This document shows positions 1 through 64,000 of a stretch of 64,000 nucleotides of DNA, piece by piece; the first letter of the stretch is position 1, and every line of letters starts with the position of its first letter. The position numbers and the translations under genes were made by a program. The notes under the pieces were generated by a model. It ran no database searches. It was given only the letters and a program-made list of their open reading frames with translations, and was not told the origin of the DNA. The stretch is from contig CM007315.1 of NCBI GenBank assembly GCA_000333855.2, forward strand, positions 1,141,249-1,205,248. Direction: 5' to 3'. The stretch comes from Endotrypanum monterogeii (Eukaryota; Euglenozoa; Kinetoplastea; Trypanosomatida; Trypanosomatidae).

Positions 1-1462
1 CCTTCCCTCCCTTTACCTCTCGCTCACTCGATCTCTCCACCTTTCGAGAAGAGACAGATAGCAAAGAATGAGGGAAATAAATTACGACCAGAATATAATA
101 TATATTGTGCGTGTGTGGCACTAAGAGAGACAAAAAAAAATACAAGCCCGAAAGTAAACAAATACCGTGCAAAAGAAGAAACACGACGAAGTGACTTGTA
201 GTGAAGCAAGTGTGTACGCCAGCGAGTGGAGAAAAAAAAAACTGTAATATGCTCCGGATGGGCAGAGATCAACAGAGGTACAAATAAACGGAAGCGGCAG
301 CGTGACGCAGGCGACGGTGGGTATGGTACGGCCGCATCCAGCCAGTGATGACGAACCTGGTTCTCTGTGCACTTATAGAGAGTTATGGATAGATATGTGT
401 GTGTGTGTGTGTGTGTGTGTTTGTGTGAAATGATGTGAGAAGAGAGTACGGTGAGCTGTGATCTGTGTTGCACATGAAGGGTTTAAAGAAGAAAAAAGGA
501 GCGGAGCGGAGGTGACGTGATGTGGGAAGGGGCGAATGAATAGTAGAACGGGGCGTGTGTGAAGGTAGAGATAATATAGACAGAAGGACACCGTATGAGC
601 GGTGGACAAGGTTGATAAGTGGCCGCACACAGAACACAGTGGATCGAGGCTTCGCAGGGAGCAACAACTTATCGGTGCCCCACCTCTGAGTGATGGCTTT
701 ATCGAGTAATGCCCCCCCCCTCCCCCCACTGTAGGATGCGACATCTCCATCCAAACTGTATTTTATACGTGTGCAATCTTCAAGCCAGAGAGGGACAGAC
801 ACACACGCGAGTGTCAGTTGTTAGCTGAGCTCCTCTGTATGCGATGCACAGGCGCCATGCCGAGACTCAACAACCACAAAAAAGAAGTCAGGGACATGTT
901 TTTTTAGGGGGCACTTGATCTTTTCTCGTTTCTATCGACTATATATATATATATATATATCTTTTATCCTGGGGAAGTGATGCTTAAAGACGACGAGGCT
1001 TCCTCCCGCTTAACGTAATCATCACATCCGCAAACTACGTACTACACGCCCAAAAAAAAAAAAACTCACAAAAACACACAAAGACAGATAAAAAATATTT
1101 CTTTTCCCCCTTAATGCAGACATACTAGATTGGGGAAGGGGAGGGGACACACTACACAGAAAAAAAAAACGAAAAAACGGTAAATCGTGAGGTACCCAAC
1201 TTTTTGAGGCGACAACGGGGCAACAGCACCACCTCGACTCCCGTCATCATTTGAACTTATCCATGTGGTGTGGTGGCGACTAGTGCAGGACAAGACGACC
1301 CCCTGTCGATTCTTCCGTAAGCGGAGCTGTGCATCAAGAAGACAGCCGCAGTTCCATGAAAAGGTGCGCAGGGGGAGGGGGGTTGCTATCAGATATACTC
1401 GCAGCGAGACGATTTTTTTTTGTGTGCCACTTGAACGAAAGGGCATTTACGACACTTCTCGA
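1..1462. other. Gene-free left edge, downstream of the QCR6-like gene
   Basis: I see no credible coding region here. The stretch holds a (GT)n tract at about 396-420, a (TA)n tract at about 940-961, and several poly-A and poly-C runs. For the minus-strand transcription unit it is the 3' UTR and intergenic space after the 1463-1675 gene. Open frames in it are driven by simple sequence. Confidence 0.6.
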
Positions 1463-1675
1463 TTACTTGAGCGTCGGCCACAGCTTCGGGTCGACACACA
1501 CATCTACGCAGTGCACAATATCGAAGTATTGGTGGTAGCAGTGCGGCTCCTTCTCGGGATCCACGGACTTGATGCGCTCGAGGCATGCATTATACGCCTG
1601 CATCTTCTTGGCACATTCTTTTGCCAGGCACTCTTTCTCGAGGTCCAACTTGATGTCTACCGGATCGGAGGCCAT
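1463..1675 (-). CDS. QCR6: Ubiquinol-cytochrome c reductase hinge-like protein (complex III)
   Basis: This 70-residue protein resembles the acidic hinge subunit (QCR6/UCRH) of mitochondrial complex III, which sits beside cytochrome c1 on the intermembrane-space side and helps electron transfer to cytochrome c. Seen in the sequence: an acidic N-terminus (ASDPVDIKLDLEKEC), then two Cys-bearing helical segments with the pattern C-x4-C-x8-C and a C-terminal part containing HCYHQYFDIVHCVDVC. That is the twin-cysteine helical hairpin layout expected of the family. The product ends in DPKLWPTLK, comparable to the short Lys-containing tail of other hinge proteins. There is no cleavable presequence, as is common for small cysteine-rich intermembrane-space proteins. 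The start is an ATG. A pyrimidine-rich tract followed by AG lies 54 nt upstream and suits trans-splicing. Family assignment is by pattern only; another twin-CxnC mitochondrial protein is the alternative. Confidence 0.75.
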   Translation of the reverse strand: MASDPVDIKLDLEKECLAKECAKKMQAYNACLERIKSVDPEKEPHCYHQYFDIVHCVDVCVDPKLWPTLK

Positions 1676-1728
1676 AACGAAACAGTCGAGGTGAAAAGAT
1701 GTACTTTACACGGGGAAGAAGACGACAG

Positions 1729-1730
1729 CT
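1729..1730 (-). promoter_or_regulatory. Candidate spliced-leader acceptor AG for the QCR6-like gene
   Basis: Read on the minus strand, a pyrimidine-rich run (CTCTTCTTCTCTCATTTTG followed by TTTT) leads directly into AG about 54 nt before the ATG. This is the typical arrangement for trypanosomatid trans-splicing. It is inferred from sequence only. Confidence 0.5.
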
Positions 1731-2580
1731 AAAAACAAAATGAGAGAAGAAGAGGCTTCACCGTTGACGTCGTTGTCGTTTTTTTTTTTTTCAGGGAAGG
1801 GAGAGAGGGAGGGAGGGGGAAAATCGTTTTTGCCAAGGCGGTGCATCCACCCCACGTGTGCATCAGAAGAAAAAATCAATCACATCAAAACAATAAGCAG
1901 AAGAGAAAAACAAAATACAGCGGGAGAGAGAAAAGGAGGAGGTGAATGATGAGATAGAGAGAAACGAGGCGTATACATGAACCAGCGTTTTGGGTGCTGA
2001 GGTACTCCAACTTAAGTGTGGTGTACTAAAAACACGCAAACAATACGATTGCCCTGAGTCGTCTCAAATACAACGCACGCGGGAATGTATTTTAAATGCA
2101 ACCGCCTTTCAAGTGAAGCTCTTAAACAAGGGAAGAGGTAGGGGTGGGGGGAGGGGGTACGCTGCAGCAGCAGAAGCAACCTTGTGTCCGTACTTTGTCT
2201 CGTCGACTTTTCCCTTTCCTTCTTTCCCTTCCACACTTCTACATCTTGCCTACTGTCCACCAACACTGCCACGCGAGCACAAATATATCATCAATAACAC
2301 AGGCATCGAACACAGCTGTGATGGATGATAGGCAAAACCGATGCATATGTTGAACTCTACTTGTTTCTCTGTAATTTGTTTTTTTGTTTCGTTTTTTTTT
2401 CTGTTCTAACGCGGTTCAATGGTCAAAAAACGGAATTCTTTCTTCTTTTCCCTCCCCACCCCCTCCCTCTGCTTTTCTTCATGCCATAGCACGTACACAT
2501 TGCCATCCAACACATAACTACCTAAGAAAGAAGAGAGAGGAAGTAAGCAAGGTGAATAGGACCGCATCACGTCTAAAGAA

Positions 2581-2584
2581 ACAC

Positions 2585-2617
<33 letters not shown>
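2581..2617. repeat. (CA)n microsatellite
   Basis: An almost uninterrupted run of CA dinucleotides with one CG interruption near its left end. It lies in intergenic DNA between the QCR6-like and TerD genes. Confidence 0.9.
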
Positions 2618-2743
2618 GCCAACATCACTCATGAAAAGAGAAACAATAAAGAAACAATGGTCTCTAAAGAAAAAAAAAAACTCAAAAGCGAGGTGGGGAA
2701 GGGGGGGAAAAAGCAGAGTCGAAACACAAGCAACTGAGCCAAT

Positions 2744-2766
2744 GTATATATATATATATATATATA
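2744..2766. repeat. (TA)n microsatellite
   Basis: A run of TA dinucleotides in intergenic DNA, followed by a poly-A tract. Confidence 0.9.
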
Positions 2767-3141
2767 CATTCTATAACCAAAAAAAAAAAAAGGAGGGAAG
2801 TGTTTGGGTGGATAGGGGAGGGAGAGAGAAAGAGGGAGGAGGAGAGCTCTGATTGGACACGGGGTCAAACAAATAGAGAGCGTCGCGCACTACCGGTGCA
2901 GAGAAAACATTGTTTATGCCATGAGTTCGTGTCGCAATCGTTGATCAGCAAAATAAATCCCCTCCTCCCCCGCGAGGATAAGATTTTTTTTCTTTTACAG
3001 CGGTAAGAAGAAAAAAAAAAGAAATCAACAGTTTCCCTTCCATCCCTCCCACGGACATCATTCGTTGAGGAAATGAAATTTGGGAGACCGCAAAACTTAA
3101 AGGGAAAAAAGGAAGCAAGGAGGAGGAGATAGAGCAGCTCC

Positions 3142-3182
3142 AGTGCTTCAGTGTGGGGAGTTTCTCCCCACACTGAAGCACT
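3142..3182. repeat. Perfect 19-bp inverted repeat with a 3-nt loop
   Basis: The left arm at 3142-3160 (AGTGCTTCAGTGTGGGGAG) is the exact reverse complement of the right arm at 3164-3182, with TTT between them. The palindrome ends sharply on both sides. It lies about 400 bp past the stop codon of the TerD-domain gene, so it would be in its 3' UTR or the intergenic spacer. It could be a real RNA hairpin, a remnant of a mobile element, or an assembly fold-back. Confidence 0.9.
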
Positions 3183-3579
3183 CTCACCTCAACCTCTGTT
3201 TGATGTGCAGCCGGTCATATAGGTGACAAGGTCCATCAGCTACAGTGTGGCGTGATTAGGGTAACGCAGCGCTGTCGATGTTGGCGGTCACGTTTTGAGT
3301 GTCGCTATGCTTAGGCAACCGAAGGCAGTGAGAACGCCTTTGCAAGCCACTCGAGGCGCAGGCGGGCGATACGACTCAAGCATCCTCCACCTGTCCCTCA
3401 CTGCTTGCTGGTCGAAAGTACCCGCTGGTTTTCATTGACGGGGGATGGTGTTGACCTTACGTATGGTGTGGCGGCATCAATCCGACGAAGAGAAATAAAT
3501 GGTCTCTAGGGGGCAGAGAAGTACGCGTGTATGCCACTGCAGATAGCTCTAGGTGCCTACCGACAACAATATCCGTAGC

Positions 3580-6342
3580 TCACATCATGGTACACAAATT
3601 GTACTGATGTTGGTAGTATCGCTCATCGTATCGCCTCCGCAGCTTCCGCGTATGTCGGCGCAGCTCATTTTCTCTGTCCACCTTCCGCTGAAGCTTTTCC
3701 ATGGCGGTATGTAGTGGAACTCGCGACACTCGCACCCGTACCTCACCTTGATAAACGGGGCCAGCAGCAGCGTCTGTGCTCGCCGCGCCGCTATCCAGAC
3801 GCACGTTGAACTCCACTGTATTGAGTCGACCGTCTCGCCGACGGCCCGCGTCATCCCACAGGGCGTCCATGGACAGCAGATCCACGTCCGCCACACCCAC
3901 TGACGCGGTCTCCACCAGGAGAAGGCGCAGCCGGTCGTATTTGTGTACGATAAAGTAGCCGCAATTGACGTCGCTGCCGCTCCCCACATCGGCCCACACG
4001 AGCCTCTCCCGATCTACAAGCGTTGGGGTGCGGTACGGCTTGCTATCCAAGACAGAGACACTGTCTTGCACCGGGACGATGCAGCTGCTCTGCCCAAAGA
4101 CCCACACCTCGCCATGGCACTGAAAGCGGTCCGGCATTTGTGGTTGCAGCTCCACGACCTCCAAGAACTGCACGGCGATTGCGAACAAGTCAGTGCGGCT
4201 GTTGTAGTGCCTCTTGTCGGACCACATTTGAGCATAGCGGCCACGCAGCGCAGACGCCGCCGCCATAGTCCTCCAAGCCCGCTCACGCACAGCCACGTCA
4301 GCCGTGTCAAGCCGCTCACCACGGCGCATGGAGGCGCTGGTCGCAGGGTTCCAGCCCACCATGTTGTCTTGGTGGTTCAGCACCAGGCGCGTGTCCGTGG
4401 CACTGGCAGATTTGTCCAGGGAGGCCAGGCCAGGGCTCCTCACGGAGGACTGTCGCACGGCGCTGCGCAGGCCGCCACCTTCGCCCTCCACGACTTGACG
4501 ACGGGCCGCCGCGTCTGTGCGAGGCTCCGTTTTCGAGGCGTAGGCAATCATAGACTGCAGGTAAGGAATCACTCGTGAGAAGCCCTGGCGTGGGTCGACC
4601 GGAACGTATTGATGAACGGGCACTAGGTGAAATAGAGGCACCTCCTCCTCGTAGTCCGTCTCGTATTCAGACACGACACCACCACGACCGTCAGCGCGAG
4701 AGGTGAAAGAGGTGCCGAGGCTTCGATTCGCCCCGTCGACGGAGGCAGCGCGGCGGTGCTTGCGAAAGTATTGATCTATCCGACGGCCGTTGGGGAAAAG
4801 AAATCCAAAGGGCTGCGTACCAGCCTTAATCAACGCCCCCAGTACCACCACACGCACAGGCTGCATTTTGTCCTCAGCGTCCTTGTACGAAGTCGGCAGC
4901 TTCGTCTCGATATTGGGGTCAGAGGCTTCGCGACTCACAGACCAGCGATCGACCTCCATGGAGCACAAATTCATAACGGTCCGGTTTTGGAGGCGTAGGT
5001 ACAGATCCGGCACGTCAAAAATAGACGTGCAATGCTGCTTTGCGGGCCCAAACGACTCCATCCAGGAGGCACCGATGACAATACTGCCCACGTTAGACGG
5101 CACGCGGTACGTCAAGAGATCGATGAACTCCTCGTCCCCCGCTGCAGTAGAACCACAAAGTGCATCGCCGGAGTGACGAGCCACGTCTCGCTTCATAGAC
5201 TTTAACTTCCCATTTTTCGGATATATGTGATCGACATAGTTATTATTTTCGTCGAGGAACAGGAGAAAAGCATCAACGTCGTGCTCCCCACTCCAACCCA
5301 CTCCGAAGCGCACGTCGGACAGCGTCCACGACGCAGCCGCTGCGCTTTCCTTTGAGAGAGAATAGTCTGGTATGTTCTGAAGCACATCCATGACGGATTG
5401 ACTAGGTATGCCGAGCACCTCCATCATCAGCGGCAGCGTGTCTACGAAGGTGTAGCCAAACGAACGCACGTTAAGTTCGCGCAGATCCCACTCCGTTGAA
5501 GAATATTCTCCCCATTGACTACTATGATCTGCACTGACAACAGCGTCTTCGTGAGATGTTGACACACGAACAAGCATGGCAGCCAAGTTTGCTGTCCCAT
5601 TTTCTGTTGTCGACTTCAGGTCGATTGCACCGACACACTCATTTGTGGTCTCATTGTAGATGTGCAGCCTCGCCCTAGAGAGCGTCGTGAAGTCTTGGCC
5701 GGTGTAGCTCGACACAGAAAGAAAGATGACATCTGCATCGGCCGGTATCTTGCTCATCACGAACGTGAGAACCTCGTCAGCGATCTCGCGACGACGGTGC
5801 TGGGAACGCCGCAAAGGCAGACCCCCCTCTCCCAAGCCATCCGCACCATCCTCAACGTCGTAGCCCATCGCCTCATCTGCTGCACGCTGCACATCTGCAA
5901 GCTGCTCCTCCTCGTAGAGACGATAGAACATATTCGCCGCGGCATTGGTGTAGTCTCGCGTGCCTCGCATTCCACCCGGTGTCATTGTGTGGTGGTCATT
6001 TCGCTGAAGGAGCTGGCGGTGACGCCTCCGCGCGGCGAGTGCGAGGCCCGGATACTGATTCTCCTCCTCGCCACCTACAGTACTGTCACAGCTCAGAAAC
6101 ATAAACGGGAGCAGCGCCGCGCTTACCGTGTCACGCCCCATCAACTCCCTCTCATCGCTCCCCTCGGGAAAAAGGTGATTGAAGAAGACGACATCGATAA
6201 AACGGCCCTCCTTTGTGAAGCAAACAGCGCTCAGGTCAAGGTCGACTGGGTCGACGCCGATGAAGTCCCACGACAGTCCGACAGACAGAACGATGGTGCC
6301 TGGCACGCGAAACACCTTCTGGCGCACATCTGGATACGACAT
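3580..6342 (-). CDS. Large protein with two TerD-like domains
   Basis: This 920-residue protein has two copies of the TerD (tellurium-resistance/stress) fold, a calcium-binding beta sandwich best known in bacteria. Domain 1 spans about residues 15-300. It carries the VGLSWD strand and the acidic DLDLSAVCF metal-site motif, is interrupted by a charged insertion around residues 95-190, and resumes with IPADADVIFLSVSSYTG. Domain 2 (about 345-530) shows VRFGVGWSGEHDVDAFLLF and GDEEFIDLLTYRVPSNVGSI, both typical TerD signatures. A low-complexity linker follows. A further beta-rich segment at about 750-870 could be C2-like, then a basic C-terminal helix rich in Arg/Glu. There is no signal peptide or membrane span. 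The ATG start places the first TerD strand near the N-terminus. TerD membership is inferred from motifs; the function in trypanosomatids is unknown to me. Confidence 0.75.
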   Translation of the reverse strand: MSYPDVRQKVFRVPGTIVLSVGLSWDFIGVDPVDLDLSAVCFTKEGRFIDVVFFNHLFPEGSDERELMGRDTVSAALLPFMFLSCDSTVGGEEENQYPGLALAARRRHRQLLQRNDHHTMTPGGMRGTRDYTNAAANMFYRLYEEEQLADVQRAADEAMGYDVEDGADGLGEGGLPLRRSQHRRREIADEVLTFVMSKIPADADVIFLSVSSYTGQDFTTLSRARLHIYNETTNECVGAIDLKSTTENGTANLAAMLVRVSTSHEDAVVSADHSSQWGEYSSTEWDLRELNVRSFGYTFVDTLPLMMEVLGIPSQSVMDVLQNIPDYSLSKESAAAASWTLSDVRFGVGWSGEHDVDAFLLFLDENNNYVDHIYPKNGKLKSMKRDVARHSGDALCGSTAAGDEEFIDLLTYRVPSNVGSIVIGASWMESFGPAKQHCTSIFDVPDLYLRLQNRTVMNLCSMEVDRWSVSREASDPNIETKLPTSYKDAEDKMQPVRVVVLGALIKAGTQPFGFLFPNGRRIDQYFRKHRRAASVDGANRSLGTSFTSRADGRGGVVSEYETDYEEEVPLFHLVPVHQYVPVDPRQGFSRVIPYLQSMIAYASKTEPRTDAAARRQVVEGEGGGLRSAVRQSSVRSPGLASLDKSASATDTRLVLNHQDNMVGWNPATSASMRRGERLDTADVAVRERAWRTMAAASALRGRYAQMWSDKRHYNSRTDLFAIAVQFLEVVELQPQMPDRFQCHGEVWVFGQSSCIVPVQDSVSVLDSKPYRTPTLVDRERLVWADVGSGSDVNCGYFIVHKYDRLRLLLVETASVGVADVDLLSMDALWDDAGRRRDGRLNTVEFNVRLDSGAASTDAAAGPVYQGEVRVRVSRVPLHTAMEKLQRKVDRENELRRHTRKLRRRYDERYYQHQYNLCTMM

Positions 6343-6581
6343 GAGGGTGTGTCTAGGGAAACACGAGAGGAGTCCAGTGAATCAAGACTCGACCACAGCG
6401 GCCGTGTGGAGCAGATGGACGATTTTCCGGCTGTTGTTTCGTATTTTTCTGTGTTTGCGCGTGCTATTGTGTGTATGTGTGTGTGTGCGCGCAGTCACGA
6501 AACCAAACACGATGAATGGCGGGGAAGGCAGAAAAGATGAAGAAATAACAATAGAACGAAAAAAAAAAACTAAACAGATAA

Positions 6582-6623
<42 letters not shown>

Positions 6624-8453
6624 CTTTTCTTGTTTGAGCTGCTAGAAACGATTCCTGTTTCCTGTGAGCTCTTGAGCAGCGTGAAATCAGAAGCAACAGA
6701 AGCAGGGTGAGAGCACGTCCGCGAAGATGTGTGCCCTTGTGCTCGCAATTGGTTGTTATGAGGAGGCCACCTCGCTTCTTTTTTTTTCTTTTTTGCACGA
6801 CGGAAAAATACACACCTGACAAAAAAAAAAAAACGCACTACCCTCAGCTTCGCGATGCACTGAACGTTTAGCACCTAAACACGATATATATAAAGTTTGT
6901 CTGTCAGGCAAGATTGAAAATGTGTATAAATGTATATATGTAGGCAGAAGTGAGAAGCTCAAATGAATTTAAAGGTGGACAGAAGTTGGGGGGAAAAAAG
7001 ACCATGAGGCCCCAGCGGGAAAACAGAAACAAAAAAAAACGGTGCGAAGGGATGGTACAGGAAAAGAAGAGATATCACCAACGATGACAAGTCGTTTGAG
7101 CACACATACCCATCACGAGGTGCAGATACTCGCACAGCGCGAAGACATTGTCAGGAGCCCAGGCAAAGAATGTGAAGGGCTACACCAATGCACCTTCAGC
7201 CACGACTCGTCATTTTCTTTTTTTTTGTTTGTTTGTTTCCTGAGAATCCTTCTGTAAGGAGACAGAAAGGAGGAAAAGGGGGAATGAAACAAAACATCAG
7301 CACATTATTAATCCATTCGATTTCCTTTCTCATTTTTTTTTTTTTGGGGGGGGGAGGGGAAATCTTTTTGTAGTTATTATTTTTCTGTTTAACCAACGTG
7401 ATTCTCGAAGCCCAGACGGAATCACATCTCTTGACTGTTTCCCTCTCTATCTCGTGCGCAATCTGTCTGCTTAGCACGAGCAGAAAAAAAAAGGCTGGTA
7501 GACCATTAAGGAATGCATGCGTTACACATTCACACACACTCTTCCCAAGGCATCAGGATCTCTCTCGCTAGGAAAAACAAAATCAGTGCCACAACAGAAA
7601 ATAAAAATAATTTAAAAAGTGAAAGATGTACTTCATGGTATCAAAACGGCAGAGGCAACATTGATGCAGCTCAGCTCAAAGATATCGGCTTTCTCTCTCA
7701 CCTTCCCCTATTTATCTGAAGTGCACTTTTTCCCGCAGCCATTACTCCACCCGAGCGTTTCTTTTTTTTTTTTTTTTGCCCCCATGAAATCCTAAAAAAA
7801 AACGTCTCTCGTCTGTCGAGACTTGAAAAAATATATATGAAAATCAATATTTTTACATACACTATATATATATATATATATATGTATATGAGAAAAACAA
7901 AAAAAAATCCTCGCCAGTTTGTAGAGCACAGAAAAGGGAGGTACGCACACACACACACGCACACATAGGAGAGTAGGAATACGGCGCGTTTCCACGCCAG
8001 TCGTTAACAGTAGTCGAAAATCAAGAGAAAAGATATGGAGGGTATCAGAAACACACACACACATCATCATCAAAAGAACAAAAACAATGACCACGAGCTA
8101 CGCCCAAATCTATCTCATGATTCAGAGAGAAAAAGACATCGACATGCATGCCCTCTACAAAAAAAAAAAATTCGAAGGAGAATATATACGCCATCCAAAT
8201 GAGCCCACTGGCATTGGTGATCACTCTGTGACTACCCACACTTCCTCTTTGTGTCTTCGCTTTTTTTTTTTTGGAGGGGGAGGGGTGTGTGTGATGCTTC
8301 TTCGTTACTGCCTTTGTATAAACCACTTTTTCTTGCAAAGAAAGGCACAGAAAAGAACATCGATGACGCCGGGATGAGCACAGAGAGGACTGAAGAGACC
8401 TGCACACCCACATAGATGTACACTCTGTACTGCGACGCTCCTCTCCCCACGCA
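6343..8453. other. Intergenic region, calreticulin 3' side
   Basis: No gene is supported. It contains a (TA)n tract at 6586-6622, another at about 7863-7885, a (CA)n stretch near 7945-7966, and many poly-A/T and poly-G runs. ORFs in the region are translations of these repeats (runs of Tyr-Ile, Val-Cys or Thr-His). Confidence 0.6.
6586..6622. repeat. (TA)n microsatellite
   Basis: About 18 uninterrupted TA units upstream of the TerD gene start. Confidence 0.9.
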
Positions 8454-9644
8454 CTACAAGTCCCCCTCCTCCTCACCGGCGCTCGTTCCATCGGCGTCGC
8501 CCGCTTCTGCGTCCTTCTTTTCCGCAGCGGCTGCCGCCTCCTCCGCCTCCTTGGACTTCTTCGCGTCGAGACGCTTCTTCTCCTCCACCGCCATGGCGCC
8601 ATACGTGCTCTCCACAACCTTCAGCACCTCCTGCAGATTGTCGCCAATAATGATATTATCGAAGATGCTTCCACCCTGCACCTGCAAGACATCGATGCCC
8701 ACATACTGCAGTGGTGCCGGTGCCTTGTACAGATTCGGGTCTTCCTTATACTTCGGGTTCGGGATCTGCTTCGCCGCCCACGGACCCTTGTAAGCGGGGT
8801 TCTTCATAAGGCGCGGCTTCCACTCGCCTGGGTGCTTCGGGTTCCGAATTTGTGGGGCCTCCCACTTGCCATCCTCCGCATCGTCCCAGTCGTCGGGTTT
8901 GACGGCGTCGGGATCGACAATGGTCTCGGGTTCCTTATCCCAGTCATCTGGCTTGGGGTACGCTGGGTCCTCGATCATCTCCTCGTCCACCCAGTCCGCC
9001 GGCTTCTTCTCATTCGGGTCGGGAATCATCTTTGGTGGGACCATATCCCACTCCGTCTCTAATGAGCCCGAAGTGGCGTATTTCCCGTCAACATACATCT
9101 GATACGTGTTATTTGGCGCAATCTCCAGGGTGTACACGTGAGTGGCCTCGTCCACCTTTGGGACGTGAGTCGCCTTCCAGAGGTGATTCTCGCCGTTGTG
9201 GTTAAGGATGATGTGCACACGCTTGCTGGAACCACATCTGTCCGGACCGAACATTAGCCAGTACGGGGATTCGCCGTTGAACTCCTTTTGGTTGAGCTCA
9301 GAAAAAAACTTCAGGTAAGTGCCACCGCACTGCAGTTCCTGCTCATTTTTCACGGAGAAGGAAACAACGATGGGCTTGCCGTCGTTGGAGACGGATGTCG
9401 GCAGCTTCTTCGAGATCGCATAAAACTTTTCGTTTTGCATCAACCTCAGGCCCTGCTCCTTCGCGGCATCCACGTGAACCGCACCGGCGGAGAGCTCCAC
9501 CGTGCCGTAATCACTCTTATGCTCCGACCGCACCCAACCATCCATGGAATCAAACTCTTCGTGGAAGAAAATCTCCGCCCGCACAAAGCACACGCAGAGA
9601 GCCAGCAAGCCGGCAACGGCGGCCAGCACTGTTCGCTGCATCAT
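8454..9644 (-). CDS. CRT: Calreticulin, ER lectin chaperone
   Basis: This 396-residue protein is calreticulin, the calcium-binding ER chaperone for monoglucosylated glycoproteins. A hydrophobic signal peptide (about residues 1-23, ending VRA) precedes the conserved start EIFFHEEFD. The globular domain carries both family signatures, with a cysteine in each (NEQELQCGGTYLKFF and MFGPDRCG) that should form the conserved disulfide. The P-domain has three type-1 repeats (DPNEKKPADW, DPAYPKPDDW, DPDAVKPDDW) and about three type-2 repeats (W-x-APQIRNP, W-x-PRLMKNP, W-x-AKQIPNP). The acidic, Ala/Lys/Glu-rich tail is followed by the C-terminus EEEGDL. There is no transmembrane helix, so it is calreticulin rather than calnexin. 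The terminal -GDL fits the relaxed xDL retrieval signals of trypanosomatids better than KDEL. It lies immediately downstream of RPB1 in the unit. Confidence 0.95.
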   Translation of the reverse strand: MMQRTVLAAVAGLLALCVCFVRAEIFFHEEFDSMDGWVRSEHKSDYGTVELSAGAVHVDAAKEQGLRLMQNEKFYAISKKLPTSVSNDGKPIVVSFSVKNEQELQCGGTYLKFFSELNQKEFNGESPYWLMFGPDRCGSSKRVHIILNHNGENHLWKATHVPKVDEATHVYTLEIAPNNTYQMYVDGKYATSGSLETEWDMVPPKMIPDPNEKKPADWVDEEMIEDPAYPKPDDWDKEPETIVDPDAVKPDDWDDAEDGKWEAPQIRNPKHPGEWKPRLMKNPAYKGPWAAKQIPNPKYKEDPNLYKAPAPLQYVGIDVLQVQGGSIFDNIIIGDNLQEVLKVVESTYGAMAVEEKKRLDAKKSKEAEEAAAAAEKKDAEAGDADGTSAGEEEGDL

Positions 9645-9701
9645 GAAAATATCAAGATGAATCGATTGAGTACGGGGAGAGAAATGAAAAAAAAACGCTT
9701 T

Positions 9702-9703
9702 CT
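9702..9703 (-). promoter_or_regulatory. Candidate spliced-leader acceptor AG for calreticulin
   Basis: On the minus strand a TATTTATTTTTCAG sequence ends 57-58 nt before the calreticulin ATG. It is a good match to a trypanosomatid 3' splice site; inferred from sequence only. Confidence 0.45.
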
Positions 9704-9755
9704 GAAAAATAAATACGCGAGAGAAGTAGGCGCACGCTGGTCTTGACGGTTAACG

Positions 9756-9761
9756 TATATG

Positions 9762-9805
<44 letters not shown>
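9756..9805. repeat. Compound (TA)n-(GA)n microsatellite
   Basis: A (TA)n run of about 30 bp passes directly into about ten GA units. Read on the minus strand the second part is a (TC)n pyrimidine tract upstream of calreticulin and could contribute to trans-splicing. Confidence 0.9.
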
Positions 9806-10968
9806 TATGGTTGAGCCCAGTGTGTTCGGCACATCACATAAGATGGCGTGTATGTGCGTAGGGCGGAGGAGCACAAGAAAGAGCGAAGGGACGCGGAGAA
9901 AGGAAGAAATGGAAAAGACATCCAACACGTCATTCTGTGCGTACACAGAAAAAAAAAAGGTGAACCATCGAGTCGAAGCAGAAAGCGCTTGAGAATCCAC
10001 TAAAAAAAAAAAACAGAGCCACTTGGAGAGAAAAAGGATTGCGGCTGGTAGCTGCTGTTGGGGATCACGCTCTCTCCCCTCCCCCCCCCCCTCCCAGCCC
10101 CACACCGAGACGTAGAAATAATAATAATAATAATAATATGGGGGGGAGGTGCTGCGCTGAGTCTCTTCCTTAAAGCCTGATTCATGATCGGACATATTTA
10201 TCGTCTCGAAATGTCTTTTTGCTTAGAACATAACATCACAGACAAACAATAAAAAAGATATATATATAAATAAATATAAAGAGAGAGCCAAAACAAAGAC
10301 ACCCATGGCAAGTGAAACGGTAGAGAGGCGAGGGGATCGGAGAGGGCAGAAAAGACGGTGCCTTACCCTGCATGGCCACCCACCGATGAACACCCTCAAA
10401 GCCTACCGCAGACATCAAGCTCACAGAAACACACACGAACACACCAAAGACACGAGCCAACAATGATCTCTTTATCCATCATATCGATCAAAAAAAAAAA
10501 AACTCGTTGGAGGACACATCCACAAAAGAAAAAAAAAGAGACGGATGTCCTCTTCATTCTGTTTGTCATCGTTGGTTCCCGGGAACGACATCCACTCCAG
10601 GAGATAAGTCCCTCGCTGGATTCAGAGGCGCACTGAGCCGAGACGTGATGAGAAGTTACCGCACTCGTCAGGCATTCGCGATGCACGAGAGGAGTCTGGA
10701 AACACAAGAAATTCGTAAGAGAAATCCCAACGCCTACACTCGAAGCTCCAACGTACTAGGAGAATAAAATTTTCGGTGCGAAGAATCTACCTCGCTCCAT
10801 CAGAAGCCTTTTTTTTTTTTCAAGCAACAACACCGAAGTTGCGGCTGCAAACACACCACTCTAAGGGCGGCGGCAACAAAAGTGGTGCAGCAGCAACGAG
10901 TGAAGAGTTTGGAAATGAGAAACAGGCGGCGTAACCCTTGCTTCATCTGGTCTTTCCGTCCTTCACCC

Positions 10969-13900
10969 TCACTGCTCCTCCTGCTCCTCGGTGGGAGAAA
11001 ACTCCTGCGACGGCTGCTGAGTTGGATCGTAGGGCGCGCTCGCGCGTGAACTGGCCGCACCACCGAGGGAACCGAAGCGATCTCCGGTCGATGCGTCATA
11101 AGGATATGGCATACTTCCATGTTCACCAAGCGGGAGTTGAACATCACTACCACCGCCGGCACCAGGCATCGGCATTCCCGAGCTTGTCATAGGTGCGTAG
11201 CCGTATGCCGTGGAGTGGGCGACAGACTGAAGATGATATGAGGACAGCTCGGCATCAAGTGCACTGGTGCTCGGCAGCGCCGACGAGGCCAAGTACGTCG
11301 AGGCGCGAGAGAGGTGATGACTGCTGAGGTAATCATTCGTGTTCGAGGCGGCCAAAGCCGTTCCTATTGTCGTTGGGAGAACACTGCTGAACTGCACCGC
11401 GCTCGCCTCGATCGGGATGCCGCCGTACATGCCAGCGCCACCATGTCTCGGATACACAGAGGAGGTACCGACAGGAAGGGAACTGTTCTCATGCACCGTC
11501 GACGGCGGCCACTGGCCATGTGACCCCTGCAAGGTCGAGGAGCCCGGTGCGACAGACGCCTCTGTGTGGTACACGTTCGAGGTTCGTGTTTCCGTGGCTT
11601 TATCGAGCGGGACAACATGCTGGAGCTTGCCCATATCTAGCATGAGGTCAAAGAGGCCCGTACCAATGCGAGCCTGGTTACCCAGCACGAGATTTGCAGA
11701 CACGCCGCGCACTGGATCCTTCTCACCGAAGGCGGCCGCGGTCATGAGCACCTTCACCGTTTCCTCAAATGAGCACCGCATCAGCGGCCCCGATGTCTCG
11801 CTTCGATTGATGCCCGTGCGGCTGACCGCCATCAGGTAGCCGCGCTGGCACATGGTGTCGACCAGGATGGTGTAGTGCCTGTAGTTGATATTGAGCCCGT
11901 AGGCGAGGTACGCCTCGCGCAGCTCAGACAGCAGCTTGCCCCGCGCCGCCTCGATTCCGAGCACCGTCACCACCTCGGGGATCTTGTTGCTACTGGTCTG
12001 CGAGAAATCGATAATGTTCTTCCCCTCATTGTTCACGACGCCGACGAATATACGCTGAAGCGCTGTGCCTTCCGTATCCACCATCCAACTCGACTCGTTT
12101 TTGATCCCGCCTGTCTCGGGGTCAACGCGAAACGTGTTTCCCTCTTTGAGCAGAGTCTTCTTGATGCCGGGAATACCGCGCAGGTGAACGCTCTGGAGAA
12201 GCTGCGCAACCGCCTTCGTCAGCGCGGGCACCGAGTCCGCCCCCGTGCACTTGCGCGGGCGTAGCCGCACGATGCGCTGGCCGTCATTCTCCATGTTTGC
12301 CTGGACCGTGTAGCTGTCATCCACCTGGCGGATGGCACTCTTCACATCTTTCATGTTGAGTCGCTTGTCGTTAAAAAGATCGTTGTCGAGGATGAGCCGT
12401 GCAATAAAAGGTGACGGTGGCTGCTCGGCATCTTGCTCGTCCTCCTCCTCATTCATGACGGCCTGCTCCCACCGGAGCATTTCTTCATCCTCGGCAACAA
12501 CTGTGTGACGTGTGTCAGGGTCATAGATGATCTGCACAGTCGTTGTGATGTTTGCCAGTGTGCAGTATTCAATGAACTGCTGCGCCTCCTGCGCCTTGTT
12601 GCGCTTCTGATACTCGCGAATAAGACACACGGAAACGCTCGCGTTGCGTTGGTTTTTGCTCACATTTAACAGCTCGAGCAGCCGCGGTACGCCGAGGGTC
12701 ACGTTTTTGGACGAAATACCGGCATTGTGGAAGGTATTGAGGGTCATCTGAGTTGCCGGCTCCCCGCAGGACTGTGCGGCGATCGCCCCGATGATCTCGC
12801 CTGGTGTGATGAGTGACTGCTGGTACTTGGTTCGGATCTCCTTTAACAAGTACTCAAACGCCTTATCGTTCAATCTGTACTCCTTCAGCACACGTTTGGA
12901 TCCGAGAATCTGGCGCAAGTGAATCCCAAAAAGCGTCAAGGCCCTCTCCACGCGCTGCTGGCTGAGCAAGTTCGTGAAGCGGCCGCTGTATTCCTTATGA
13001 TAGGATGGAAACAGCTGCACGATATCCTCCTGCAGCTGCCGCACGCGGTCGATGACCGTGATGGGGTTGAGGTTCGACACCTGACTGCGCTTACCCATAG
13101 TCGTACGCGCGTTCTGAATAAGCCGCGCAACGTTCACGGGCAGGTTCATCTTGAGCTTGTTCTTGTCCTCCATGTCAATGACGAGGCGCGAGGTTGCGCG
13201 GTCTTTCATCAGCTGCTCGAACTCCCCCTGGAGCTTCAACACGCTTTGCGGGTCGCGAAGGAGAGAGTCGCGCACAAAAGGATCCATATAGTGACCGCCC
13301 ATGTTTTCTGAAAAGATTCCCTCGTCATTGTACTCGTAGCGGTATTTATCTGACATCTCGCAGTTCGTCATGTGCGGGATCGGGAAGGCCTGGTTGCCCT
13401 CAATGCGGGCTCCGTCCAGACCATCCTCGCCGTATGCGAGCTGAATGAGTTCTTGATTCGCATTTCGCACCGTTCCATCGTACGACGCGTGCACGTCCTC
13501 CAACGCCTTGACAAGTTTTCGCTGAAGATACCCGGTATCGGACGTCTTGACGGCTGTGTCGATGAGCCCCTCACGCCCGGCCATGGTGTGGAAGTAGAAC
13601 TCGTGTGGCTGCAGCCCTTCAACGTACCCGCGGGTGGCCATGCCACGAGACGTTTCCCCGTAGTCGTCCAACATGAAATGGGGCAGAGTGCGGCGACGAA
13701 ATCCAAACGGGATGCGACTGCCGGCGACGTTCTGCTGCCCAACAAACACGGCGATCTGACAAATATTCAGATCACTGCCTTTGCTACCAGCCTCAATCAT
13801 CACCTTAAAGCTATTCGTGCGGCGCACGTTACTCAGCGCCTTCTTCGCCGCCTCCTCACGGCACTTGTTCAACGCACTGTTCACGTCCGCCTCGAAGGAC

Positions 13901-15972
13901 TGCAACAGCGACATACCAGCCTTTCGGGTCAGCTTACCGTTGTTGGCGGCAGCGCCAATTTTTTCCACGGACTGACGTGTCTTGTGCAGCACGTTGTTCA
14001 TCTCCCTGAGCGTCGTCGCATCCGCCACTGTATCCTGCACGCCGACTGAAAAGGCAAAGCAGTAGTTGAAGTATGTCGTGATGCGCTGCACGCCGTTGAT
14101 AAACTTAGCTACCTCGTCTGACCCACGCTCGTTGAATATCACGTGAATCAGCGACCCAGGGGCGGCGCCGACGACACCCTTCGTGATGGCGCCGACCAGC
14201 AGCTGGCCGCGCTGTATCATGATTTTCTTGTCGTTGTGGGGAAAAGGTGGCTTGTCGTACGGAGAGGCGGGGTGGTTCACCTCGGGAAGAATCAGCGAGA
14301 AGATCTGCTTTCCCGTCCACAAGGGACGCGGCGCGAGGATGGCCGGGATGGGCAACTCCCACAGATCCAACCAAAGTGCAACGCTCTGAATAAAATATTT
14401 ATCAACAAAGGTATCCTTGTCGGTGAGACGGTAGCTCCCGAGCAAGCTGTCTTGCACAATACCCATGCACGGCGCCGACTTGTTGGGCGACACAAAGTTC
14501 TTTGGCACCATCATCATCTCAATGAGCTCCGCCTTCGTGAGGAGCGATTGTGGCACGTGGAGGTTCATTTCGTCGCCGTCAAAGTCAGCGTTGTACGGAG
14601 TGGTGCAGGAGAGGTTAAGGCGAAATGTGTTGTAGTTGAGCACCCGCACGCGGTGCCCCATCATACTCATGCGGTGCAGCGTCGGCTGTCGGTTGAACAG
14701 CACCACGTCTCCATCAATGACGTGACGCTCGACTACGTCGCCAACGTCGAGATTGACGAGGCTGCGGTCCTTCACGAGCGCCAGCTTTGTTACGTTCCCG
14801 TTCGGCCGGATGATGTAGTTCGCCGAGGGATATGTGGTGCGCTGCACAAACTCCGTCAGTCGCTTCTTGTTGATCACGTTTACGCGCTCGGGGAAAGTCA
14901 ACGTCATGGCCACAGAGACGGGTACGCCGACCTCATCGACGTCGATGTTCGGATCGCCGGTGATGACAGTACGCGCTGAAAAATCGACGCGCTTGCCCAT
15001 CAAATTTCCACGCAGACGACCGTACTTTCCCTTCAGCCGCTCAGTGAGCGACTTGAGCTTCTTAGTGTCCCCCACCTTGGCGGGTTTGTAGAAGGTGGAC
15101 GCGTTGTTGAAGAACGTGGCCACGTGTTCTTGCAAGAGTGCACGCGAGCGGTCCACAGCGGCCTTGACACCGGACTCCTTGTCCTTCCGCAGCTGAATGT
15201 TGCGCTTCACGATGGACATGATTTGATGGGTGAGCTCATCATCCGACTTGGCAGACCCGAAGGAGACAGCAGGGCGAACTTGAGGTGGAGGAATGGGCAG
15301 CACCGTGAGAATTAAGTCGCGAGGGTGGCAAAAACGGGGATCGAAGCCCATAACGAGGGCGTCGCTGTCTGAGACGCGGTCCAGCACCTGCCTCGCGTTA
15401 TCTGCGTGCCAGACGTAATCTTGTTCCTCCTGTGTAACTTTGATCTGCAGGCCCGGGTAGATGCCAAGAAAACGACCGATACGTGGCTGGCGCCCCTTTC
15501 CCTCACAGCCCTGGATGTCCTTGCTGCGCTTACAGACGCTGCCACAGAGCTTGGCGACCATGCGCAGGCGGTTCAGACCCTGCAGGTGCGCCACCTTCTT
15601 CAGCTCCGAGGGATCGTTGGTGTCCATCAAAAGTGAGCCGCAGTACTTGCAGACACACTTCAACGCGATCAGCACAACATCAAAAACATTTATGTTGAAG
15701 ATTGGCTCGGCCAACTCCACGTAGCCGAAGTGCCCCGGACACTCCGGGTGCTTCAAACCGCAGGTCTCACAGCTGTACTCGAAATCGGTGGTACCCATTC
15801 GCAGATCGTTGATGCCGCCCCGCACTGGTTGACCGTGCTCGTACGACTTGGCGTGCTCGATGAGGCATTTGGCGTAAGCTTTGATTTGAGGCTCTTTGAA
15901 CACCTCAAACTGAACGTCGTGCACCTTCTGCAGCGGCATCTGCGAAGGTGGGAGAGGTGCGCCGCCGGACAT
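10969..15972 (-). CDS. RPB1: RNA polymerase II largest subunit (RPB1)
   Basis: This 1667-residue protein is the largest, catalytic subunit of nuclear RNA polymerase II. The N-terminal zinc clamp has C68, C71, C78 and H81 (CETCGLKHPECPGH). The active-site magnesium loop NADFDGDEMN has Asp at 463, 465 and 467. The bridge-helix region (EFYFHTMAGREGLIDTAVKT) and trigger loop (GEPATQMTLNTFHNAG) are intact. Pol II rather than Pol III or I is shown by KNVTLGVPRLLELLNVSKN after the trigger loop, GSLIHVIF, and GFRRRTLPHFMLDDYG. The last ~220 residues form a tail rich in Ser, Tyr, Pro and Gly without the YSPTSPS heptad, as known for trypanosomatid RPB1. I placed the start at the ATG at 15972. The open frame runs 15 codons further upstream but begins at a non-ATG codon and encodes only basic residues from an A-rich leader. 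Confidence 0.95.
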   Translation of the reverse strand: MSGGAPLPPSQMPLQKVHDVQFEVFKEPQIKAYAKCLIEHAKSYEHGQPVRGGINDLRMGTTDFEYSCETCGLKHPECPGHFGYVELAEPIFNINVFDVVLIALKCVCKYCGSLLMDTNDPSELKKVAHLQGLNRLRMVAKLCGSVCKRSKDIQGCEGKGRQPRIGRFLGIYPGLQIKVTQEEQDYVWHADNARQVLDRVSDSDALVMGFDPRFCHPRDLILTVLPIPPPQVRPAVSFGSAKSDDELTHQIMSIVKRNIQLRKDKESGVKAAVDRSRALLQEHVATFFNNASTFYKPAKVGDTKKLKSLTERLKGKYGRLRGNLMGKRVDFSARTVITGDPNIDVDEVGVPVSVAMTLTFPERVNVINKKRLTEFVQRTTYPSANYIIRPNGNVTKLALVKDRSLVNLDVGDVVERHVIDGDVVLFNRQPTLHRMSMMGHRVRVLNYNTFRLNLSCTTPYNADFDGDEMNLHVPQSLLTKAELIEMMMVPKNFVSPNKSAPCMGIVQDSLLGSYRLTDKDTFVDKYFIQSVALWLDLWELPIPAILAPRPLWTGKQIFSLILPEVNHPASPYDKPPFPHNDKKIMIQRGQLLVGAITKGVVGAAPGSLIHVIFNERGSDEVAKFINGVQRITTYFNYCFAFSVGVQDTVADATTLREMNNVLHKTRQSVEKIGAAANNGKLTRKAGMSLLQSFEADVNSALNKCREEAAKKALSNVRRTNSFKVMIEAGSKGSDLNICQIAVFVGQQNVAGSRIPFGFRRRTLPHFMLDDYGETSRGMATRGYVEGLQPHEFYFHTMAGREGLIDTAVKTSDTGYLQRKLVKALEDVHASYDGTVRNANQELIQLAYGEDGLDGARIEGNQAFPIPHMTNCEMSDKYRYEYNDEGIFSENMGGHYMDPFVRDSLLRDPQSVLKLQGEFEQLMKDRATSRLVIDMEDKNKLKMNLPVNVARLIQNARTTMGKRSQVSNLNPITVIDRVRQLQEDIVQLFPSYHKEYSGRFTNLLSQQRVERALTLFGIHLRQILGSKRVLKEYRLNDKAFEYLLKEIRTKYQQSLITPGEIIGAIAAQSCGEPATQMTLNTFHNAGISSKNVTLGVPRLLELLNVSKNQRNASVSVCLIREYQKRNKAQEAQQFIEYCTLANITTTVQIIYDPDTRHTVVAEDEEMLRWEQAVMNEEEDEQDAEQPPSPFIARLILDNDLFNDKRLNMKDVKSAIRQVDDSYTVQANMENDGQRIVRLRPRKCTGADSVPALTKAVAQLLQSVHLRGIPGIKKTLLKEGNTFRVDPETGGIKNESSWMVDTEGTALQRIFVGVVNNEGKNIIDFSQTSSNKIPEVVTVLGIEAARGKLLSELREAYLAYGLNINYRHYTILVDTMCQRGYLMAVSRTGINRSETSGPLMRCSFEETVKVLMTAAAFGEKDPVRGVSANLVLGNQARIGTGLFDLMLDMGKLQHVVPLDKATETRTSNVYHTEASVAPGSSTLQGSHGQWPPSTVHENSSLPVGTSSVYPRHGGAGMYGGIPIEASAVQFSSVLPTTIGTALAASNTNDYLSSHHLSRASTYLASSALPSTSALDAELSSYHLQSVAHSTAYGYAPMTSSGMPMPGAGGGSDVQLPLGEHGSMPYPYDASTGDRFGSLGGAASSRASAPYDPTQQPSQEFSPTEEQEEQ

Positions 15973-17146
15973 CTTTTTTTTTTTTCTTGTTTTCAAAAAT
16001 GTCTTTCTGTTCTTCAAGGAGAGTGTCAGTGATCACACGATGGAAAAAAAAAAAAAAGGTAGCGAGATGAACAATGGTGCAGCGAAGTACTTCACAGAAA
16101 GAAAAAAAAGAGTCAGCGGGTGTGTATTTAATAATTTCTCAAATGAAATGCATCACACACACACACACACACACACACAGAGAGAGACGCACACGCGCGC
16201 GATGATGATGTATCTATATATAATTTTTTTTTTTTATTATAGTGTGTCTTCCTCTGTAGAGTGACTCTCTCTTCCCCACCGACGCTGCTTTAGCACACCT
16301 TTGCAAAAAATAATAATTGAGATCAAGGCGGTCTCTATGAGTTTGGGCCGCCTTGGTGACCCACCCAGAGAACACGAGTGGCAGCCGTGTCGCTTGCCAG
16401 ACAAACAAAACAAATCACTGAGTAAACGTGGTATACGAAAAGAGAGGACATACAAAGAAACACACACACATATTTATATTTATATATTTATATATATTTA
16501 TATATTTATATATTTATATATATTTATATATTTATATATTTATATATTTATATATTTATATACATATATACATATATATATATACATATATTTATACAGG
16601 TGCGTGATCCCCCCCCCCGGCAGTCGTCGAAGATGTGAACCGCAAACGTGAATTCATGTGAAGAAAAGACGGGAAAACGGAGGACAGATACGGCAACGAG
16701 AGATGTCACGAAGAAATTGACCGACATCCAGATGGGGCGTGGGCGTGGGTGGGTGGAAGTACGGTGCACATGGATGACTTGGAGCTGTGATTGCCTCATC
16801 ACATCCCTTCAAAGTCATATTATTCGTCAGGAGCACAAGAAAGCTCTAGTAGCCAACGTGCGTAGACTAATCATATGATGTAGAGTTCATAAAGATACAA
16901 GAAATAAGAGAAAGCACGCCGCGACACAGAGAGATCGCAGAACAAAGTGTATCGACTATCTATATTATATTTATATATATTTATATATATATTCACTGCG
17001 TATGTGTGAGGGAAAGAATAGCTCAGGACATCGATCGAGGTATCGCACGACGGCTATGCAGCGTACCCCAGAACCTACTCTACATCTCCATCCGAACACG
17101 CGCACAGACACACACACGCATCTTTCCCTACGGTAGCACTGGAGAA
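15973..17146. other. Intergenic region between the fluoride channel and RPB1
   Basis: No gene is supported. A 14-nt poly-A run near 16044-16057 is a poly-T tract for the minus-strand transcript and may direct trans-splicing of RPB1. The rest holds a (CA)n tract at about 16154-16179 and the TATATTTA minisatellite at 16471-16597. Confidence 0.6.
16471..16597. repeat. TATATTTA-type AT minisatellite
   Basis: About 125 bp built from alternating units of TATATTTA and TATATATATTTA, giving pure A/T DNA with a regular 8- and 12-bp pattern, ending in TATACA variants. It is longer and more structured than the simple (TA)n tracts elsewhere in the window. A shorter run of the same kind lies near 16961-16993. 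Confidence 0.85.
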
Positions 17147-18283
17147 TCAGTTCATGGAGCGGTGATAATTTTGGGGCCGCCCAATGCCAGCTATCAACAG
17201 GCTGACGCCTACCGTTATCAGTGCATAGATGTAGGCAGGTAAAATTCTTCCTCCGCGGTAGAAGTGAACAATCTCATTGACAAGAGAGGAGACGGTGGAC
17301 AGAGCGCCACAGATGCCCTGCTGCACCACCACATACCACTCGTTGGAGATGTGCGTAAGCTCCATGTTAAGCATAATGATGGCGAGCAGCACACCGAGAA
17401 TGTTGGCAACCAGCGTACCCAGTGGGAACTGGGCCAGATACGCCTTCTTATTAAGAAAAATGGATAAAAGAAAACGAGTCACCGCGCCTGCAGGAGCAAC
17501 CACCACCGTGCGTACGCTGTCGGTTGAGATGTCTACAATATTTCCCTTGTTGATCTGCACCTGGACAAGAAGCGGTGCGAGGATGGAGGCAAGCACCAAA
17601 AGAAAAAAACAAACTGTATCGATAATGCGCAACACAGATGGGTGCGCGGACCACGTTTCCCAGGGACACCCAATGAGATACGCGCAGCACCACCGCACAC
17701 CACGCCCGCAGTCGCCGCCCCACAGGAAAAAAACAAAAGGCATTGTAGCACCGAGGAGAAGGTGCTCGAGGGCCTCGGCAGCCGTGCTCTGAGACATCAG
17801 CGCCACCACCCATGCACTAAACGTCGTAAAGCTTCCTAAGAAACCAACGCACAGAGAACGGCAGACGAGGGGAAGCGTGGGCTCGGGCGGGAGTACCGTC
17901 ACAGCGAACCCCATCAAACAACTCCCGAGAGTGTTGGGCATGAGGTAGCTGTACTTGGCAAAAAATAAACTCTTCGTGAAGGTCTTCTGTGAGACGACAC
18001 GGGCTGCATTTCCGCCAACCCCAGATGCAGCCACGGCCAGACACGAGACTAATAGCAGAACATGCGGAGGCCATCGCGCCGTGTACGCGGTCGCTTCCAA
18101 CGACGCTGGTGGCCGTGGAGACGCACCTGTACAACTGACCTCCTGCCCGCCTCCGATAGCTGAGCCATCCGGAACCTCCACGTCATCAGGAGCGCTTTTA
18201 GGACAACGGCCATTGAGCGGAGCAGTGGGTGACAATGCCTTTGGTATGGCAACATCTGGGGACGATATTCCTCCGGTCTCCAT
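17147..18283 (-). CDS. FEX: Two-domain fluoride export channel (FEX/CrcB family)
   Basis: This 378-residue membrane protein is a fused-duplicate fluoride channel, the eukaryotic FEX form of bacterial CrcB/Fluc, expected to export fluoride across the plasma membrane. A ~70-residue soluble N-terminus precedes the first CrcB repeat (GGNAAR near 90-95, PNTLGS 116-121, GFLGSFTTFS 147-156). A linking membrane helix inverts the topology. The second repeat has GAVTRF (266-271), LGTLVANILG (288-297) and GICGALSTVSS (323-333). The second-repeat GxxGxxSTxSS motif has Ser-Thr-Val in place of Thr-Thr-Phe, a departure from the pore Phe seen in the first repeat; asymmetry between halves is usual in FEX proteins. 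The open frame upstream begins at GTG, so I chose the ATG at 18283, which lies 26 nt after a strong pyrimidine tract and AG. Confidence 0.88.
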   Translation of the reverse strand: METGGISSPDVAIPKALSPTAPLNGRCPKSAPDDVEVPDGSAIGGGQEVSCTGASPRPPASLEATAYTARWPPHVLLLVSCLAVAASGVGGNAARVVSQKTFTKSLFFAKYSYLMPNTLGSCLMGFAVTVLPPEPTLPLVCRSLCVGFLGSFTTFSAWVVALMSQSTAAEALEHLLLGATMPFVFFLWGGDCGRGVRWCCAYLIGCPWETWSAHPSVLRIIDTVCFFLLVLASILAPLLVQVQINKGNIVDISTDSVRTVVVAPAGAVTRFLLSIFLNKKAYLAQFPLGTLVANILGVLLAIIMLNMELTHISNEWYVVVQQGICGALSTVSSLVNEIVHFYRGGRILPAYIYALITVGVSLLIAGIGRPQNYHRSMN

Positions 18284-18308
18284 CGCATCTGCACCACACA
18301 CCTCGCGC

Positions 18309-18310
18309 CT
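18309..18310 (-). promoter_or_regulatory. Candidate spliced-leader acceptor AG for the fluoride channel gene
   Basis: On the minus strand a long CT-rich tract (18317-18375) is followed by TTTCTCTGAG, about 26 nt upstream of the chosen ATG. It supports the ATG at 18283 over the longer non-ATG frame. Confidence 0.5.
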
Positions 18311-20559
18311 CAGAGAAAGACAACCATAGAGCCCGTCAGCGAGAGAGGGGGAGAGAGAGAAAGAGAGGGGATTGAAGGACGACGGCAGCCCACAACACCG
18401 GCAGCAGATAAAGTGGAAGGATTAGTTGAGCTGATGTTGCTATTTTTTTGTTTTTCGCTGATATTGCCAAGGAGGGCAAGCTCTATTATATGCTTTGAAT
18501 AAATACGCTGGAGAAAGGAGAGGAGGAAGGGATGAGGAGGCAGCGTATTATTTTGTTTACGCGACAATGCGCATTGAGGCGTCAAAACAACATCCAAGGC
18601 ACAGCTTTGTCATTTTCTGTATCTTGATGCACACGTATACACCTGTCAACACAAAAGCAAAGCAGAGAAGCGGGTGGAGACACTCTGTCCATTCTTGGCG
18701 AGAGAACGACCATGTGTTTGGCTAGATGGTTATGTTAGTAGAGAACATTTGTGATAGAGAAGCAACACCAACATCGACATCAACGGCAGCGGCCACAGCA
18801 GCACAGGAGACACACACACAAAAGAAAAAACCCCTCCTGATAAAAAAAGGGGAGAAGGGGAAGGGGAAACCATCGAGGATAACACACGAACAAAACGTAG
18901 TCGGGAAGAAGGCCCTCCCCCCAAAAAAAAAGGGAAACACACTCCCCTCACGTATTAGCGAGGATACGCTCTCTCCATCACCCCTCAAGCCTCTCCAACA
19001 CGCACATACCCATACCCATACACAGACAGAAGCGATAACACAGACTACACACAACTCCTTTCAAAGACCCGCGCGCGGCGGTGAGCCAACTGTACACACC
19101 AAGAGGAAGCGAATGCAGTCGGAAAGAAGCGAGAAAAAAAGGGGGACTATTAAAAAGTAGAAAAACCGAACGAGAAAATTTTCTGTACATCACCGGCCCG
19201 CCCGCCCCCTCCTCCTTTTCCCTGTAGCCCCTCCCCCCTCCCCCACCCACGACAAGATCGCTTTAAGAACCGTGTTCAACTCTTCTTGACATTGACCGTT
19301 TTTTTTTTTTTTTCATGGGGGAAGAAATAGATGTGAAAAAGGGGGGAGGGAGGGAGAAGAGGGGTGGTGGTGGTTGAGCTAAGTGAGGCACACATCCTCT
19401 GCTCCCCGTCTGTGCATGTGCTGAGCTCGTATTGGCCCTCCCCTCTTGATCCTTTGTGATTGTTGAAGAAATGCAGGGGAAAGAGATGAAGATTGAACAA
19501 AGACGACACGCCGCTGGCCCACGCGGCAGAGTGGGTAGATGAGTGCGGTTGGTGGATTTCACGATCAAAGCTTCGCTGAGTAATAAACAGGGTTCCGTTG
19601 TGGTTGGGCCCTCACTCAAGTGAAACTCGTATGTATACAGATATATATATAGATATATAGATAGATATATGTAAAAAAAAAAAACAGACAGCACACCTCC
19701 ACATTTCCCATCCGACGATTCCATTTTTGACAGATGCGTAGAAAGTATGGGCCGAAAAAGTGCTGCACGATGGGAGTGAGTGTGGCTAAGGAGGGGACGG
19801 AGGCGGATCGGCGGTTCCGCGATACTCTATGCGACAGATATAAAACACAAAGAAAGACAGTCGATACATTTCTGTACAAGAAGATCAGGTCAAATTCTTG
19901 CAGTTCTCGAAATGAGGTGAAGTGGAGGGAATGGGAGCACCAAGAAACTCATATAAACAGATCTCGCGAGAGACAAAATATCCGAAGATAAAAAGGGGGG
20001 AGGCAAAATGAGAAAACGGGCGCATGCGTCCACCGCTTACTCAGCCGCCCTCCCGGACAGACAGGAATACACAGCAATACTATAGCAACAATAGAACAGA
20101 GCAAAGACAAGGAAGGGGGGAAGAAGTTCTATAGATTTTTTTCTTTTTTTTTTCACTCAAAAGAAAAAAAAAGGCAAACAAAAAGAGGTGCCATGAGAAG
20201 AAATTCTTAGCACGCATAGAGAAGTCCAGCGAACAGACACCTGTGTGCATGTAAGACTGTGTAGTTGTAAGGAAACACCAAAACATCAGACATTCAGAAG
20301 AACAGACGGGTCCTTGAAAGGGCGCAAGAACAAGTGCATCTGCATCTGTGCACCGCGAGACACCAGCCAGGGCGAGCGAGAGGAGTGACAAGGGAAAGAC
20401 GAGCGCCCAAGGTCACACAAAAAAGGTCTCGACACAAATAGCAAAAAATTGAAAAAGACGACACGGTGAAACAACAGACATTAAAAAAAAAAAACAGATC
20501 AAATTCGTGATAGACATGTTCAATGACTTGACAATCACTGATGTTCATCTCCCCCCCTC
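18311..20559. other. Intergenic region upstream of FEX
   Basis: No gene is supported over about 2.2 kb. It contains poly-A, poly-G and poly-T runs, a short (TA/GATA) tract near 19640-19670, and the 3' UTR of the phosphatase gene on its right side. Frames in the region translate homopolymers. Confidence 0.55.
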
Positions 20560-21654
20560 TCAATCCTCCAGCACGAAGTCCTCTAGGTCGAGCAATGGCA
20601 CGAGTTGCTTCACACTGCATATAAGAGACTCATCGACACAGAGAAATGCGCCGTAGTTGTTGAACTCACCACAGTAGTTCGGAGCGGAGAAGACAGTGAG
20701 CAGCCTACGCCTTGCAAAGAATTTATATCCCTCTTCCGCCACCTGATGCGCGCGGCAGATAAGGTCGAGGTCCATCGCCTGCGTAAAATGAACCACCACA
20801 TCCTCGCCGAACGTACACGAGACGCCACGGTCGTTCTCACCAAATCCGCTGATGGAGTCATCGGCAGGGTCCGACCAGAGCAAATCACAGATGAGGCCGC
20901 TATCCGGCACGTCCGATGGCCGGAGGATGCGACGAATTTGATCGATGCTGTGCAGCTCCGGACTGAGGCCCCCGTGCATGCAAAGAATGCGTCCGTCGAC
21001 GAGACCGGCCACTGGCATGCAGTTAAAGGTGTCGGTGAAGAGCTTCCAGAGCTTGACGCTATACCGGCGCTTGCACTCGTCGAAGAAACCGTAGATGCGA
21101 TTGATACTGCTGCTCTCGTGGTTCCCACGGAGGAGAAAAAAGTTTTGGGGAAATAACAGCTTATATGCGAAGAGCAGACAGACGGTCTCCAAGGACTGCT
21201 CCCCGCGGTCAACGTAGTCCCCGAGAAAAATGTAGTTGCTCTCGGGGGGGTATCCGCCCAGCTCGAACAGGCGCAACAAATCACTGTACTGACCGTGCAC
21301 ATCACCGCAGAGGTTCACCGGGGCCTTTATTTCGATCAGCATCGGTTGCGACATGAAAAGCTGCCTCGACTCCATAACCAGGTAGACGACCTCCTCCTCC
21401 GTCATCTCCTCATCCGAGAAATTCGAAGGGCCCCCGATGCGACCACCGTTTCTGAGTTGAGGATAACCGGCAGAGTCGAGCTCGCCGACTTTGAGGGCCG
21501 CAGCCGCTGTTTCCGCCTCGAAGGCCTGGAGGCGTGACTGCCTTACATAGGAAGAGGGAGCACTACTTGTTTCTCTTTTGGGTGCAGCCTTGTTGTGAAC
21601 TGGGCTGAGCAGCAACTTGTCAATAATGACCTCTAACTTCGAGCGTACCACCAT
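20560..21654 (-). CDS. PP1-like serine/threonine protein phosphatase
   Basis: This 364-residue protein is a metallophosphatase of the PPP family, closest in pattern to PP1. All metal and catalytic motifs are present: GDVHGQ (117-122), GDYVDRG (145-151), RGNHE (176-180), and CHGG-type [19 protein letters not shown] and SAPNYCGEF follow. It differs from canonical PP1 in several ways. The residue after RGNHE is Ser rather than Cys, and the [13 protein letters not shown] loop reads FNNYG. Roughly 60 extra residues (about 20-80) are inserted in the N-terminal region before the catalytic domain, and the C-terminus ends early in an acidic LEDFVLED. The enzyme should be active; the insertion and changed surface loops suggest different regulatory partners. 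PP1 isoforms are usual in several copies in trypanosomatids. Confidence 0.9.
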
Positions 21655-22908
21655 TGCTGCGCAGCTGAAGTATCGAGTTATCCGACCAATGATATATATT
21701 TTTTTTCCACTGCTCGCCCTCTTCTCTCTCCCTCGCTATCCGTTTATGTGTGTGACACGTGGACAGGCGGAACCGAATTCCCAACGAACACAGTTGAGGG
21801 TACAAGTACGGAGGAGCAAGACGAGCAAAAGCAAGAGTGAGTTAAGGAGAGACAACGCGTGGAAGAACTTCTTTTTTTTATTTGCATTTTATCTGACACG
21901 ATGTGGCTGACAGGCGTCAGTGTGCATGTACTCTGCGAATGTATATATATATATGTATATATGTGTGTGCGTTTGTGTTACAGTTAACGCAGACAGGAGA
22001 AAATAAGGAACAGGTCCACGGAGGGAGAGACAAAGAAGAAAAGAGGGGAAGAGGGGAAGAGGGGCAATGATGTGGGTGATCCGAAAAGGTGAGCATGCGC
22101 ACATAGAAAAAGGAAGATATATATTGGGATAAAGGGAGGGTTAACAAACAGACTGGTGGATCTGTGACGTTCTTCTCTTCCTTTATACCGACGTTGCGCA
22201 GAAAGACAACGGGGCAGTGAGCACGATGTATTTTTTTCCTATACATCAAGTATGAGAGACGTACCACTAAAATAATTAAAGGACAGCAGTATGGACTATT
22301 TTTTTTTTTTTGTGTGTGTGTGACGGAGCGACTGGAGGGTGGGTGCTCCAAGTGTGACGGGCACCACCACCACCCCTTTCTCTTCCCAGCCTCTTCCCCT
22401 AAGCAGGGAGCTATATATATATATATATAGAAAACATCAAAGAACCACACAAGGAGGCGTCCTCTCTCCTCCACAGCACCGAAAGGGCAGAAAAAAAAAT
22501 GGGACATTGAAGTTTGTCGAAAGAGAGGTGGAGGGCAGTACGCCGCTGTGATTCGTCACTCTTTTTGAGGGTGAAGGGCGCGATCACCAGGCAGAAAAAA
22601 AAAAAAAGCTCAACGCACGAGCCCAGCCCCCACAAGAATGACACAGGCGTTCGGTTCTTGGCGAAGCACCTGCAGTTTTCCACCCCCAGCGGGAGATTTT
22701 GTTTTTACATTATTTTTTTTCTTCTGTGCCCTGCTAAATTCCACACCCAGAGGTATCAGGAGGCGCACGGACATAGAGAGACGTTTAACATCAGCGAATT
22801 ATTCTGTGAGCCAACTGTACAGACGCGCCAGTTGATCGCATACGCCCTCACCCTCACCCCCGCCGCCATCGTCTTTTCTACTTTCCCTCCGTCTCGCCGT
22901 TGGTTACA
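21655..22908. other. Intergenic region upstream of the PP1-like gene
   Basis: No gene is supported. It contains short (TA)n tracts near 21943-21961 and 22411-22430, poly-T/A runs, and on the right the 3' end of the E3-like gene. Confidence 0.55.
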
Positions 22909-24465
22909 CTACATTTTCTCCCCAGGTGTCCAACTCTTTACAGAGACTCCATCCACCACGTCCGGGGGCAACGCGCTGCGACCGACGAGCATCGCTGCGC
23001 AGTCTATCAGCCCTGCCACGAGCGAAGGGTACGCAGGATTGTGCTTCAGCATCGTGTACACGGACTCCTTGTTTCGGATTGGCAAGGAGGCCACCTCTAC
23101 GACAGATCCAGCGTGCGGCCCCACAGCGCGTACGCCGAGGATTCTCTTCTCACGATTATTGGACACAATCATCTTCACAAAACCATCCTTTGCTCCCATT
23201 ACGATGGAGCGCATCAGGTGCTTATTCTCAATCTTTGCAACAAGGTAGCCGATACCCTCCTCACGGCACTGCTGCTCATTGAGGCCAATGGCTGCAACCT
23301 CGTTCTCCAAAAACATGTTGGTGGCAATATTAGTAAGGACCGTCGGACTAACCGCCAGCTTGGGAGCGGTGCCAAACATGCTGTCGATCACCGCCCGCCC
23401 GGCCGTTAGGGCGGTGCCCGCCGTCCGCTGCAGCCCTGTGGCGTCACCGATGCAGTAGATGTGCTTGTACGGTTTGCATCGACTGTAGAAATCGCACTGA
23501 AGCCTCCCGTTTTCGATCTGCATCTTCGTATTTTCCAAGCCAAGAGTTTCGAGGTTTGGCCGGCGTCCGACTGCCACCATCGCCCGCTCGACGTTGTAGG
23601 TCTCGATTTCGCCAGTGCAAACATTCCGCACCGAGTACTGGCAGTCCGCCTCACCCGCCTCCAAGTCAAAGAGTCGGCAATCATGGTGAATGACGACACC
23701 GCGGCGGATGAGGTTACGCTGTACATACATCGCCACGTCTTCGTCCTCGTTCGGTAAAATGCGGGCGGCCTTGTCCACCAGGTACACCTTGGTGCGCCCC
23801 AACTTGGCATACATCGACGCCACCTCGCACCCCGTTGCCCCTGCACCCACCACGACCATACTCGACGGTATGGAGAGACGAAAGAGATCGGTGGAGTTCA
23901 CGATGCGGGTGCGGTCACACTTGGCTAACACGTGGCCGCGCGGGTTGGAGCCAGTGGCAATGATAATGTGATCGGCCTGTATCGAGCGATACTCACCAGA
24001 CCCCTCGGTGTGGATGTCAACTTCGTTGGGACTGGCGAACGCTGCCTTTCCCTCAATAAGCTTCACCCCGGTTGCCTTCAGCAAAGCACGATATTCGCGC
24101 TCCTTCTCAACGCACGTTTTCTGGAGAAGTTGTGTGATACGCTCGCTCGGGATGCCGCTGACCATACGATGGACTTCAGCCGGGTCGAGCAATTCCTTAG
24201 AAAAATCCGGGCCACTCAGGGAAGCCGCGAAGTCGGCGATTTCCCAAAGCATAGTGGACGGCACGGTGCCGCTCCACAGGTCCGTGCCACCGACGTGGCG
24301 AGCCTCAATGATACAGACCGATTTCCCGTAGTCGACGGCGCGCATCGCCGCCGCGATGCCCCCAGGCCCCCCTCCGATGATGCAAACATCAACTCGTGGA
24401 AACGCGGCGGCGCTCCGCAGCACGGGAAAGGGGACATTAAAACGCACCGAAGACCTGAGAAACAT
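22909..24465 (-). CDS. E3-like flavoprotein lacking redox cysteines (copy 1)
   Basis: This 518-residue protein has the full architecture of dihydrolipoamide dehydrogenase: a mitochondrial-type basic N-terminus (MFLRSSVRF), an FAD-binding GGGPGG (31-36) followed by E54, a central NAD-binding GAGATGCE, the second FAD motif CIGDATG, and a C-terminal interface domain. The active-site GGTCLNVGC of true E3 enzymes is GGTDLWSGT here, so both disulfide cysteines are replaced (Asp62, Thr67). At the C-terminus the HPTxxE catalytic His/Glu motif reads NPAYPS. It can probably bind FAD and a nicotinamide cofactor but cannot reduce a disulfide by the standard mechanism. Such genes are labelled acetoin dehydrogenase E3-like in trypanosomatids; that name should not be read as activity. 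It is the upstream-transcribed neighbour of the PP1-like gene and a tandem paralogue of the gene at 25915. Confidence 0.88.
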   Translation of the reverse strand: MFLRSSVRFNVPFPVLRSAAAFPRVDVCIIGGGPGGIAAAMRAVDYGKSVCIIEARHVGGTDLWSGTVPSTMLWEIADFAASLSGPDFSKELLDPAEVHRMVSGIPSERITQLLQKTCVEKEREYRALLKATGVKLIEGKAAFASPNEVDIHTEGSGEYRSIQADHIIIATGSNPRGHVLAKCDRTRIVNSTDLFRLSIPSSMVVVGAGATGCEVASMYAKLGRTKVYLVDKAARILPNEDEDVAMYVQRNLIRRGVVIHHDCRLFDLEAGEADCQYSVRNVCTGEIETYNVERAMVAVGRRPNLETLGLENTKMQIENGRLQCDFYSRCKPYKHIYCIGDATGLQRTAGTALTAGRAVIDSMFGTAPKLAVSPTVLTNIATNMFLENEVAAIGLNEQQCREEGIGYLVAKIENKHLMRSIVMGAKDGFVKMIVSNNREKRILGVRAVGPHAGSVVEVASLPIRNKESVYTMLKHNPAYPSLVAGLIDCAAMLVGRSALPPDVVDGVSVKSWTPGEKM

Positions 24466-25817
24466 CTTTTTTGTTGATACTTACATACACAAATACATAT
24501 ATATATATATATATATATGTATTTGTATATATATCTTGTCTGAGTGTGGTTGGTGACTAGTGAATGGAAAGGAAGAAACAAAAATGTTTTGAAAAAAAAA
24601 GGGAAACAAGGGGAGCGGTGGATGCTGCGAGATATAGAAAAAAAGAGAAATGGTCACAGCATTCAAAGGAGCCCAGGAAGGAGGAGCAGAACGGCTATAA
24701 GTATGAGGGGGGGGGGGGCCTACTCTGCTCTCTGCCCCCTGTGTTGCCCAGGATCCCGTCTGGCAAGCAGGCAGCAAAAAGGGAGGGGAGAGAAGGAGAG
24801 GGGAACACCAACAAACAAACAAACAAAAAGCAAACAACACTCAATGTATGAGCTACAACGAAAATGGGGGACGGGGAAGAGGAGAATTTGGGAGGCAATT
24901 TCAGGTAAGTTTTTTTGTTTTTTTTTTTGTTGTGTGTGTGGGGCCTGGACGATATTCTCGGGGCCTTCAAGGGCACCCAAATGGATTACCCCTTTTTGTG
25001 TATTTCCTCGGCCCCTTGAACGGTGCCGTGCAAACACATTTGTGCAGAGCCCAGCAGTGCAGGGCTAGACGAACATTAGCTCATTGTGTATTGCAAGGCG
25101 TCCGTGCAAACGCCTTTTTGATGTGAACTCAATGGATCGAGCACAGCGTCTGCTCAAAGCTCCAGGTACCCCTTCTGATTCATGGAGTGACCCCTCCGCC
25201 TCCTCTCGACAGCTGCTTCTGCTGTTCTGGGTGCCGTCACGTGGAGCGTGTCTCAAAGTTGCCTGGGCCCCCCCCCCTACAGAACAGTAGATGGACAACG
25301 CCACATGAGGTGTGCTTGGGCAGTATAGATCCTTTCATCATCCCGTACGTAATACAGACATGTCCGCCATTGAAAATCACCTCGACACAACGCGTTCCAG
25401 AAGTTGGCTGCTGTCGCCAACATGAATATACAGCTCAGACTACACTACGCCGCAGATCATCCGTCCTATCCACACGCGGAAGTGACTCGGCCTCAGCAGG
25501 TGAAGATAGACCGTTATGGCCTCCGTACACGCTCGCAGCATTGAGGGCCCTCCCCCGCCCTTTCTACCTGACAGCCCTCCACAATTTGAAGATGCACCGT
25601 TGCTCCTCCCCCTACTCAGACATGGAAAAAAAAAAAAGACGGGACTGGTGAAGGAGGATACGGGGAAAAAACAATCACCGCCACCCCCACCCCTGTTGTA
25701 CCAGAGAAACGGAGGGGGGAGGTAAGAGGAATAAGAGGAGTCGACATGAGCAAGATTATGACCCCGAGGTCGATTGCGAATGTGTTTGCATACATGCAAC
25801 TGGAGTACCATCCTCGA

Positions 25818-25851
<34 letters not shown>

Positions 25852-25914
25852 CATCGTAGCAGGGGATGCCCCACAGCCGTCCGCGTTTACGGCTCATACC
25901 TGCCTCAGACAGGA
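24466..25914. other. Spacer between the two E3-like genes
   Basis: No gene is supported. It holds a (TA)n tract at about 24496-24533, poly-A and poly-G runs, and a (CA)n tract at about 25820-25850. The part from about 25000 to 25600 is compositionally balanced and lies just downstream of the second E3-like stop codon, where a degenerate 3'-UTR retroposon could sit; I could not confirm one. Confidence 0.55.
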
Positions 25915-27558
25915 TTAATTGGGCCCAACGCCGGTGCCCTTACCTTTGTAAACCACTCCCCTGCCCATATCTGTCGGAATCCATTTCGTGAGCTTGACGC
26001 CGCACGCCGTCTTCGCATGCGGGTGTGCCGGGCGGTCGAGGATGCAGCGCAAACACTCCTGAAAGGCCTGAGAAACAGCCGGATATGCGGTCAGACGCCC
26101 CGCAAGGTCGAAGACTGTCTGGCGATTTTGGATGGCTAGTGAAGCAATATCCACGAGGGTGCTCGCATTCATGCCCACCGCCCGCACGCCGAGAATGCGC
26201 TGCTCTGGATCGTTGGTGACAATAATCTTTACGAAGCCTTGAGTGTTAGCAGCAGCCACAGCACGGCTCACGACCTCGTAACTGTAACGGGCCGCAATAT
26301 AAGCAATGCCTTTCTTCCGGCACTGCGACTCGTTGTACCCGACAGAGGCGACAGCGCGACTCAGGAAGGCAATGCTAGACATCGTCTCTGTCAAGCTCGG
26401 CACGACCCTCGGCGTTGTGCCGTAGATGTAGTCCACGGCGAGCTTTGCCTGTGTTTCGCCCATACTGACCAGCTGCATACGCGTAGCAGCATCACCAACA
26501 GCGAAAATGTGCGGTGTCCCGATACACTGGCCGAACTCATTCACATGTATGTGACTGCCGCGCGTCTTGAGGGTGGTGTTCTCGATACCGAGGTCGGAGT
26601 AGTCCGGAACACGACCCACCGAGATGAGCGCGCGTTCCACCTGGAAGGTTGTCAGCTTCCGCGTGGTACGATCCATTATAGTGTACTGGACGCCGGAGTG
26701 CGGCGTGGGGTTTCCCGGATGCCGCGCCAACGCCTCCTCGTCCGTCTCCTCCCACGGCTGCATATCGTACAGGTCCGAGTTGTGGTGAACGACCACACCA
26801 GCGCGGGTCATGCCCTCTGCAATCATCTGCACAATGTCTGGGTCTTCCGATGGGAGAATGTGCGAGGCCTTATCGATGATCGATACCTTCGTCTTGCCAA
26901 GACCACCAATGATGTTGGCGAACTCGCAGCCGATGACACCAGCCCCGACGATCACCAAACTCTTCGGCAGCGGTGCTTGCATGATGTGATCGGAGGTCAT
27001 AACCAGCTTTCCGTCGGCTTCCACGAAGGGGTGCGCTCGTGGCTTTGACCCCGTAGCGATGATAAAATAGTCTGCCGTGATGCTTCGGTAGACCTTTGTC
27101 AGTCGGTTGTGGCATTGGATCTCGCTGTTGCTGCTGAAGGACGCCTTGCCAAAGACGAGCTCCACGTTCGGTGAAGCCGTGAGTGCTGACCGGATCTGCT
27201 CCTCGCGGATGTGACTGACTGTTCCCATTGATCGCCGCATCTTCGCCTCGTCCATTTCAAAGTAGTCGTCGAGACTCACGCCGTAGAGGCGTTTGGCCGC
27301 CTTACCACGGAGCTTAGACATCGCATTCGAGTACTCCCACATCGTCTTGGACTGCAACGCACCGTTCCACAAATCACAGCCGCCAATTCGTGTCTTCTCA
27401 ACGATGCAAACACGCTTGTTGTAGTCAGCCGCTCGAAGTGCCGCAGCAACGCCGGCAGGGCCACTGCCAATAACGCAAACATCGAAGTGCGTCTTGTCCT
27501 GCGAGGCAGCTGTCCAAGCCCGAGGGCGGTTGAAGGTGCGGAAGGTGAGACGCAGCAT
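25915..27558 (-). CDS. E3-like flavoprotein lacking redox cysteines (copy 2)
   Basis: This 547-residue protein is a tandem paralogue of the 22909-24465 product. After a mitochondrial-type N-terminus (MLRLTFRTFNRPRAW) come FAD-binding GSGPAG (31-36), E54, NAD-type GAGVIGCE, and AVGDAATRM. The disulfide motif is GGCDLWNGA, so the two active-site cysteines are Asp62 and Ala67. Although one Cys lies at position 61, it is offset by one and has no partner. The C-terminal HPTxxE is YPAVSQ. Both paralogues therefore share a G-G-x-D-L-W-x-G motif in place of the redox site, with identical spacing. The supplied longest frame begins 32 codons earlier, but that stretch is Cys/Val/Phe-rich and upstream pyrimidine-derived; the ATG at 27558 aligns exactly with copy 1. 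Confidence 0.88.
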   Translation of the reverse strand: MLRLTFRTFNRPRAWTAASQDKTHFDVCVIGSGPAGVAAALRAADYNKRVCIVEKTRIGGCDLWNGALQSKTMWEYSNAMSKLRGKAAKRLYGVSLDDYFEMDEAKMRRSMGTVSHIREEQIRSALTASPNVELVFGKASFSSNSEIQCHNRLTKVYRSITADYFIIATGSKPRAHPFVEADGKLVMTSDHIMQAPLPKSLVIVGAGVIGCEFANIIGGLGKTKVSIIDKASHILPSEDPDIVQMIAEGMTRAGVVVHHNSDLYDMQPWEETDEEALARHPGNPTPHSGVQYTIMDRTTRKLTTFQVERALISVGRVPDYSDLGIENTTLKTRGSHIHVNEFGQCIGTPHIFAVGDAATRMQLVSMGETQAKLAVDYIYGTTPRVVPSLTETMSSIAFLSRAVASVGYNESQCRKKGIAYIAARYSYEVVSRAVAAANTQGFVKIIVTNDPEQRILGVRAVGMNASTLVDIASLAIQNRQTVFDLAGRLTAYPAVSQAFQECLRCILDRPAHPHAKTACGVKLTKWIPTDMGRGVVYKGKGTGVGPN

Positions 27559-28347
27559 GGCGAGTATACAAGAAAAGGAGAGAAATCGAAAGCAGACCAA
27601 TCTCGAAGAAGAAAGGAAGGAAATCCCAGCCGTGACAACAACACACACACACACACAAAAAAAAAAAAAAGATGTGGATTAACAGGAGACCAATAGATCA
27701 CAGCAGAACAGTCTGAGAAGAGAAGAAGATGGCAGCGAGAAAAAAAACTCGATTTAGATAAGATGACCACGAATGGTTGAATAAATGAAACTGTACAGCA
27801 ACGAAACGGGGTAGAGTGTGATCAAGGCGACCTCACGTGCCAGGTAGAAGAGGGCAGCCTCGACAAGCACCACGGAGCACCTAGAGAGATCCTTTATAAA
27901 TATATTTATATTGTATATTTATAAAACCGTTTGGGTTTTTTTAATAGAAAAGTGTGATGGTGAAAAGGAGAGAAGCATGTACACAAAAGAAGTAGTTTGT
28001 GTGTTCGTTTGTGTCTATATATATACATATATGTATAATATTCTCGGTCTCCAAAACCCTCCCGATGCTGTGCGTGGGACCACACTAGATGCTAGGATAA
28101 TGCTGAGGGTCAACAAGGGTTAAGGCGTGAGTGTGTGTGAGCAGCTCTACCCGAAGCGCCTCGGGGTAATAGCCAAAAAGATCAAGTGAGGATCGTGAAG
28201 AATTCTTCACATTTCTTTGAGTCAAGGGGGGGGATAAAATAAAAATAAAATAAAATAAAAAAAGAGAAAACGGCACAAAGTCATGCGATGTAGTAAAGTA
28301 CAGCCAAAAGGGGGCGGAGTGGAGAGAAGAAATAGATACATGAAGGG

Positions 28348-28385
<38 letters not shown>

Positions 28386-28390
28386 GTAAA

Positions 28391-28701
28391 GGAGCGGCCC
28401 AGAAGTGTTGTGGGAAGACGAGCGAAATGAGAAAGGTGAAATGCGATGATCCCACGTGTTTTTTTTTTCCGCCCCAAGAACTCATTCCGTTGCCGTCGCG
28501 CATTGAAGAAGGGATCGAGAAACACGTTCCATACCGACTGCAGAGATGGAAAAAAAAAACATTGCGAAAATTTATCAAAAGAAATTCTCACGGGTCATCT
28601 CTCTCCCACAGAAAATGGGTAATTATAACATAAAAGTGCACCCTAACCTCGTCACCATGAAAGGTGCGAAGACAGATCGGGATCATTTCCTTCTGTATTT
28701 T
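28391..28701. repeat. Left copy of a 311-bp near-identical duplication
   Basis: This block ends exactly at the N run and matches 28851-29160 with, by my reading, one substitution (GAAATGAGAAAGG versus GAAATGCGAAAGG) and one 1-bp homopolymer indel. The two copies flank the gap at 28702-28711, which suggests a duplicated contig end rather than biology. Confidence 0.85.
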
Positions 28702-28711
28702 NNNNNNNNNN
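28702..28711. other. Assembly gap (10 Ns)
   Basis: Ten consecutive Ns, the only ambiguous bases in the window. The 100 bp to the right are an error-like echo of the sequence to the left of the (TA)n tract at 28351. Confidence 1.
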
Positions 28712-28810
28712 CGAAACGTAACGACTAGACGACGTAGTAGTAAAGTAACGTAACGACGAAACGGGAACGGGACGGTAGGAGGAGAAGAAGTAAGATACAT
28801 AGAGGAGGTA

Positions 28811-28846
<36 letters not shown>

Positions 28847-28850
28847 CAAA

Positions 28851-29160
28851 GGAGCGGCCCAGAAGTGTTGTGGGAAGACGAGCGAAATGCGAAAGGTGAA
28901 ATGCGATGATCCCACGTGTTTTTTTTTTCCGCCCCAAGAACTCATTCCGTTGCCGTCGCGCATTGAAGAAGGGATCGAGAAACACGTTCCATACCGACTG
29001 CAGAGATGGAAAAAAAAACATTGCGAAAATTTATCAAAAGAAATTCTCACGGGTCATCTCTCTCCCACAGAAAATGGGTAATTATAACATAAAAGTGCAC
29101 CCTAACCTCGTCACCATGAAAGGTGCGAAGACAGATCGGGATCATTTCCTTCTGTATTTT
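28851..29160. repeat. Right copy of the 310-bp near-identical duplication
   Basis: Near-identical to 28391-28701 and continuing into unique sequence with poly-T at 29157-29166. In the right copy the (TA)n tract (28811-28843) is preceded by a degraded version of the left copy's upstream flank. Confidence 0.85.
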
Positions 29161-30843
29161 TTTTTTGGTTTGCATGAGATAAGAAAGACAGTAGTCTCCA
29201 TCGTATTAAGGTTTGAAAGAAAAAAGAGGCAGCAACAAATGTGCCTGCAATGGAAAGTATCAATCCTACATTGAAGAAAATCGCAAATATAAGCAGATGC
29301 AGCTGCCAACACAGTAGCTGTACAAGATAGATCAAGAAACAGCACATAAAAAAAAAGCAGACAACACAGACATACGCACACACACACACAAAAAAAAAAA
29401 AAAGAAAGCGAGAGCGAAAGCGAGAGAAAGAAAAGAGTATCCCTGTGAATCTCTGGAAACCTTTTTGGAGTCCCGCACGCACACGAAACAAATCGACAGA
29501 ACGTGAAAAGAAACGCCGGGCGGACACGGTGGAATCGAGACACATACAGAAAAGAGCGGCGATCTCTACAATAAAATGAAAAAAAAACTGCATATAAAAC
29601 CAAATAGGGGGAATACAAGGGAATTAGATCCACACACATGGAAAGAAGAATGGGCCGGCGGGGGAGAGGAGAGGTTAACAAATGCACAATGAAACTGCTT
29701 CCGAACACTTCGCCTGGGAAGGGAAAAAAGCAGAGAAAGAGGATGCGACCACAGCCGCCACACAAGCGTAGACGGGATGAAAAAAAAAAAGCGAGAATCT
29801 AAAGAGAAAAAGTGTAACAAACATATTTATATACGTGCATATATAGATTATATATATATATATATATATATATACATGAAGAGGAGAATACTAAAAAATG
29901 TGAGAGCCCTGGAACGTGTCCCGCTCGTGTGGCCTTCCCCCCCCCTTCTTCGGAATTGGAGTCCATGCCTTCACAAAGCAAGAACACACAAATAAAAAAA
30001 TGTCGCACAAAAAATCCTTGGTATAACACACACTTGAGGATATTGGTAAAGGAGACGAGGAAGAGGAGGGGGAGAAAAAAAGGACAGCATTTTTCTGTTG
30101 ATGTGATGCAGTCAAAGCAGTACAATACAATAATAATAATAATAATAAGAGAAACGAAAAAAAAAAACTCAAGGTACAATGGCAAAAAACAATTGAGAAT
30201 AAAAACCTCGAATAGAAAAATGAGCCCATCCGTGTGCGTACATCTGTGAGTCTCTCGCTATCTGTGCGTGTGTGTGTGTGCAGCTTCCTTCCTCCGTCCC
30301 CATTTTTGTTTCTCCTTTTTACATCTGACCAGCGCTGGAAATATGCACGCAACAGCCAACAATAATAATAATAATAAAAAGAAGAGGTACGCAGCGGGAG
30401 AATGAAGTAGATAAATGTGTTGCTGCTGGAGGAGAGAATGAGTAAGTAATGTGTAACAGACGCAAATGTGTGCCGACGTTAGAATGCAAAATGAAAGCTA
30501 AAACAATAATAATAATATAATATTTCTGTGTAGTGTTAGAACGTAGATATCTCGAGTGGTGAAGGAAGAGGTGAAGCACCGGACGAGGGCAGCTTCTCTT
30601 CTGGTGTGGTGAGCTGAAGATTGCGCAGGGGATGGGAAGGATGGAATCGTTAGTTCTCGAGTACAGCCTCACCAGCCTCGCGCTGTCACAGAAGCCTTCC
30701 CCCCTCCCTCCCTCCCTCACTGCCCAATGGGCTAGAAATCTCATATGCTCCCTCCCCCCCCCCAACAGTTCAAAACACACACAAAAAAAAAGATGCATTA
30801 CAGTAGCAGCACATAGCGCGCTGATAATACGAAAAACATACCA

Positions 30844-30888
<45 letters not shown>
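30844..30888. repeat. (AAT)n microsatellite
   Basis: About 14 AAT units without interruption. Shorter AAT runs occur nearby at about 30129-30147 and 30360-30377. Confidence 0.9.
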
Positions 30889-31092
30889 GAGAAAGAGGAG
30901 AAGAAGAAATCAAAAAGAAGGGAAGAGAACCAGGGGGGAGGAGGATACGCTCCGTGTGCACATACATGTAAGCATTTCGTAACGTCACATCCACAAGCAT
31001 GGGAAACAACAATAAAATATTGCGAATGTAAATGAAAAATGGAGTGCTTTTATTTCTCAATCCTTCTCCCCACCCACCTGTACCAACACATG

Positions 31093-31095
<3 letters not shown>

Positions 31096-31129
<34 letters not shown>
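31096..31129. repeat. (CA)n microsatellite
   Basis: About 16 CA units in intergenic DNA, 3' of the 31642-33351 gene in transcription order. Confidence 0.9.
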
Positions 31130-31130
<1 letters not shown>

Positions 31131-31641
31131 AAGAAAAAAGGAGTCAAAAGGGGAAAAATCAGAAAAACACCACCAGCGCCTCGCATACGAAGAGGTTCCC
31201 TTCTTATCGGCTGGTATAGCAACAAAACATGGGACAACGTTTCACATCGTTATTATTATGATTATTATGATACCCCTTACCCTTTGCTCCAGACGTCTCT
31301 GGTGGATCAAAACAAAACAATCACGTCACGGTCTGCTGCCCACTCCTCCCTAATTTGGATGTTGATGGACGCGCTCGAGTGTGGAGAGGGAAGATAGGGA
31401 GGGAGAAGAGACCAGAGGGGAATTACCTCCTCCTCCCCCCCCTCGTCGCTAATATAGAGTGATCGAATGGAACAAAAAAAAAAAAAACAAGTGGCAACAC
31501 CGTCAACAACTAAATATATCCAGGCGAGCATACTGTTTCCTTTCCCCACCTTGCTCCGTTTCTTGTTGCTATTTTTTTTGCATCATCTACGGGTTGGCAG
31601 CAGAAGCCTTTTTTTTTTTTTTGATTCATGATTTGTTTCGC

Positions 31642-33351
31642 TTAGCCAGTGGATTCTTGAGCGTCGTTCGCGGTGAAGTCATAGCCGCTTTCAGCATTCA
31701 GGGAATCCGATAGGAGCCGCGTGCCTTCCTCACTCGCATTCTTCTCATCAGATAAACCAAGTAACGTTTCACTCATCTTTTTCGCGGCGCTGAGAGCCCG
31801 TGAGCGACGTTCTGCGAGGCTCCGTTTGTTTTCTGCGCGTCTCGTGGTGCTAGGGCAGAGGCTGCCCGACCCATCGGAGGGGTGTAAGCGACTAAAAGCC
31901 GCCTGCACATTCTCGAGAAGGTGTTCATCCTCGCCGCTGCTGTCATCGCTGCGGCCAGATCGATGGTATCTGGAGACGGTGGTATACCGTGGAATATTCT
32001 GAGAGAAACTAGGTCGCCTGTCTGAGGAAGCGCCCGCCTGCTCACTTCTGCGTCGGCGGTTAAACCGACAAGACGCCTGTGAGACGCAGTCCGACGGCCT
32101 TGACGAGAGAAGGGCGCCCTGTAGTGAGGGCACGCCCCCGGTGCCACTGATGCTCATGCCAGGCCGTAGGAGAATACTCTTGGGGGAGGGGGACGAATTT
32201 AAAGGAGCAGCAGCCACGGCGGGGGCCATCAACAAGGAGAGACTTCCCCCGGCATCCTCATGGTCACCAGACTTGTCGCTGTTTTCGTTGCCATCAAAGG
32301 CGACAAAACCCTCGAACAAATCATTTTGCTTTAACGGGTCCAATGGAGCGTCCTCGATGGACTGCGACAGAGAAGATGTGGCACGAGGAAGACGCAGCAG
32401 TACTGTCGGCAGCAGACCGCAGACTTGCGGGCTTATTTTTGAAGATGGAGATTTCTTGTCAACACCGGCAGAAGTGGGGTTCAGCGAGCTGTGCAAGCGA
32501 AGGTGGTTGGGCGGAGTGAGTGGGATGCCCTCCGACACCTTCGCGCCTGGCGAGCTCCTCCCCACCTTATTCTGGTTTCCGTGGGCACTCAATAGAGGCG
32601 ATGTTGTCCCCTGCAGCTCAGTATCATCCACATCACTACTCAAGAAACGAACGCTGCCGCGGCGAGGCATGGGCACCATCACTGCTGATATGTTCTGCAG
32701 GGACGCCAGCCTCTCTCTGCTCAGCTGGGGATTCGGTTGCGATGGTGAGTTCGAGTCACTGCTGAAGCTGCCATGCTGCAGGATGCCGCCCACCTGACAC
32801 GCGCCAACAGGGGTGCGGGCACTACCAACTTGGCGCATCAGTCCATTCGCGGTTGGCGATTCATTTGTTTGGTCATCGAGACAAAACAAACCTGAAGAAA
32901 TACCCGGCGAACACAAAAAACTTGGGTTGTCGCTGCGCCGTGTACTCGTGAAACAAGGGTCGAATGATAAGCGGTGAGTCAAAACATATTCGGGCTTCGT
33001 CGAAGGCACCCCGTGTGCGGCGCCGACGTGCCCCTGGTTCCTCTCTCCAGCTTGCACGCACGTGCTGGGGGAGCTCTCCAGGCCGTCGTGGTCTACACAC
33101 ACCGCGTCCCTTGGGGAGTTGGGGGGAGACTCGTATACCTCTCTCTTGTTTTGGCCAGAAACCGCGGGGGGTGCAGCTGGAAATGTGTCCCTCCTCCGAA
33201 CCCCCCGCAAAGTTGGAGTCGCTGAGGCAAACTCAGCCGGCACACCTTTTCTCTGCATCGTCGTGGGCCGCTTCTCTGACCTCCTCTCGTGTGAAACTGT
33301 TTTGGAATCCGCTGCTGCAGTGGGATTTGGCCGAGAAAAGCAGAAGCCCAT
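31642..33351 (-). CDS. Hypothetical Ser-rich protein with an acylation-type N-terminus
   Basis: I do not recognise this 569-residue protein. It begins MGFCFSRP: Gly2 with Ser6 fits the N-myristoylation consensus and Cys4 could be palmitoylated, so it may be a dually acylated, membrane-anchored protein. The rest is dominated by Ser, Pro, Arg and Asn with little predicted order, several RRxS-type basic phosphosite motifs (RRGSV, RRPS), and an acidic Asp/Glu patch near the middle. There is no signal peptide or membrane helix. The start is an ATG followed at once by the acylation motif, which supports it. The upstream flank has a (GTT)n tract on the minus strand and no AG close to the ATG, so the splice acceptor is probably upstream of that repeat. 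Disordered, Ser-rich proteins of this kind are common in trypanosomatids and evolve quickly. Confidence 0.75.
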   Translation of the reverse strand: MGFCFSRPNPTAAADSKTVSHERRSEKRPTTMQRKGVPAEFASATPTLRGVRRRDTFPAAPPAVSGQNKREVYESPPNSPRDAVCVDHDGLESSPSTCVQAGERNQGHVGAAHGVPSTKPEYVLTHRLSFDPCFTSTRRSDNPSFLCSPGISSGLFCLDDQTNESPTANGLMRQVGSARTPVGACQVGGILQHGSFSSDSNSPSQPNPQLSRERLASLQNISAVMVPMPRRGSVRFLSSDVDDTELQGTTSPLLSAHGNQNKVGRSSPGAKVSEGIPLTPPNHLRLHSSLNPTSAGVDKKSPSSKISPQVCGLLPTVLLRLPRATSSLSQSIEDAPLDPLKQNDLFEGFVAFDGNENSDKSGDHEDAGGSLSLLMAPAVAAAPLNSSPSPKSILLRPGMSISGTGGVPSLQGALLSSRPSDCVSQASCRFNRRRRSEQAGASSDRRPSFSQNIPRYTTVSRYHRSGRSDDSSGEDEHLLENVQAAFSRLHPSDGSGSLCPSTTRRAENKRSLAERRSRALSAAKKMSETLLGLSDEKNASEEGTRLLSDSLNAESGYDFTANDAQESTG

Positions 33352-35584
33352 AACGGAGGCAAAGGCGAAGGAGATATTAAAGGAGCGTGTAACGGAGACA
33401 AATAAACAACAACAACAACAACAACAAAGAGAGACTCAGATCAACTCAAAAAACGAGCACACACACGCAGGCACACACAAAAAAAAAAAATGCAAAAAAA
33501 AAATGCTACGCCTAAAATTGAAATGGAGATAACGTAATTTTGTAAGAGAGAAACCGTACAGGTTGGGGGGGAAAAGGGATAAGATTTCCGACACAACTAT
33601 CGCATGATACTATCAAAACCTCGGCTCACTTAATTGTGGCCCGCTGGTGCCTGCAGATAATCCTTTGTTGCCTTCCAGGAGAATGAAAAAAAAAACAGAG
33701 AGGATTGAGGCTGAAAATCGGAGCCGACCCTGTAGACAACCGCTTTCGTTTACTTCCTCTGTGTGTCTGAGTGCCTGTATGTGTGTTTGTGTGCGGGCAA
33801 AAGTGCAATGCTGACGTGTATTGCTTGCCTCTCTCCTGTTGATCGTAAATGCTCGTGCCTCCTCTCCTCTCCTCCCTTTCTTCTTCTTTCTGGGAATATC
33901 GGCCACACGAGTTGGGTCGTGCTTTAATAACGAAGGAGCCAAAAAAATGAAAAAAAAGGGGGAGGAGAAAAGAAACTGTCGCTGGGAGGTGCGCCACCAG
34001 AAAAGTTGTATTTCTCTTTTCCGTCCACGTACATGTAATATCGCGGTTGAGCTCAGCAACAATCCAGGCACACCCTCTACCACCTCTATGTCAGGGTGAT
34101 ACCCACACTCGCACCCGCGCCCTCCGCCCGTCTCACCTCCCTTTGGGAAACCTCTTTTAGGTGGTCCCGTAGAAAAGGAAAACGGAAATAAAAAAAGGAA
34201 GGCAGCAGCACACGGGCGCGGATGACCTACACTGGCTTACACATGCGATTGGCCCAACTCACGGAGACAGAAAAGAAATCAAAAATATATATATTTCGAA
34301 GGTCAGTCGGTCACTCAGAGATGAGGAGGAAGAAAGATGTTGTGTGCGGAGGGGTTGCGCTGGTGTTGGCACGGCCGGTGAGGCACACGGGAATCCCTAG
34401 AAAAAAAGAGGGGGGCCTACACGAAAAGGAATTGAGGCACAGCCCTCCCTTATGCTGATGATCACCTCGAAACGATGGTGCCTAAGCCTTCGCGTATCGG
34501 AGCATTCGCATGCGTGTGGCCGCCATTGAGGGCGGGGGTAAGGTAGTGGGTCGTGTAAGAAGAGTGGTGCGTGTAGATGAATCGAGGGAGGGTGGGTGGG
34601 TGGGTGGGTAGATAGACAAGGGGGAAGGAGTGAGGGTGAGCAAATATCGAAGCGAACGCACCATACGCACAGAATATTTAAAAAAAGAGAGAGATAGTCG
34701 CTCTAACGCAGCGCGCGTACGACGGAGGCGGTAGATTGCAACTGATGTATGACATAGAGAGCAAGAAGCAGCCTGCGAAATCCTCCGTTTCTCTGTGCGT
34801 GCGTGAAAGCAAGACGCTGCCGCATCCACTGCGGCTCATCCATTGATCAAACACACCTGCCATCGAGTACTAGGGCGGAAAGAAGAGGATGAGGCTGAGG
34901 GGATGGGCATTGACAGCTATGCGCGTTCCCATACGGGAGCGTACATACAATACGCGTCAAATAATGAAAAAAAAAATCATCAGAATAACAAAAACAGAGC
35001 GATACCCGTGCGACGGTCGTGCTGTAAACGGGGGAAGAAAAAGGGAAGGAGGATCACACGGTAGTGAGAGTATCTCCGCCTTGTCAGGGAGTCTCGAGCG
35101 AGAACGCAAGAGAACAGAGAGAGGGCGGGAAGGGAAGGGGGGGGGCAGCGGTGTCGACACATTCGTGTGTACACTCCCTTCCCCCTTCTCTTGATGTGCA
35201 TCGCAGCCAAAAGCAGCGGTCATGATGAATTTTTCCCCCACCTCAAAAGAAAAAGAAAAACGCATGTGTGCTCAGCTATTTTAAAAATAGTCTCCTCTGA
35301 GACAGAGAGTGAGCACGTGCGCACACCCCACGGGCACTGCACACACGGTATCGCTAACTCCCATTGCTGAGACTGGTGTGGAACAACAACAACACGTGCA
35401 AAAAAGGTCCCTCAACAAACCGATCACGACTTCCGTTCACTATGGCCGTTCCTGATCAGAGCTCTCTCGTGGCTATCTGCGCCGCCGACTTGATAGCGCT
35501 GGAGCTCATGCCCGCCAGTACCATTCGAGAGTAGATCTCGTCCGCCTGCACTGTTGGCCCCTATCAAACGGAAGGCTTTGGTCT

Positions 35585-35617
<33 letters not shown>

Positions 35618-38356
35618 ACAAAGCAGCCGGTCATCCACCGGGCAGGAACACAACGTTGATGCTTTTCTCCCTCAAGCACCTCCTGGCGTTGAGGGCACTT
35701 ACACAGCATAAGGACACAAACTACCCCATAAGAAAAAGCGATCCGAACTTACTTGGCGTGTCTCCTCGCCACATCTCTCAACACCCGCGCCCCCTAATCC
35801 AGCGGTGCAGCCCTTCACGTAGAAAGCACGGTCGCGGCGCACTGCTGCATTTGTCCTTGGCACTGCAAACTGGCAGGCGCTCCACACAGCACCACCACTA
35901 CCGCTACTTCAGCTTAAGATTGCCAGAACATTTGCGCTACACTCAAGAGAAAGATATCGCCGTCGCCCATGACGCCTTCATATCCGCGCAGTGGTGTGCA
36001 GGGGGGTGGGAGGTGCAGAGGGGTGGGAGGTGAGAAATGCAGAGCTAAGGTCGGTGGAGGAGAAAAATGATCGAGCAAATCAGATGCACCATGACGATAA
36101 ATCGGGGAGGGGCGTTAATGCATGGACTCTTCTGATGAGACATTGAGCATGAGATAGGAGGAGACAGCAGCAGAGAGAAGAGAATGAAACACTGAGGATA
36201 AATAAAGGGGAATAGGAAGGGAATAAACGGACGAACAACAAGTGGCGCTTTTCGTCGTCACTCCGCGCCAAGGAGAGAAACATGGAGACACACAAACTCG
36301 TGGTGCAAGAGCGCATAGGGCAGTGGCGGGGTCATACACTATACGCGATCTCGCCCGTGTACAGGGGAAGTGGCGCCTCGAGCGAGGCTGGGGCTGCATT
36401 CCCTGTCGTTGAGTTGTGACTTGCTGGCCCCTTCGGGAAATCAACACAAAATAAGCAGAAAAAAAAAACTAAAACAAAAACAAAAACAAAAAAAAGAAGA
36501 AGGTCGCATCATCCGTGACCTCCAACATCACGAAACTGTGCACCACGAAGCCCACACAAAGCTTCATAAACTGCCAAACGATGCCACGCAAGCATCTGTG
36601 CAAAAGCCTATCGGCCCCGTAGAGCACTCAGCAACAAACAGAGTTGCAGTAGTGATACGACATTAAGCATACCACAACATATCGATAAAGAAGAAAAAGG
36701 AAAAAATCGTGATAAAGTAGTCCGGAACACACACACGACGCTGCCGGTCTGTGATCCCGAGCGCACGCCGTACGCGGGCACGACCGGCAGAGGCAGGAGA
36801 GGACCACGCACTGCAGCTCTCATGAAGGGGAGAAAGTAGAGCACATATAACACTTTTTTTTTTTTTTTTGGGGGGGGGGGGGTAATATGTACAAGACGTA
36901 AAAGAAGTATGTGCATGGTGCCGCATCATCCATCACATGCAAGGACAAGTGACAATCACAGCAGGAAAATTGAGGGGAGCACTCGGGAAGGCAACAAAAA
37001 ATAAACAGAAAAAAACATGTTCCAGGCACCAACCGCGACTATGGTCTACGGGGGGAAGTGGGAGGGGGGAGGAAAAAAAAAAGAAATATTCACGTAACAG
37101 TAGTTTCAAGGGCCCAAATGGAAGGGGAAAGGAGGAAGAGGAGGAAGAGGAGGAAGAGGAGGCTGTAAGGGTGATATGAGATGCGTCAGCAGCTAACAAC
37201 ACAAAAAAAAAAACAAGAAGCTACTAGAAAATGATCAGACAGCTGTTCCGCTCATCTATTCACATAAAATATTTTAGCGTACTGCGTAGGCAGTGCGTGT
37301 GGCACTAACAGGGAAAGTGCAAAGCATCTACGAGGCGTGAAGAGATGTACAACGACGAAAATTGGGAGTCGAAATGCAGAAAGAAAAAGTGAACGGAGAA
37401 GAAAAAAAAGATGTGGGACATGAGAAAGTCAAGAACAACGGAGGAAGAGGAGGAGAAACAAAGGTGCTACTCGAAGCGATGTCGACACAATGAGATGAGA
37501 CGACACGAGACGAAAAGAGAAAATACCAGCGCGCACGACGACCACACGTGTGCTGTACCAGTTACACACACAAACTGAAAGACGAGTCGGCACAAATGCA
37601 TGAGCGATGACCACGGCGCCACACAAAAAAAAACAATGAGCTGAACTGGATAAGCAAATAAGCGAAACTCCATCTCAAAGAGAAGACACACCAGAGCAGT
37701 GGATCGGAGCGAGTGCAACCAGAAGCGACATCAAAAGAGGATGAGAGGGTAAGGGACCTCGCATCTGCTTCAGACACCACGCCCACACCGCCGCACTCCA
37801 CTCTACCCCTTCACAGGTGCGTATGCGTGAGTACGTTGGAGAGCACACCATAACTGAAGGAAAACAAGGAAGACTTCTACGCCTACGTGTATGTACCAAG
37901 CACACGCATACGTGCGGTACAACAGCATTGCCACAAGGTCCCTACAGACAGCCTTGCACCAAGCGCCTTCACCACATCTCCTCAGAACCGAGCAGCAGGC
38001 TACGACACACACTGCCTGAACGCGCAGTCCGACAGTAGAAAATAAGTTTGCCGACATATTCGGGGCAGGTGCTGCGAGGCCTGCAGTTCCACCTCAGACA
38101 GCAGTGGGATACGGTGCCACCGCTGCACCCTAGGCAATGCCAGAGAGCCCAGTGGCGTCACAATAGCTGTCTACAAACAAAAAGTAATTCCCCCAGCGGC
38201 TACGGCCAACCATCCCGTTGGGGGAGAGGGCGAGAGGATATCCAGGGGCCACAGCCGACAATTCCCGCCCCATCACCCTGACGCGCCTATACCTTCGGTC
38301 TCAGGGACTGCGGTGAGTCGCCCGGTGGCTCATCACAGCTATCAACCAAGTCTGGT
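33352..38356. other. 5-kb gene-free region
   Basis: I see no gene I can support on either strand. The right third, about 38040-38290, is compositionally balanced, non-repetitive, and sits just past the stop codon of the 38357 gene, a place where a SIDER-type retroposon remnant would be expected; unconfirmed. A second balanced stretch spans about 35420-36030. The remainder is poly-A/T/G runs, an (ACA)n tract at about 33404-33426, (CA)n at about 35587-35617 and (GAGGAA)n at about 37130-37162. Confidence 0.5.
35587..35617. repeat. (CA)n microsatellite
   Basis: About 15 CA units inside an otherwise compositionally balanced intergenic stretch. Confidence 0.9.
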
Positions 38357-40279
38357 TCATAAGCCGAAGTGGTCAGGAGCCTGTGAGAGGAACCGCTGCT
38401 CCAGGGATGGGAGCCCCATCTGGTGACGCCACCGCCCCTCCGGTGACAGAATTCGCTGGGCAACTGGGTGCGGGCTGACACCGCCGCTCATCACACCCGT
38501 TTCCACGACGCCGGCCGGTCGACTGGGATACGGTAAGGCCCTCGCCCCGCTCTCGCCGCCAGTGTTAAAGCCGAGTCTATTGAGCGCTTCATAGCTCATT
38601 GCACCGCGAGTTTCGCGTGCGACAGCGCCCCCTCGCACAGGTGGGCGAGCATCACTGTAGCGAAAAGGGTCTTCGGTGCCCACAACCGCACTGAAGGTTT
38701 CCGGTATGGTATGAGGGGTGTGCGGCGACGGCGGTGGGTCACCGGGAGCCTCACATCCCAAAAATACCCAATGTTGTTCACCGAGAGCAGTTGATGCGTG
38801 AGAAGAGACTGCAGTGACGACATCCACGTCGATTGCGACCTCGTCGTCCGCCTCCTGACCGTCCGAATCATCGAGGCCAGATATATCAGGCGAGGCATCC
38901 AGTGGCGTGTAGTAGACAAGATTGTGGAACCACTGAACGACAGGTTTGTTCTTCAGTGCCTCTGCCGCCTCCTCCTCTACCACTGCGCTGCCATACCACA
39001 GACGGCGTACCTTCGACCGGATAAACGCCTTCACCAGAGAATAGACGGCAGAGACACCTTTCTTTGACGGCAGTGGAGGCGGAGCAATCGGTATAACCGG
39101 TGTCTCTAAAAGACCTAGACCAGGAAGGACTCGCTGATCACGGGGGATGAGGTTCCCTTCCCTGGTGTGGATGGGAACCATGCACACAGGTTGCGGGCCG
39201 CGCAATACCGGCGGCCGGCCAGTCCACGGAACTATGCCGTTCACAACGTATGGATGGTTGTTGAAGGTGTTAATGTGGGCTCTGTCACCAGCGACAGGCG
39301 GTGGCGGGCGCTTCGGGCTGCGGGGGTCGGGGGGCGCGAGTGGGTTGGAGCTGCTGTCACGCCCCACGAAAGAAACACCTCTCTGTTTGGACTTATCCAG
39401 GGATCCTGTCCTGCTTATCGAGCACCTCTCCTGTTCCCGAGAAGGATTTGAAAAACGTGGGCCGTCGACCAAAGCCATCGAATTATTTTCCTCTGCATTG
39501 TGTCCCTCCAGCTCATCTGACCGTTTGGGTCGTCTGCGCCGCCACGGAGAATAGGGGCAGAAAAAAAAAAGAAGAACAGCGACCCCGCAGAAAGTCGCAC
39601 TACCAAGAATGCTTCCGGCTATGATCAGCGCTAATTCCCCGGCAGATAAACCCGTGGCTTCTGAGTCGGCAGGAGCTTCTGTGGTCGGCGTCGGCGTCGT
39701 CGGTGTCGGTGGTGGCGTCGGCGGTGTCGTCGGTGGTAGCGTCGGGTCCTCTGTAACCGGTGGTGTGGTGGAAGTTTCTGAGCTGCTCGACGAAGACGTC
39801 ATCTCTGACAGGGATGACTCCAGCTCAGATGACCCATCCTCTGGAGGGGACTCTGTCGGCGGTGGTGTGGTAGAAGTTTCTGAGCTGCTCGACGAAGACG
39901 TCATCTCTGACAGGGATGACTCCAGCTCCATTGGCCCATCATCCGTCGTGCCTTCAGCGGTGAAAGCAGCCGGTGCTATTGCGCGGCTTGGTGTTGGGGT
40001 GATGCTATGTACCACTCTAAGTTCAAATGAATTCTCAGACAGAGCAGAAAACGCGACGCGCCCATACACACCCGCATCGCCCAGAGGCTGCTCGAGGGAT
40101 AGCGAAAACGTCGCTGAAGCATGACCGTCGCGCCCAGGGAGAAGTCGAGAGTCTCCAGGAGACTTAACAGGACTGTGCACCACCTCCGTGGGAAGCAATG
40201 TTGTCCTCGTCGAAGTCTGCCCAACTGCTGCACACTGAAGTAGCAGCAGAATTACCAGAGCGGCCCATACACACCGCAT
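38357..40279 (-). CDS. Type I membrane protein with a mucin-like stalk
   Basis: I do not recognise this 640-residue protein, but its layout is clear. A hydrophobic signal peptide (MRCVWAALVILLLLQCAAVG) is followed by a short luminal/extracellular part of about 100 residues. A Ser/Thr/Pro stalk comes next, including two nearly identical copies of ELESSLSEMTSSSSSSETS and a TPPTP-type run, with high potential for O-glycosylation or phosphoglycan-like modification. A single membrane span (LALIIAGSILGSATFCGVAVLLFFF) is followed by a stop-transfer block WRRRRPKR. A long cytoplasmic tail of about 370 residues is Pro-rich. The longest frame starts 28 codons earlier, but the ATG at 40279 places the signal peptide at the N-terminus, so I prefer it. 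It could be a surface or endosomal receptor; no family is assigned. Confidence 0.8.
   Translation of the reverse strand: MRCVWAALVILLLLQCAAVGQTSTRTTLLPTEVVHSPVKSPGDSRLLPGRDGHASATFSLSLEQPLGDAGVYGRVAFSALSENSFELRVVHSITPTPSRAIAPAAFTAEGTTDDGPMELESSLSEMTSSSSSSETSTTPPPTESPPEDGSSELESSLSEMTSSSSSSETSTTPPVTEDPTLPPTTPPTPPPTPTTPTPTTEAPADSEATGLSAGELALIIAGSILGSATFCGVAVLLFFFCPYSPWRRRRPKRSDELEGHNAEENNSMALVDGPRFSNPSREQERCSISRTGSLDKSKQRGVSFVGRDSSSNPLAPPDPRSPKRPPPPVAGDRAHINTFNNHPYVVNGIVPWTGRPPVLRGPQPVCMVPIHTREGNLIPRDQRVLPGLGLLETPVIPIAPPPLPSKKGVSAVYSLVKAFIRSKVRRLWYGSAVVEEEAAEALKNKPVVQWFHNLVYYTPLDASPDISGLDDSDGQEADDEVAIDVDVVTAVSSHASTALGEQHWVFLGCEAPGDPPPSPHTPHTIPETFSAVVGTEDPFRYSDARPPVRGGAVARETRGAMSYEALNRLGFNTGGESGARALPYPSRPAGVVETGVMSGGVSPHPVAQRILSPEGRWRHQMGLPSLEQRFLSQAPDHFGL
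39755..39935 (-). repeat. Tandem coding repeat in the Ser/Thr stalk
   Basis: Two DNA copies encode ELESSLSEMTSSSSSSETS followed by a Thr/Pro spacer; they lie at roughly 39776-39832 and 39875-39931 and are close to identical at base level. This is the signature of recent unit duplication and suggests copy-number variation between strains. Confidence 0.8.
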
Positions 40280-42725
40280 GAGCGGAATGAACAGACGCGT
40301 CAAATCAGCGTCGATGCAAATATTATGAATTGCCCTCCGGGCAGGGGGGGAGCCAGCAGACACACTCTACCCACACTGATGCGACGCCTTGATTTAACCC
40401 CTCCTCTTAGAAGAGTGTGTATGCATGTGTGTGTGTGGGGGGGGAGGAGGGGGGCTGGCTCAGAGACGCACAAAGAGTCCAAGCAGCAATGCAAAGGGAG
40501 ATGGAGAAGGAGAGGCACATGCGGGGAGGGCACTAACAGACGGTACAGGCAGAGGTATGTAGACGCACAGACCCACTTCGGTGGGGACGCATTAATGCAG
40601 TTGTGATCGTGTCGGATGGTGGCAAGCGGTGGGGTAAAAAAGATGGTCAGGCAGTAAAGAAGAGAGGTCGAGGAGAAAGTGAAGAAACAAAATCTGAGCA
40701 AAATAAAATATTTTAAAAGGCAGAAAACGTGCTTTAATGAGCACCGACACGGACAAAGCGTCCAGAGAAACGCGCGGATGCAGCCAAGTGCGCAACGTCC
40801 GCAGTGTGAAGAAGTAGGACCGCTGTATTTTGGGGAGAGGGGTCCGCTGCGGCAGTGTATGTGTCGGAGAAGAAAAGGCTATCAAGTCGAGGACAACTAT
40901 TTCACACCCATCCACGTATAAAGCTTGCAACGGTTGATTGCATCATGCAGAGGTGTCAGTTAAACCAAACACATTATTTCTTTTCGCGGAGATAAAATGC
41001 AGCTTAATCATTACCCCCATCCCTCTGCACAGGGAAGGGACGCTCACATACTCCCACCCACGCACAGGGCGATGGGGGAAATTTGGGGAAAATGAAAATA
41101 CACATTCAGGTACAAATAAGTACACATGACTCGAGACAACTTCCGTTAAATACGAAAAAAAAAAAAAATTAAATGGAGAGGGTGAATGAGGGAGGGAGAG
41201 AGGAGAAAGAGAAGGGAAAGGAGGCTGCACGAGGGCGAGTGAGGGTCGGCTCAGCATCAGGAACATGCAGATAAACATACACGTACACCAACACGCAGAT
41301 TCACCTCCACCCCAAAATAGTGACAACAGAATAAAAACATAAAAGCAGCACGGGGGGGGGGTAATAAATACCAAATGCCGAAAAAAAAAGGATGTAGGTG
41401 AGTGGGTGATAAAGTTCAGCCAAGCGATGAAGAATAAAGGGAGGGGACGTGACACAAGTGGAGGAGGAGATCTTACATAAAGATCTTGTGCACTTGACAG
41501 TCTCATAATAAAACTCAGAAAAATAATACATTTACAGATAGTGCACTTGACAAGTTTGGAAACATATCTCGGAGGGGGGGGGGGGGTTGGAACACGAAGC
41601 CACGTACACCAAGAACACACAACGTCATTGATCGCGCCGACGAAATCAGAGATCCCTCCTTACAGACATGTGCTGATAAGAACATGCTGAAACAGATGCA
41701 CTCTCAGCACACAAGAAAACACACAGAGCGAGCAAAAGAAAAATAGAAACATGGACCAAAATGTGGTTCTCATAGAAAGACCGGAGATCCACATCAAAGG
41801 AAAAAAAATGGAAAAACTATTTATCGTTGGCCCTCCATCATTTCTGCACGTGAAAGCAAGTTGAATACTTTTTTCTTTGTAGCCCTTAATTATCATCTAT
41901 TGCCTTTCTACGGGTTTTTTTGAGGGCCACCACCCGGAGGTATAGGTAAAGATTACCCCTAACTGCACAGAAAAATGCTGAGACAGCTGAAAACAAAAAA
42001 TATATAACAGATAAAGCGCATTTTTTTTTCTTCTGGGGGAGGGGACACCGATGCTCATCGTTTTCTGCAAAGAAAACGCTGTGAAAACGGGATAAACGTG
42101 GACCGTTGATATACATATATACATATGTAAGTCTGTAAGAAAAAAATAATAGCAGAGAATACAGTGCATGAGATGTGAATTGTGAATTCTTCAATGCAAC
42201 CGCGGAGAATGACAGGGAAGCCGAAGCGAAACAAATATCTCGCACTCCATCTTACTGGAGGTCACTTCTCCAATGACAATGAAACAAAACAAAAAAAAAC
42301 GCGAGCAGAAACACATGAACGAATTTAAAAAGTGTACGTAAAGATACATCAATTTTCTGCTTCGACCCAAGTGTGTCAATCGCTCGCGCGCACAATACAG
42401 TCAAAACAACCCACAAGTGAAGCCCCCCATCCCCTACTTCATAACCCCTTTCGCAGACAAGGAGAAAAAAAAAAGTGAAATGAAACGACGTAATCAGACA
42501 CAGCATAATGTTCACGGCGACAGAGAAAACAAGATCTCCCATATCGGTACATCCTCGCTTCAGCACGCCGAAATACATACATGTGACCCCCAACGAGATA
42601 TACCTTCAGGCATGGCCAGAAGGGGGGGATAGGAAAGATGGAGAAGTAGAAGAAAAATGCCTGGATCAGAGTCGAGAAAAAGGGGAAGGGAGAGGGAGTC
42701 GTGGGCCTGAGTAGTGACAGAGCAG

Positions 42726-42767
<42 letters not shown>

Positions 42768-43075
42768 GGGCTCAACCGCAATTCAACGGGGTAAAAATGG
42801 GATGGCAGAGAAGAAAACATTTTTTTTCTTCAAATAAACCCCGCTGAAAGGAGAAAAACTAGTGCTCTGTAGCGTGTGTGCAAACAACGCTGGGAGAAGA
42901 TAAAATGAAGGAGGGGGGAAAAGAACTGGTCGCAGACCGAAAAAAAAAAAGTGTCTGTGCACAAGATCGGCCCATCCCATTCAAACCGATACGCTCCTGG
43001 GCGAAAAGGGCGGAGAAGAAAAAAGGAAGGTCACCACAAAAAGCGTATAAAGCGCAAACGGACAGGGAAAAGGGA

Positions 43076-43112
<37 letters not shown>

Positions 43113-43157
43113 AAAGGGGGTCTCCATCACATTGGTTTCCAATTGCTGCTGCTCCTC
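40280..43157. other. 2.9-kb gene-free region
   Basis: No gene is supported. It contains a (TA)n tract at about 42726-42768, a compound (TA)n-(TG)n tract at about 43076-43112, and poly-A/G runs. Frames here translate these tracts. Confidence 0.55.
42726..42768. repeat. (TA)n microsatellite with one TG interruption
   Basis: About 43 bp of TA units with a single TG interruption near 42741, in intergenic DNA. Confidence 0.9.
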
Positions 43158-44282
43158 TCATATCAACCGTTTCTCGCCTCCAAACGAGACGAAGGATCCT
43201 CGACGTGTGCGCATTAAATCCGACGGCTTCGTTTTCTTCGATTTTGATAATGGACAGAGGAGGTTTTTTCTTTCTGACTTAGAGCAATAAGTCGCTCGAC
43301 TCAGTCCTGCCTGCGGCGCGGTGACCCCTTCCGTCAATATGTCCATTAAGCATTCTGATTTTTTTTCGTCGATTGTGAAGGCTCTGTAGTCCCAGTCCTT
43401 TGTGAAGCTCAGGGAGTCCTCCAGTAACGTAGCGGACGCGGCACCGTTGTTACACAAAATGGGCAAACGAAAATCAAAAAAATCCACAGTGCTTACAGGC
43501 GAAGAAGTGTTTCTCAGTCGATGCCCCGTAGAGCTTTCAGGTGGCTCCAGCACCGCCTGCAAGCTCGAAAGAGATTGTGCTAGGCCTTGCAAGTCTACCG
43601 CCGGTGGGGATAATATCCGCTTCAGCTCTCGAGAAAACATATCATTCTTTTCATTACGAAACACCCGTTCCCCCTCCTCGCACAGCGTTAGGCCAAGGGT
43701 TGCAGTCCCGTTCGATGACTGCTGCAAGGCGATCGGTGGCGTCCTCTTCGTAAGTGTTTCCACCGCGTCGAGAATTGAGCTTGTGAGCCGGCAGTCATCA
43801 GCGAGCCTCATCTGTGCGCAGTTCCGAGTATACCGTGTGTCATCATTCCAGAAAAAATCTGGTATCACTGCACACGATAGATCCACTGATGACTGGTACG
43901 ACCTCCTCCTCTCTGACTGCACCCCCTCGACCTGCCCGAGCGCCTCTGGCCCCTTTCCCGGGGATGATGTCCTGGATGCTCCCCGACCCTCCACAGACGC
44001 GACAAACGCCTCATCGATAAATGAAACCGGAGACTCTGTCGAAGGGCCCCCTTCTTCCCGAGCCTGGCTGTGGGTGCGGCAACAGGTGGCCCTCCCCAGG
44101 GAAACCGCTTCCACACAACCCACCCCCGTGGGAAGCCCGCTTGCTTTTGAGTTTGACGACCGCTTCCTCAGTAGAGAATGCAATCGAGGAGAAAAGACGG
44201 AGCGCGTGTCAGACAACTCAGAGACTTTGCCGCTGCAAGAGCGGTGGTGCCGATGCACCTCGGCGCTAGGCCTGGCACCCAT
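43158..44282 (-). CDS. Hypothetical protein with a myristoylation-type start
   Basis: I do not recognise this 374-residue protein. Starting at the ATG at 44282 it begins MGARPSAEV, which fits the N-myristoylation consensus (Gly2, Ser6). The 15 codons above that ATG form a hydrophobic, non-conserved lead-in. The protein is Ser/Arg-rich in the N-terminal half with basic SxxS patches, has a somewhat more ordered stretch from about residue 145 to 330 (containing DFFWNDDTRYTRNCAQMRLADD and SFTKDWDYRAFTIDEKK), and ends in basic KSKKTKPSDLMRTRRGSFVSFG. It has no signal peptide or membrane helix. Upstream lies a 16-bp tandem repeat. As with the 31642 gene, the acylation motif is the most telling feature; no function can be named. 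Confidence 0.7.
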   Translation of the reverse strand: MGARPSAEVHRHHRSCSGKVSELSDTRSVFSPRLHSLLRKRSSNSKASGLPTGVGCVEAVSLGRATCCRTHSQAREEGGPSTESPVSFIDEAFVASVEGRGASRTSSPGKGPEALGQVEGVQSERRRSYQSSVDLSCAVIPDFFWNDDTRYTRNCAQMRLADDCRLTSSILDAVETLTKRTPPIALQQSSNGTATLGLTLCEEGERVFRNEKNDMFSRELKRILSPPAVDLQGLAQSLSSLQAVLEPPESSTGHRLRNTSSPVSTVDFFDFRLPILCNNGAASATLLEDSLSFTKDWDYRAFTIDEKKSECLMDILTEGVTAPQAGLSRATYCSKSERKNLLCPLSKSKKTKPSDLMRTRRGSFVSFGGEKRLI

Positions 44283-44395
44283 TGCACACTCGCTCTGGGC
44301 ACGGAGAGCAATGAAGCAAAAGAACAAAACAACTGAGGAGTATTATGAAAAGAGATATTTATCCAGGGTCTATGCCCTCGCGCACCTCTTCGTTG

Positions 44396-44459
44396 TATGT
44401 GTGTGTGTGTGTGTGTATGCGGATGTGTGTGTATGCGGATGTGTGTGTATGCGGATGTG
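44396..44459. repeat. (GT)n and 16-bp tandem repeat
   Basis: A (GT)n run leads into about 2.6 copies of a 16-bp unit, TATGCGGATGTGTGTG. It lies just upstream of the 43158-44282 gene in transcription order. Confidence 0.9.
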
Positions 44460-45698
44460 AAAACCTGCGTGCGGTCAAAACCTGGCTCGCTGTGGCACAT
44501 CCCTGGCACTCTACCTGCGTACACAAGAAAGCAGCTAGAAAGGGGGAAAGTAACCCACCAGCTGAATTTTTTTTCGTGTGTTTTTTTTCTCTTCGAAAAA
44601 GGAAGCGAGGTTAGGAAGACAGGGAGCGAGAAGAAGCTTAGCAAACGTTGCACATTATGTTGAACGGATGGGAATAGCTATACGCTCGTGATGGGACGAA
44701 GGTGACGCAATGATATTTGTTTATACATTTCTTTGTTTTTAGCCCACCCACCTACACACCCATCCCTCCTCCTCCACTCACGCATGTGAAATAATTCATG
44801 TGCGTTGAGTGCGTCCTCAGCCGTCATCGCCTGAAGCCACACGCACCCTACAACAAATAATTCTCCACCAGAGGGAAGAGAAACCAAACACAACGGCGTA
44901 AAAACAAGCTTACAGCATCAAGGTATATGGATACTCATAATCTCCCCCCGGATGTGCAATGAAAAAAGAAAACGGGAACACCTCCGCACCTGAGACATGA
45001 AGGTGCACACACAAACTCCACCCCCGGCACCATCCCTATGGCGAACGATTAGTAGAACACTTGACAAGTTACCCCAGCAAAACCTATAAACATATATAAC
45101 ACAAAAAAAAAATCTGTACCTCAAACTCCCCCTCCAAAGAAAAAAAAAGGTAATCAACAAAAGTCTGCAAGAGAAAACGAATTGCCAATCGCTGTGCCAC
45201 ACCCACACTAGTTGCACACGAGCCCCAAAAGGTGAAAACCGTATCCGGCTGACTCGACCTGTGAGACCGGTGCACTGCAGACATCCTCCGCGGATCTCTT
45301 CTTCGACCAGGTGCAGCGTGGCGCACGACAGGGAAAAACCACATGCGTGTTGTGTGTCTGTGTGTAGGGGAGGGTACACGGGTACTGACTCGCCCGCGCA
45401 CGCGTTCACACGTCGCATCTTTAGCACTGTCCTACGAGAACGCCGCTTGTGGTGAGCGCGCTGCCTGCATCTCCCATTGTATCGATTGCGACGCAGTCGT
45501 GTCAGGATGACCTGCCCTCTCAGCGCCGCAGTGGGGTGTCACGGCGATGTGGGCGGCGCCAGCAGAACAGTGCTGCCCTCTCTTGATCTCGCACGACCTC
45601 GGCCGGAGCTGTGGGTTTGTCGGGCGGAAGAGCCCCCTGGTCAAATACCCCCACCCGAAGACGAAATTCGTTGCACGTTGTAGGTGTCTGGGAAAAAG

Positions 45699-45770
45699 TG
45701 AGGACTGCAGGGATTGAACCTGCGACCCTTGGATTTGGAATCCAATGCTCTACCACTGAGCTAAGCCCCC
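45699..45770 (-). tRNA. tRNA-Trp (anticodon CCA)
   Basis: A complete 72-nt cloverleaf can be folded on the minus strand. The acceptor stem is GGGGGCT with AGTCCTC, the D-arm is GCTC..GAGC, and the anticodon stem TTGGA/TCCAA carries loop TTCCAAA, giving anticodon CCA. The T-arm GCAGG TTCAATC CCTGC is followed by discriminator A. A T-run follows the 3' end (poly-A on the plus strand, 45693-45697), matching a Pol III terminator. The A and B boxes are the internal promoters. In trypanosomatids this single tRNA-Trp is imported into the mitochondrion, where its anticodon is edited to read UGA as Trp (established knowledge, not seen here). It is isolated in a 5-kb gene-free interval. Confidence 0.95.
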
Positions 45771-48700
45771 TTTGAAAACATATCGGGTTTTTGTGTTAGT
45801 GCCATAATAAGTGGATACATTGCACACATCATAACACAACACAACACAACACCTGCTCCTGATCGCCCGCACTTGCTCTCCTCTCCGACCAGCACGCACG
45901 CGCACACACGCGATGAGTTCGACTGGCGGGCAAAACAGCGGTGTTAAACGTGATAATAATATAAAGATTCACTATTTCAGAACATAATGTATGAGATTAT
46001 TCTCCGCGATGGGTGCAGAGCCGCAAGCAAAACGAGGCAAAAATAAATAAATAAATAAATGATGGAAAGCACGAAGAACGTGCTGAGTCGCAAAGACGAC
46101 AGAAGGAATGTGTCGGAGGAAAGGAACGAGCGGAGCGCCGACCGACTCAAGCCCCTTTGGATATACAAAACGAATGGAAGCAACAGATGCATGTGTGATA
46201 CGAGACACTGAAGTTGTTAAGAAATTAAAGGGCTTTGGAAAAAAAAGAAACGGGTAAAAGAAGGTATGTCATCTTCGATTAGCTCTGCAGACAGACATAT
46301 ATGAAAGTATTTAAAAAAAAAAACGAGTTGAGCCGTCGGCATACAGCTGGCATACAAAAACGCGCGGACTTCCATGAAATCAACATCACTCACCGGCACA
46401 CAACGAGGGAAGTTGTCCCTTGAAGAAAAAAAAAAGAATTAGATCACAAAAAGAAACCATAAATGCGCAAACAAACGAAAAAAGTGGACCTCTAATAACA
46501 GCATCGATGAGTAGGACCCCGCTTCCCTCGCTGGAATCGAACAAAAAAAGGGGGGAGACATAACACGAAGCAATCCGAGAATCTGATAAAAGAAAACGAG
46601 TAAAAACAAAAGGCAACTCAATGATTTGAAAAAATATAGGGAAGGCGAGCACACAAAACAGATAGGGGTGCATTGAAAGCTGGCGGCGCGGCGACGTGTT
46701 GCTTAATCTGTGAATACTGCGCCTGTTCAGGAAGTCAGAAACTCTGCCTCGATTGACCCCCTTCGCTTACACCAAGAGACTCTAACGGGAAAAGACAGGG
46801 GCAGCTGAGACCCTTCATCAAGAAAAATGATGTGGCTGTCGGATTGATCGCGAGATCAAGTACACCCGGAAACAAAGAACCTCAGTGAAAGGAAGCACAC
46901 GCACTTACCACACCGCGCGCCCCTCGACTGAGACTTAGCGCCGCCTCTGTGGAAGGCAAAGAAAAATCGAAACGTTAATGGATAATGAAAGACATAGCTG
47001 CGCACACAACACAAAGAATCCATCAAAGAAACACACACACAGGACAATGATGATAAGACACCTGAAGCCAAGGGAAGTCTCCACGATAGCGAACGAAGAT
47101 CGCATAAACAGAGGGGATAGAAAAAAAGGGAGCCATCAGGAGGACAGGGGCGCTAATGAGGATACAACGTACGACCGAGCCACGTCTACTACAGCTCATC
47201 AGCCCGCCCCCCCCCCCTATCCCCCACGTGTGTATAGCCCCCACACACTGCTCACTCTGTCCTATCCTGCGTCACGGGGATAGCAGAAGAAACACAAGCA
47301 CCAGCTGGGTACATATATGTATGTATACATACATACTAGGAGTGGGCACCAGTCGGCCGAGGAGCTGATGGATGTACAAGAAAGCACACACGAATTTTAC
47401 TTCACTTTGACCCGCTGATGCTTTCCAGCGCGAACCTATAGATTGTAACTAGAAACAAGGCGTGCATTCCGTCATTGCCGCACATGGTCTAGCTACTCGC
47501 TCTCCGACGTGCTTGCACAGCTCCCCTTACCCACATCTCGTGCGAACAACCTCTTTCGTCGACAACAACAGCTGCACCGCCCTCCCCCTCCCACTCAGAT
47601 GCAGCTATGAGTCCCGGCCTCCATGCAGCCGCCAGACCCTCCGCCTCATCATGCCCTATCTATTTTGTTGTGAATTTCACACACGCGCACACCCCTGACC
47701 GCACACTCCTCACGGTTGGGGAATATGTAGAGAGAACGTCTGTTTCTTTCAATACACACACTCTTCGTGACTGACTACATCACCTGTGTTGTCGACACCG
47801 CCTCCCCTTCGCGACTACGACATGTCGCTGCGGTGACGCTGCAGCATCAGGCAAATGGACTCCATGCAACCTTGAAGAGATCGCACATTGCCCCCATCTG
47901 CTGCATGTGCACGCACGCCAAGATATGTCCCCATGTCGCTGCCCCCTTCCCCCTCCACCTCCGTTCTCAACCCGGAAGAGGTACGTGCTACAAACGAGGG
48001 ATCAAGCCGATATTGAAAAAAAAAAGGATATAAGTGCAGCAGACAGCTTTGCTCACCAAAGCAAAGGTCTCACTTGTTTGCCGTTGTATTCATCTTTGTT
48101 CCTATCCACCTTCCAATCCGGAGATACAAAGCCAGTCGTGATTCTCTGATGACCTCCTTGATGACGAGATGCAATATCATTATGTCGAAGACCTCGTGGC
48201 CTCGATCCCTATCAGAATGTTTGAGGAGGAGGAAGAGGAAGAAACGCCCCGGTACCACTGCCATCCAGTCGAATCAATCTTTCAGTGAAGCCACAATTTT
48301 TTTTCAGCCATTATCCCCTTCGCCAGCGGCAAGCCTCAGTGTTTCTTTTTCCCCCATTCATCCACAAGTAGAGCTAGTCATCGATTCGGGAGCAGGAGTA
48401 GCCCCTCCATGAGTTGCGCACCCCCACCCTTCCCTCAGCTTCTTGTTTCGGAATGCCCGCTCAGCACTTCGAGTGCTCAGTATATATATATACATGAAAC
48501 TCTCTCTGCCGCCGGAAAACCGCTGCCATGTGATCACGACATTCAATGCGCTAAGAATGTTTGACCACACTTACATTCATACGAGAAACGCACCGCCACC
48601 CAAAATATCTGACCATGCTGAGTGTTGTCAGGAAGATGCCGGCTAGAGAAATGAGCCCGAAGCTCTGGCTTCGCTGGTGCAGTATGTGCAAAAAACAATC

Positions 48701-49270
48701 TTGGGAAAAAGGGGGAAGGGGGGAGGGAGGGAGGGAGAGAGATAAGGGGGGGGAGGCCGTGGAGACTTTAAAGTAGATGTATTCCCTGGCTCCTGAGACT
48801 GCATCTCGAGACACTATTCTGAGCCTCAGAAACGATGACTCTTTCATTGGGAAATGCAGTTGGCCCGTTGGCACGACCGACAAAGCGACATGCATCCCTG
48901 ACCTCTCTTCCCGACACGATGAGATTTGCAAATCCATGACAACAAAAAAGGGGAGAAGAATACTGGCAGTCCCTCCGCAGCCGGGCTCTCTCACCACGGA
49001 ATAGAGCATCCATTTCTTTGTAGTGCGGAGTCATGCGCCTTCACCCCACAAGGGTATGTCTACTGTGATTGACGTTGACGTACAAGTGAACAAGAAGCGA
49101 ACGTCATGAAAGCGCCGTCTGACGGATAAGCAGTGCGCGCAAAGCCAAGAGCACAACAACAAAAACGGTGTCGCGCGCTGATACAAAAAAAAAAAAAACT
49201 GTAGGGGCACAGATATACGCGTACATCCGAGTTCGGCGCCCCTTCAGACGTTTTTTTTCTAGTGCCCTGC

Positions 49271-52200
49271 TCAGCTGTGTCGCCGCGGTGAGAGTGTACG
49301 GCCCTCACCCAGGCTGAGGCACGCCTCCACCGCCTGCGGGTTGTCGGAGAGCTGAGTGAGGACTGCGTGCGGAAATGCACGATACCACACCTCCAGTGCA
49401 TCCTCCCAGCCTAGAAGAGAAAAAAAAAGCTTGCAGTGGCGCGGCTGGACTGCAGAAAAGGTGTTGGGTGAATCAAACTGTGGCTTCTCCGGTCGGGGGC
49501 GAGACGGTGCAGAAAGGGACACTGGCATGGCGATCGGAAGTGGGCCCCCTCGCGCCCGATGTCGATAATCCCCGCGAGGAGGAGAAGAGGGAAAAGCTGC
49601 AGCTACCTGCCTCTCAAGCAAGTAAGAAGTGGTCTCGAGGGCAACCTGCCGTGGGACAGTGTGCCCATGGGAACTGGCGCGCGACTGCGCAGCGGCGCAC
49701 AGGTGGTAAAGGAGCGGAAGGGTTCCAGCACGCACTGTCCCTACACCGCAGAGCTCACATTGAAGCCGAACCAGCGTCGCACCTATTCGGCTGACCTCAG
49801 CACTGTTGTCAACGCCGGTGTCCTTTTCTCTTCCAGCATCTGCCAAGAACGCCTTGGTGTACTCCGCAATGCGGCAGCATAGTTTGAGGAGGTTGTGCAG
49901 CAGTGCCGGTTCCACGGAATGCGTTTCCCTCGCTTCTTGGAGAGCACGAAGAATGAGCCGAACCAGGAAAAGCGCCACCTCACATCGCTCCGCACTGACC
50001 GCATCGCCGTCGACAAAGCCACGCCGTCCCTCCCCCTCGCTTGGGTGTACGGCAGTCGAATGGCATCTCGACAGTGACAGTGGCGGCAGAAGACGATTAA
50101 GCTGATTTGGCAGAAGCATATGCGTTGGTGGAAAACACCCGTAGCGCACAATGGCGCGTTCCAGCAACTGCTGGAGATGCTGCACTCGCCTCGCAGAGGT
50201 GTGCGGTGGACCGCCGTCCTCTTCAGAGATCGTTAGCGCACCGATCGCATCCATTTGCACCCCTTCCCTTAGCCCATTCTGTAAAGCGCAAGTACGCGGT
50301 ACAGGGGCATCCAAAAGAGAAATGACTGCCTCAAAGGTGGCGCCATAGTAAGCCTCCCTCGCCGTGGCATCAGTCGTTGCAGCACAAGACCCCTTCTCGA
50401 CAGGGGACACATACTCCTCACGCACGCCGCTCCCATTGCACGCAGCAGAGAAATGTGCTGCAAGAGATGCCAAATAGCGCCGTGTCAATATCCACCGCCC
50501 TGCGTAGCACCAACCTGCCTCCTCCACCGAAGAAGAACACAACACCGACGACGCTGACGGGGAGGTCAAACACTTGATAACGCGCAATACTTCGCAGTGC
50601 ACAGCAGCAGGGTACACGACGAGCCACGAACGCAACGGAGATACTGAACCGGCAGCGGCGTCAAAAACTTTGACTGGTGGGCATGCCCTCAGAAACAGCG
50701 AACCCAGAAAATGGGACGTGCCCTCTTGCCTGAACGTATCAACGACCATCATCTCAGAGTATAGGTGTCGCTGCATCAACAGCCACACCACTGAGAGAGC
50801 TCGTCCCCCCGGGTGGTTTAAAAAAGCAGCGCTGCTAGTCCACCACGGAGGCGAAGGAGGGCCGCCGGCTTCACAGGTCGTCCTGTGAACACCACCACCA
50901 CTGCAACCCTCTGTAGGCCTCTTTTCCACACGCGTGCTCTCTCTCAGCACGTGGAAGAGTGTAGTCGCCTCGACCCTCAGCCTCTTCTCTCCCCTCTCGA
51001 GCAGCAAGCTGCGCAACCTTGGGTATTGAGTCACCTCCAGCAGCGCCGCAGAGAGGGAAACAACCGTACCCGGGCCGAGAATCCTCTCCCCCAACTCCAA
51101 CTCGAGCGCCTCCAGAGCCAGTTTCTCCGCTAGTTCGAGTTGCCCCTGTGTGCGGAGAAGCTCGACAGTGGCAGCCAAGGCGAGGGAGCGTGGTGTCGGC
51201 GAGGAGGATGTCCTAGCCCGGTGACTCCCTACAGAAGTTGATGCAGTGTGGCGGCCTACGGCACCAGTATCCGCTGCAGCTCTCCCACCCTTGCACGTCT
51301 CCAAAACACCGTACTGCTGAAGAAGCTCGAGGGCGACTTTCCAGGGAAGTTGGGGGTGTCGTAGCAAAAACGACAGCGCGGCGAGCGTCGGTGTACGCCG
51401 TGATGAAGGAGAAGCGGAGCCTTTGCTTCTTCCTGGGTCCTCAGCCGACTGATAAGCCGATGAACAGAAGTCGTCACAGGGAAGCCTGCCGTAGTTGAAC
51501 GCAAGAAGTTCGAGGCAGTATCGCCAGAAGTCCCTGCGCGTCGCCAGGACTGCAGGAGAGGGAACGTTGTGTTCTTGTTCACTCAGCGTCAACGTCTTCG
51601 AGAAAACACATTCCACTTCCCGATCATTCAGCACCAGACGCGTCGTGTGCATCGTCGCCTCAGCGGTGGAGGGAGAAAACGTGCTCCCACCATTGTGCGT
51701 GGACCCGTCCCCACGCCTTCCAGTGGTACTGCGATACCGATTTAGCGCATCCACGACTGCAGCCACAGAGTCGATGGTAGCCTCGTGAAGAAAGCTCATC
51801 CGTGACTCACCGATCTCCTTCCGAGAAAGCCCAACGGGTTGTCTAGAAGTGACTTCTGGTGTCGACAGCTGAGTTGAGGGGCTCTGCTTGGGGGCAGCGA
51901 TCGTTGACGAGCGGGCGGGTGTGAAACGCATGGCTTCCTCGAACAGCAGCATTGCCTCCTCCCACTTATGTTTTGAGAGAAGACCCCGAATGAGTTTGAA
52001 GGTGTCCAGCAGAGATCCACCCCGGGCGAGGCTGAGCACCGTCAAGCGATCTTCTTCAGACGGAAGCGCCTGCACAGCGGAGAGGAAGTGGCCGTTCAGT
52101 CGAACCAGTGGAAAAGAGGGAGGAGGTGCGGCGCTGGCGACATCGGTGGGCATCGCGTCGGTGGCGCTAAGGCTCGATAGAAGTTGCCGCACCATTGCCG

Positions 52201-53248
52201 CAAGAGTGCCCGCTGGGGCGCCAGGAGACTTTTGTGCCGAGGCCATCGCAATAGAAAACGTGGTACCCCACATACGAGAGTCATATGCGTCCCTGTGAAA
52301 GGGACGCTGCTGCTGCGGTGTGCACTGGTCTCTGCGCGCGTGGAGCAGCTTTACGCAGAGCTCATACACCTGCAGAACTTCTGCCCACCTGCCAACGCGG
52401 CCCAACTGCTGCACCAAGAAAGATGTGGTGATGGGGCCTGGCAAGTCACGCTGGTACAGTGTATGATAGAAGAAGTGAAGACCTCTCTCCCACTCCTCGG
52501 CTTGTAAAAGAGTTGTGAGAGTCATGTGACGCAGCGCCTTCAGGAAGGCGGAGTGTGCCGCTAGATCTGACGTGGAGCGAGGCGGTGACGAGGTACGTGC
52601 AGTGCAGGGCAGCGGCCTACCCTGGACGGGTGAAACGTGAGCCGTTGTCACACAAAGGTGGTACAGGCACAACGCGTCCTGCCATGCCCCTTGGGAGGGG
52701 GGTGCGAGGCTGATGTGGTGCAGCAGCTGCGATGCCGCAGGAGGACTAAGGGAGCTTGGGAACATCTGCAACAACGCTGGAGGCTGTCTCGCCCGCCATC
52801 TGTGAAGAAGCTGAAGCGTCAACGCCCAGCCAGAGGGCGGAAAAACGCCGTATCGCAAAAGATACTCTGTCGTGTAGAGGACTAAATCCGGTTCGGGTGA
52901 AGAATAATGCCGTGTGACTCCTGCCTCATGGTGCGCCTTCGCGTGAGCAGCCCCTGACATCTTTTCGGCTAGGCAAGCGAGCTCCACCAGCTGCAGTGCA
53001 GCGGCCCATTCGTGTGACACACGAGGCGGGTTCCCTGAAAACCGTTGGTACGCACGTGTCTGGGCAGCTGTGCCTTGCGCCGCGCGTGACGGTATCCCGT
53101 AAATGAAGGACCAAAGGTCGCGCGGAAACCAGCCGATAAGATACTCCTGCAGCTGCGCTGAATAGACATGCTGCGGATGCCGCCCCAGACGCGCCTCTGT
53201 CAATGCACGCGCCAGTGACGCGGTGGACGGGCGGGCGGAGGACGACAT
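49271..53248 (-). CDS. Large PPR-like helical-repeat protein, probably mitochondrial
   Basis: This 1325-residue protein has recurring W-x-x-A-L/V helical hairpins, for example WQDALCLYHLC, WERGLHFFYH, WAEVLQVYELC, WEEAMLLFEEA, WKVALELLQQY and, near the C-terminus, WEDALEVWYRA. This is the degenerate repeat style of trypanosomatid pentatricopeptide-like proteins, many of which act in mitochondrial RNA processing or the mitoribosome. Between the repeats are long Ser/Thr/Pro-rich, low-complexity insertions. There is no clear cleavable presequence, although the N-terminus is basic and Ser/Ala-rich (MSSSARPSTASLARALTEARL) and could target mitochondria. The ATG start is plausible. Catalytic motifs are absent, so a role as an RNA-binding or scaffold protein is inferred, not shown. 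A TPR-type protein-binding scaffold is the main alternative. Confidence 0.7.
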   Translation of the reverse strand: MSSSARPSTASLARALTEARLGRHPQHVYSAQLQEYLIGWFPRDLWSFIYGIPSRAAQGTAAQTRAYQRFSGNPPRVSHEWAAALQLVELACLAEKMSGAAHAKAHHEAGVTRHYSSPEPDLVLYTTEYLLRYGVFPPSGWALTLQLLHRWRARQPPALLQMFPSSLSPPAASQLLHHISLAPPSQGAWQDALCLYHLCVTTAHVSPVQGRPLPCTARTSSPPRSTSDLAAHSAFLKALRHMTLTTLLQAEEWERGLHFFYHTLYQRDLPGPITTSFLVQQLGRVGRWAEVLQVYELCVKLLHARRDQCTPQQQRPFHRDAYDSRMWGTTFSIAMASAQKSPGAPAGTLAAMVRQLLSSLSATDAMPTDVASAAPPPSFPLVRLNGHFLSAVQALPSEEDRLTVLSLARGGSLLDTFKLIRGLLSKHKWEEAMLLFEEAMRFTPARSSTIAAPKQSPSTQLSTPEVTSRQPVGLSRKEIGESRMSFLHEATIDSVAAVVDALNRYRSTTGRRGDGSTHNGGSTFSPSTAEATMHTTRLVLNDREVECVFSKTLTLSEQEHNVPSPAVLATRRDFWRYCLELLAFNYGRLPCDDFCSSAYQSAEDPGRSKGSASPSSRRTPTLAALSFLLRHPQLPWKVALELLQQYGVLETCKGGRAAADTGAVGRHTASTSVGSHRARTSSSPTPRSLALAATVELLRTQGQLELAEKLALEALELELGERILGPGTVVSLSAALLEVTQYPRLRSLLLERGEKRLRVEATTLFHVLRESTRVEKRPTEGCSGGGVHRTTCEAGGPPSPPWWTSSAAFLNHPGGRALSVVWLLMQRHLYSEMMVVDTFRQEGTSHFLGSLFLRACPPVKVFDAAAGSVSPLRSWLVVYPAAVHCEVLRVIKCLTSPSASSVLCSSSVEEAGWCYAGRWILTRRYLASLAAHFSAACNGSGVREEYVSPVEKGSCAATTDATAREAYYGATFEAVISLLDAPVPRTCALQNGLREGVQMDAIGALTISEEDGGPPHTSARRVQHLQQLLERAIVRYGCFPPTHMLLPNQLNRLLPPLSLSRCHSTAVHPSEGEGRRGFVDGDAVSAERCEVALFLVRLILRALQEARETHSVEPALLHNLLKLCCRIAEYTKAFLADAGREKDTGVDNSAEVSRIGATLVRLQCELCGVGTVRAGTLPLLYHLCAAAQSRASSHGHTVPRQVALETTSYLLERQVAAAFPSSPPRGDYRHRARGGPLPIAMPVSLSAPSRPRPEKPQFDSPNTFSAVQPRHCKLFFSLLGWEDALEVWYRAFPHAVLTQLSDNPQAVEACLSLGEGRTLSPRRHS

Positions 53249-53803
53249 GCAGCCTGTAGAAGGTGCCGGAGATATAATGCACCCGGGAGAATTTTAAAAA
53301 AGAAGTGCACGTGACGGATCGTTACAAATGCAAAGCATGCAAAAACATCAAGAAAATAATGAGAGGAAAAGGGTGGTCGGGGTTTCGCCTAGGGACCGTA
53401 CCTCAAAGAGGAGAGAGAAGTGCTTCGGTGGTCGCAGATCACTGAACACATGCGCTGTGGCAATGGGAAACTGGCGAACACCCTCCAGCAGATGAGAGAG
53501 TGTTGGCATGGCATGAGACGTACAGCTGTAACAGGGCCTTGATTGCTCGATCGCCCCTACCTCCTCTTTCAGAGCGAAACGGGACGCACCGGGAAAAAAA
53601 AAATAAGGTGCACGTCAAGTCGACCCTGTCGACCCTCACCCACACCCCAATATATAAAAAAGCCCATTTTGAGTAGTGTTACACCTGCCACCTATACAGG
53701 AAAAGGATGATGCTCAGAAGCCTCTATTTTGAAACACCCCCATCATGCGTCTTTGTCAATTCTCCATGAGAGGGGGGGGGGGATAAACCCGGGGAAAGGG
53801 TGA
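53249..53803. other. Intergenic region between PPR-like and EXD2-like genes
   Basis: About 550 bp without a credible gene. It should hold the 3' UTR of the exonuclease and the 5' UTR of the PPR-like gene. Nothing further stands out apart from short poly-A and poly-G runs. Confidence 0.6.
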
Positions 53804-56710
53804 TCACAGTAAAATTCCATCCTCCGGGACCCAGCCGTGGGGTAAGTGCCTCGGCTGCATGCCCGCCACGAAACTAGACCTCCAGCGGAAGATGAACTGC
53901 CCTACCGCGTGCTCACTCGTCTTGGCAGACGACGATACATACGTGTACTTCTCCAAGAGCAGACGTACCACCTGGAACGCGTGACTGTCCACGTACGGAG
54001 CCTCCAATGCCCCACCATCGACCTCACTGAACGAAGTCGACGAATTTGGGTGTGGCGTGAAGCCATCCGACTCCATCATATGAGTCCCCTCGACTGGGTA
54101 ACGCAGCCGCTCCTCCGCCCGTGTGAAAGTAGGAAGCAACGTCAGTAACTCCGGATGCTCACTAAGCCAGTACCGAGTCAGAACACTGCGACTCGAGTTA
54201 CTGTGCTGCGCCACAGTGCTGCCCTTGCAGACGTACCCCGCAGTGTCAGGCGCATCAGCAACACCAGTCAAGATGAAGCGCACGCCTTGCGCGGAGGCCG
54301 CACCATCACAGTCAGCGTGAAACACGGCGTTTTGGAGATCCCAGCCACCCCGGGTGCTTTCGTCCTCGCTTTGGCGTAAAAAGAACGGATAAGCAGAAGC
54401 GTGTCTTCGTAGGTAGTCAGCCATCATGCTGCGCCGCTCCTCAGGGAGAATGGTGCGAGTCGGTGGAGGTGCCGTGCCAGCCTTCGGAGCGTGTCGCCTA
54501 CGAACCCGCATGCGCCTCTTTGGCTTTTCCAGATGGCCAACGACACCACCAGATGAGTCCCCCGCCACGTTCTCCTCGCCCATATCTGCGTCGCCGCTGT
54601 CACACGACTCCTTTTGCCTTTGCGGGTACTCGTAGTGGTAGTGAAGAGCTTTGGCGAAAGAGAAGACTCTGTCCAATATCTCACGGTGCACCATCAGGGA
54701 GAGATAATCCTGCCTCACGCGAAGAGAGAGGCGCGGGTGCAAATCGAAGTCTCTCTCGGGCACCCCCTCCTTCCCTGGCGTGGATGAGACCTCTCCCTTG
54801 GCCTCTTCATAGTCGCCCGATAGTATATCGATAGAGTGCGCCATCTGGCGCACCGCGTCGGCGTATAAGTCGCGCTGCTCAACACGTAGGTGAACGAGAG
54901 GAATGCCAAAGTCCTCGGCGACGCCCCGGCGCAAGCGATCGTACAGCAGCCGAGACTTGCCAAAGCAGTGAGGGCACAGCAAGAGCAAGTCGTAGCTATT
55001 ATGACTCATGTACACGCTTGGGAAAAAGCGGCGGTACATGAGCGGCACCACGGCGAACCGCACAAGCGACCCGCCGCTGCCGCACACGACGCAAATGTTC
55101 TCCTTGGGCTGCTTAAAATAGTTCATGTTCCGACGGATATGCACATCATTGTAGCGGGCAAAGTCAGGCGCAAAGCTGAGCTGAATAGCGGACACCTCCA
55201 ATTCATTCCCCACTCCAACGACCGCTGTCTTCTCCATTACTAGCGCGCCGGTGGGTGTGCGCCACTCCACCACCCTGGCTAGACCCTTCTTATTCACGTA
55301 CCAATCCGCCTTCGATTTGTCAACAGTAAATACCAGCTGCATGTCAGGGTTGAAGACGCGTATGTTGTCATAGTACGGTCGCTCACGGCCTTTGCACCAC
55401 CGAGCTTCGCTCCTTTCCTCAACTGCCGCGGGGCTGGAGCAAAATGCTTTGGGCACAGAAGCACCCACGCCCATTTGTCCAGCATCCCATACGAGCTCTT
55501 CCGAAGAGCTCGCTGCATTTTTAGGCGAAGCAAGGGTGCCTTGGAAGTTGTTAGCGGGGTCGGTGATGCAGCAAGCCAACACCTCGCGACAGTCTAGCTC
55601 CTTCACCGTACACCACGGCAAATTTGTCGATGTGTAGTCTGAGTGCCTTACCGAGGCCGGACGGTCGACCATGAATCCACCGCCCTTTAAAATGGCAATG
55701 CAGACGTCGTACGACGCCTCGGCGTCCTCTGCTGCGTACTCAATCTGCAACGGGGTAAGCGCACCGTGGCACCCTCCCCAGTCGCTCATCACGACAGCCA
55801 TGTCCTTGCCCAGTTCTCGTCCGGTGAGGGCGCGGCACAATTTCTTGAGGCTTCGCAGAGAAGCTGTTCGTACCTCAGTCGACCCCTGATCATCGCCCCC
55901 GCAGCTGTAAGCGAGCACTGTCTCGGGCAAACAGGCGTCCGCCAGCTCTGCCAGATCGACCGCTGACCGCAGCTGAGCCGATGGATAGTCGCGAAGGAGT
56001 TTCACCTCGTCCCCATGTATCCCTACCCCGACCTTGAAAATGTTTTGATCGCAAATGAGGCAGAAAATGTTGTTGTACACTTCGCCCAAATCGGCCACGG
56101 AGTTTCTCTTCTGCCCCTCGCGGTAGCATGGCCAGTGGGCAGACGCAGGGGCATAGGGATCACTGATAGTATTGGCAAAATCGCCCGCGGTCAAGACGTG
56201 TAGATGTAACCACTTCACCACGAATGTGCAGGAGTACGTGCTTAGCTGGATTGTCGCCACGGGTCCCGTTTGCCGGCTTCCATTTGACCGAGCAGAGGAC
56301 CTCGATGTCTTCACAGGTCCGTTCTGGTCCTTGTCGGTGTCGGCCACATGAAGTCTTGTGCTCCACTCCATGTCAAACCCTACAAAGCCGTAAGATGCCG
56401 CTTCGGCAGAGAAAAGCTTCCATAGAGAGCGGTACTGCTCCATGTCGATCACACGCCAAATCGGATCAATGACAAAGCGCCATCGCACCCCTGGTGCCAC
56501 TGCACCCTGAACACCTCCAAACAGCGACCTCTGCGTCGCAGTCATCTGAAAACCAAAGGCAACAGTCGAAGGAAGAACAACACGCTCATGGCGAGATAGC
56601 AAGAGGAAGAGAGGGCAAAACGGGTGCATGGTAGTGAGGGTCAGGATTGGGTGTACCGCAGTGCACCATTTCAGGAAAGGTGAAGATGAGCGAGTCGCAC
56701 AGCTCGGCAT
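53804..56710 (-). CDS. EXD2-type 3'-5' exonuclease
   Basis: This 968-residue protein (up to 55 fewer residues, see below) joins a DEDDy exonuclease domain to a zinc-binding module, as in animal EXD2. The acidic catalytic residues are visible: D113 and E115 in FDMEW, D234 in GIHGDEVKLL, and Y325/D329 in YAAEDA, the tyrosine marking the DEDDy subclass. Downstream, YDNIRVFNPDM, DKSKADWYVNKKGLARVV, and a C-x2-C pair (ICVVC) followed by LLLLCPHCFGKS resemble the post-exonuclease region of EXD2. The protein then adds a ~300-residue basic, low-complexity extension not typical of the animal protein. Two further in-frame ATGs at 56629 and 56545 are possible starts; the last lies right after a pyrimidine tract and AG, so the mature N-terminus is uncertain. 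EXD2 acts on DNA and RNA ends; the role here is inferred from homology only. Confidence 0.85.
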   Translation of the reverse strand: MPSCATRSSSPFLKWCTAVHPILTLTTMHPFCPLFLLLSRHERVVLPSTVAFGFQMTATQRSLFGGVQGAVAPGVRWRFVIDPIWRVIDMEQYRSLWKLFSAEAASYGFVGFDMEWSTRLHVADTDKDQNGPVKTSRSSARSNGSRQTGPVATIQLSTYSCTFVVKWLHLHVLTAGDFANTISDPYAPASAHWPCYREGQKRNSVADLGEVYNNIFCLICDQNIFKVGVGIHGDEVKLLRDYPSAQLRSAVDLAELADACLPETVLAYSCGGDDQGSTEVRTASLRSLKKLCRALTGRELGKDMAVVMSDWGGCHGALTPLQIEYAAEDAEASYDVCIAILKGGGFMVDRPASVRHSDYTSTNLPWCTVKELDCREVLACCITDPANNFQGTLASPKNAASSSEELVWDAGQMGVGASVPKAFCSSPAAVEERSEARWCKGRERPYYDNIRVFNPDMQLVFTVDKSKADWYVNKKGLARVVEWRTPTGALVMEKTAVVGVGNELEVSAIQLSFAPDFARYNDVHIRRNMNYFKQPKENICVVCGSGGSLVRFAVVPLMYRRFFPSVYMSHNSYDLLLLCPHCFGKSRLLYDRLRRGVAEDFGIPLVHLRVEQRDLYADAVRQMAHSIDILSGDYEEAKGEVSSTPGKEGVPERDFDLHPRLSLRVRQDYLSLMVHREILDRVFSFAKALHYHYEYPQRQKESCDSGDADMGEENVAGDSSGGVVGHLEKPKRRMRVRRRHAPKAGTAPPPTRTILPEERRSMMADYLRRHASAYPFFLRQSEDESTRGGWDLQNAVFHADCDGAASAQGVRFILTGVADAPDTAGYVCKGSTVAQHSNSSRSVLTRYWLSEHPELLTLLPTFTRAEERLRYPVEGTHMMESDGFTPHPNSSTSFSEVDGGALEAPYVDSHAFQVVRLLLEKYTYVSSSAKTSEHAVGQFIFRWRSSFVAGMQPRHLPHGWVPEDGILL

Positions 56711-57645
56711 CTCATCAGTTAGCCAAAGATGTCCGTCGCAGGAAGCGATACGGCTTACCTACTTGGCCACCCCCTCCCCCACCCCAATAATAATAAAACG
56801 TACAGAGTGGCGCTGTTAGGGGAAAAGGAAAGAAGTCCCTGGAAGGGTTTCCGGCTTTGTCATCAAAAGAAGAGCTATATGGCCCCGCACGACCCACATA
56901 GCCAAGTTACGCTGCACAGCAAGAAGAAGCACAGAGGAAAACAATAAGGGTCACATATACATAATGAGACTGCTAGCACAGCTTGCAACTCTTGGCCGTG
57001 CGGCGGGCACAGCCAGGAGCAAGCCACCAAAGGAAGGAAGGGGGAAAAGAATAACAAGGGTATGAGAGGGATACCTGAAGGACACTGCAGTCTGAAAACC
57101 CAATTAAAGCCCTTGCTAGGAGGTTGGGCTCCTCCTCTCACGAAGGAGAATGTGGATATGATGATCTCCCAAATACACCCCCAACGACTCTCCCACGAAT
57201 AGAAACACCTGGGTATTCCACCTGCACCCTTTCCATTGCCAAAGGATCCCTGCAGTGGGGGTCAGTAACAGAGGTGCATAGCAGGAAAAGCAAAGGCTGA
57301 GAATAAAGCTATTCCTCGAAAACCGAAGTGGATAAAAGAACGACATGAAGTAAGCAGCAGATGAATGGTTGGAGAATGATGCAATCGAAAGAACGAGGAA
57401 AACGAAGAGATGATTCGTCACTTCCATGCCTCTCTTCAGTAATACACCCTTCTTCGGCTCAGGGGTGAAAAAAAAAGTACCAAAACAGCTACGAGCTCCA
57501 TTGTCAAGACAAAAAAAAAAAAGCGTGGTGAACACCAAGTGGTCATGTGAAAGCTCGGATAGAAAGCTAGAAAAAAAAGAGGAAAAAGGAAAGAGCACCC
57601 CCTAAATCTCATACATGATGTGGCACACGAGCAATCCGCATCGGT
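56711..57645. other. Intergenic region between EXD2-like and MORN/kinesin genes
   Basis: No gene is supported over about 930 bp. It includes the 3' UTR of the MORN/kinesin gene. Runs of poly-C/A and poly-A are present; no simple repeat is prominent. Confidence 0.55.
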
Positions 57646-60600
57646 CTAGGCATCACGAATGTTGTCCACAGGCTTCATCTCTCTCTCTGCCTGGTGCTCC
57701 GAGCACAACGCAGCGATTATACCTCGCCAGCGAATCTCATCGCTGCCTTGGTTATCCGCAAGCAGTGGCCCGTTTTGCATGCCAAAGAGGGAAGTCAGAA
57801 CATGAAGCGTCCGAAGGGTTTCCTCGACATGCTTTGCAGAAGATCGCACACGGCCGATCAAGGCAGTCATTGAGTTGCCACCAAGGAGGTCAAACAGCAG
57901 CGACGCTTCGAGCGACCTCGCGTAGGGGATTACAGGTAGTTTTCTAGAGAGAGCCGTAGCAAGGTCTCGCAACATCTGGTTCGATGCGTTTGCAAAGCGC
58001 GCGCTCTCCACATCTGTCTTTTGGGACGCAAGAAATCCGCTACCGCACCAGTCAAATATAGTGAGTCTGCCAACAGTCTGACATTGGCGCACAGTGCTTG
58101 TTCGTACGCACTGGAGCTGGAGCCAGGTGTGTGAGCGACCATTGTAGTGCTGCCGCCGCTTGAGCAGAAGGTTATCGACCACGCTGAGGATACTGGTGCC
58201 TGTACAGTCGACAAAGTGCACGTTTTGGGGCTGCACAAATCCATTAGAATCGTAGTACACCTCAGCAACATTCTCTTCCGATGCGCAGTCGAAGCCCCCG
58301 CGGGCGGATATCTCAACCACGGCAACACGATAAGTAAAGTTGAAGACGGCGCGGTTGGGGCTTTCACCGGCAACTTTTGAAAGATGCTTCGTGAATAGGG
58401 GAAGGATCTCTCGTACGAGCGTACTCTTCCCTGAACGCAGCTCTCCAACGGTCATAAGAGCGAACTGATAGCCTGACCAAACGAACGCCAGAGTGTCGCA
58501 AATCTCGGCGAAGACTTGCTCCGCGGAACAATCCCTGTCGAAACAGTAGTCGTACTGATAGGTCGTCTCTACGCCACAGTCCCTGAGTACCAACTTCGTT
58601 GGGTCCGCACCATCAACTCTCGCCGCAAGATCAGCACTTGAACTACCAGCACTGGCGGTGTCACTAATAGAAGCAAATACGATCACCTGACCTTGTAGCG
58701 CTCGAAAGGCTCGATCTGTGCGAGTCAATCGTGCTTGTGTCTGGTACAACTGTTCTGCAACACTGCTTCGCTCATATGCGAGCTTTTTATTCCGCTTTTG
58801 GAGCTTTTTGAGGTCCCTATGCAGGGGTGCCAACTCACCGACCGAGTCTTCGACAGTTAGTGATTCGTCACCTAGCTGACGCTTCCCTTTCACACTCACT
58901 GCCAATCTTTCCTCGAGACCCGTGCGGGTCTCATCTAAGAGCCGTGTGAGTACCGCATTTTCCAGCTCTAGCTTTTCGATTTGATCACACTTCTTTGCCA
59001 GCGACTCCTGCAACTGTGGGTTGGCTGCTTTGCGGTGCGCAATGACTTCCATGGCTCCCTCTAGTTCTACCTGTCGCCGATGTGCACGAGTTACTTGCTT
59101 CTCTGTGTCGATCGTGGCGCTTTGCATCGCCGCCAATTCTCCTTTGAGGCTCGTAACTAGAGAGCGCAACTCCTCGTTTTCGTGCTCAAACATGGCAGCC
59201 TTGTGAATGGGAGAAAGCTGCCCTGCATCGTCTCTGGTTGCCTGAGGAAGTTGCTCCAGCTCCCCAACTTTGAGCCGTAGCTCGATATTCAGCTGATTAG
59301 CTTCGATCAGCTTCTGCTGGAGCACTTTGTAGTCCAGGACCATCTCCGACGTACATACAGGAGACACCAACGAAGAGACCTCTACCGCCCTGAGGCTCGC
59401 GTCCGCTAGAGGGGCAACGGTGTCTCGCGATTTTGGAGGCTGGCTATTTGCCTTGGCACGGCGCTCGCTTTCCAATGTCATGCGCAAATCCTCCATTTCC
59501 TCCGATAGTTTGTCGTATTGGTCCTCCGCAGCCTCCTCCTTCAAAGAAAGTTTTAGGTTTTCAGCTGTGAGAAACGCCACCTTCTGCTGGAGCTCCTCGT
59601 TCACTTTAGATAGAAAGGCGGTTTTCTCTCTCAACCGCTCTACCTCCTCGGCATCAATGAAGTCATCTTCCACAAGCGGCATCTGTGCTGCCGATGGTGA
59701 TGTCTTTTTATCACTATATCGACTTGCATCCTGAAGTCTGCGCTTGTGTGCCGCACCTTTCAGCTCCAATTCGTGCACCTTGGCATCGCTACTTTTCAGG
59801 TTGTCAGAAAGCTTTCTCACTTCTATGACGCGTTCGGCAAGGGTGCACTCAAGTAGCTTCACCCTACTTTCCAGCTTCTCTATCGATTCCCTCCAGTGTA
59901 TCTCAGCAACTTCCCGCAGGGACCCCTGACTAGAAGGAGAACGTGACTCTCCTTTTGCGCTGCCTGATGGACCTTTCGGCCAACGCAAGGCAAACACATC
60001 CTCCAGTCGCTTGCGCAGAATAGTGTTTTCAGCCACGACTGCTTGTATCTCGTCTCTCAGCTTATCTTCTTCTGTCTTGGTTCGCCTCAGCACACTCTGC
60101 TTTTCGTGATGAACAGTCCATGCGAGATAGTGGCGATACACCGACGCCCATTCTTCCTCTGTTTCCGCGGATGCGTCCCGCTGCTTCTGCTTAGAAATAA
60201 GGTAATCCCCTATGTATTCAACGTAGAAGAGGATACCTTTCTCTCTCAAGACGCCTTTTCCATCCTTCACTCTATCTTTCCAGTGCCCACAGTACAAGTC
60301 GTTTATCGACTCGTGAAGAACGCCGAGGCCCTCCTCGTGACCACGAATCCACTCGCCGTCGTACACGTCACCATTGCTGTAGTAGAGGCAGCCTTGACCT
60401 TCTCGGAGACCATCCTTCCAGTAGCCTTCATAGCGATCACCGTTGGCAGCGAGAGAAAAGACACCATAGCCACACATTTGATTCTCTTTCCACGAGCCGA
60501 CATACTCGTCACCATTAGCAAAAAGAAACTGTCCTCTGCCGTGCTTGTTGCCCATATACCACTGCCCGATATACCTGTCGCCGTTCGAGAAGGTGTAGGA

Positions 60601-60894
60601 GCCGTGACCATGCTTGTGGTCCGCTTTCCATTCGCCCTTGTAGACGTCGCCCGTTTTGGTATATGTGTAGATGCCGTACCCTTCGATCCTTCCATCTTTG
60701 AAGCTGCCCTCATACGTGGCACCGCTAGGAAAAGTGAATTTAATGTTTACACCGTTCAGGAGTTTCTTTTTTCTCTTTAGGATTGATTCTTCACCATCAG
60801 AGGGAGGTGTACTTGGAGTAACAGATTCTGGCACGGGTTCTGACGGCCTCGCTGTTCCTGACACCGGCACATTTTCGGTGAAAGGAGCGATCAT
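57646..60894 (-). CDS. MORN-repeat, coiled-coil, degenerate-kinesin fusion
   Basis: This 1082-residue protein has three parts. About eight MORN repeats (Y-x-G-x-W/F-x(n)-G-x-G, residues about 48-230) form the N-terminus; MORN modules bind lipids or build scaffolds at cytoskeletal structures. Residues about 270-750 are almost continuous heptad-rich coiled coil. The C-terminal ~330 residues keep a kinesin-motor outline. The Walker A P-loop is GELRSGKS (817-824) rather than GQTGSGKT. Switch I has YNGRSH instead of NxxSSRSH. Switch II is FDWCGSG, with the DxxGxE glutamate missing. The late helix is recognisable: NQMLRDLATALSRK, IPYARS, LLGGNSMTALI. A C-terminal motor location resembles kinesin-14. 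The motor is probably weak or inactive for ATP-driven walking, and the protein may be a cytoskeletal scaffold or tether. The ATG is supported by a splice-acceptor-like site 33 nt upstream. Confidence 0.85.
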   Translation of the reverse strand: MIAPFTENVPVSGTARPSEPVPESVTPSTPPSDGEESILKRKKKLLNGVNIKFTFPSGATYEGSFKDGRIEGYGIYTYTKTGDVYKGEWKADHKHGHGSYTFSNGDRYIGQWYMGNKHGRGQFLFANGDEYVGSWKENQMCGYGVFSLAANGDRYEGYWKDGLREGQGCLYYSNGDVYDGEWIRGHEEGLGVLHESINDLYCGHWKDRVKDGKGVLREKGILFYVEYIGDYLISKQKQRDASAETEEEWASVYRHYLAWTVHHEKQSVLRRTKTEEDKLRDEIQAVVAENTILRKRLEDVFALRWPKGPSGSAKGESRSPSSQGSLREVAEIHWRESIEKLESRVKLLECTLAERVIEVRKLSDNLKSSDAKVHELELKGAAHKRRLQDASRYSDKKTSPSAAQMPLVEDDFIDAEEVERLREKTAFLSKVNEELQQKVAFLTAENLKLSLKEEAAEDQYDKLSEEMEDLRMTLESERRAKANSQPPKSRDTVAPLADASLRAVEVSSLVSPVCTSEMVLDYKVLQQKLIEANQLNIELRLKVGELEQLPQATRDDAGQLSPIHKAAMFEHENEELRSLVTSLKGELAAMQSATIDTEKQVTRAHRRQVELEGAMEVIAHRKAANPQLQESLAKKCDQIEKLELENAVLTRLLDETRTGLEERLAVSVKGKRQLGDESLTVEDSVGELAPLHRDLKKLQKRNKKLAYERSSVAEQLYQTQARLTRTDRAFRALQGQVIVFASISDTASAGSSSADLAARVDGADPTKLVLRDCGVETTYQYDYCFDRDCSAEQVFAEICDTLAFVWSGYQFALMTVGELRSGKSTLVREILPLFTKHLSKVAGESPNRAVFNFTYRVAVVEISARGGFDCASEENVAEVYYDSNGFVQPQNVHFVDCTGTSILSVVDNLLLKRRQHYNGRSHTWLQLQCVRTSTVRQCQTVGRLTIFDWCGSGFLASQKTDVESARFANASNQMLRDLATALSRKLPVIPYARSLEASLLFDLLGGNSMTALIGRVRSSAKHVEETLRTLHVLTSLFGMQNGPLLADNQGSDEIRWRGIIAALCSEHQAEREMKPVDNIRDA

Positions 60895-61254
60895 TCAGTA
60901 TCAAGCGCAGTAATGTTGATGGTGAACTTCAGAAAAAGCAAGTAAGGAAATGTTAGTGTAAAGAAGGCAAGCATAGAGAGAGGTTGAAGAGGAGGGGCTC
61001 CTGGAGGGAGTTCTCCTCCCTGTACGCAAGGTACGCATCGATAAGTTGCGCATGGCCATGCGAGAAGCAGCACTGAGCAGTTCAAAAGTCTAGGTGAATG
61101 TGACTCGTATGGAAGACGGCCGTACTAAAATCAAATGATGTTGTATCACAAGAATGTCACTATAAATAGGATGGTAGGCTCTCGAAAAGACAACGTTTAT
61201 CACGATAAAGAGACCTTTGAAACGTATTCGCGGACGAAACTGCAAAAGAGAGTG
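60895..61254. other. Short intergenic region with a GC-rich inverted sequence
   Basis: About 360 bp with no gene. It holds the MORN/kinesin splice region on the left and the 3' UTR of the BAP31-like gene on the right. A short GGAGG...CCTCC inverted pair lies near 61003-61020; it is too short to call a functional element. Confidence 0.55.
60927..60928 (-). promoter_or_regulatory. Candidate spliced-leader acceptor AG for the MORN/kinesin gene
   Basis: On the minus strand TTTCCTTACTTGCTTTTTCT leads to GAAG, with AG about 33 nt before the ATG. Inferred from sequence only. Confidence 0.45.
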
Positions 61255-61695
61255 TTATGCTCTCTTTGGGTGGGGTGATGCTGCCGTTCCGCGAGAGGGA
61301 GCGGTGGCTGCTGCTTGAAGAGGTACTCGGTGATTCACTAACGCGGCAAACTTCTTGACAGAAAGGCACAGCACGCAGATGACAAGTTGAATGTACATGT
61401 TGCGTTCTAGCCGCAACCGCTTGTTGTCGTGTTGGAGCTGCAGGCTGATGTCGGTGAAGCGTTGCTTGGCATCGTACTTTGATTGCCACTCCAAGAAGTG
61501 GAATAGGAACGAAAACGATGAGACGATGGCCATCGCCAGCATGATGGTCAAGCCGTTAAAGTTGTGTACCTCGATGTAACAGGTAACGCGCTCGGCCGTA
61601 GCCGAAATGAATCTCAGAGGTATGCAGTAGAGGAGGAAGAGAATCAGGACTGGGATCATTACCAGGTTCACCTCTAGCGTAAGGAGGCTGACCAT
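61255..61695 (-). CDS. BAP31-like small ER membrane protein
   Basis: This 146-residue protein has three predicted membrane spans: about residues 10-30 (VNLVMIPVLILFLLYCIPLRF), 45-68 (NFNGLTIMLAMAIVSSFSFLF) and 102-122. Between the second and third is a polar, Lys/Arg-rich loop. The segment RLERNMYIQLVICVLCLSVKKFA matches the RNxYI...LxxRR/KK pattern that begins the third membrane helix of BAP29/BAP31 proteins, which act in ER export and quality control of membrane proteins. The length is shorter than animal BAP31 (about 245): the coiled-coil C-terminal half is missing, and the tail is a short Ala/Pro/Ser stretch. It is therefore a BAP31-fold membrane domain only. Call rests on topology and one motif; an unrelated three-span protein is possible. 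Confidence 0.6.
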   Translation of the reverse strand: MVSLLTLEVNLVMIPVLILFLLYCIPLRFISATAERVTCYIEVHNFNGLTIMLAMAIVSSFSFLFHFLEWQSKYDAKQRFTDISLQLQHDNKRLRLERNMYIQLVICVLCLSVKKFAALVNHRVPLQAAATAPSRGTAASPHPKRA

Positions 61696-62204
61696 CTTTG
61701 TGTGGGAAAGTGCTGCGAATGACTGGGGGTGAATTCTGAAACTGATAAGAAGCTGAGTGAGGTGTGCGGGCGTGGGGTGAAGGGTACTATAGAGGAGAAG
61801 AGTAGTGAGTCAAAGGGAGGCATTTCATAGGTTTCAGCGGCAAAGTGGAGCTGAGGGGATTTAGTTGTGGAAGGTATAGCATTAGCCAGGGGTGGAGCAA
61901 CTTTAGACCAATTGACGATCATGTGCTTCAAAGGCGCTACTGGGGAGAAACAGAAAACATTGCCGTGAGAAGAATGACAATTTTGACCCTTTGAAAGTTT
62001 TAGAGGTATCGAATGCGTATGCTGTGTATTGTACTCTGTTCGATTGGGAAAACGCTGGAATCGGCCAAGAAGTCGGCCAGCCGCTGTTCCCCCCTCCGCC
62101 GCGGGGTGGAGGGGGGGGGGGGCCACCAGCGGCTGGTGGGCGAGGTGCGCGCGCAGTGATCTCGATGAGAAAAACACGAATGTGTAACCTGAATAGGTTT
62201 CAGA
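61696..62204. other. Spacer between the BAP31-like gene and tRNA-Phe
   Basis: About 500 bp with no gene. The left part is the 5' flank of the BAP31-like gene. The right part contains a GC-rich foldable sequence: CCAGCCGCTG at 62077-62086 and CAGCGGCTGG at 62127-62136 are inverted repeats around a C-run and a G-run. Confidence 0.55.
62077..62136. repeat. GC-rich inverted repeat upstream of tRNA-Phe
   Basis: Ten-base arms (CCAGCCGCTG and its complement) enclose CCCCCCTCC-GCCGCG-GGGTGGAGGG, so the C- and G-runs can also pair, followed by a run of Gs. It is about 70 bp upstream of tRNA-Phe. It could be a stable stem or G-quadruplex former. Confidence 0.75.
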
Positions 62205-62266
<62 letters not shown>

Positions 62267-62277
62267 GGGTCGCGGCA
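62205..62277 (+). tRNA. tRNA-Phe (anticodon GAA)
   Basis: A complete 73-nt cloverleaf on the plus strand, against the direction of the protein-coding unit. The acceptor stem is GCCGCGA/TCGCGGC with discriminator A. The D-arm is GCTC..GAGC, and the anticodon stem TCAGA/TCTGA carries loop CTGAAGA with anticodon GAA. The T-arm is CCTGG TTCGATC CCGGG. A five-T Pol III terminator lies at 62281-62285. The A and B boxes are internal. Confidence 0.97.
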
Positions 62278-62293
62278 TCCTTTTTGGATCACG

Positions 62294-62315
62294 ACATTAT
62301 TTTTTCAAATAATGT
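62294..62315. terminator. Palindrome between the convergent tRNA genes
   Basis: An 8-bp inverted repeat, ACATTATT and AATAATGT, with a TTTTCA-type loop lies in the 52-bp gap between the two tRNA 3' ends. It may add to the T-run terminators of both genes, or be chance in A/T-rich DNA. Confidence 0.35.
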
Positions 62316-62329
62316 GATTGGAGAAAAAG

Positions 62330-62410
62330 CGTCACCAGCAGGATTCGAACCTACGCGCGAGATCGCAACTGATTTCTAGTCAGTCCCCGTAACCACTTGG
62401 GTATGGTGAC
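62330..62410 (-). tRNA. tRNA-Ser (anticodon AGA)
   Basis: An 81-nt class II tRNA on the minus strand. The acceptor stem is GTCACCA/TGGTGAC with discriminator G, the identity base of serine tRNAs. The anticodon stem ACTGA/TCAGT carries loop CTAGAAA with anticodon AGA. A long variable arm (TGCGATCTCGCGC) and T-arm GTAGG TTCGAAT CCTGC complete it. A T-run lies directly after the 3' end (poly-A at 62324-62328 on the plus strand). It converges with tRNA-Phe. Confidence 0.95.
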
Positions 62411-62712
62411 ATGTCCATCGCAGGGTGGGTGTTGATATGAGACTGTGAGGCGGTGCGTGACCTCGCGGCGCACCTTCCGCGGCCGTGGCGCGGGCTAGGG
62501 GGGGCCGCCGGGTTGGTTTTGGAAGAGGTTTCGGTTGGGGGTGAGGGTTTTTTTTTGTTGTTGGGGTGGGGGGTGGGGGGGGGCCGCGGGCCCCTTTGTG
62601 CGGGGGGTGGGGTGGGGGCATGTTTTTAATGTGGCGTTTTTTGTTGTTTCAAAGTGTTAGGGGAAAGAACGATAGGGCAAGCTGCGTGGCCGAAATAAAC
62701 AGACTTCACTGC
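62411..62712. promoter_or_regulatory. G/T-rich tract: candidate transcription start or boundary region
   Basis: Between tRNA-Ser and the RCC1 stop codon lies a strongly strand-asymmetric stretch (about 62490-62660) of GGGG- and GTTTT-type runs on the plus strand, with at least six G-runs of four or more. Such G/T- or C-tracts mark Pol II start regions in trypanosomatids (established), but the orientation and function here are inference. It is also capable of G-quadruplex formation. Confidence 0.4.
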
Positions 62713-64000
62713 CTACTTCAGCGATGAGCGGAGTCGCTGCTTGCGAGTGAGGGCGACCCGCCGCGTATTACCGTGACCAGGTGGCAGCTCGATCGGCGCG
62801 GCGGTCTCGGGCACGTTGTACGCCTCGTTGTTGTCGAAGAGGAGATTGAACCCTTTGCCGGATGTAAACCACGCTGTACTCCACAGCGGTGTTGCCGGCA
62901 CAAACATCGGGAGCAGCTCCGTCGCTTTGAAGGCCGGTGCGAGGTTGACGCTCTTGCCGTTCAGGATCTTTGTGACGTTGTATAACTGGCCCTCCGTGTT
63001 TGCCCCCAAGGCGGCGACGCACCCGTTCCGATATCGCACCAGCAACGTGGAGGGACCACCCACAACCCCTACAATATCGTAATCCTTCTCTGAGGTTGGT
63101 GCACCCATGTGCGCGGCGAAGTACTTGTGCGCCGGCACCTGGTCCACCACCGCGAAGCGTGGCGACGGGATCATGACACCGTACTCGGGCAGTGACCCTT
63201 GTATGAAAAGCTCGTTCTTGGTGCTCACAAAGACCGCAAGGCTTCCGACGCAGGCAATATCCTTCACGCGGATCAGTTTTGGCGCGCTACCCACTACACG
63301 TGGAGCCTCGTGGCTGCTGTGCTGCTGAAAGGAGCGTGATAAAGGAATAGGCACGGGCTCAAACGCGTTGGACGGCAGCTGTCCGCTGTTTGTCGCGCCG
63401 CACCCAAAGACGCGTCCCTGCTCTGTGAGAAAGAGGGTAAAGGAGTTGCCGAGGGCCACCTTGGCGACGCGAGTGTTGCGCTCCTCGAAAAACGAGATCC
63501 GTGTTGGCGACATGGGTGCGTCGCTGCTACCAATGCCTAGCTCCCCCCAGTTATTGCTCCCGAAAGCGTAGAGCCCGCCGTCGCTCAGCCTCGCTATCGC
63601 GTGGTTGAACCCGCAGCACACAGTCTCCAGCACCTTCTCCCTCCCCGCTGGCCACCACGACGCTGTCGGATCCCATTCTATAAACCCCCGCACGCCATCC
63701 ACGCGCTGCTTGTGCCCCACCCCCAGCTGCCCCATATGATTGTTACCAAACGCGATGGCGCGGCGACCACCGCGCTGGTAGACGAAAGTGAAGTTGGAGC
63801 CACAGCCCACGCGGGTGGTTATGGAGGGATTTGTTGATCTGAATGCCCCGTCGAGGTCGATAAAGAGCGGGTCAAGGTCGGCTATGACGGACGAGGTGCG
63901 CACGACAGTGCTTTCTTTGGCGCCGTGTCCAGTGCCATCGCGTGAGAAGGGCGGGGATGCCTCGGTTTGACTCCCCGAATCCTTGCCCTCGGTGTTCAGC
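62713..64000 (-). CDS. RCC1-repeat protein, truncated at the window edge
   Basis: The gene runs off the right edge: the frame stays open to base 64000 with no ATG, and the supplied start at 63903 is a GTG codon inside it. The visible ~429 codons encode several RCC1-type repeats: AFGNNHMGQLGVG, AFGSNNWGELGIG, GCGATNSGQLP and ALGANTEGQL, each with the GxNxxGQLG-like turn that ends a beta-propeller blade. RCC1 folds serve as nucleotide-exchange factors for Ran or as general binding platforms; this one has weak and widely spaced repeats, so the exchange role should not be assumed. It lies upstream of the tRNA pair in the direction of transcription and could be the last gene of a unit or a member of the same one. 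The C-terminus is basic (RKQRLRSSLK). Confidence 0.85.
   Translation of the reverse strand, partial: LNTEGKDSGSQTEASPPFSRDGTGHGAKESTVVRTSSVIADLDPLFIDLDGAFRSTNPSITTRVGCGSNFTFVYQRGGRRAIAFGNNHMGQLGVGHKQRVDGVRGFIEWDPTASWWPAGREKVLETVCCGFNHAIARLSDGGLYAFGSNNWGELGIGSSDAPMSPTRISFFEERNTRVAKVALGNSFTLFLTEQGRVFGCGATNSGQLPSNAFEPVPIPLSRSFQQHSSHEAPRVVGSAPKLIRVKDIACVGSLAVFVSTKNELFIQGSLPEYGVMIPSPRFAVVDQVPAHKYFAAHMGAPTSEKDYDIVGVVGGPSTLLVRYRNGCVAALGANTEGQLYNVTKILNGKSVNLAPAFKATELLPMFVPATPLWSTAWFTSGKGFNLLFDNNEAYNVPETAAPIELPPGHGNTRRVALTRKQRLRSSLK

Follow-up and report, generated by a model that had tools for sequence, protein, structure and literature searches.

Tandem E3-like flavoprotein genes lacking the redox disulfide in Endotrypanum monterogeii, putative members of a kinetoplastid family of three paralogues

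The window was the whole stretch of 64,000 nucleotides of Endotrypanum monterogeii DNA analysed. Two adjacent E3-like open reading frames, P0001 and P0002, lie on its minus strand within 22909..27558, where the initial annotation had placed them (Table 1). The frames are open and of the expected length, with in-frame stops upstream. Since both are full length, a pseudogene with a broken frame was ruled out for P0001 and P0002. Identity to the P. hertigi orthologues is 88% for P0001 (P0003) and 91% for P0002 (P0123). The Pfam models Pyr_redox_2, Pyr_redox and Pyr_redox_dim (FAD, NAD and dimerisation domains of the E3 fold) scored above cut-off for both proteins. The same fold is predicted by confident structure models of P0001 and P0002, which gave fold matches to E3. 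No closer non-E3 family was present among the rows shown by VIA-align for the pair.

Table 1. Reading frames and active-site residues of the pair, in window positions
Feature	Position	Strand	Remark
P0001, 518-aa disulfide-less E3-like flavoprotein, clade C	22909..24465	(-)	AlphaFold2 mean pLDDT 91.6
P0001 residues 479-484, Y-P-S-L-V-A	23014..23031	(-)	Tyr479/Ala484 at catalytic His/Glu positions
P0001 Thr71	24253..24255	(-)	Lys kept in 125/130 clade members with a letter there
P0001 residues 59-67, G-G-T-D-L-W-S-G-T	24265..24291	(-)	Asp62/Thr67 at redox-cysteine positions
P0002, 547-aa disulfide-less E3-like flavoprotein, clade B	25915..27558	(-)	AlphaFold2 mean pLDDT 91.1
P0002 residues 492-497, Y-P-A-V-S-Q	26068..26085	(-)	Tyr492/Gln497 at catalytic His/Glu positions
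P0002 residues 59-67, G-G-C-D-L-W-N-G-A	27358..27384	(-)	Asp62/Ala67 at redox-cysteine positions

The pair was aligned with the true E3 of the same genome (L004), which reads G-G-T-C-L-N-V-G-C at the redox site. The earlier claims that both redox cysteines and the C-terminal His and Glu are replaced in each paralogue, and that the FAD and NAD motifs are retained, were all borne out. E3 requires C-x4-C beside the flavin, where the pair has Asp/Thr and Asp/Ala, and a C-terminal His-Glu, where it has Tyr/Ala and Tyr/Gln. The FAD GxGxxG (31-36) and Glu54 are retained in both proteins, as are the NAD GxGxxG (207-212 in P0001, 205-210 in P0002), the Asp of the GD motif (341 and 356) and Glu214/Glu212. 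Judged by sequence, the examined proteins are unable to catalyse the E3 reaction through the mechanism known for it, and studies counting them as spare E3s would consequently need re-reading.

The proteins were then scored with NCBIfam models. With lipoamide_DH (TIGR01350, cut-off 408.8), L004 scored 560.6 and the pair 279.1 and 292.8; membership of the E3 family was rejected because the cut-off was missed. The GCVL-1-type L002 (292.4) and P0031, which is named GCVL-1 (314.8), also fell below it. This model was still the best-scoring one for the pair. With NF005883 (LpdA, cut-off 479), the pair scored 237.5 and 208.2 and membership was again rejected; the LpdA-type P0042 scored 725.4.

Conservation was counted in a motif-blind kinetoplastid clade of 131 distinct listed proteins, and residue totals were limited to members with a letter at the position. 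About 8000 candidates were scored in each protein search and the best 120 of 554, 3047 and 6947 matches were taken. Asp62 is present in 129/130 members, Trp64 in 124/129 and Tyr at the His position in 130/131, and Trp74 is near fixed. Asp and Tyr are common to Leishmania, Trypanosoma, Phytomonas, Strigomonas and one Neobodo transcript. The near-fixed Asp62, Trp64 and Tyr argue against random decay, so the view that the site was not simply lost at random was upheld; the alignment across genera confirmed the expected D-L-W conservation in the form D-x-W. The cofactor motifs are near invariant (FAD glycines 129/129, Glu54 130/130, GD Asp 131/131, NAD glycines 131/131, Glu214 130/131), which implies that cofactor binding is under selection. 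Strand beta-2 of the NAD site ends in an acid residue (D in 74 and E in 56 of 130 clade members), a sign of NADH over NADPH. The C-terminal Glu is not lost family-wide, the position being occupied by Q in 96 members, E in 11, S in 10 and others in 14 (n = 131).

The motif is not confined to the tandem pair; it also occurs in the GCVL-1 type, the Leishmania 'DLD isoform', which belongs to the same family. The GCVL-1-type gene of the same genome, L002 on C36, is a third family member distinct from the true E3 L004 on C32; own-genome search counts are lower bounds, with at least one true E3. The GCVL-1 type reads G-G-A-D-F-W-N-G-A-L-Q-S-K and A-Y-P-x-x-x-Q, and Asp, Trp and Tyr were counted in 30/30 members of the GCVL-1-type clade A. 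This type differs from the pair by an unlinked locus and a shorter N-terminus. In 9 cases, the contigs bearing a P0001-type and a P0002-type gene were equally long. The pair is best explained as two of three paralogues in a kinetoplastid family whose members have the E3 fold, lack the disulfide and are FAD proteins of the NADH type. From the residues present, the naming of GCVL-1 as a glycine-cleavage L protein appears doubtful. In the available text of PMC11949353, GCVL-1 is treated as a DLD isoform and possible backup of the true enzyme, and an earlier paper is cited for its acting on the true E3's substrate at lower activity.

The LpdA/Rv3303c type (NF005883) resembles the pair in its E3 fold, its lack of redox cysteines and its Tyr for His; both cysteines were absent and Tyr replaced His in 12/12 matches of the NAD(P)H-quinone-dehydrogenase type. 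Its motif differs, however (G-G-S-A-V-L-T-D-V-V-P-S-K in the aligned LpdA-type protein P0042), and the kinetoplastid proteins branch with a bacterial Cys-less family instead. In the part of PMC2440308 available, Rv3303c is described as having no lipoamide dehydrogenase activity and as having quinone reductase and transhydrogenase activity.

Trees were built with the active-site columns left out. The pair, which lacks the redox disulfide and the catalytic His of true E3 (TIGR01350), was placed in a separate clade. The kinetoplastid and bacterial Cys-less families formed a joint clade with support of 100* and 100/99.9 in two trees and 0.93 in FastTree; the bacterial Cys-less clade alone received 0.48 (FastTree), 95* and 95/94* (other two trees). 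A long-branch warning was given for the tree with 100*. The tree with 100/99.9 agreed on the main clades, and P0024 and P0164 were placed differently between the two. Grouping of the family with true E3s was rejected (p-AU 0.0004), and descent from the host's own E3 was rejected far more strongly by the AU test. Where named, the bacterial sister proteins are from Bacteroidota; they are annotated as dihydrolipoamide dehydrogenase or NAD(P)/FAD-dependent oxidoreductase. Bacteroidota accounted for 80/80 hits in a contig scan that covered the 80 matches closest to the query out of 570, a choice that biases this count.

Like the kinetoplastid proteins, the bacterial family is without both cysteines (129/129), and it has Lys71 and Trp74 in 129/129. 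It differs at the kinetoplastid Asp position (Gly 125, Ala 3, Ser 1; n = 129), has Tyr in 122/129 where kinetoplastids have Trp, and keeps His and Glu in 129/129 where kinetoplastids have Tyr. One bacterial member scored 391.3 with lipoamide_DH, near the E3 cut-off. On the tree position, the common ancestor of the two families probably lacked the disulfide. With a Cys-less bacterial sister, no replacement is needed within the pair, and the idea that the cysteines were exchanged there was abandoned for this simplest account. On the same comparison, Asp, Trp and Tyr are changes on the kinetoplastid side.

No operon, acceptor-naming or other, was present in the gene neighbourhoods of 80 bacterial loci. 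A CxxCxxCC chelating domain cluster was found in 41/80 loci (PF03692 in one member tested). It lay directly upstream, on the opposite strand, in 37/63 loci with the target located by a strict motif regex, which missed the target in 17 of the 80. A FolD-like cluster, judged by eye, was found in 26/80 loci. A tentative scenario, which we consider somewhat less than probable, is that a bacterium resembling Bacteroidota gave kinetoplastids a flavoprotein without the disulfide, that Asp-x-Trp and a cross-subunit Tyr reshaped the flavin site, and that amplification yielded three paralogues, which couple NADH to an acceptor new to the disulfide reductase superfamily. If this is true, some of what is annotated in these parasites as lipoamide/glycine-cleavage machinery belongs to a different enzyme family.

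As to function, the favoured account, at about even odds, is that the pair are disulfide-less NADH-type FAD enzymes whose flavin gives its electrons to a small acceptor with no relay in between. Each subunit would bind FAD and NADH, and the flavin would be reduced by NADH. Because no disulfide relays electrons, the reduced flavin would hand electrons (or hydride) straight to the acceptor, which would sit in a pocket that formerly took lipoamide, with Asp62, Trp64 and the Tyr of the other subunit forming its walls. Direct transfer is modelled on mycobacterial LpdA (Rv3303c), a reported quinone reductase, and is an analogy because the family groups apart from the LpdA types in the trees. The GCVL-1 activity report, the rank of lipoamide_DH as the pair's top-scoring NCBIfam model, the lack of Lys71 and the faster evolution of P0001, and the lack of an acceptor-naming operon in the bacterial relatives count against this mechanism.

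The initial annotation had proposed a new role, possibly as a heterodimer. Some function different from that of E3 is likely; the obligate heterodimer was left without support, with two weak signs against it. Two Phytomonas genomes have GCVL-1-type and P0002-type members and no P0001-type member among the listed matches. This absence is weak, as one search omitted the P0001-type trypanosome proteins P0162, P0167, P0168, P0172, P0173 and P0175 found by another. P0001 evolves faster than P0002 (35 vs 15 lineage-specific changes, p 0.0066, outgroup P0005), and this, with the missing Lys71, fits relaxed constraint in that copy. The basic N-termini of the pair would fit a location in the mitochondrion. 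In the available text of PMC11949353, GCVL-1 of L. infantum is stated not to be mitochondrial.

The proteins could also be pseudoenzymes, that is, FAD-stabilised scaffold or regulatory subunits that do not turn over and that bind, for example, other mitochondrial proteins through the surface by which E3 dimerises. The loss of disulfide and catalytic His from a kept fold and dimer domain, and the missing Lys71 and faster evolution of P0001, speak for this. It is nevertheless unlikely: the near fixation of Asp, Trp64, Trp74, Tyr and Glu214 shows a site free of drift, and a pure scaffold would have no use for the NAD site, which is retained. Less probable still is a flavin hydride-transfer enzyme, acting on a small metabolite as a dehydrogenase or an ene-type reductase and not donating electrons to quinone-like acceptors, with Asp62 and Tyr as new acid-base residues. 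Asp stands for the interchange Cys and Tyr for its His, both polar and near fixed, and the bacterial sister, with His-Glu and Gly, Ala or Ser at the first Cys, may differ in substrate; yet sequence and neighbourhood name none.

Weak lipoamide dehydrogenase activity through other cysteines or none, as implied by the GCVL-1 literature, is very improbable. Five cysteines are near invariant in the clade (Cys28 127/129, Cys51 129/130, Cys213 119/131, Cys400 129/131, Cys489 130/131). Two of these are near the active site in sequence: Cys213 adjoins Glu214, which faces the flavin in E3, and Cys489 lies ten residues past Tyr. A catalytic role for these cysteines seems unlikely. The lower activity of GCVL-1 on the same substrate (PMC11949353, as available) favours such a reading, but neither redox position holds Cys in 129/130 members (the exception, P0017, has Cys at the second site), and the lipoamide_DH cut-off was missed by the pair, L002 and P0031. 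Decay of E3 copies by inactivating point mutations, suggested by the product name 'dihydrolipoamide dehydrogenase, point mutation' in a table of PMC2927427, by a T. brucei copy described as pseudogenised in the accessible part of PMC2212663 and by the faster evolution of P0001, is largely refuted for the family by the open full-length frames, the close match of both proteins to their P. hertigi orthologues, the recurrence of Asp and Tyr across genera and the Cys-less bacterial sister.

The family forms a conserved group of flavoproteins without the disulfide, and Bacteroidota share it. No description of the lack of cysteines as characteristic of the family was found in the available parts of open-licence papers, where family members carry the name of dihydrolipoamide dehydrogenase or are handled as such. 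LmjF.31.2650 probably corresponds to one member of the pair. It is listed as the essential LipDH in the portion of PMC10115950 available, and the 'point mutation' DLDs are ranked as drug targets in that of PMC2927427. In the available text of PMC13282843, two L. infantum labels, AKGDH and AoDH, stand for proteins grouped as DLD-fold enzymes.

A tree was built from 342 proteins (the window pair and the listed database matches) and five loci of the same genome, with the active-site columns left out. P0001 and P0002, the two tandem proteins resembling dihydrolipoamide dehydrogenase (E3), grouped with their relatives in a single clade of 131 distinct members (support 1.0). The tandem pair belongs to a real, conserved family of disulfide-less flavoproteins. 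Among the 131 members, the first cysteine position was D in 129 and E in one (one fragment had no letter), and the second was A in 89, T in 37, S in three and C in one (no letter in one). The Trp64 position was W in 124, F in three, H in one and Y in one, with no letter in two. The D-x-W motif is conserved across the clade, which bears out the initial annotation's argument that the site was not lost at random. Among members with a letter, Lys71 was K in 125, Q in three and T in two, and Trp74 was W in 128 and Y in two. The catalytic His was replaced by Y in 130 members and by F in one; the catalytic Glu position varied (Q 96, E 11, S 10, H 5, others 9). The exceptions were P0017 (one Cys at the active-site positions), P0023 (Glu and Phe), P0170, P0171, P0179, P0180 and P0187 (F, H or Y for Trp64) and the fragment P0188. 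The database model of P0009 (L. major, clade C) also lacks the Trp of D-L-W, reading G-G-A-D-L-G-G.

At the FAD and NAD glycines, Glu54, Glu214 and the GD Asp, at most one of the members with letters deviated. The NAD strand ended in D (74) or E (56) in 130 members, and an acid residue there is a sign of the NADH type. Within the kinetoplastid clade, the cysteines at P0001 positions 28, 51, 213, 400 and 489 hardly vary, and true E3s have them less often; Cys213 and Cys489 were also present in 129/129 members of the bacterial sister clade. That the cofactor sites are retained and the new residues nearly fixed speaks for the pair being an enzyme. The pair scored below the cut-off for both named NCBIfam families, lipoamide_DH being the top-scoring model. 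As there is no disulfide, the flavin would have to pass electrons directly to an acceptor, for which passages on the mycobacterial protein Rv3303c give a precedent (PMC2440308). Speaking against this reading, parts of PMC11949353 treat GCVL-1 as a lipoamide dehydrogenase isoform and ascribe to it E3-like activity and, in L. infantum, a non-mitochondrial site, both taken from an earlier paper.

The nearest relatives outside the kinetoplastid clade were bacterial proteins, mostly with G-G-A-G-x-Y-x-G-A-L-x-S-K and P-H-P-x3-E. All 129 members of this sister clade lacked Cys at both redox positions and retained His and Glu. In the genome scan, the best 80 of 570 matches were all Bacteroidota by title (65 assigned to Flavobacteriales), and 79/79 with letters lacked both cysteines and retained His and Glu. 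Support was 100/99.9 for the joint clade and 100/100 for its kinetoplastid part. Forcing the kinetoplastid proteins with true E3s cost 35.9 log units (p-AU 0.0004). An origin of the pair from the host's own E3 was rejected, since forced grouping with that E3 alone cost 200.7 log units. With the Cys-less bacterial sister clade, these tests are most simply explained by loss of the disulfide before the kinetoplastid family arose; transfer would have run from bacterium to kinetoplastid. In the PDB, no entry scored nearer to the bacterial group than true E3s did. We take LmjF.31.2650 to be one of the tandem pair. It is included with Tb927.8.7380 in the gene list of a Leishmania lateral-transfer study (PMC4711719).

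Of the 80 bacterial loci, 41 contained a small ORF cluster carrying a CxxCxxCC chelating domain (searched in one member). In 37 of the 63 loci where the target was located, it lay immediately upstream, on the opposite strand.

Three trypanosomatid clades were recovered, each monophyletic: A (GCVL-1 type, 30 members), B (with P0002, 35) and C (with P0001, 29), B being sister to C. Both B and C contain entries named Leishmania and Trypanosoma, which places the duplication before the split of these genera. In one tree, P0165, a transcript labelled Tbor (presumably Trypanoplasma borreli), and two metagenome entries lay just outside B+C. The own-genome search gave at least five matches. Besides the window pair and L002, they comprise one true E3 (L004) and L005, which looks like trypanothione reductase by motif. 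The label GCVL-1 type for L002 rests on its grouping with P0031, a protein given the name GCVL-1 by its source. The L002 protein (L002:1480-3006, C36) lacks both redox cysteines and the His-Glu. The missing disulfide first described for the tandem pair was confirmed in both copies; the pair is not the whole family, as L002 belongs to it too.

Among the listed matches, B and C genes were on equally long contigs in nine cases, most likely one shared contig each, and the P. hertigi B/C locus tags are consecutive (JKF63_03974, JKF63_03975). Contigs of at least 12 kb carried 18 C and 16 B entries, nine of each paired. The others, including T. brucei P0167 and P0151, were unpaired, which may reflect database clustering or real moves. 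Passages of PMC2212663 describe segmental duplication and copy loss at the T. brucei locus, a duplicated dihydrolipoamide dehydrogenase with one copy apparently pseudogenised.

Compared with its P. hertigi orthologue, P0001 had 35 v 15 lineage-specific changes (p 0.0066), and 32 v 11 and 29 v 12 with outgroups P0007 and P0008. No excess of this kind was found for P0002 (19 v 15, 19 v 18, 21 v 14) or GCVL-1 (14 v 10, 15 v 10, 11 v 11). P0001 also lacks the near-invariant Lys71, so constraint on it may be relaxed here. The listed Phytomonas matches fell in A (P0211, P0214) and B (P0141, P0144, P0145) and none in C, which speaks weakly against the pair being an obligate heterodimer.

Product names containing 'point mutation' (in part of PMC2927427) indicate that annotators noticed the altered site. 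LmjF.31.2650 is given as LipDH in a passage of PMC10115950. A 2026 paper assigned AKGDH, AoDH and DLD of L. infantum to the DLDs on the basis of fold, and its passages on these proteins leave the missing cysteines unmentioned (PMC13282843). No description as a disulfide-less family was found in the portions of the open-licence literature searched.

TerD is a mainly bacterial family and CrcB a fluoride channel family; both were matched in the window. The calreticulin, RNA polymerase subunit and phosphatase genes and the tandem pair all share the minus strand, an arrangement like that of a single polycistronic unit.

Other genes and ORFs of the window
Feature	Position	Strand	Pfam result
920-aa ORF, TerD domain	3580-6342	-	61.8 bits
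Calreticulin	8454-9644	-	match
RNA polymerase largest subunit	10969-16017	-	match
384-aa ORF, two CrcB stretches	17147-18301	-	match
Calcineurin-like Ser/Thr phosphatase	20560-21654	-	match
569-aa ORF	31642-33351	-	no match at E 0.001
668-aa ORF	38357-40363	-	no match at E 0.001
1325-aa ORF	49271-53248	-	no match at E 0.001
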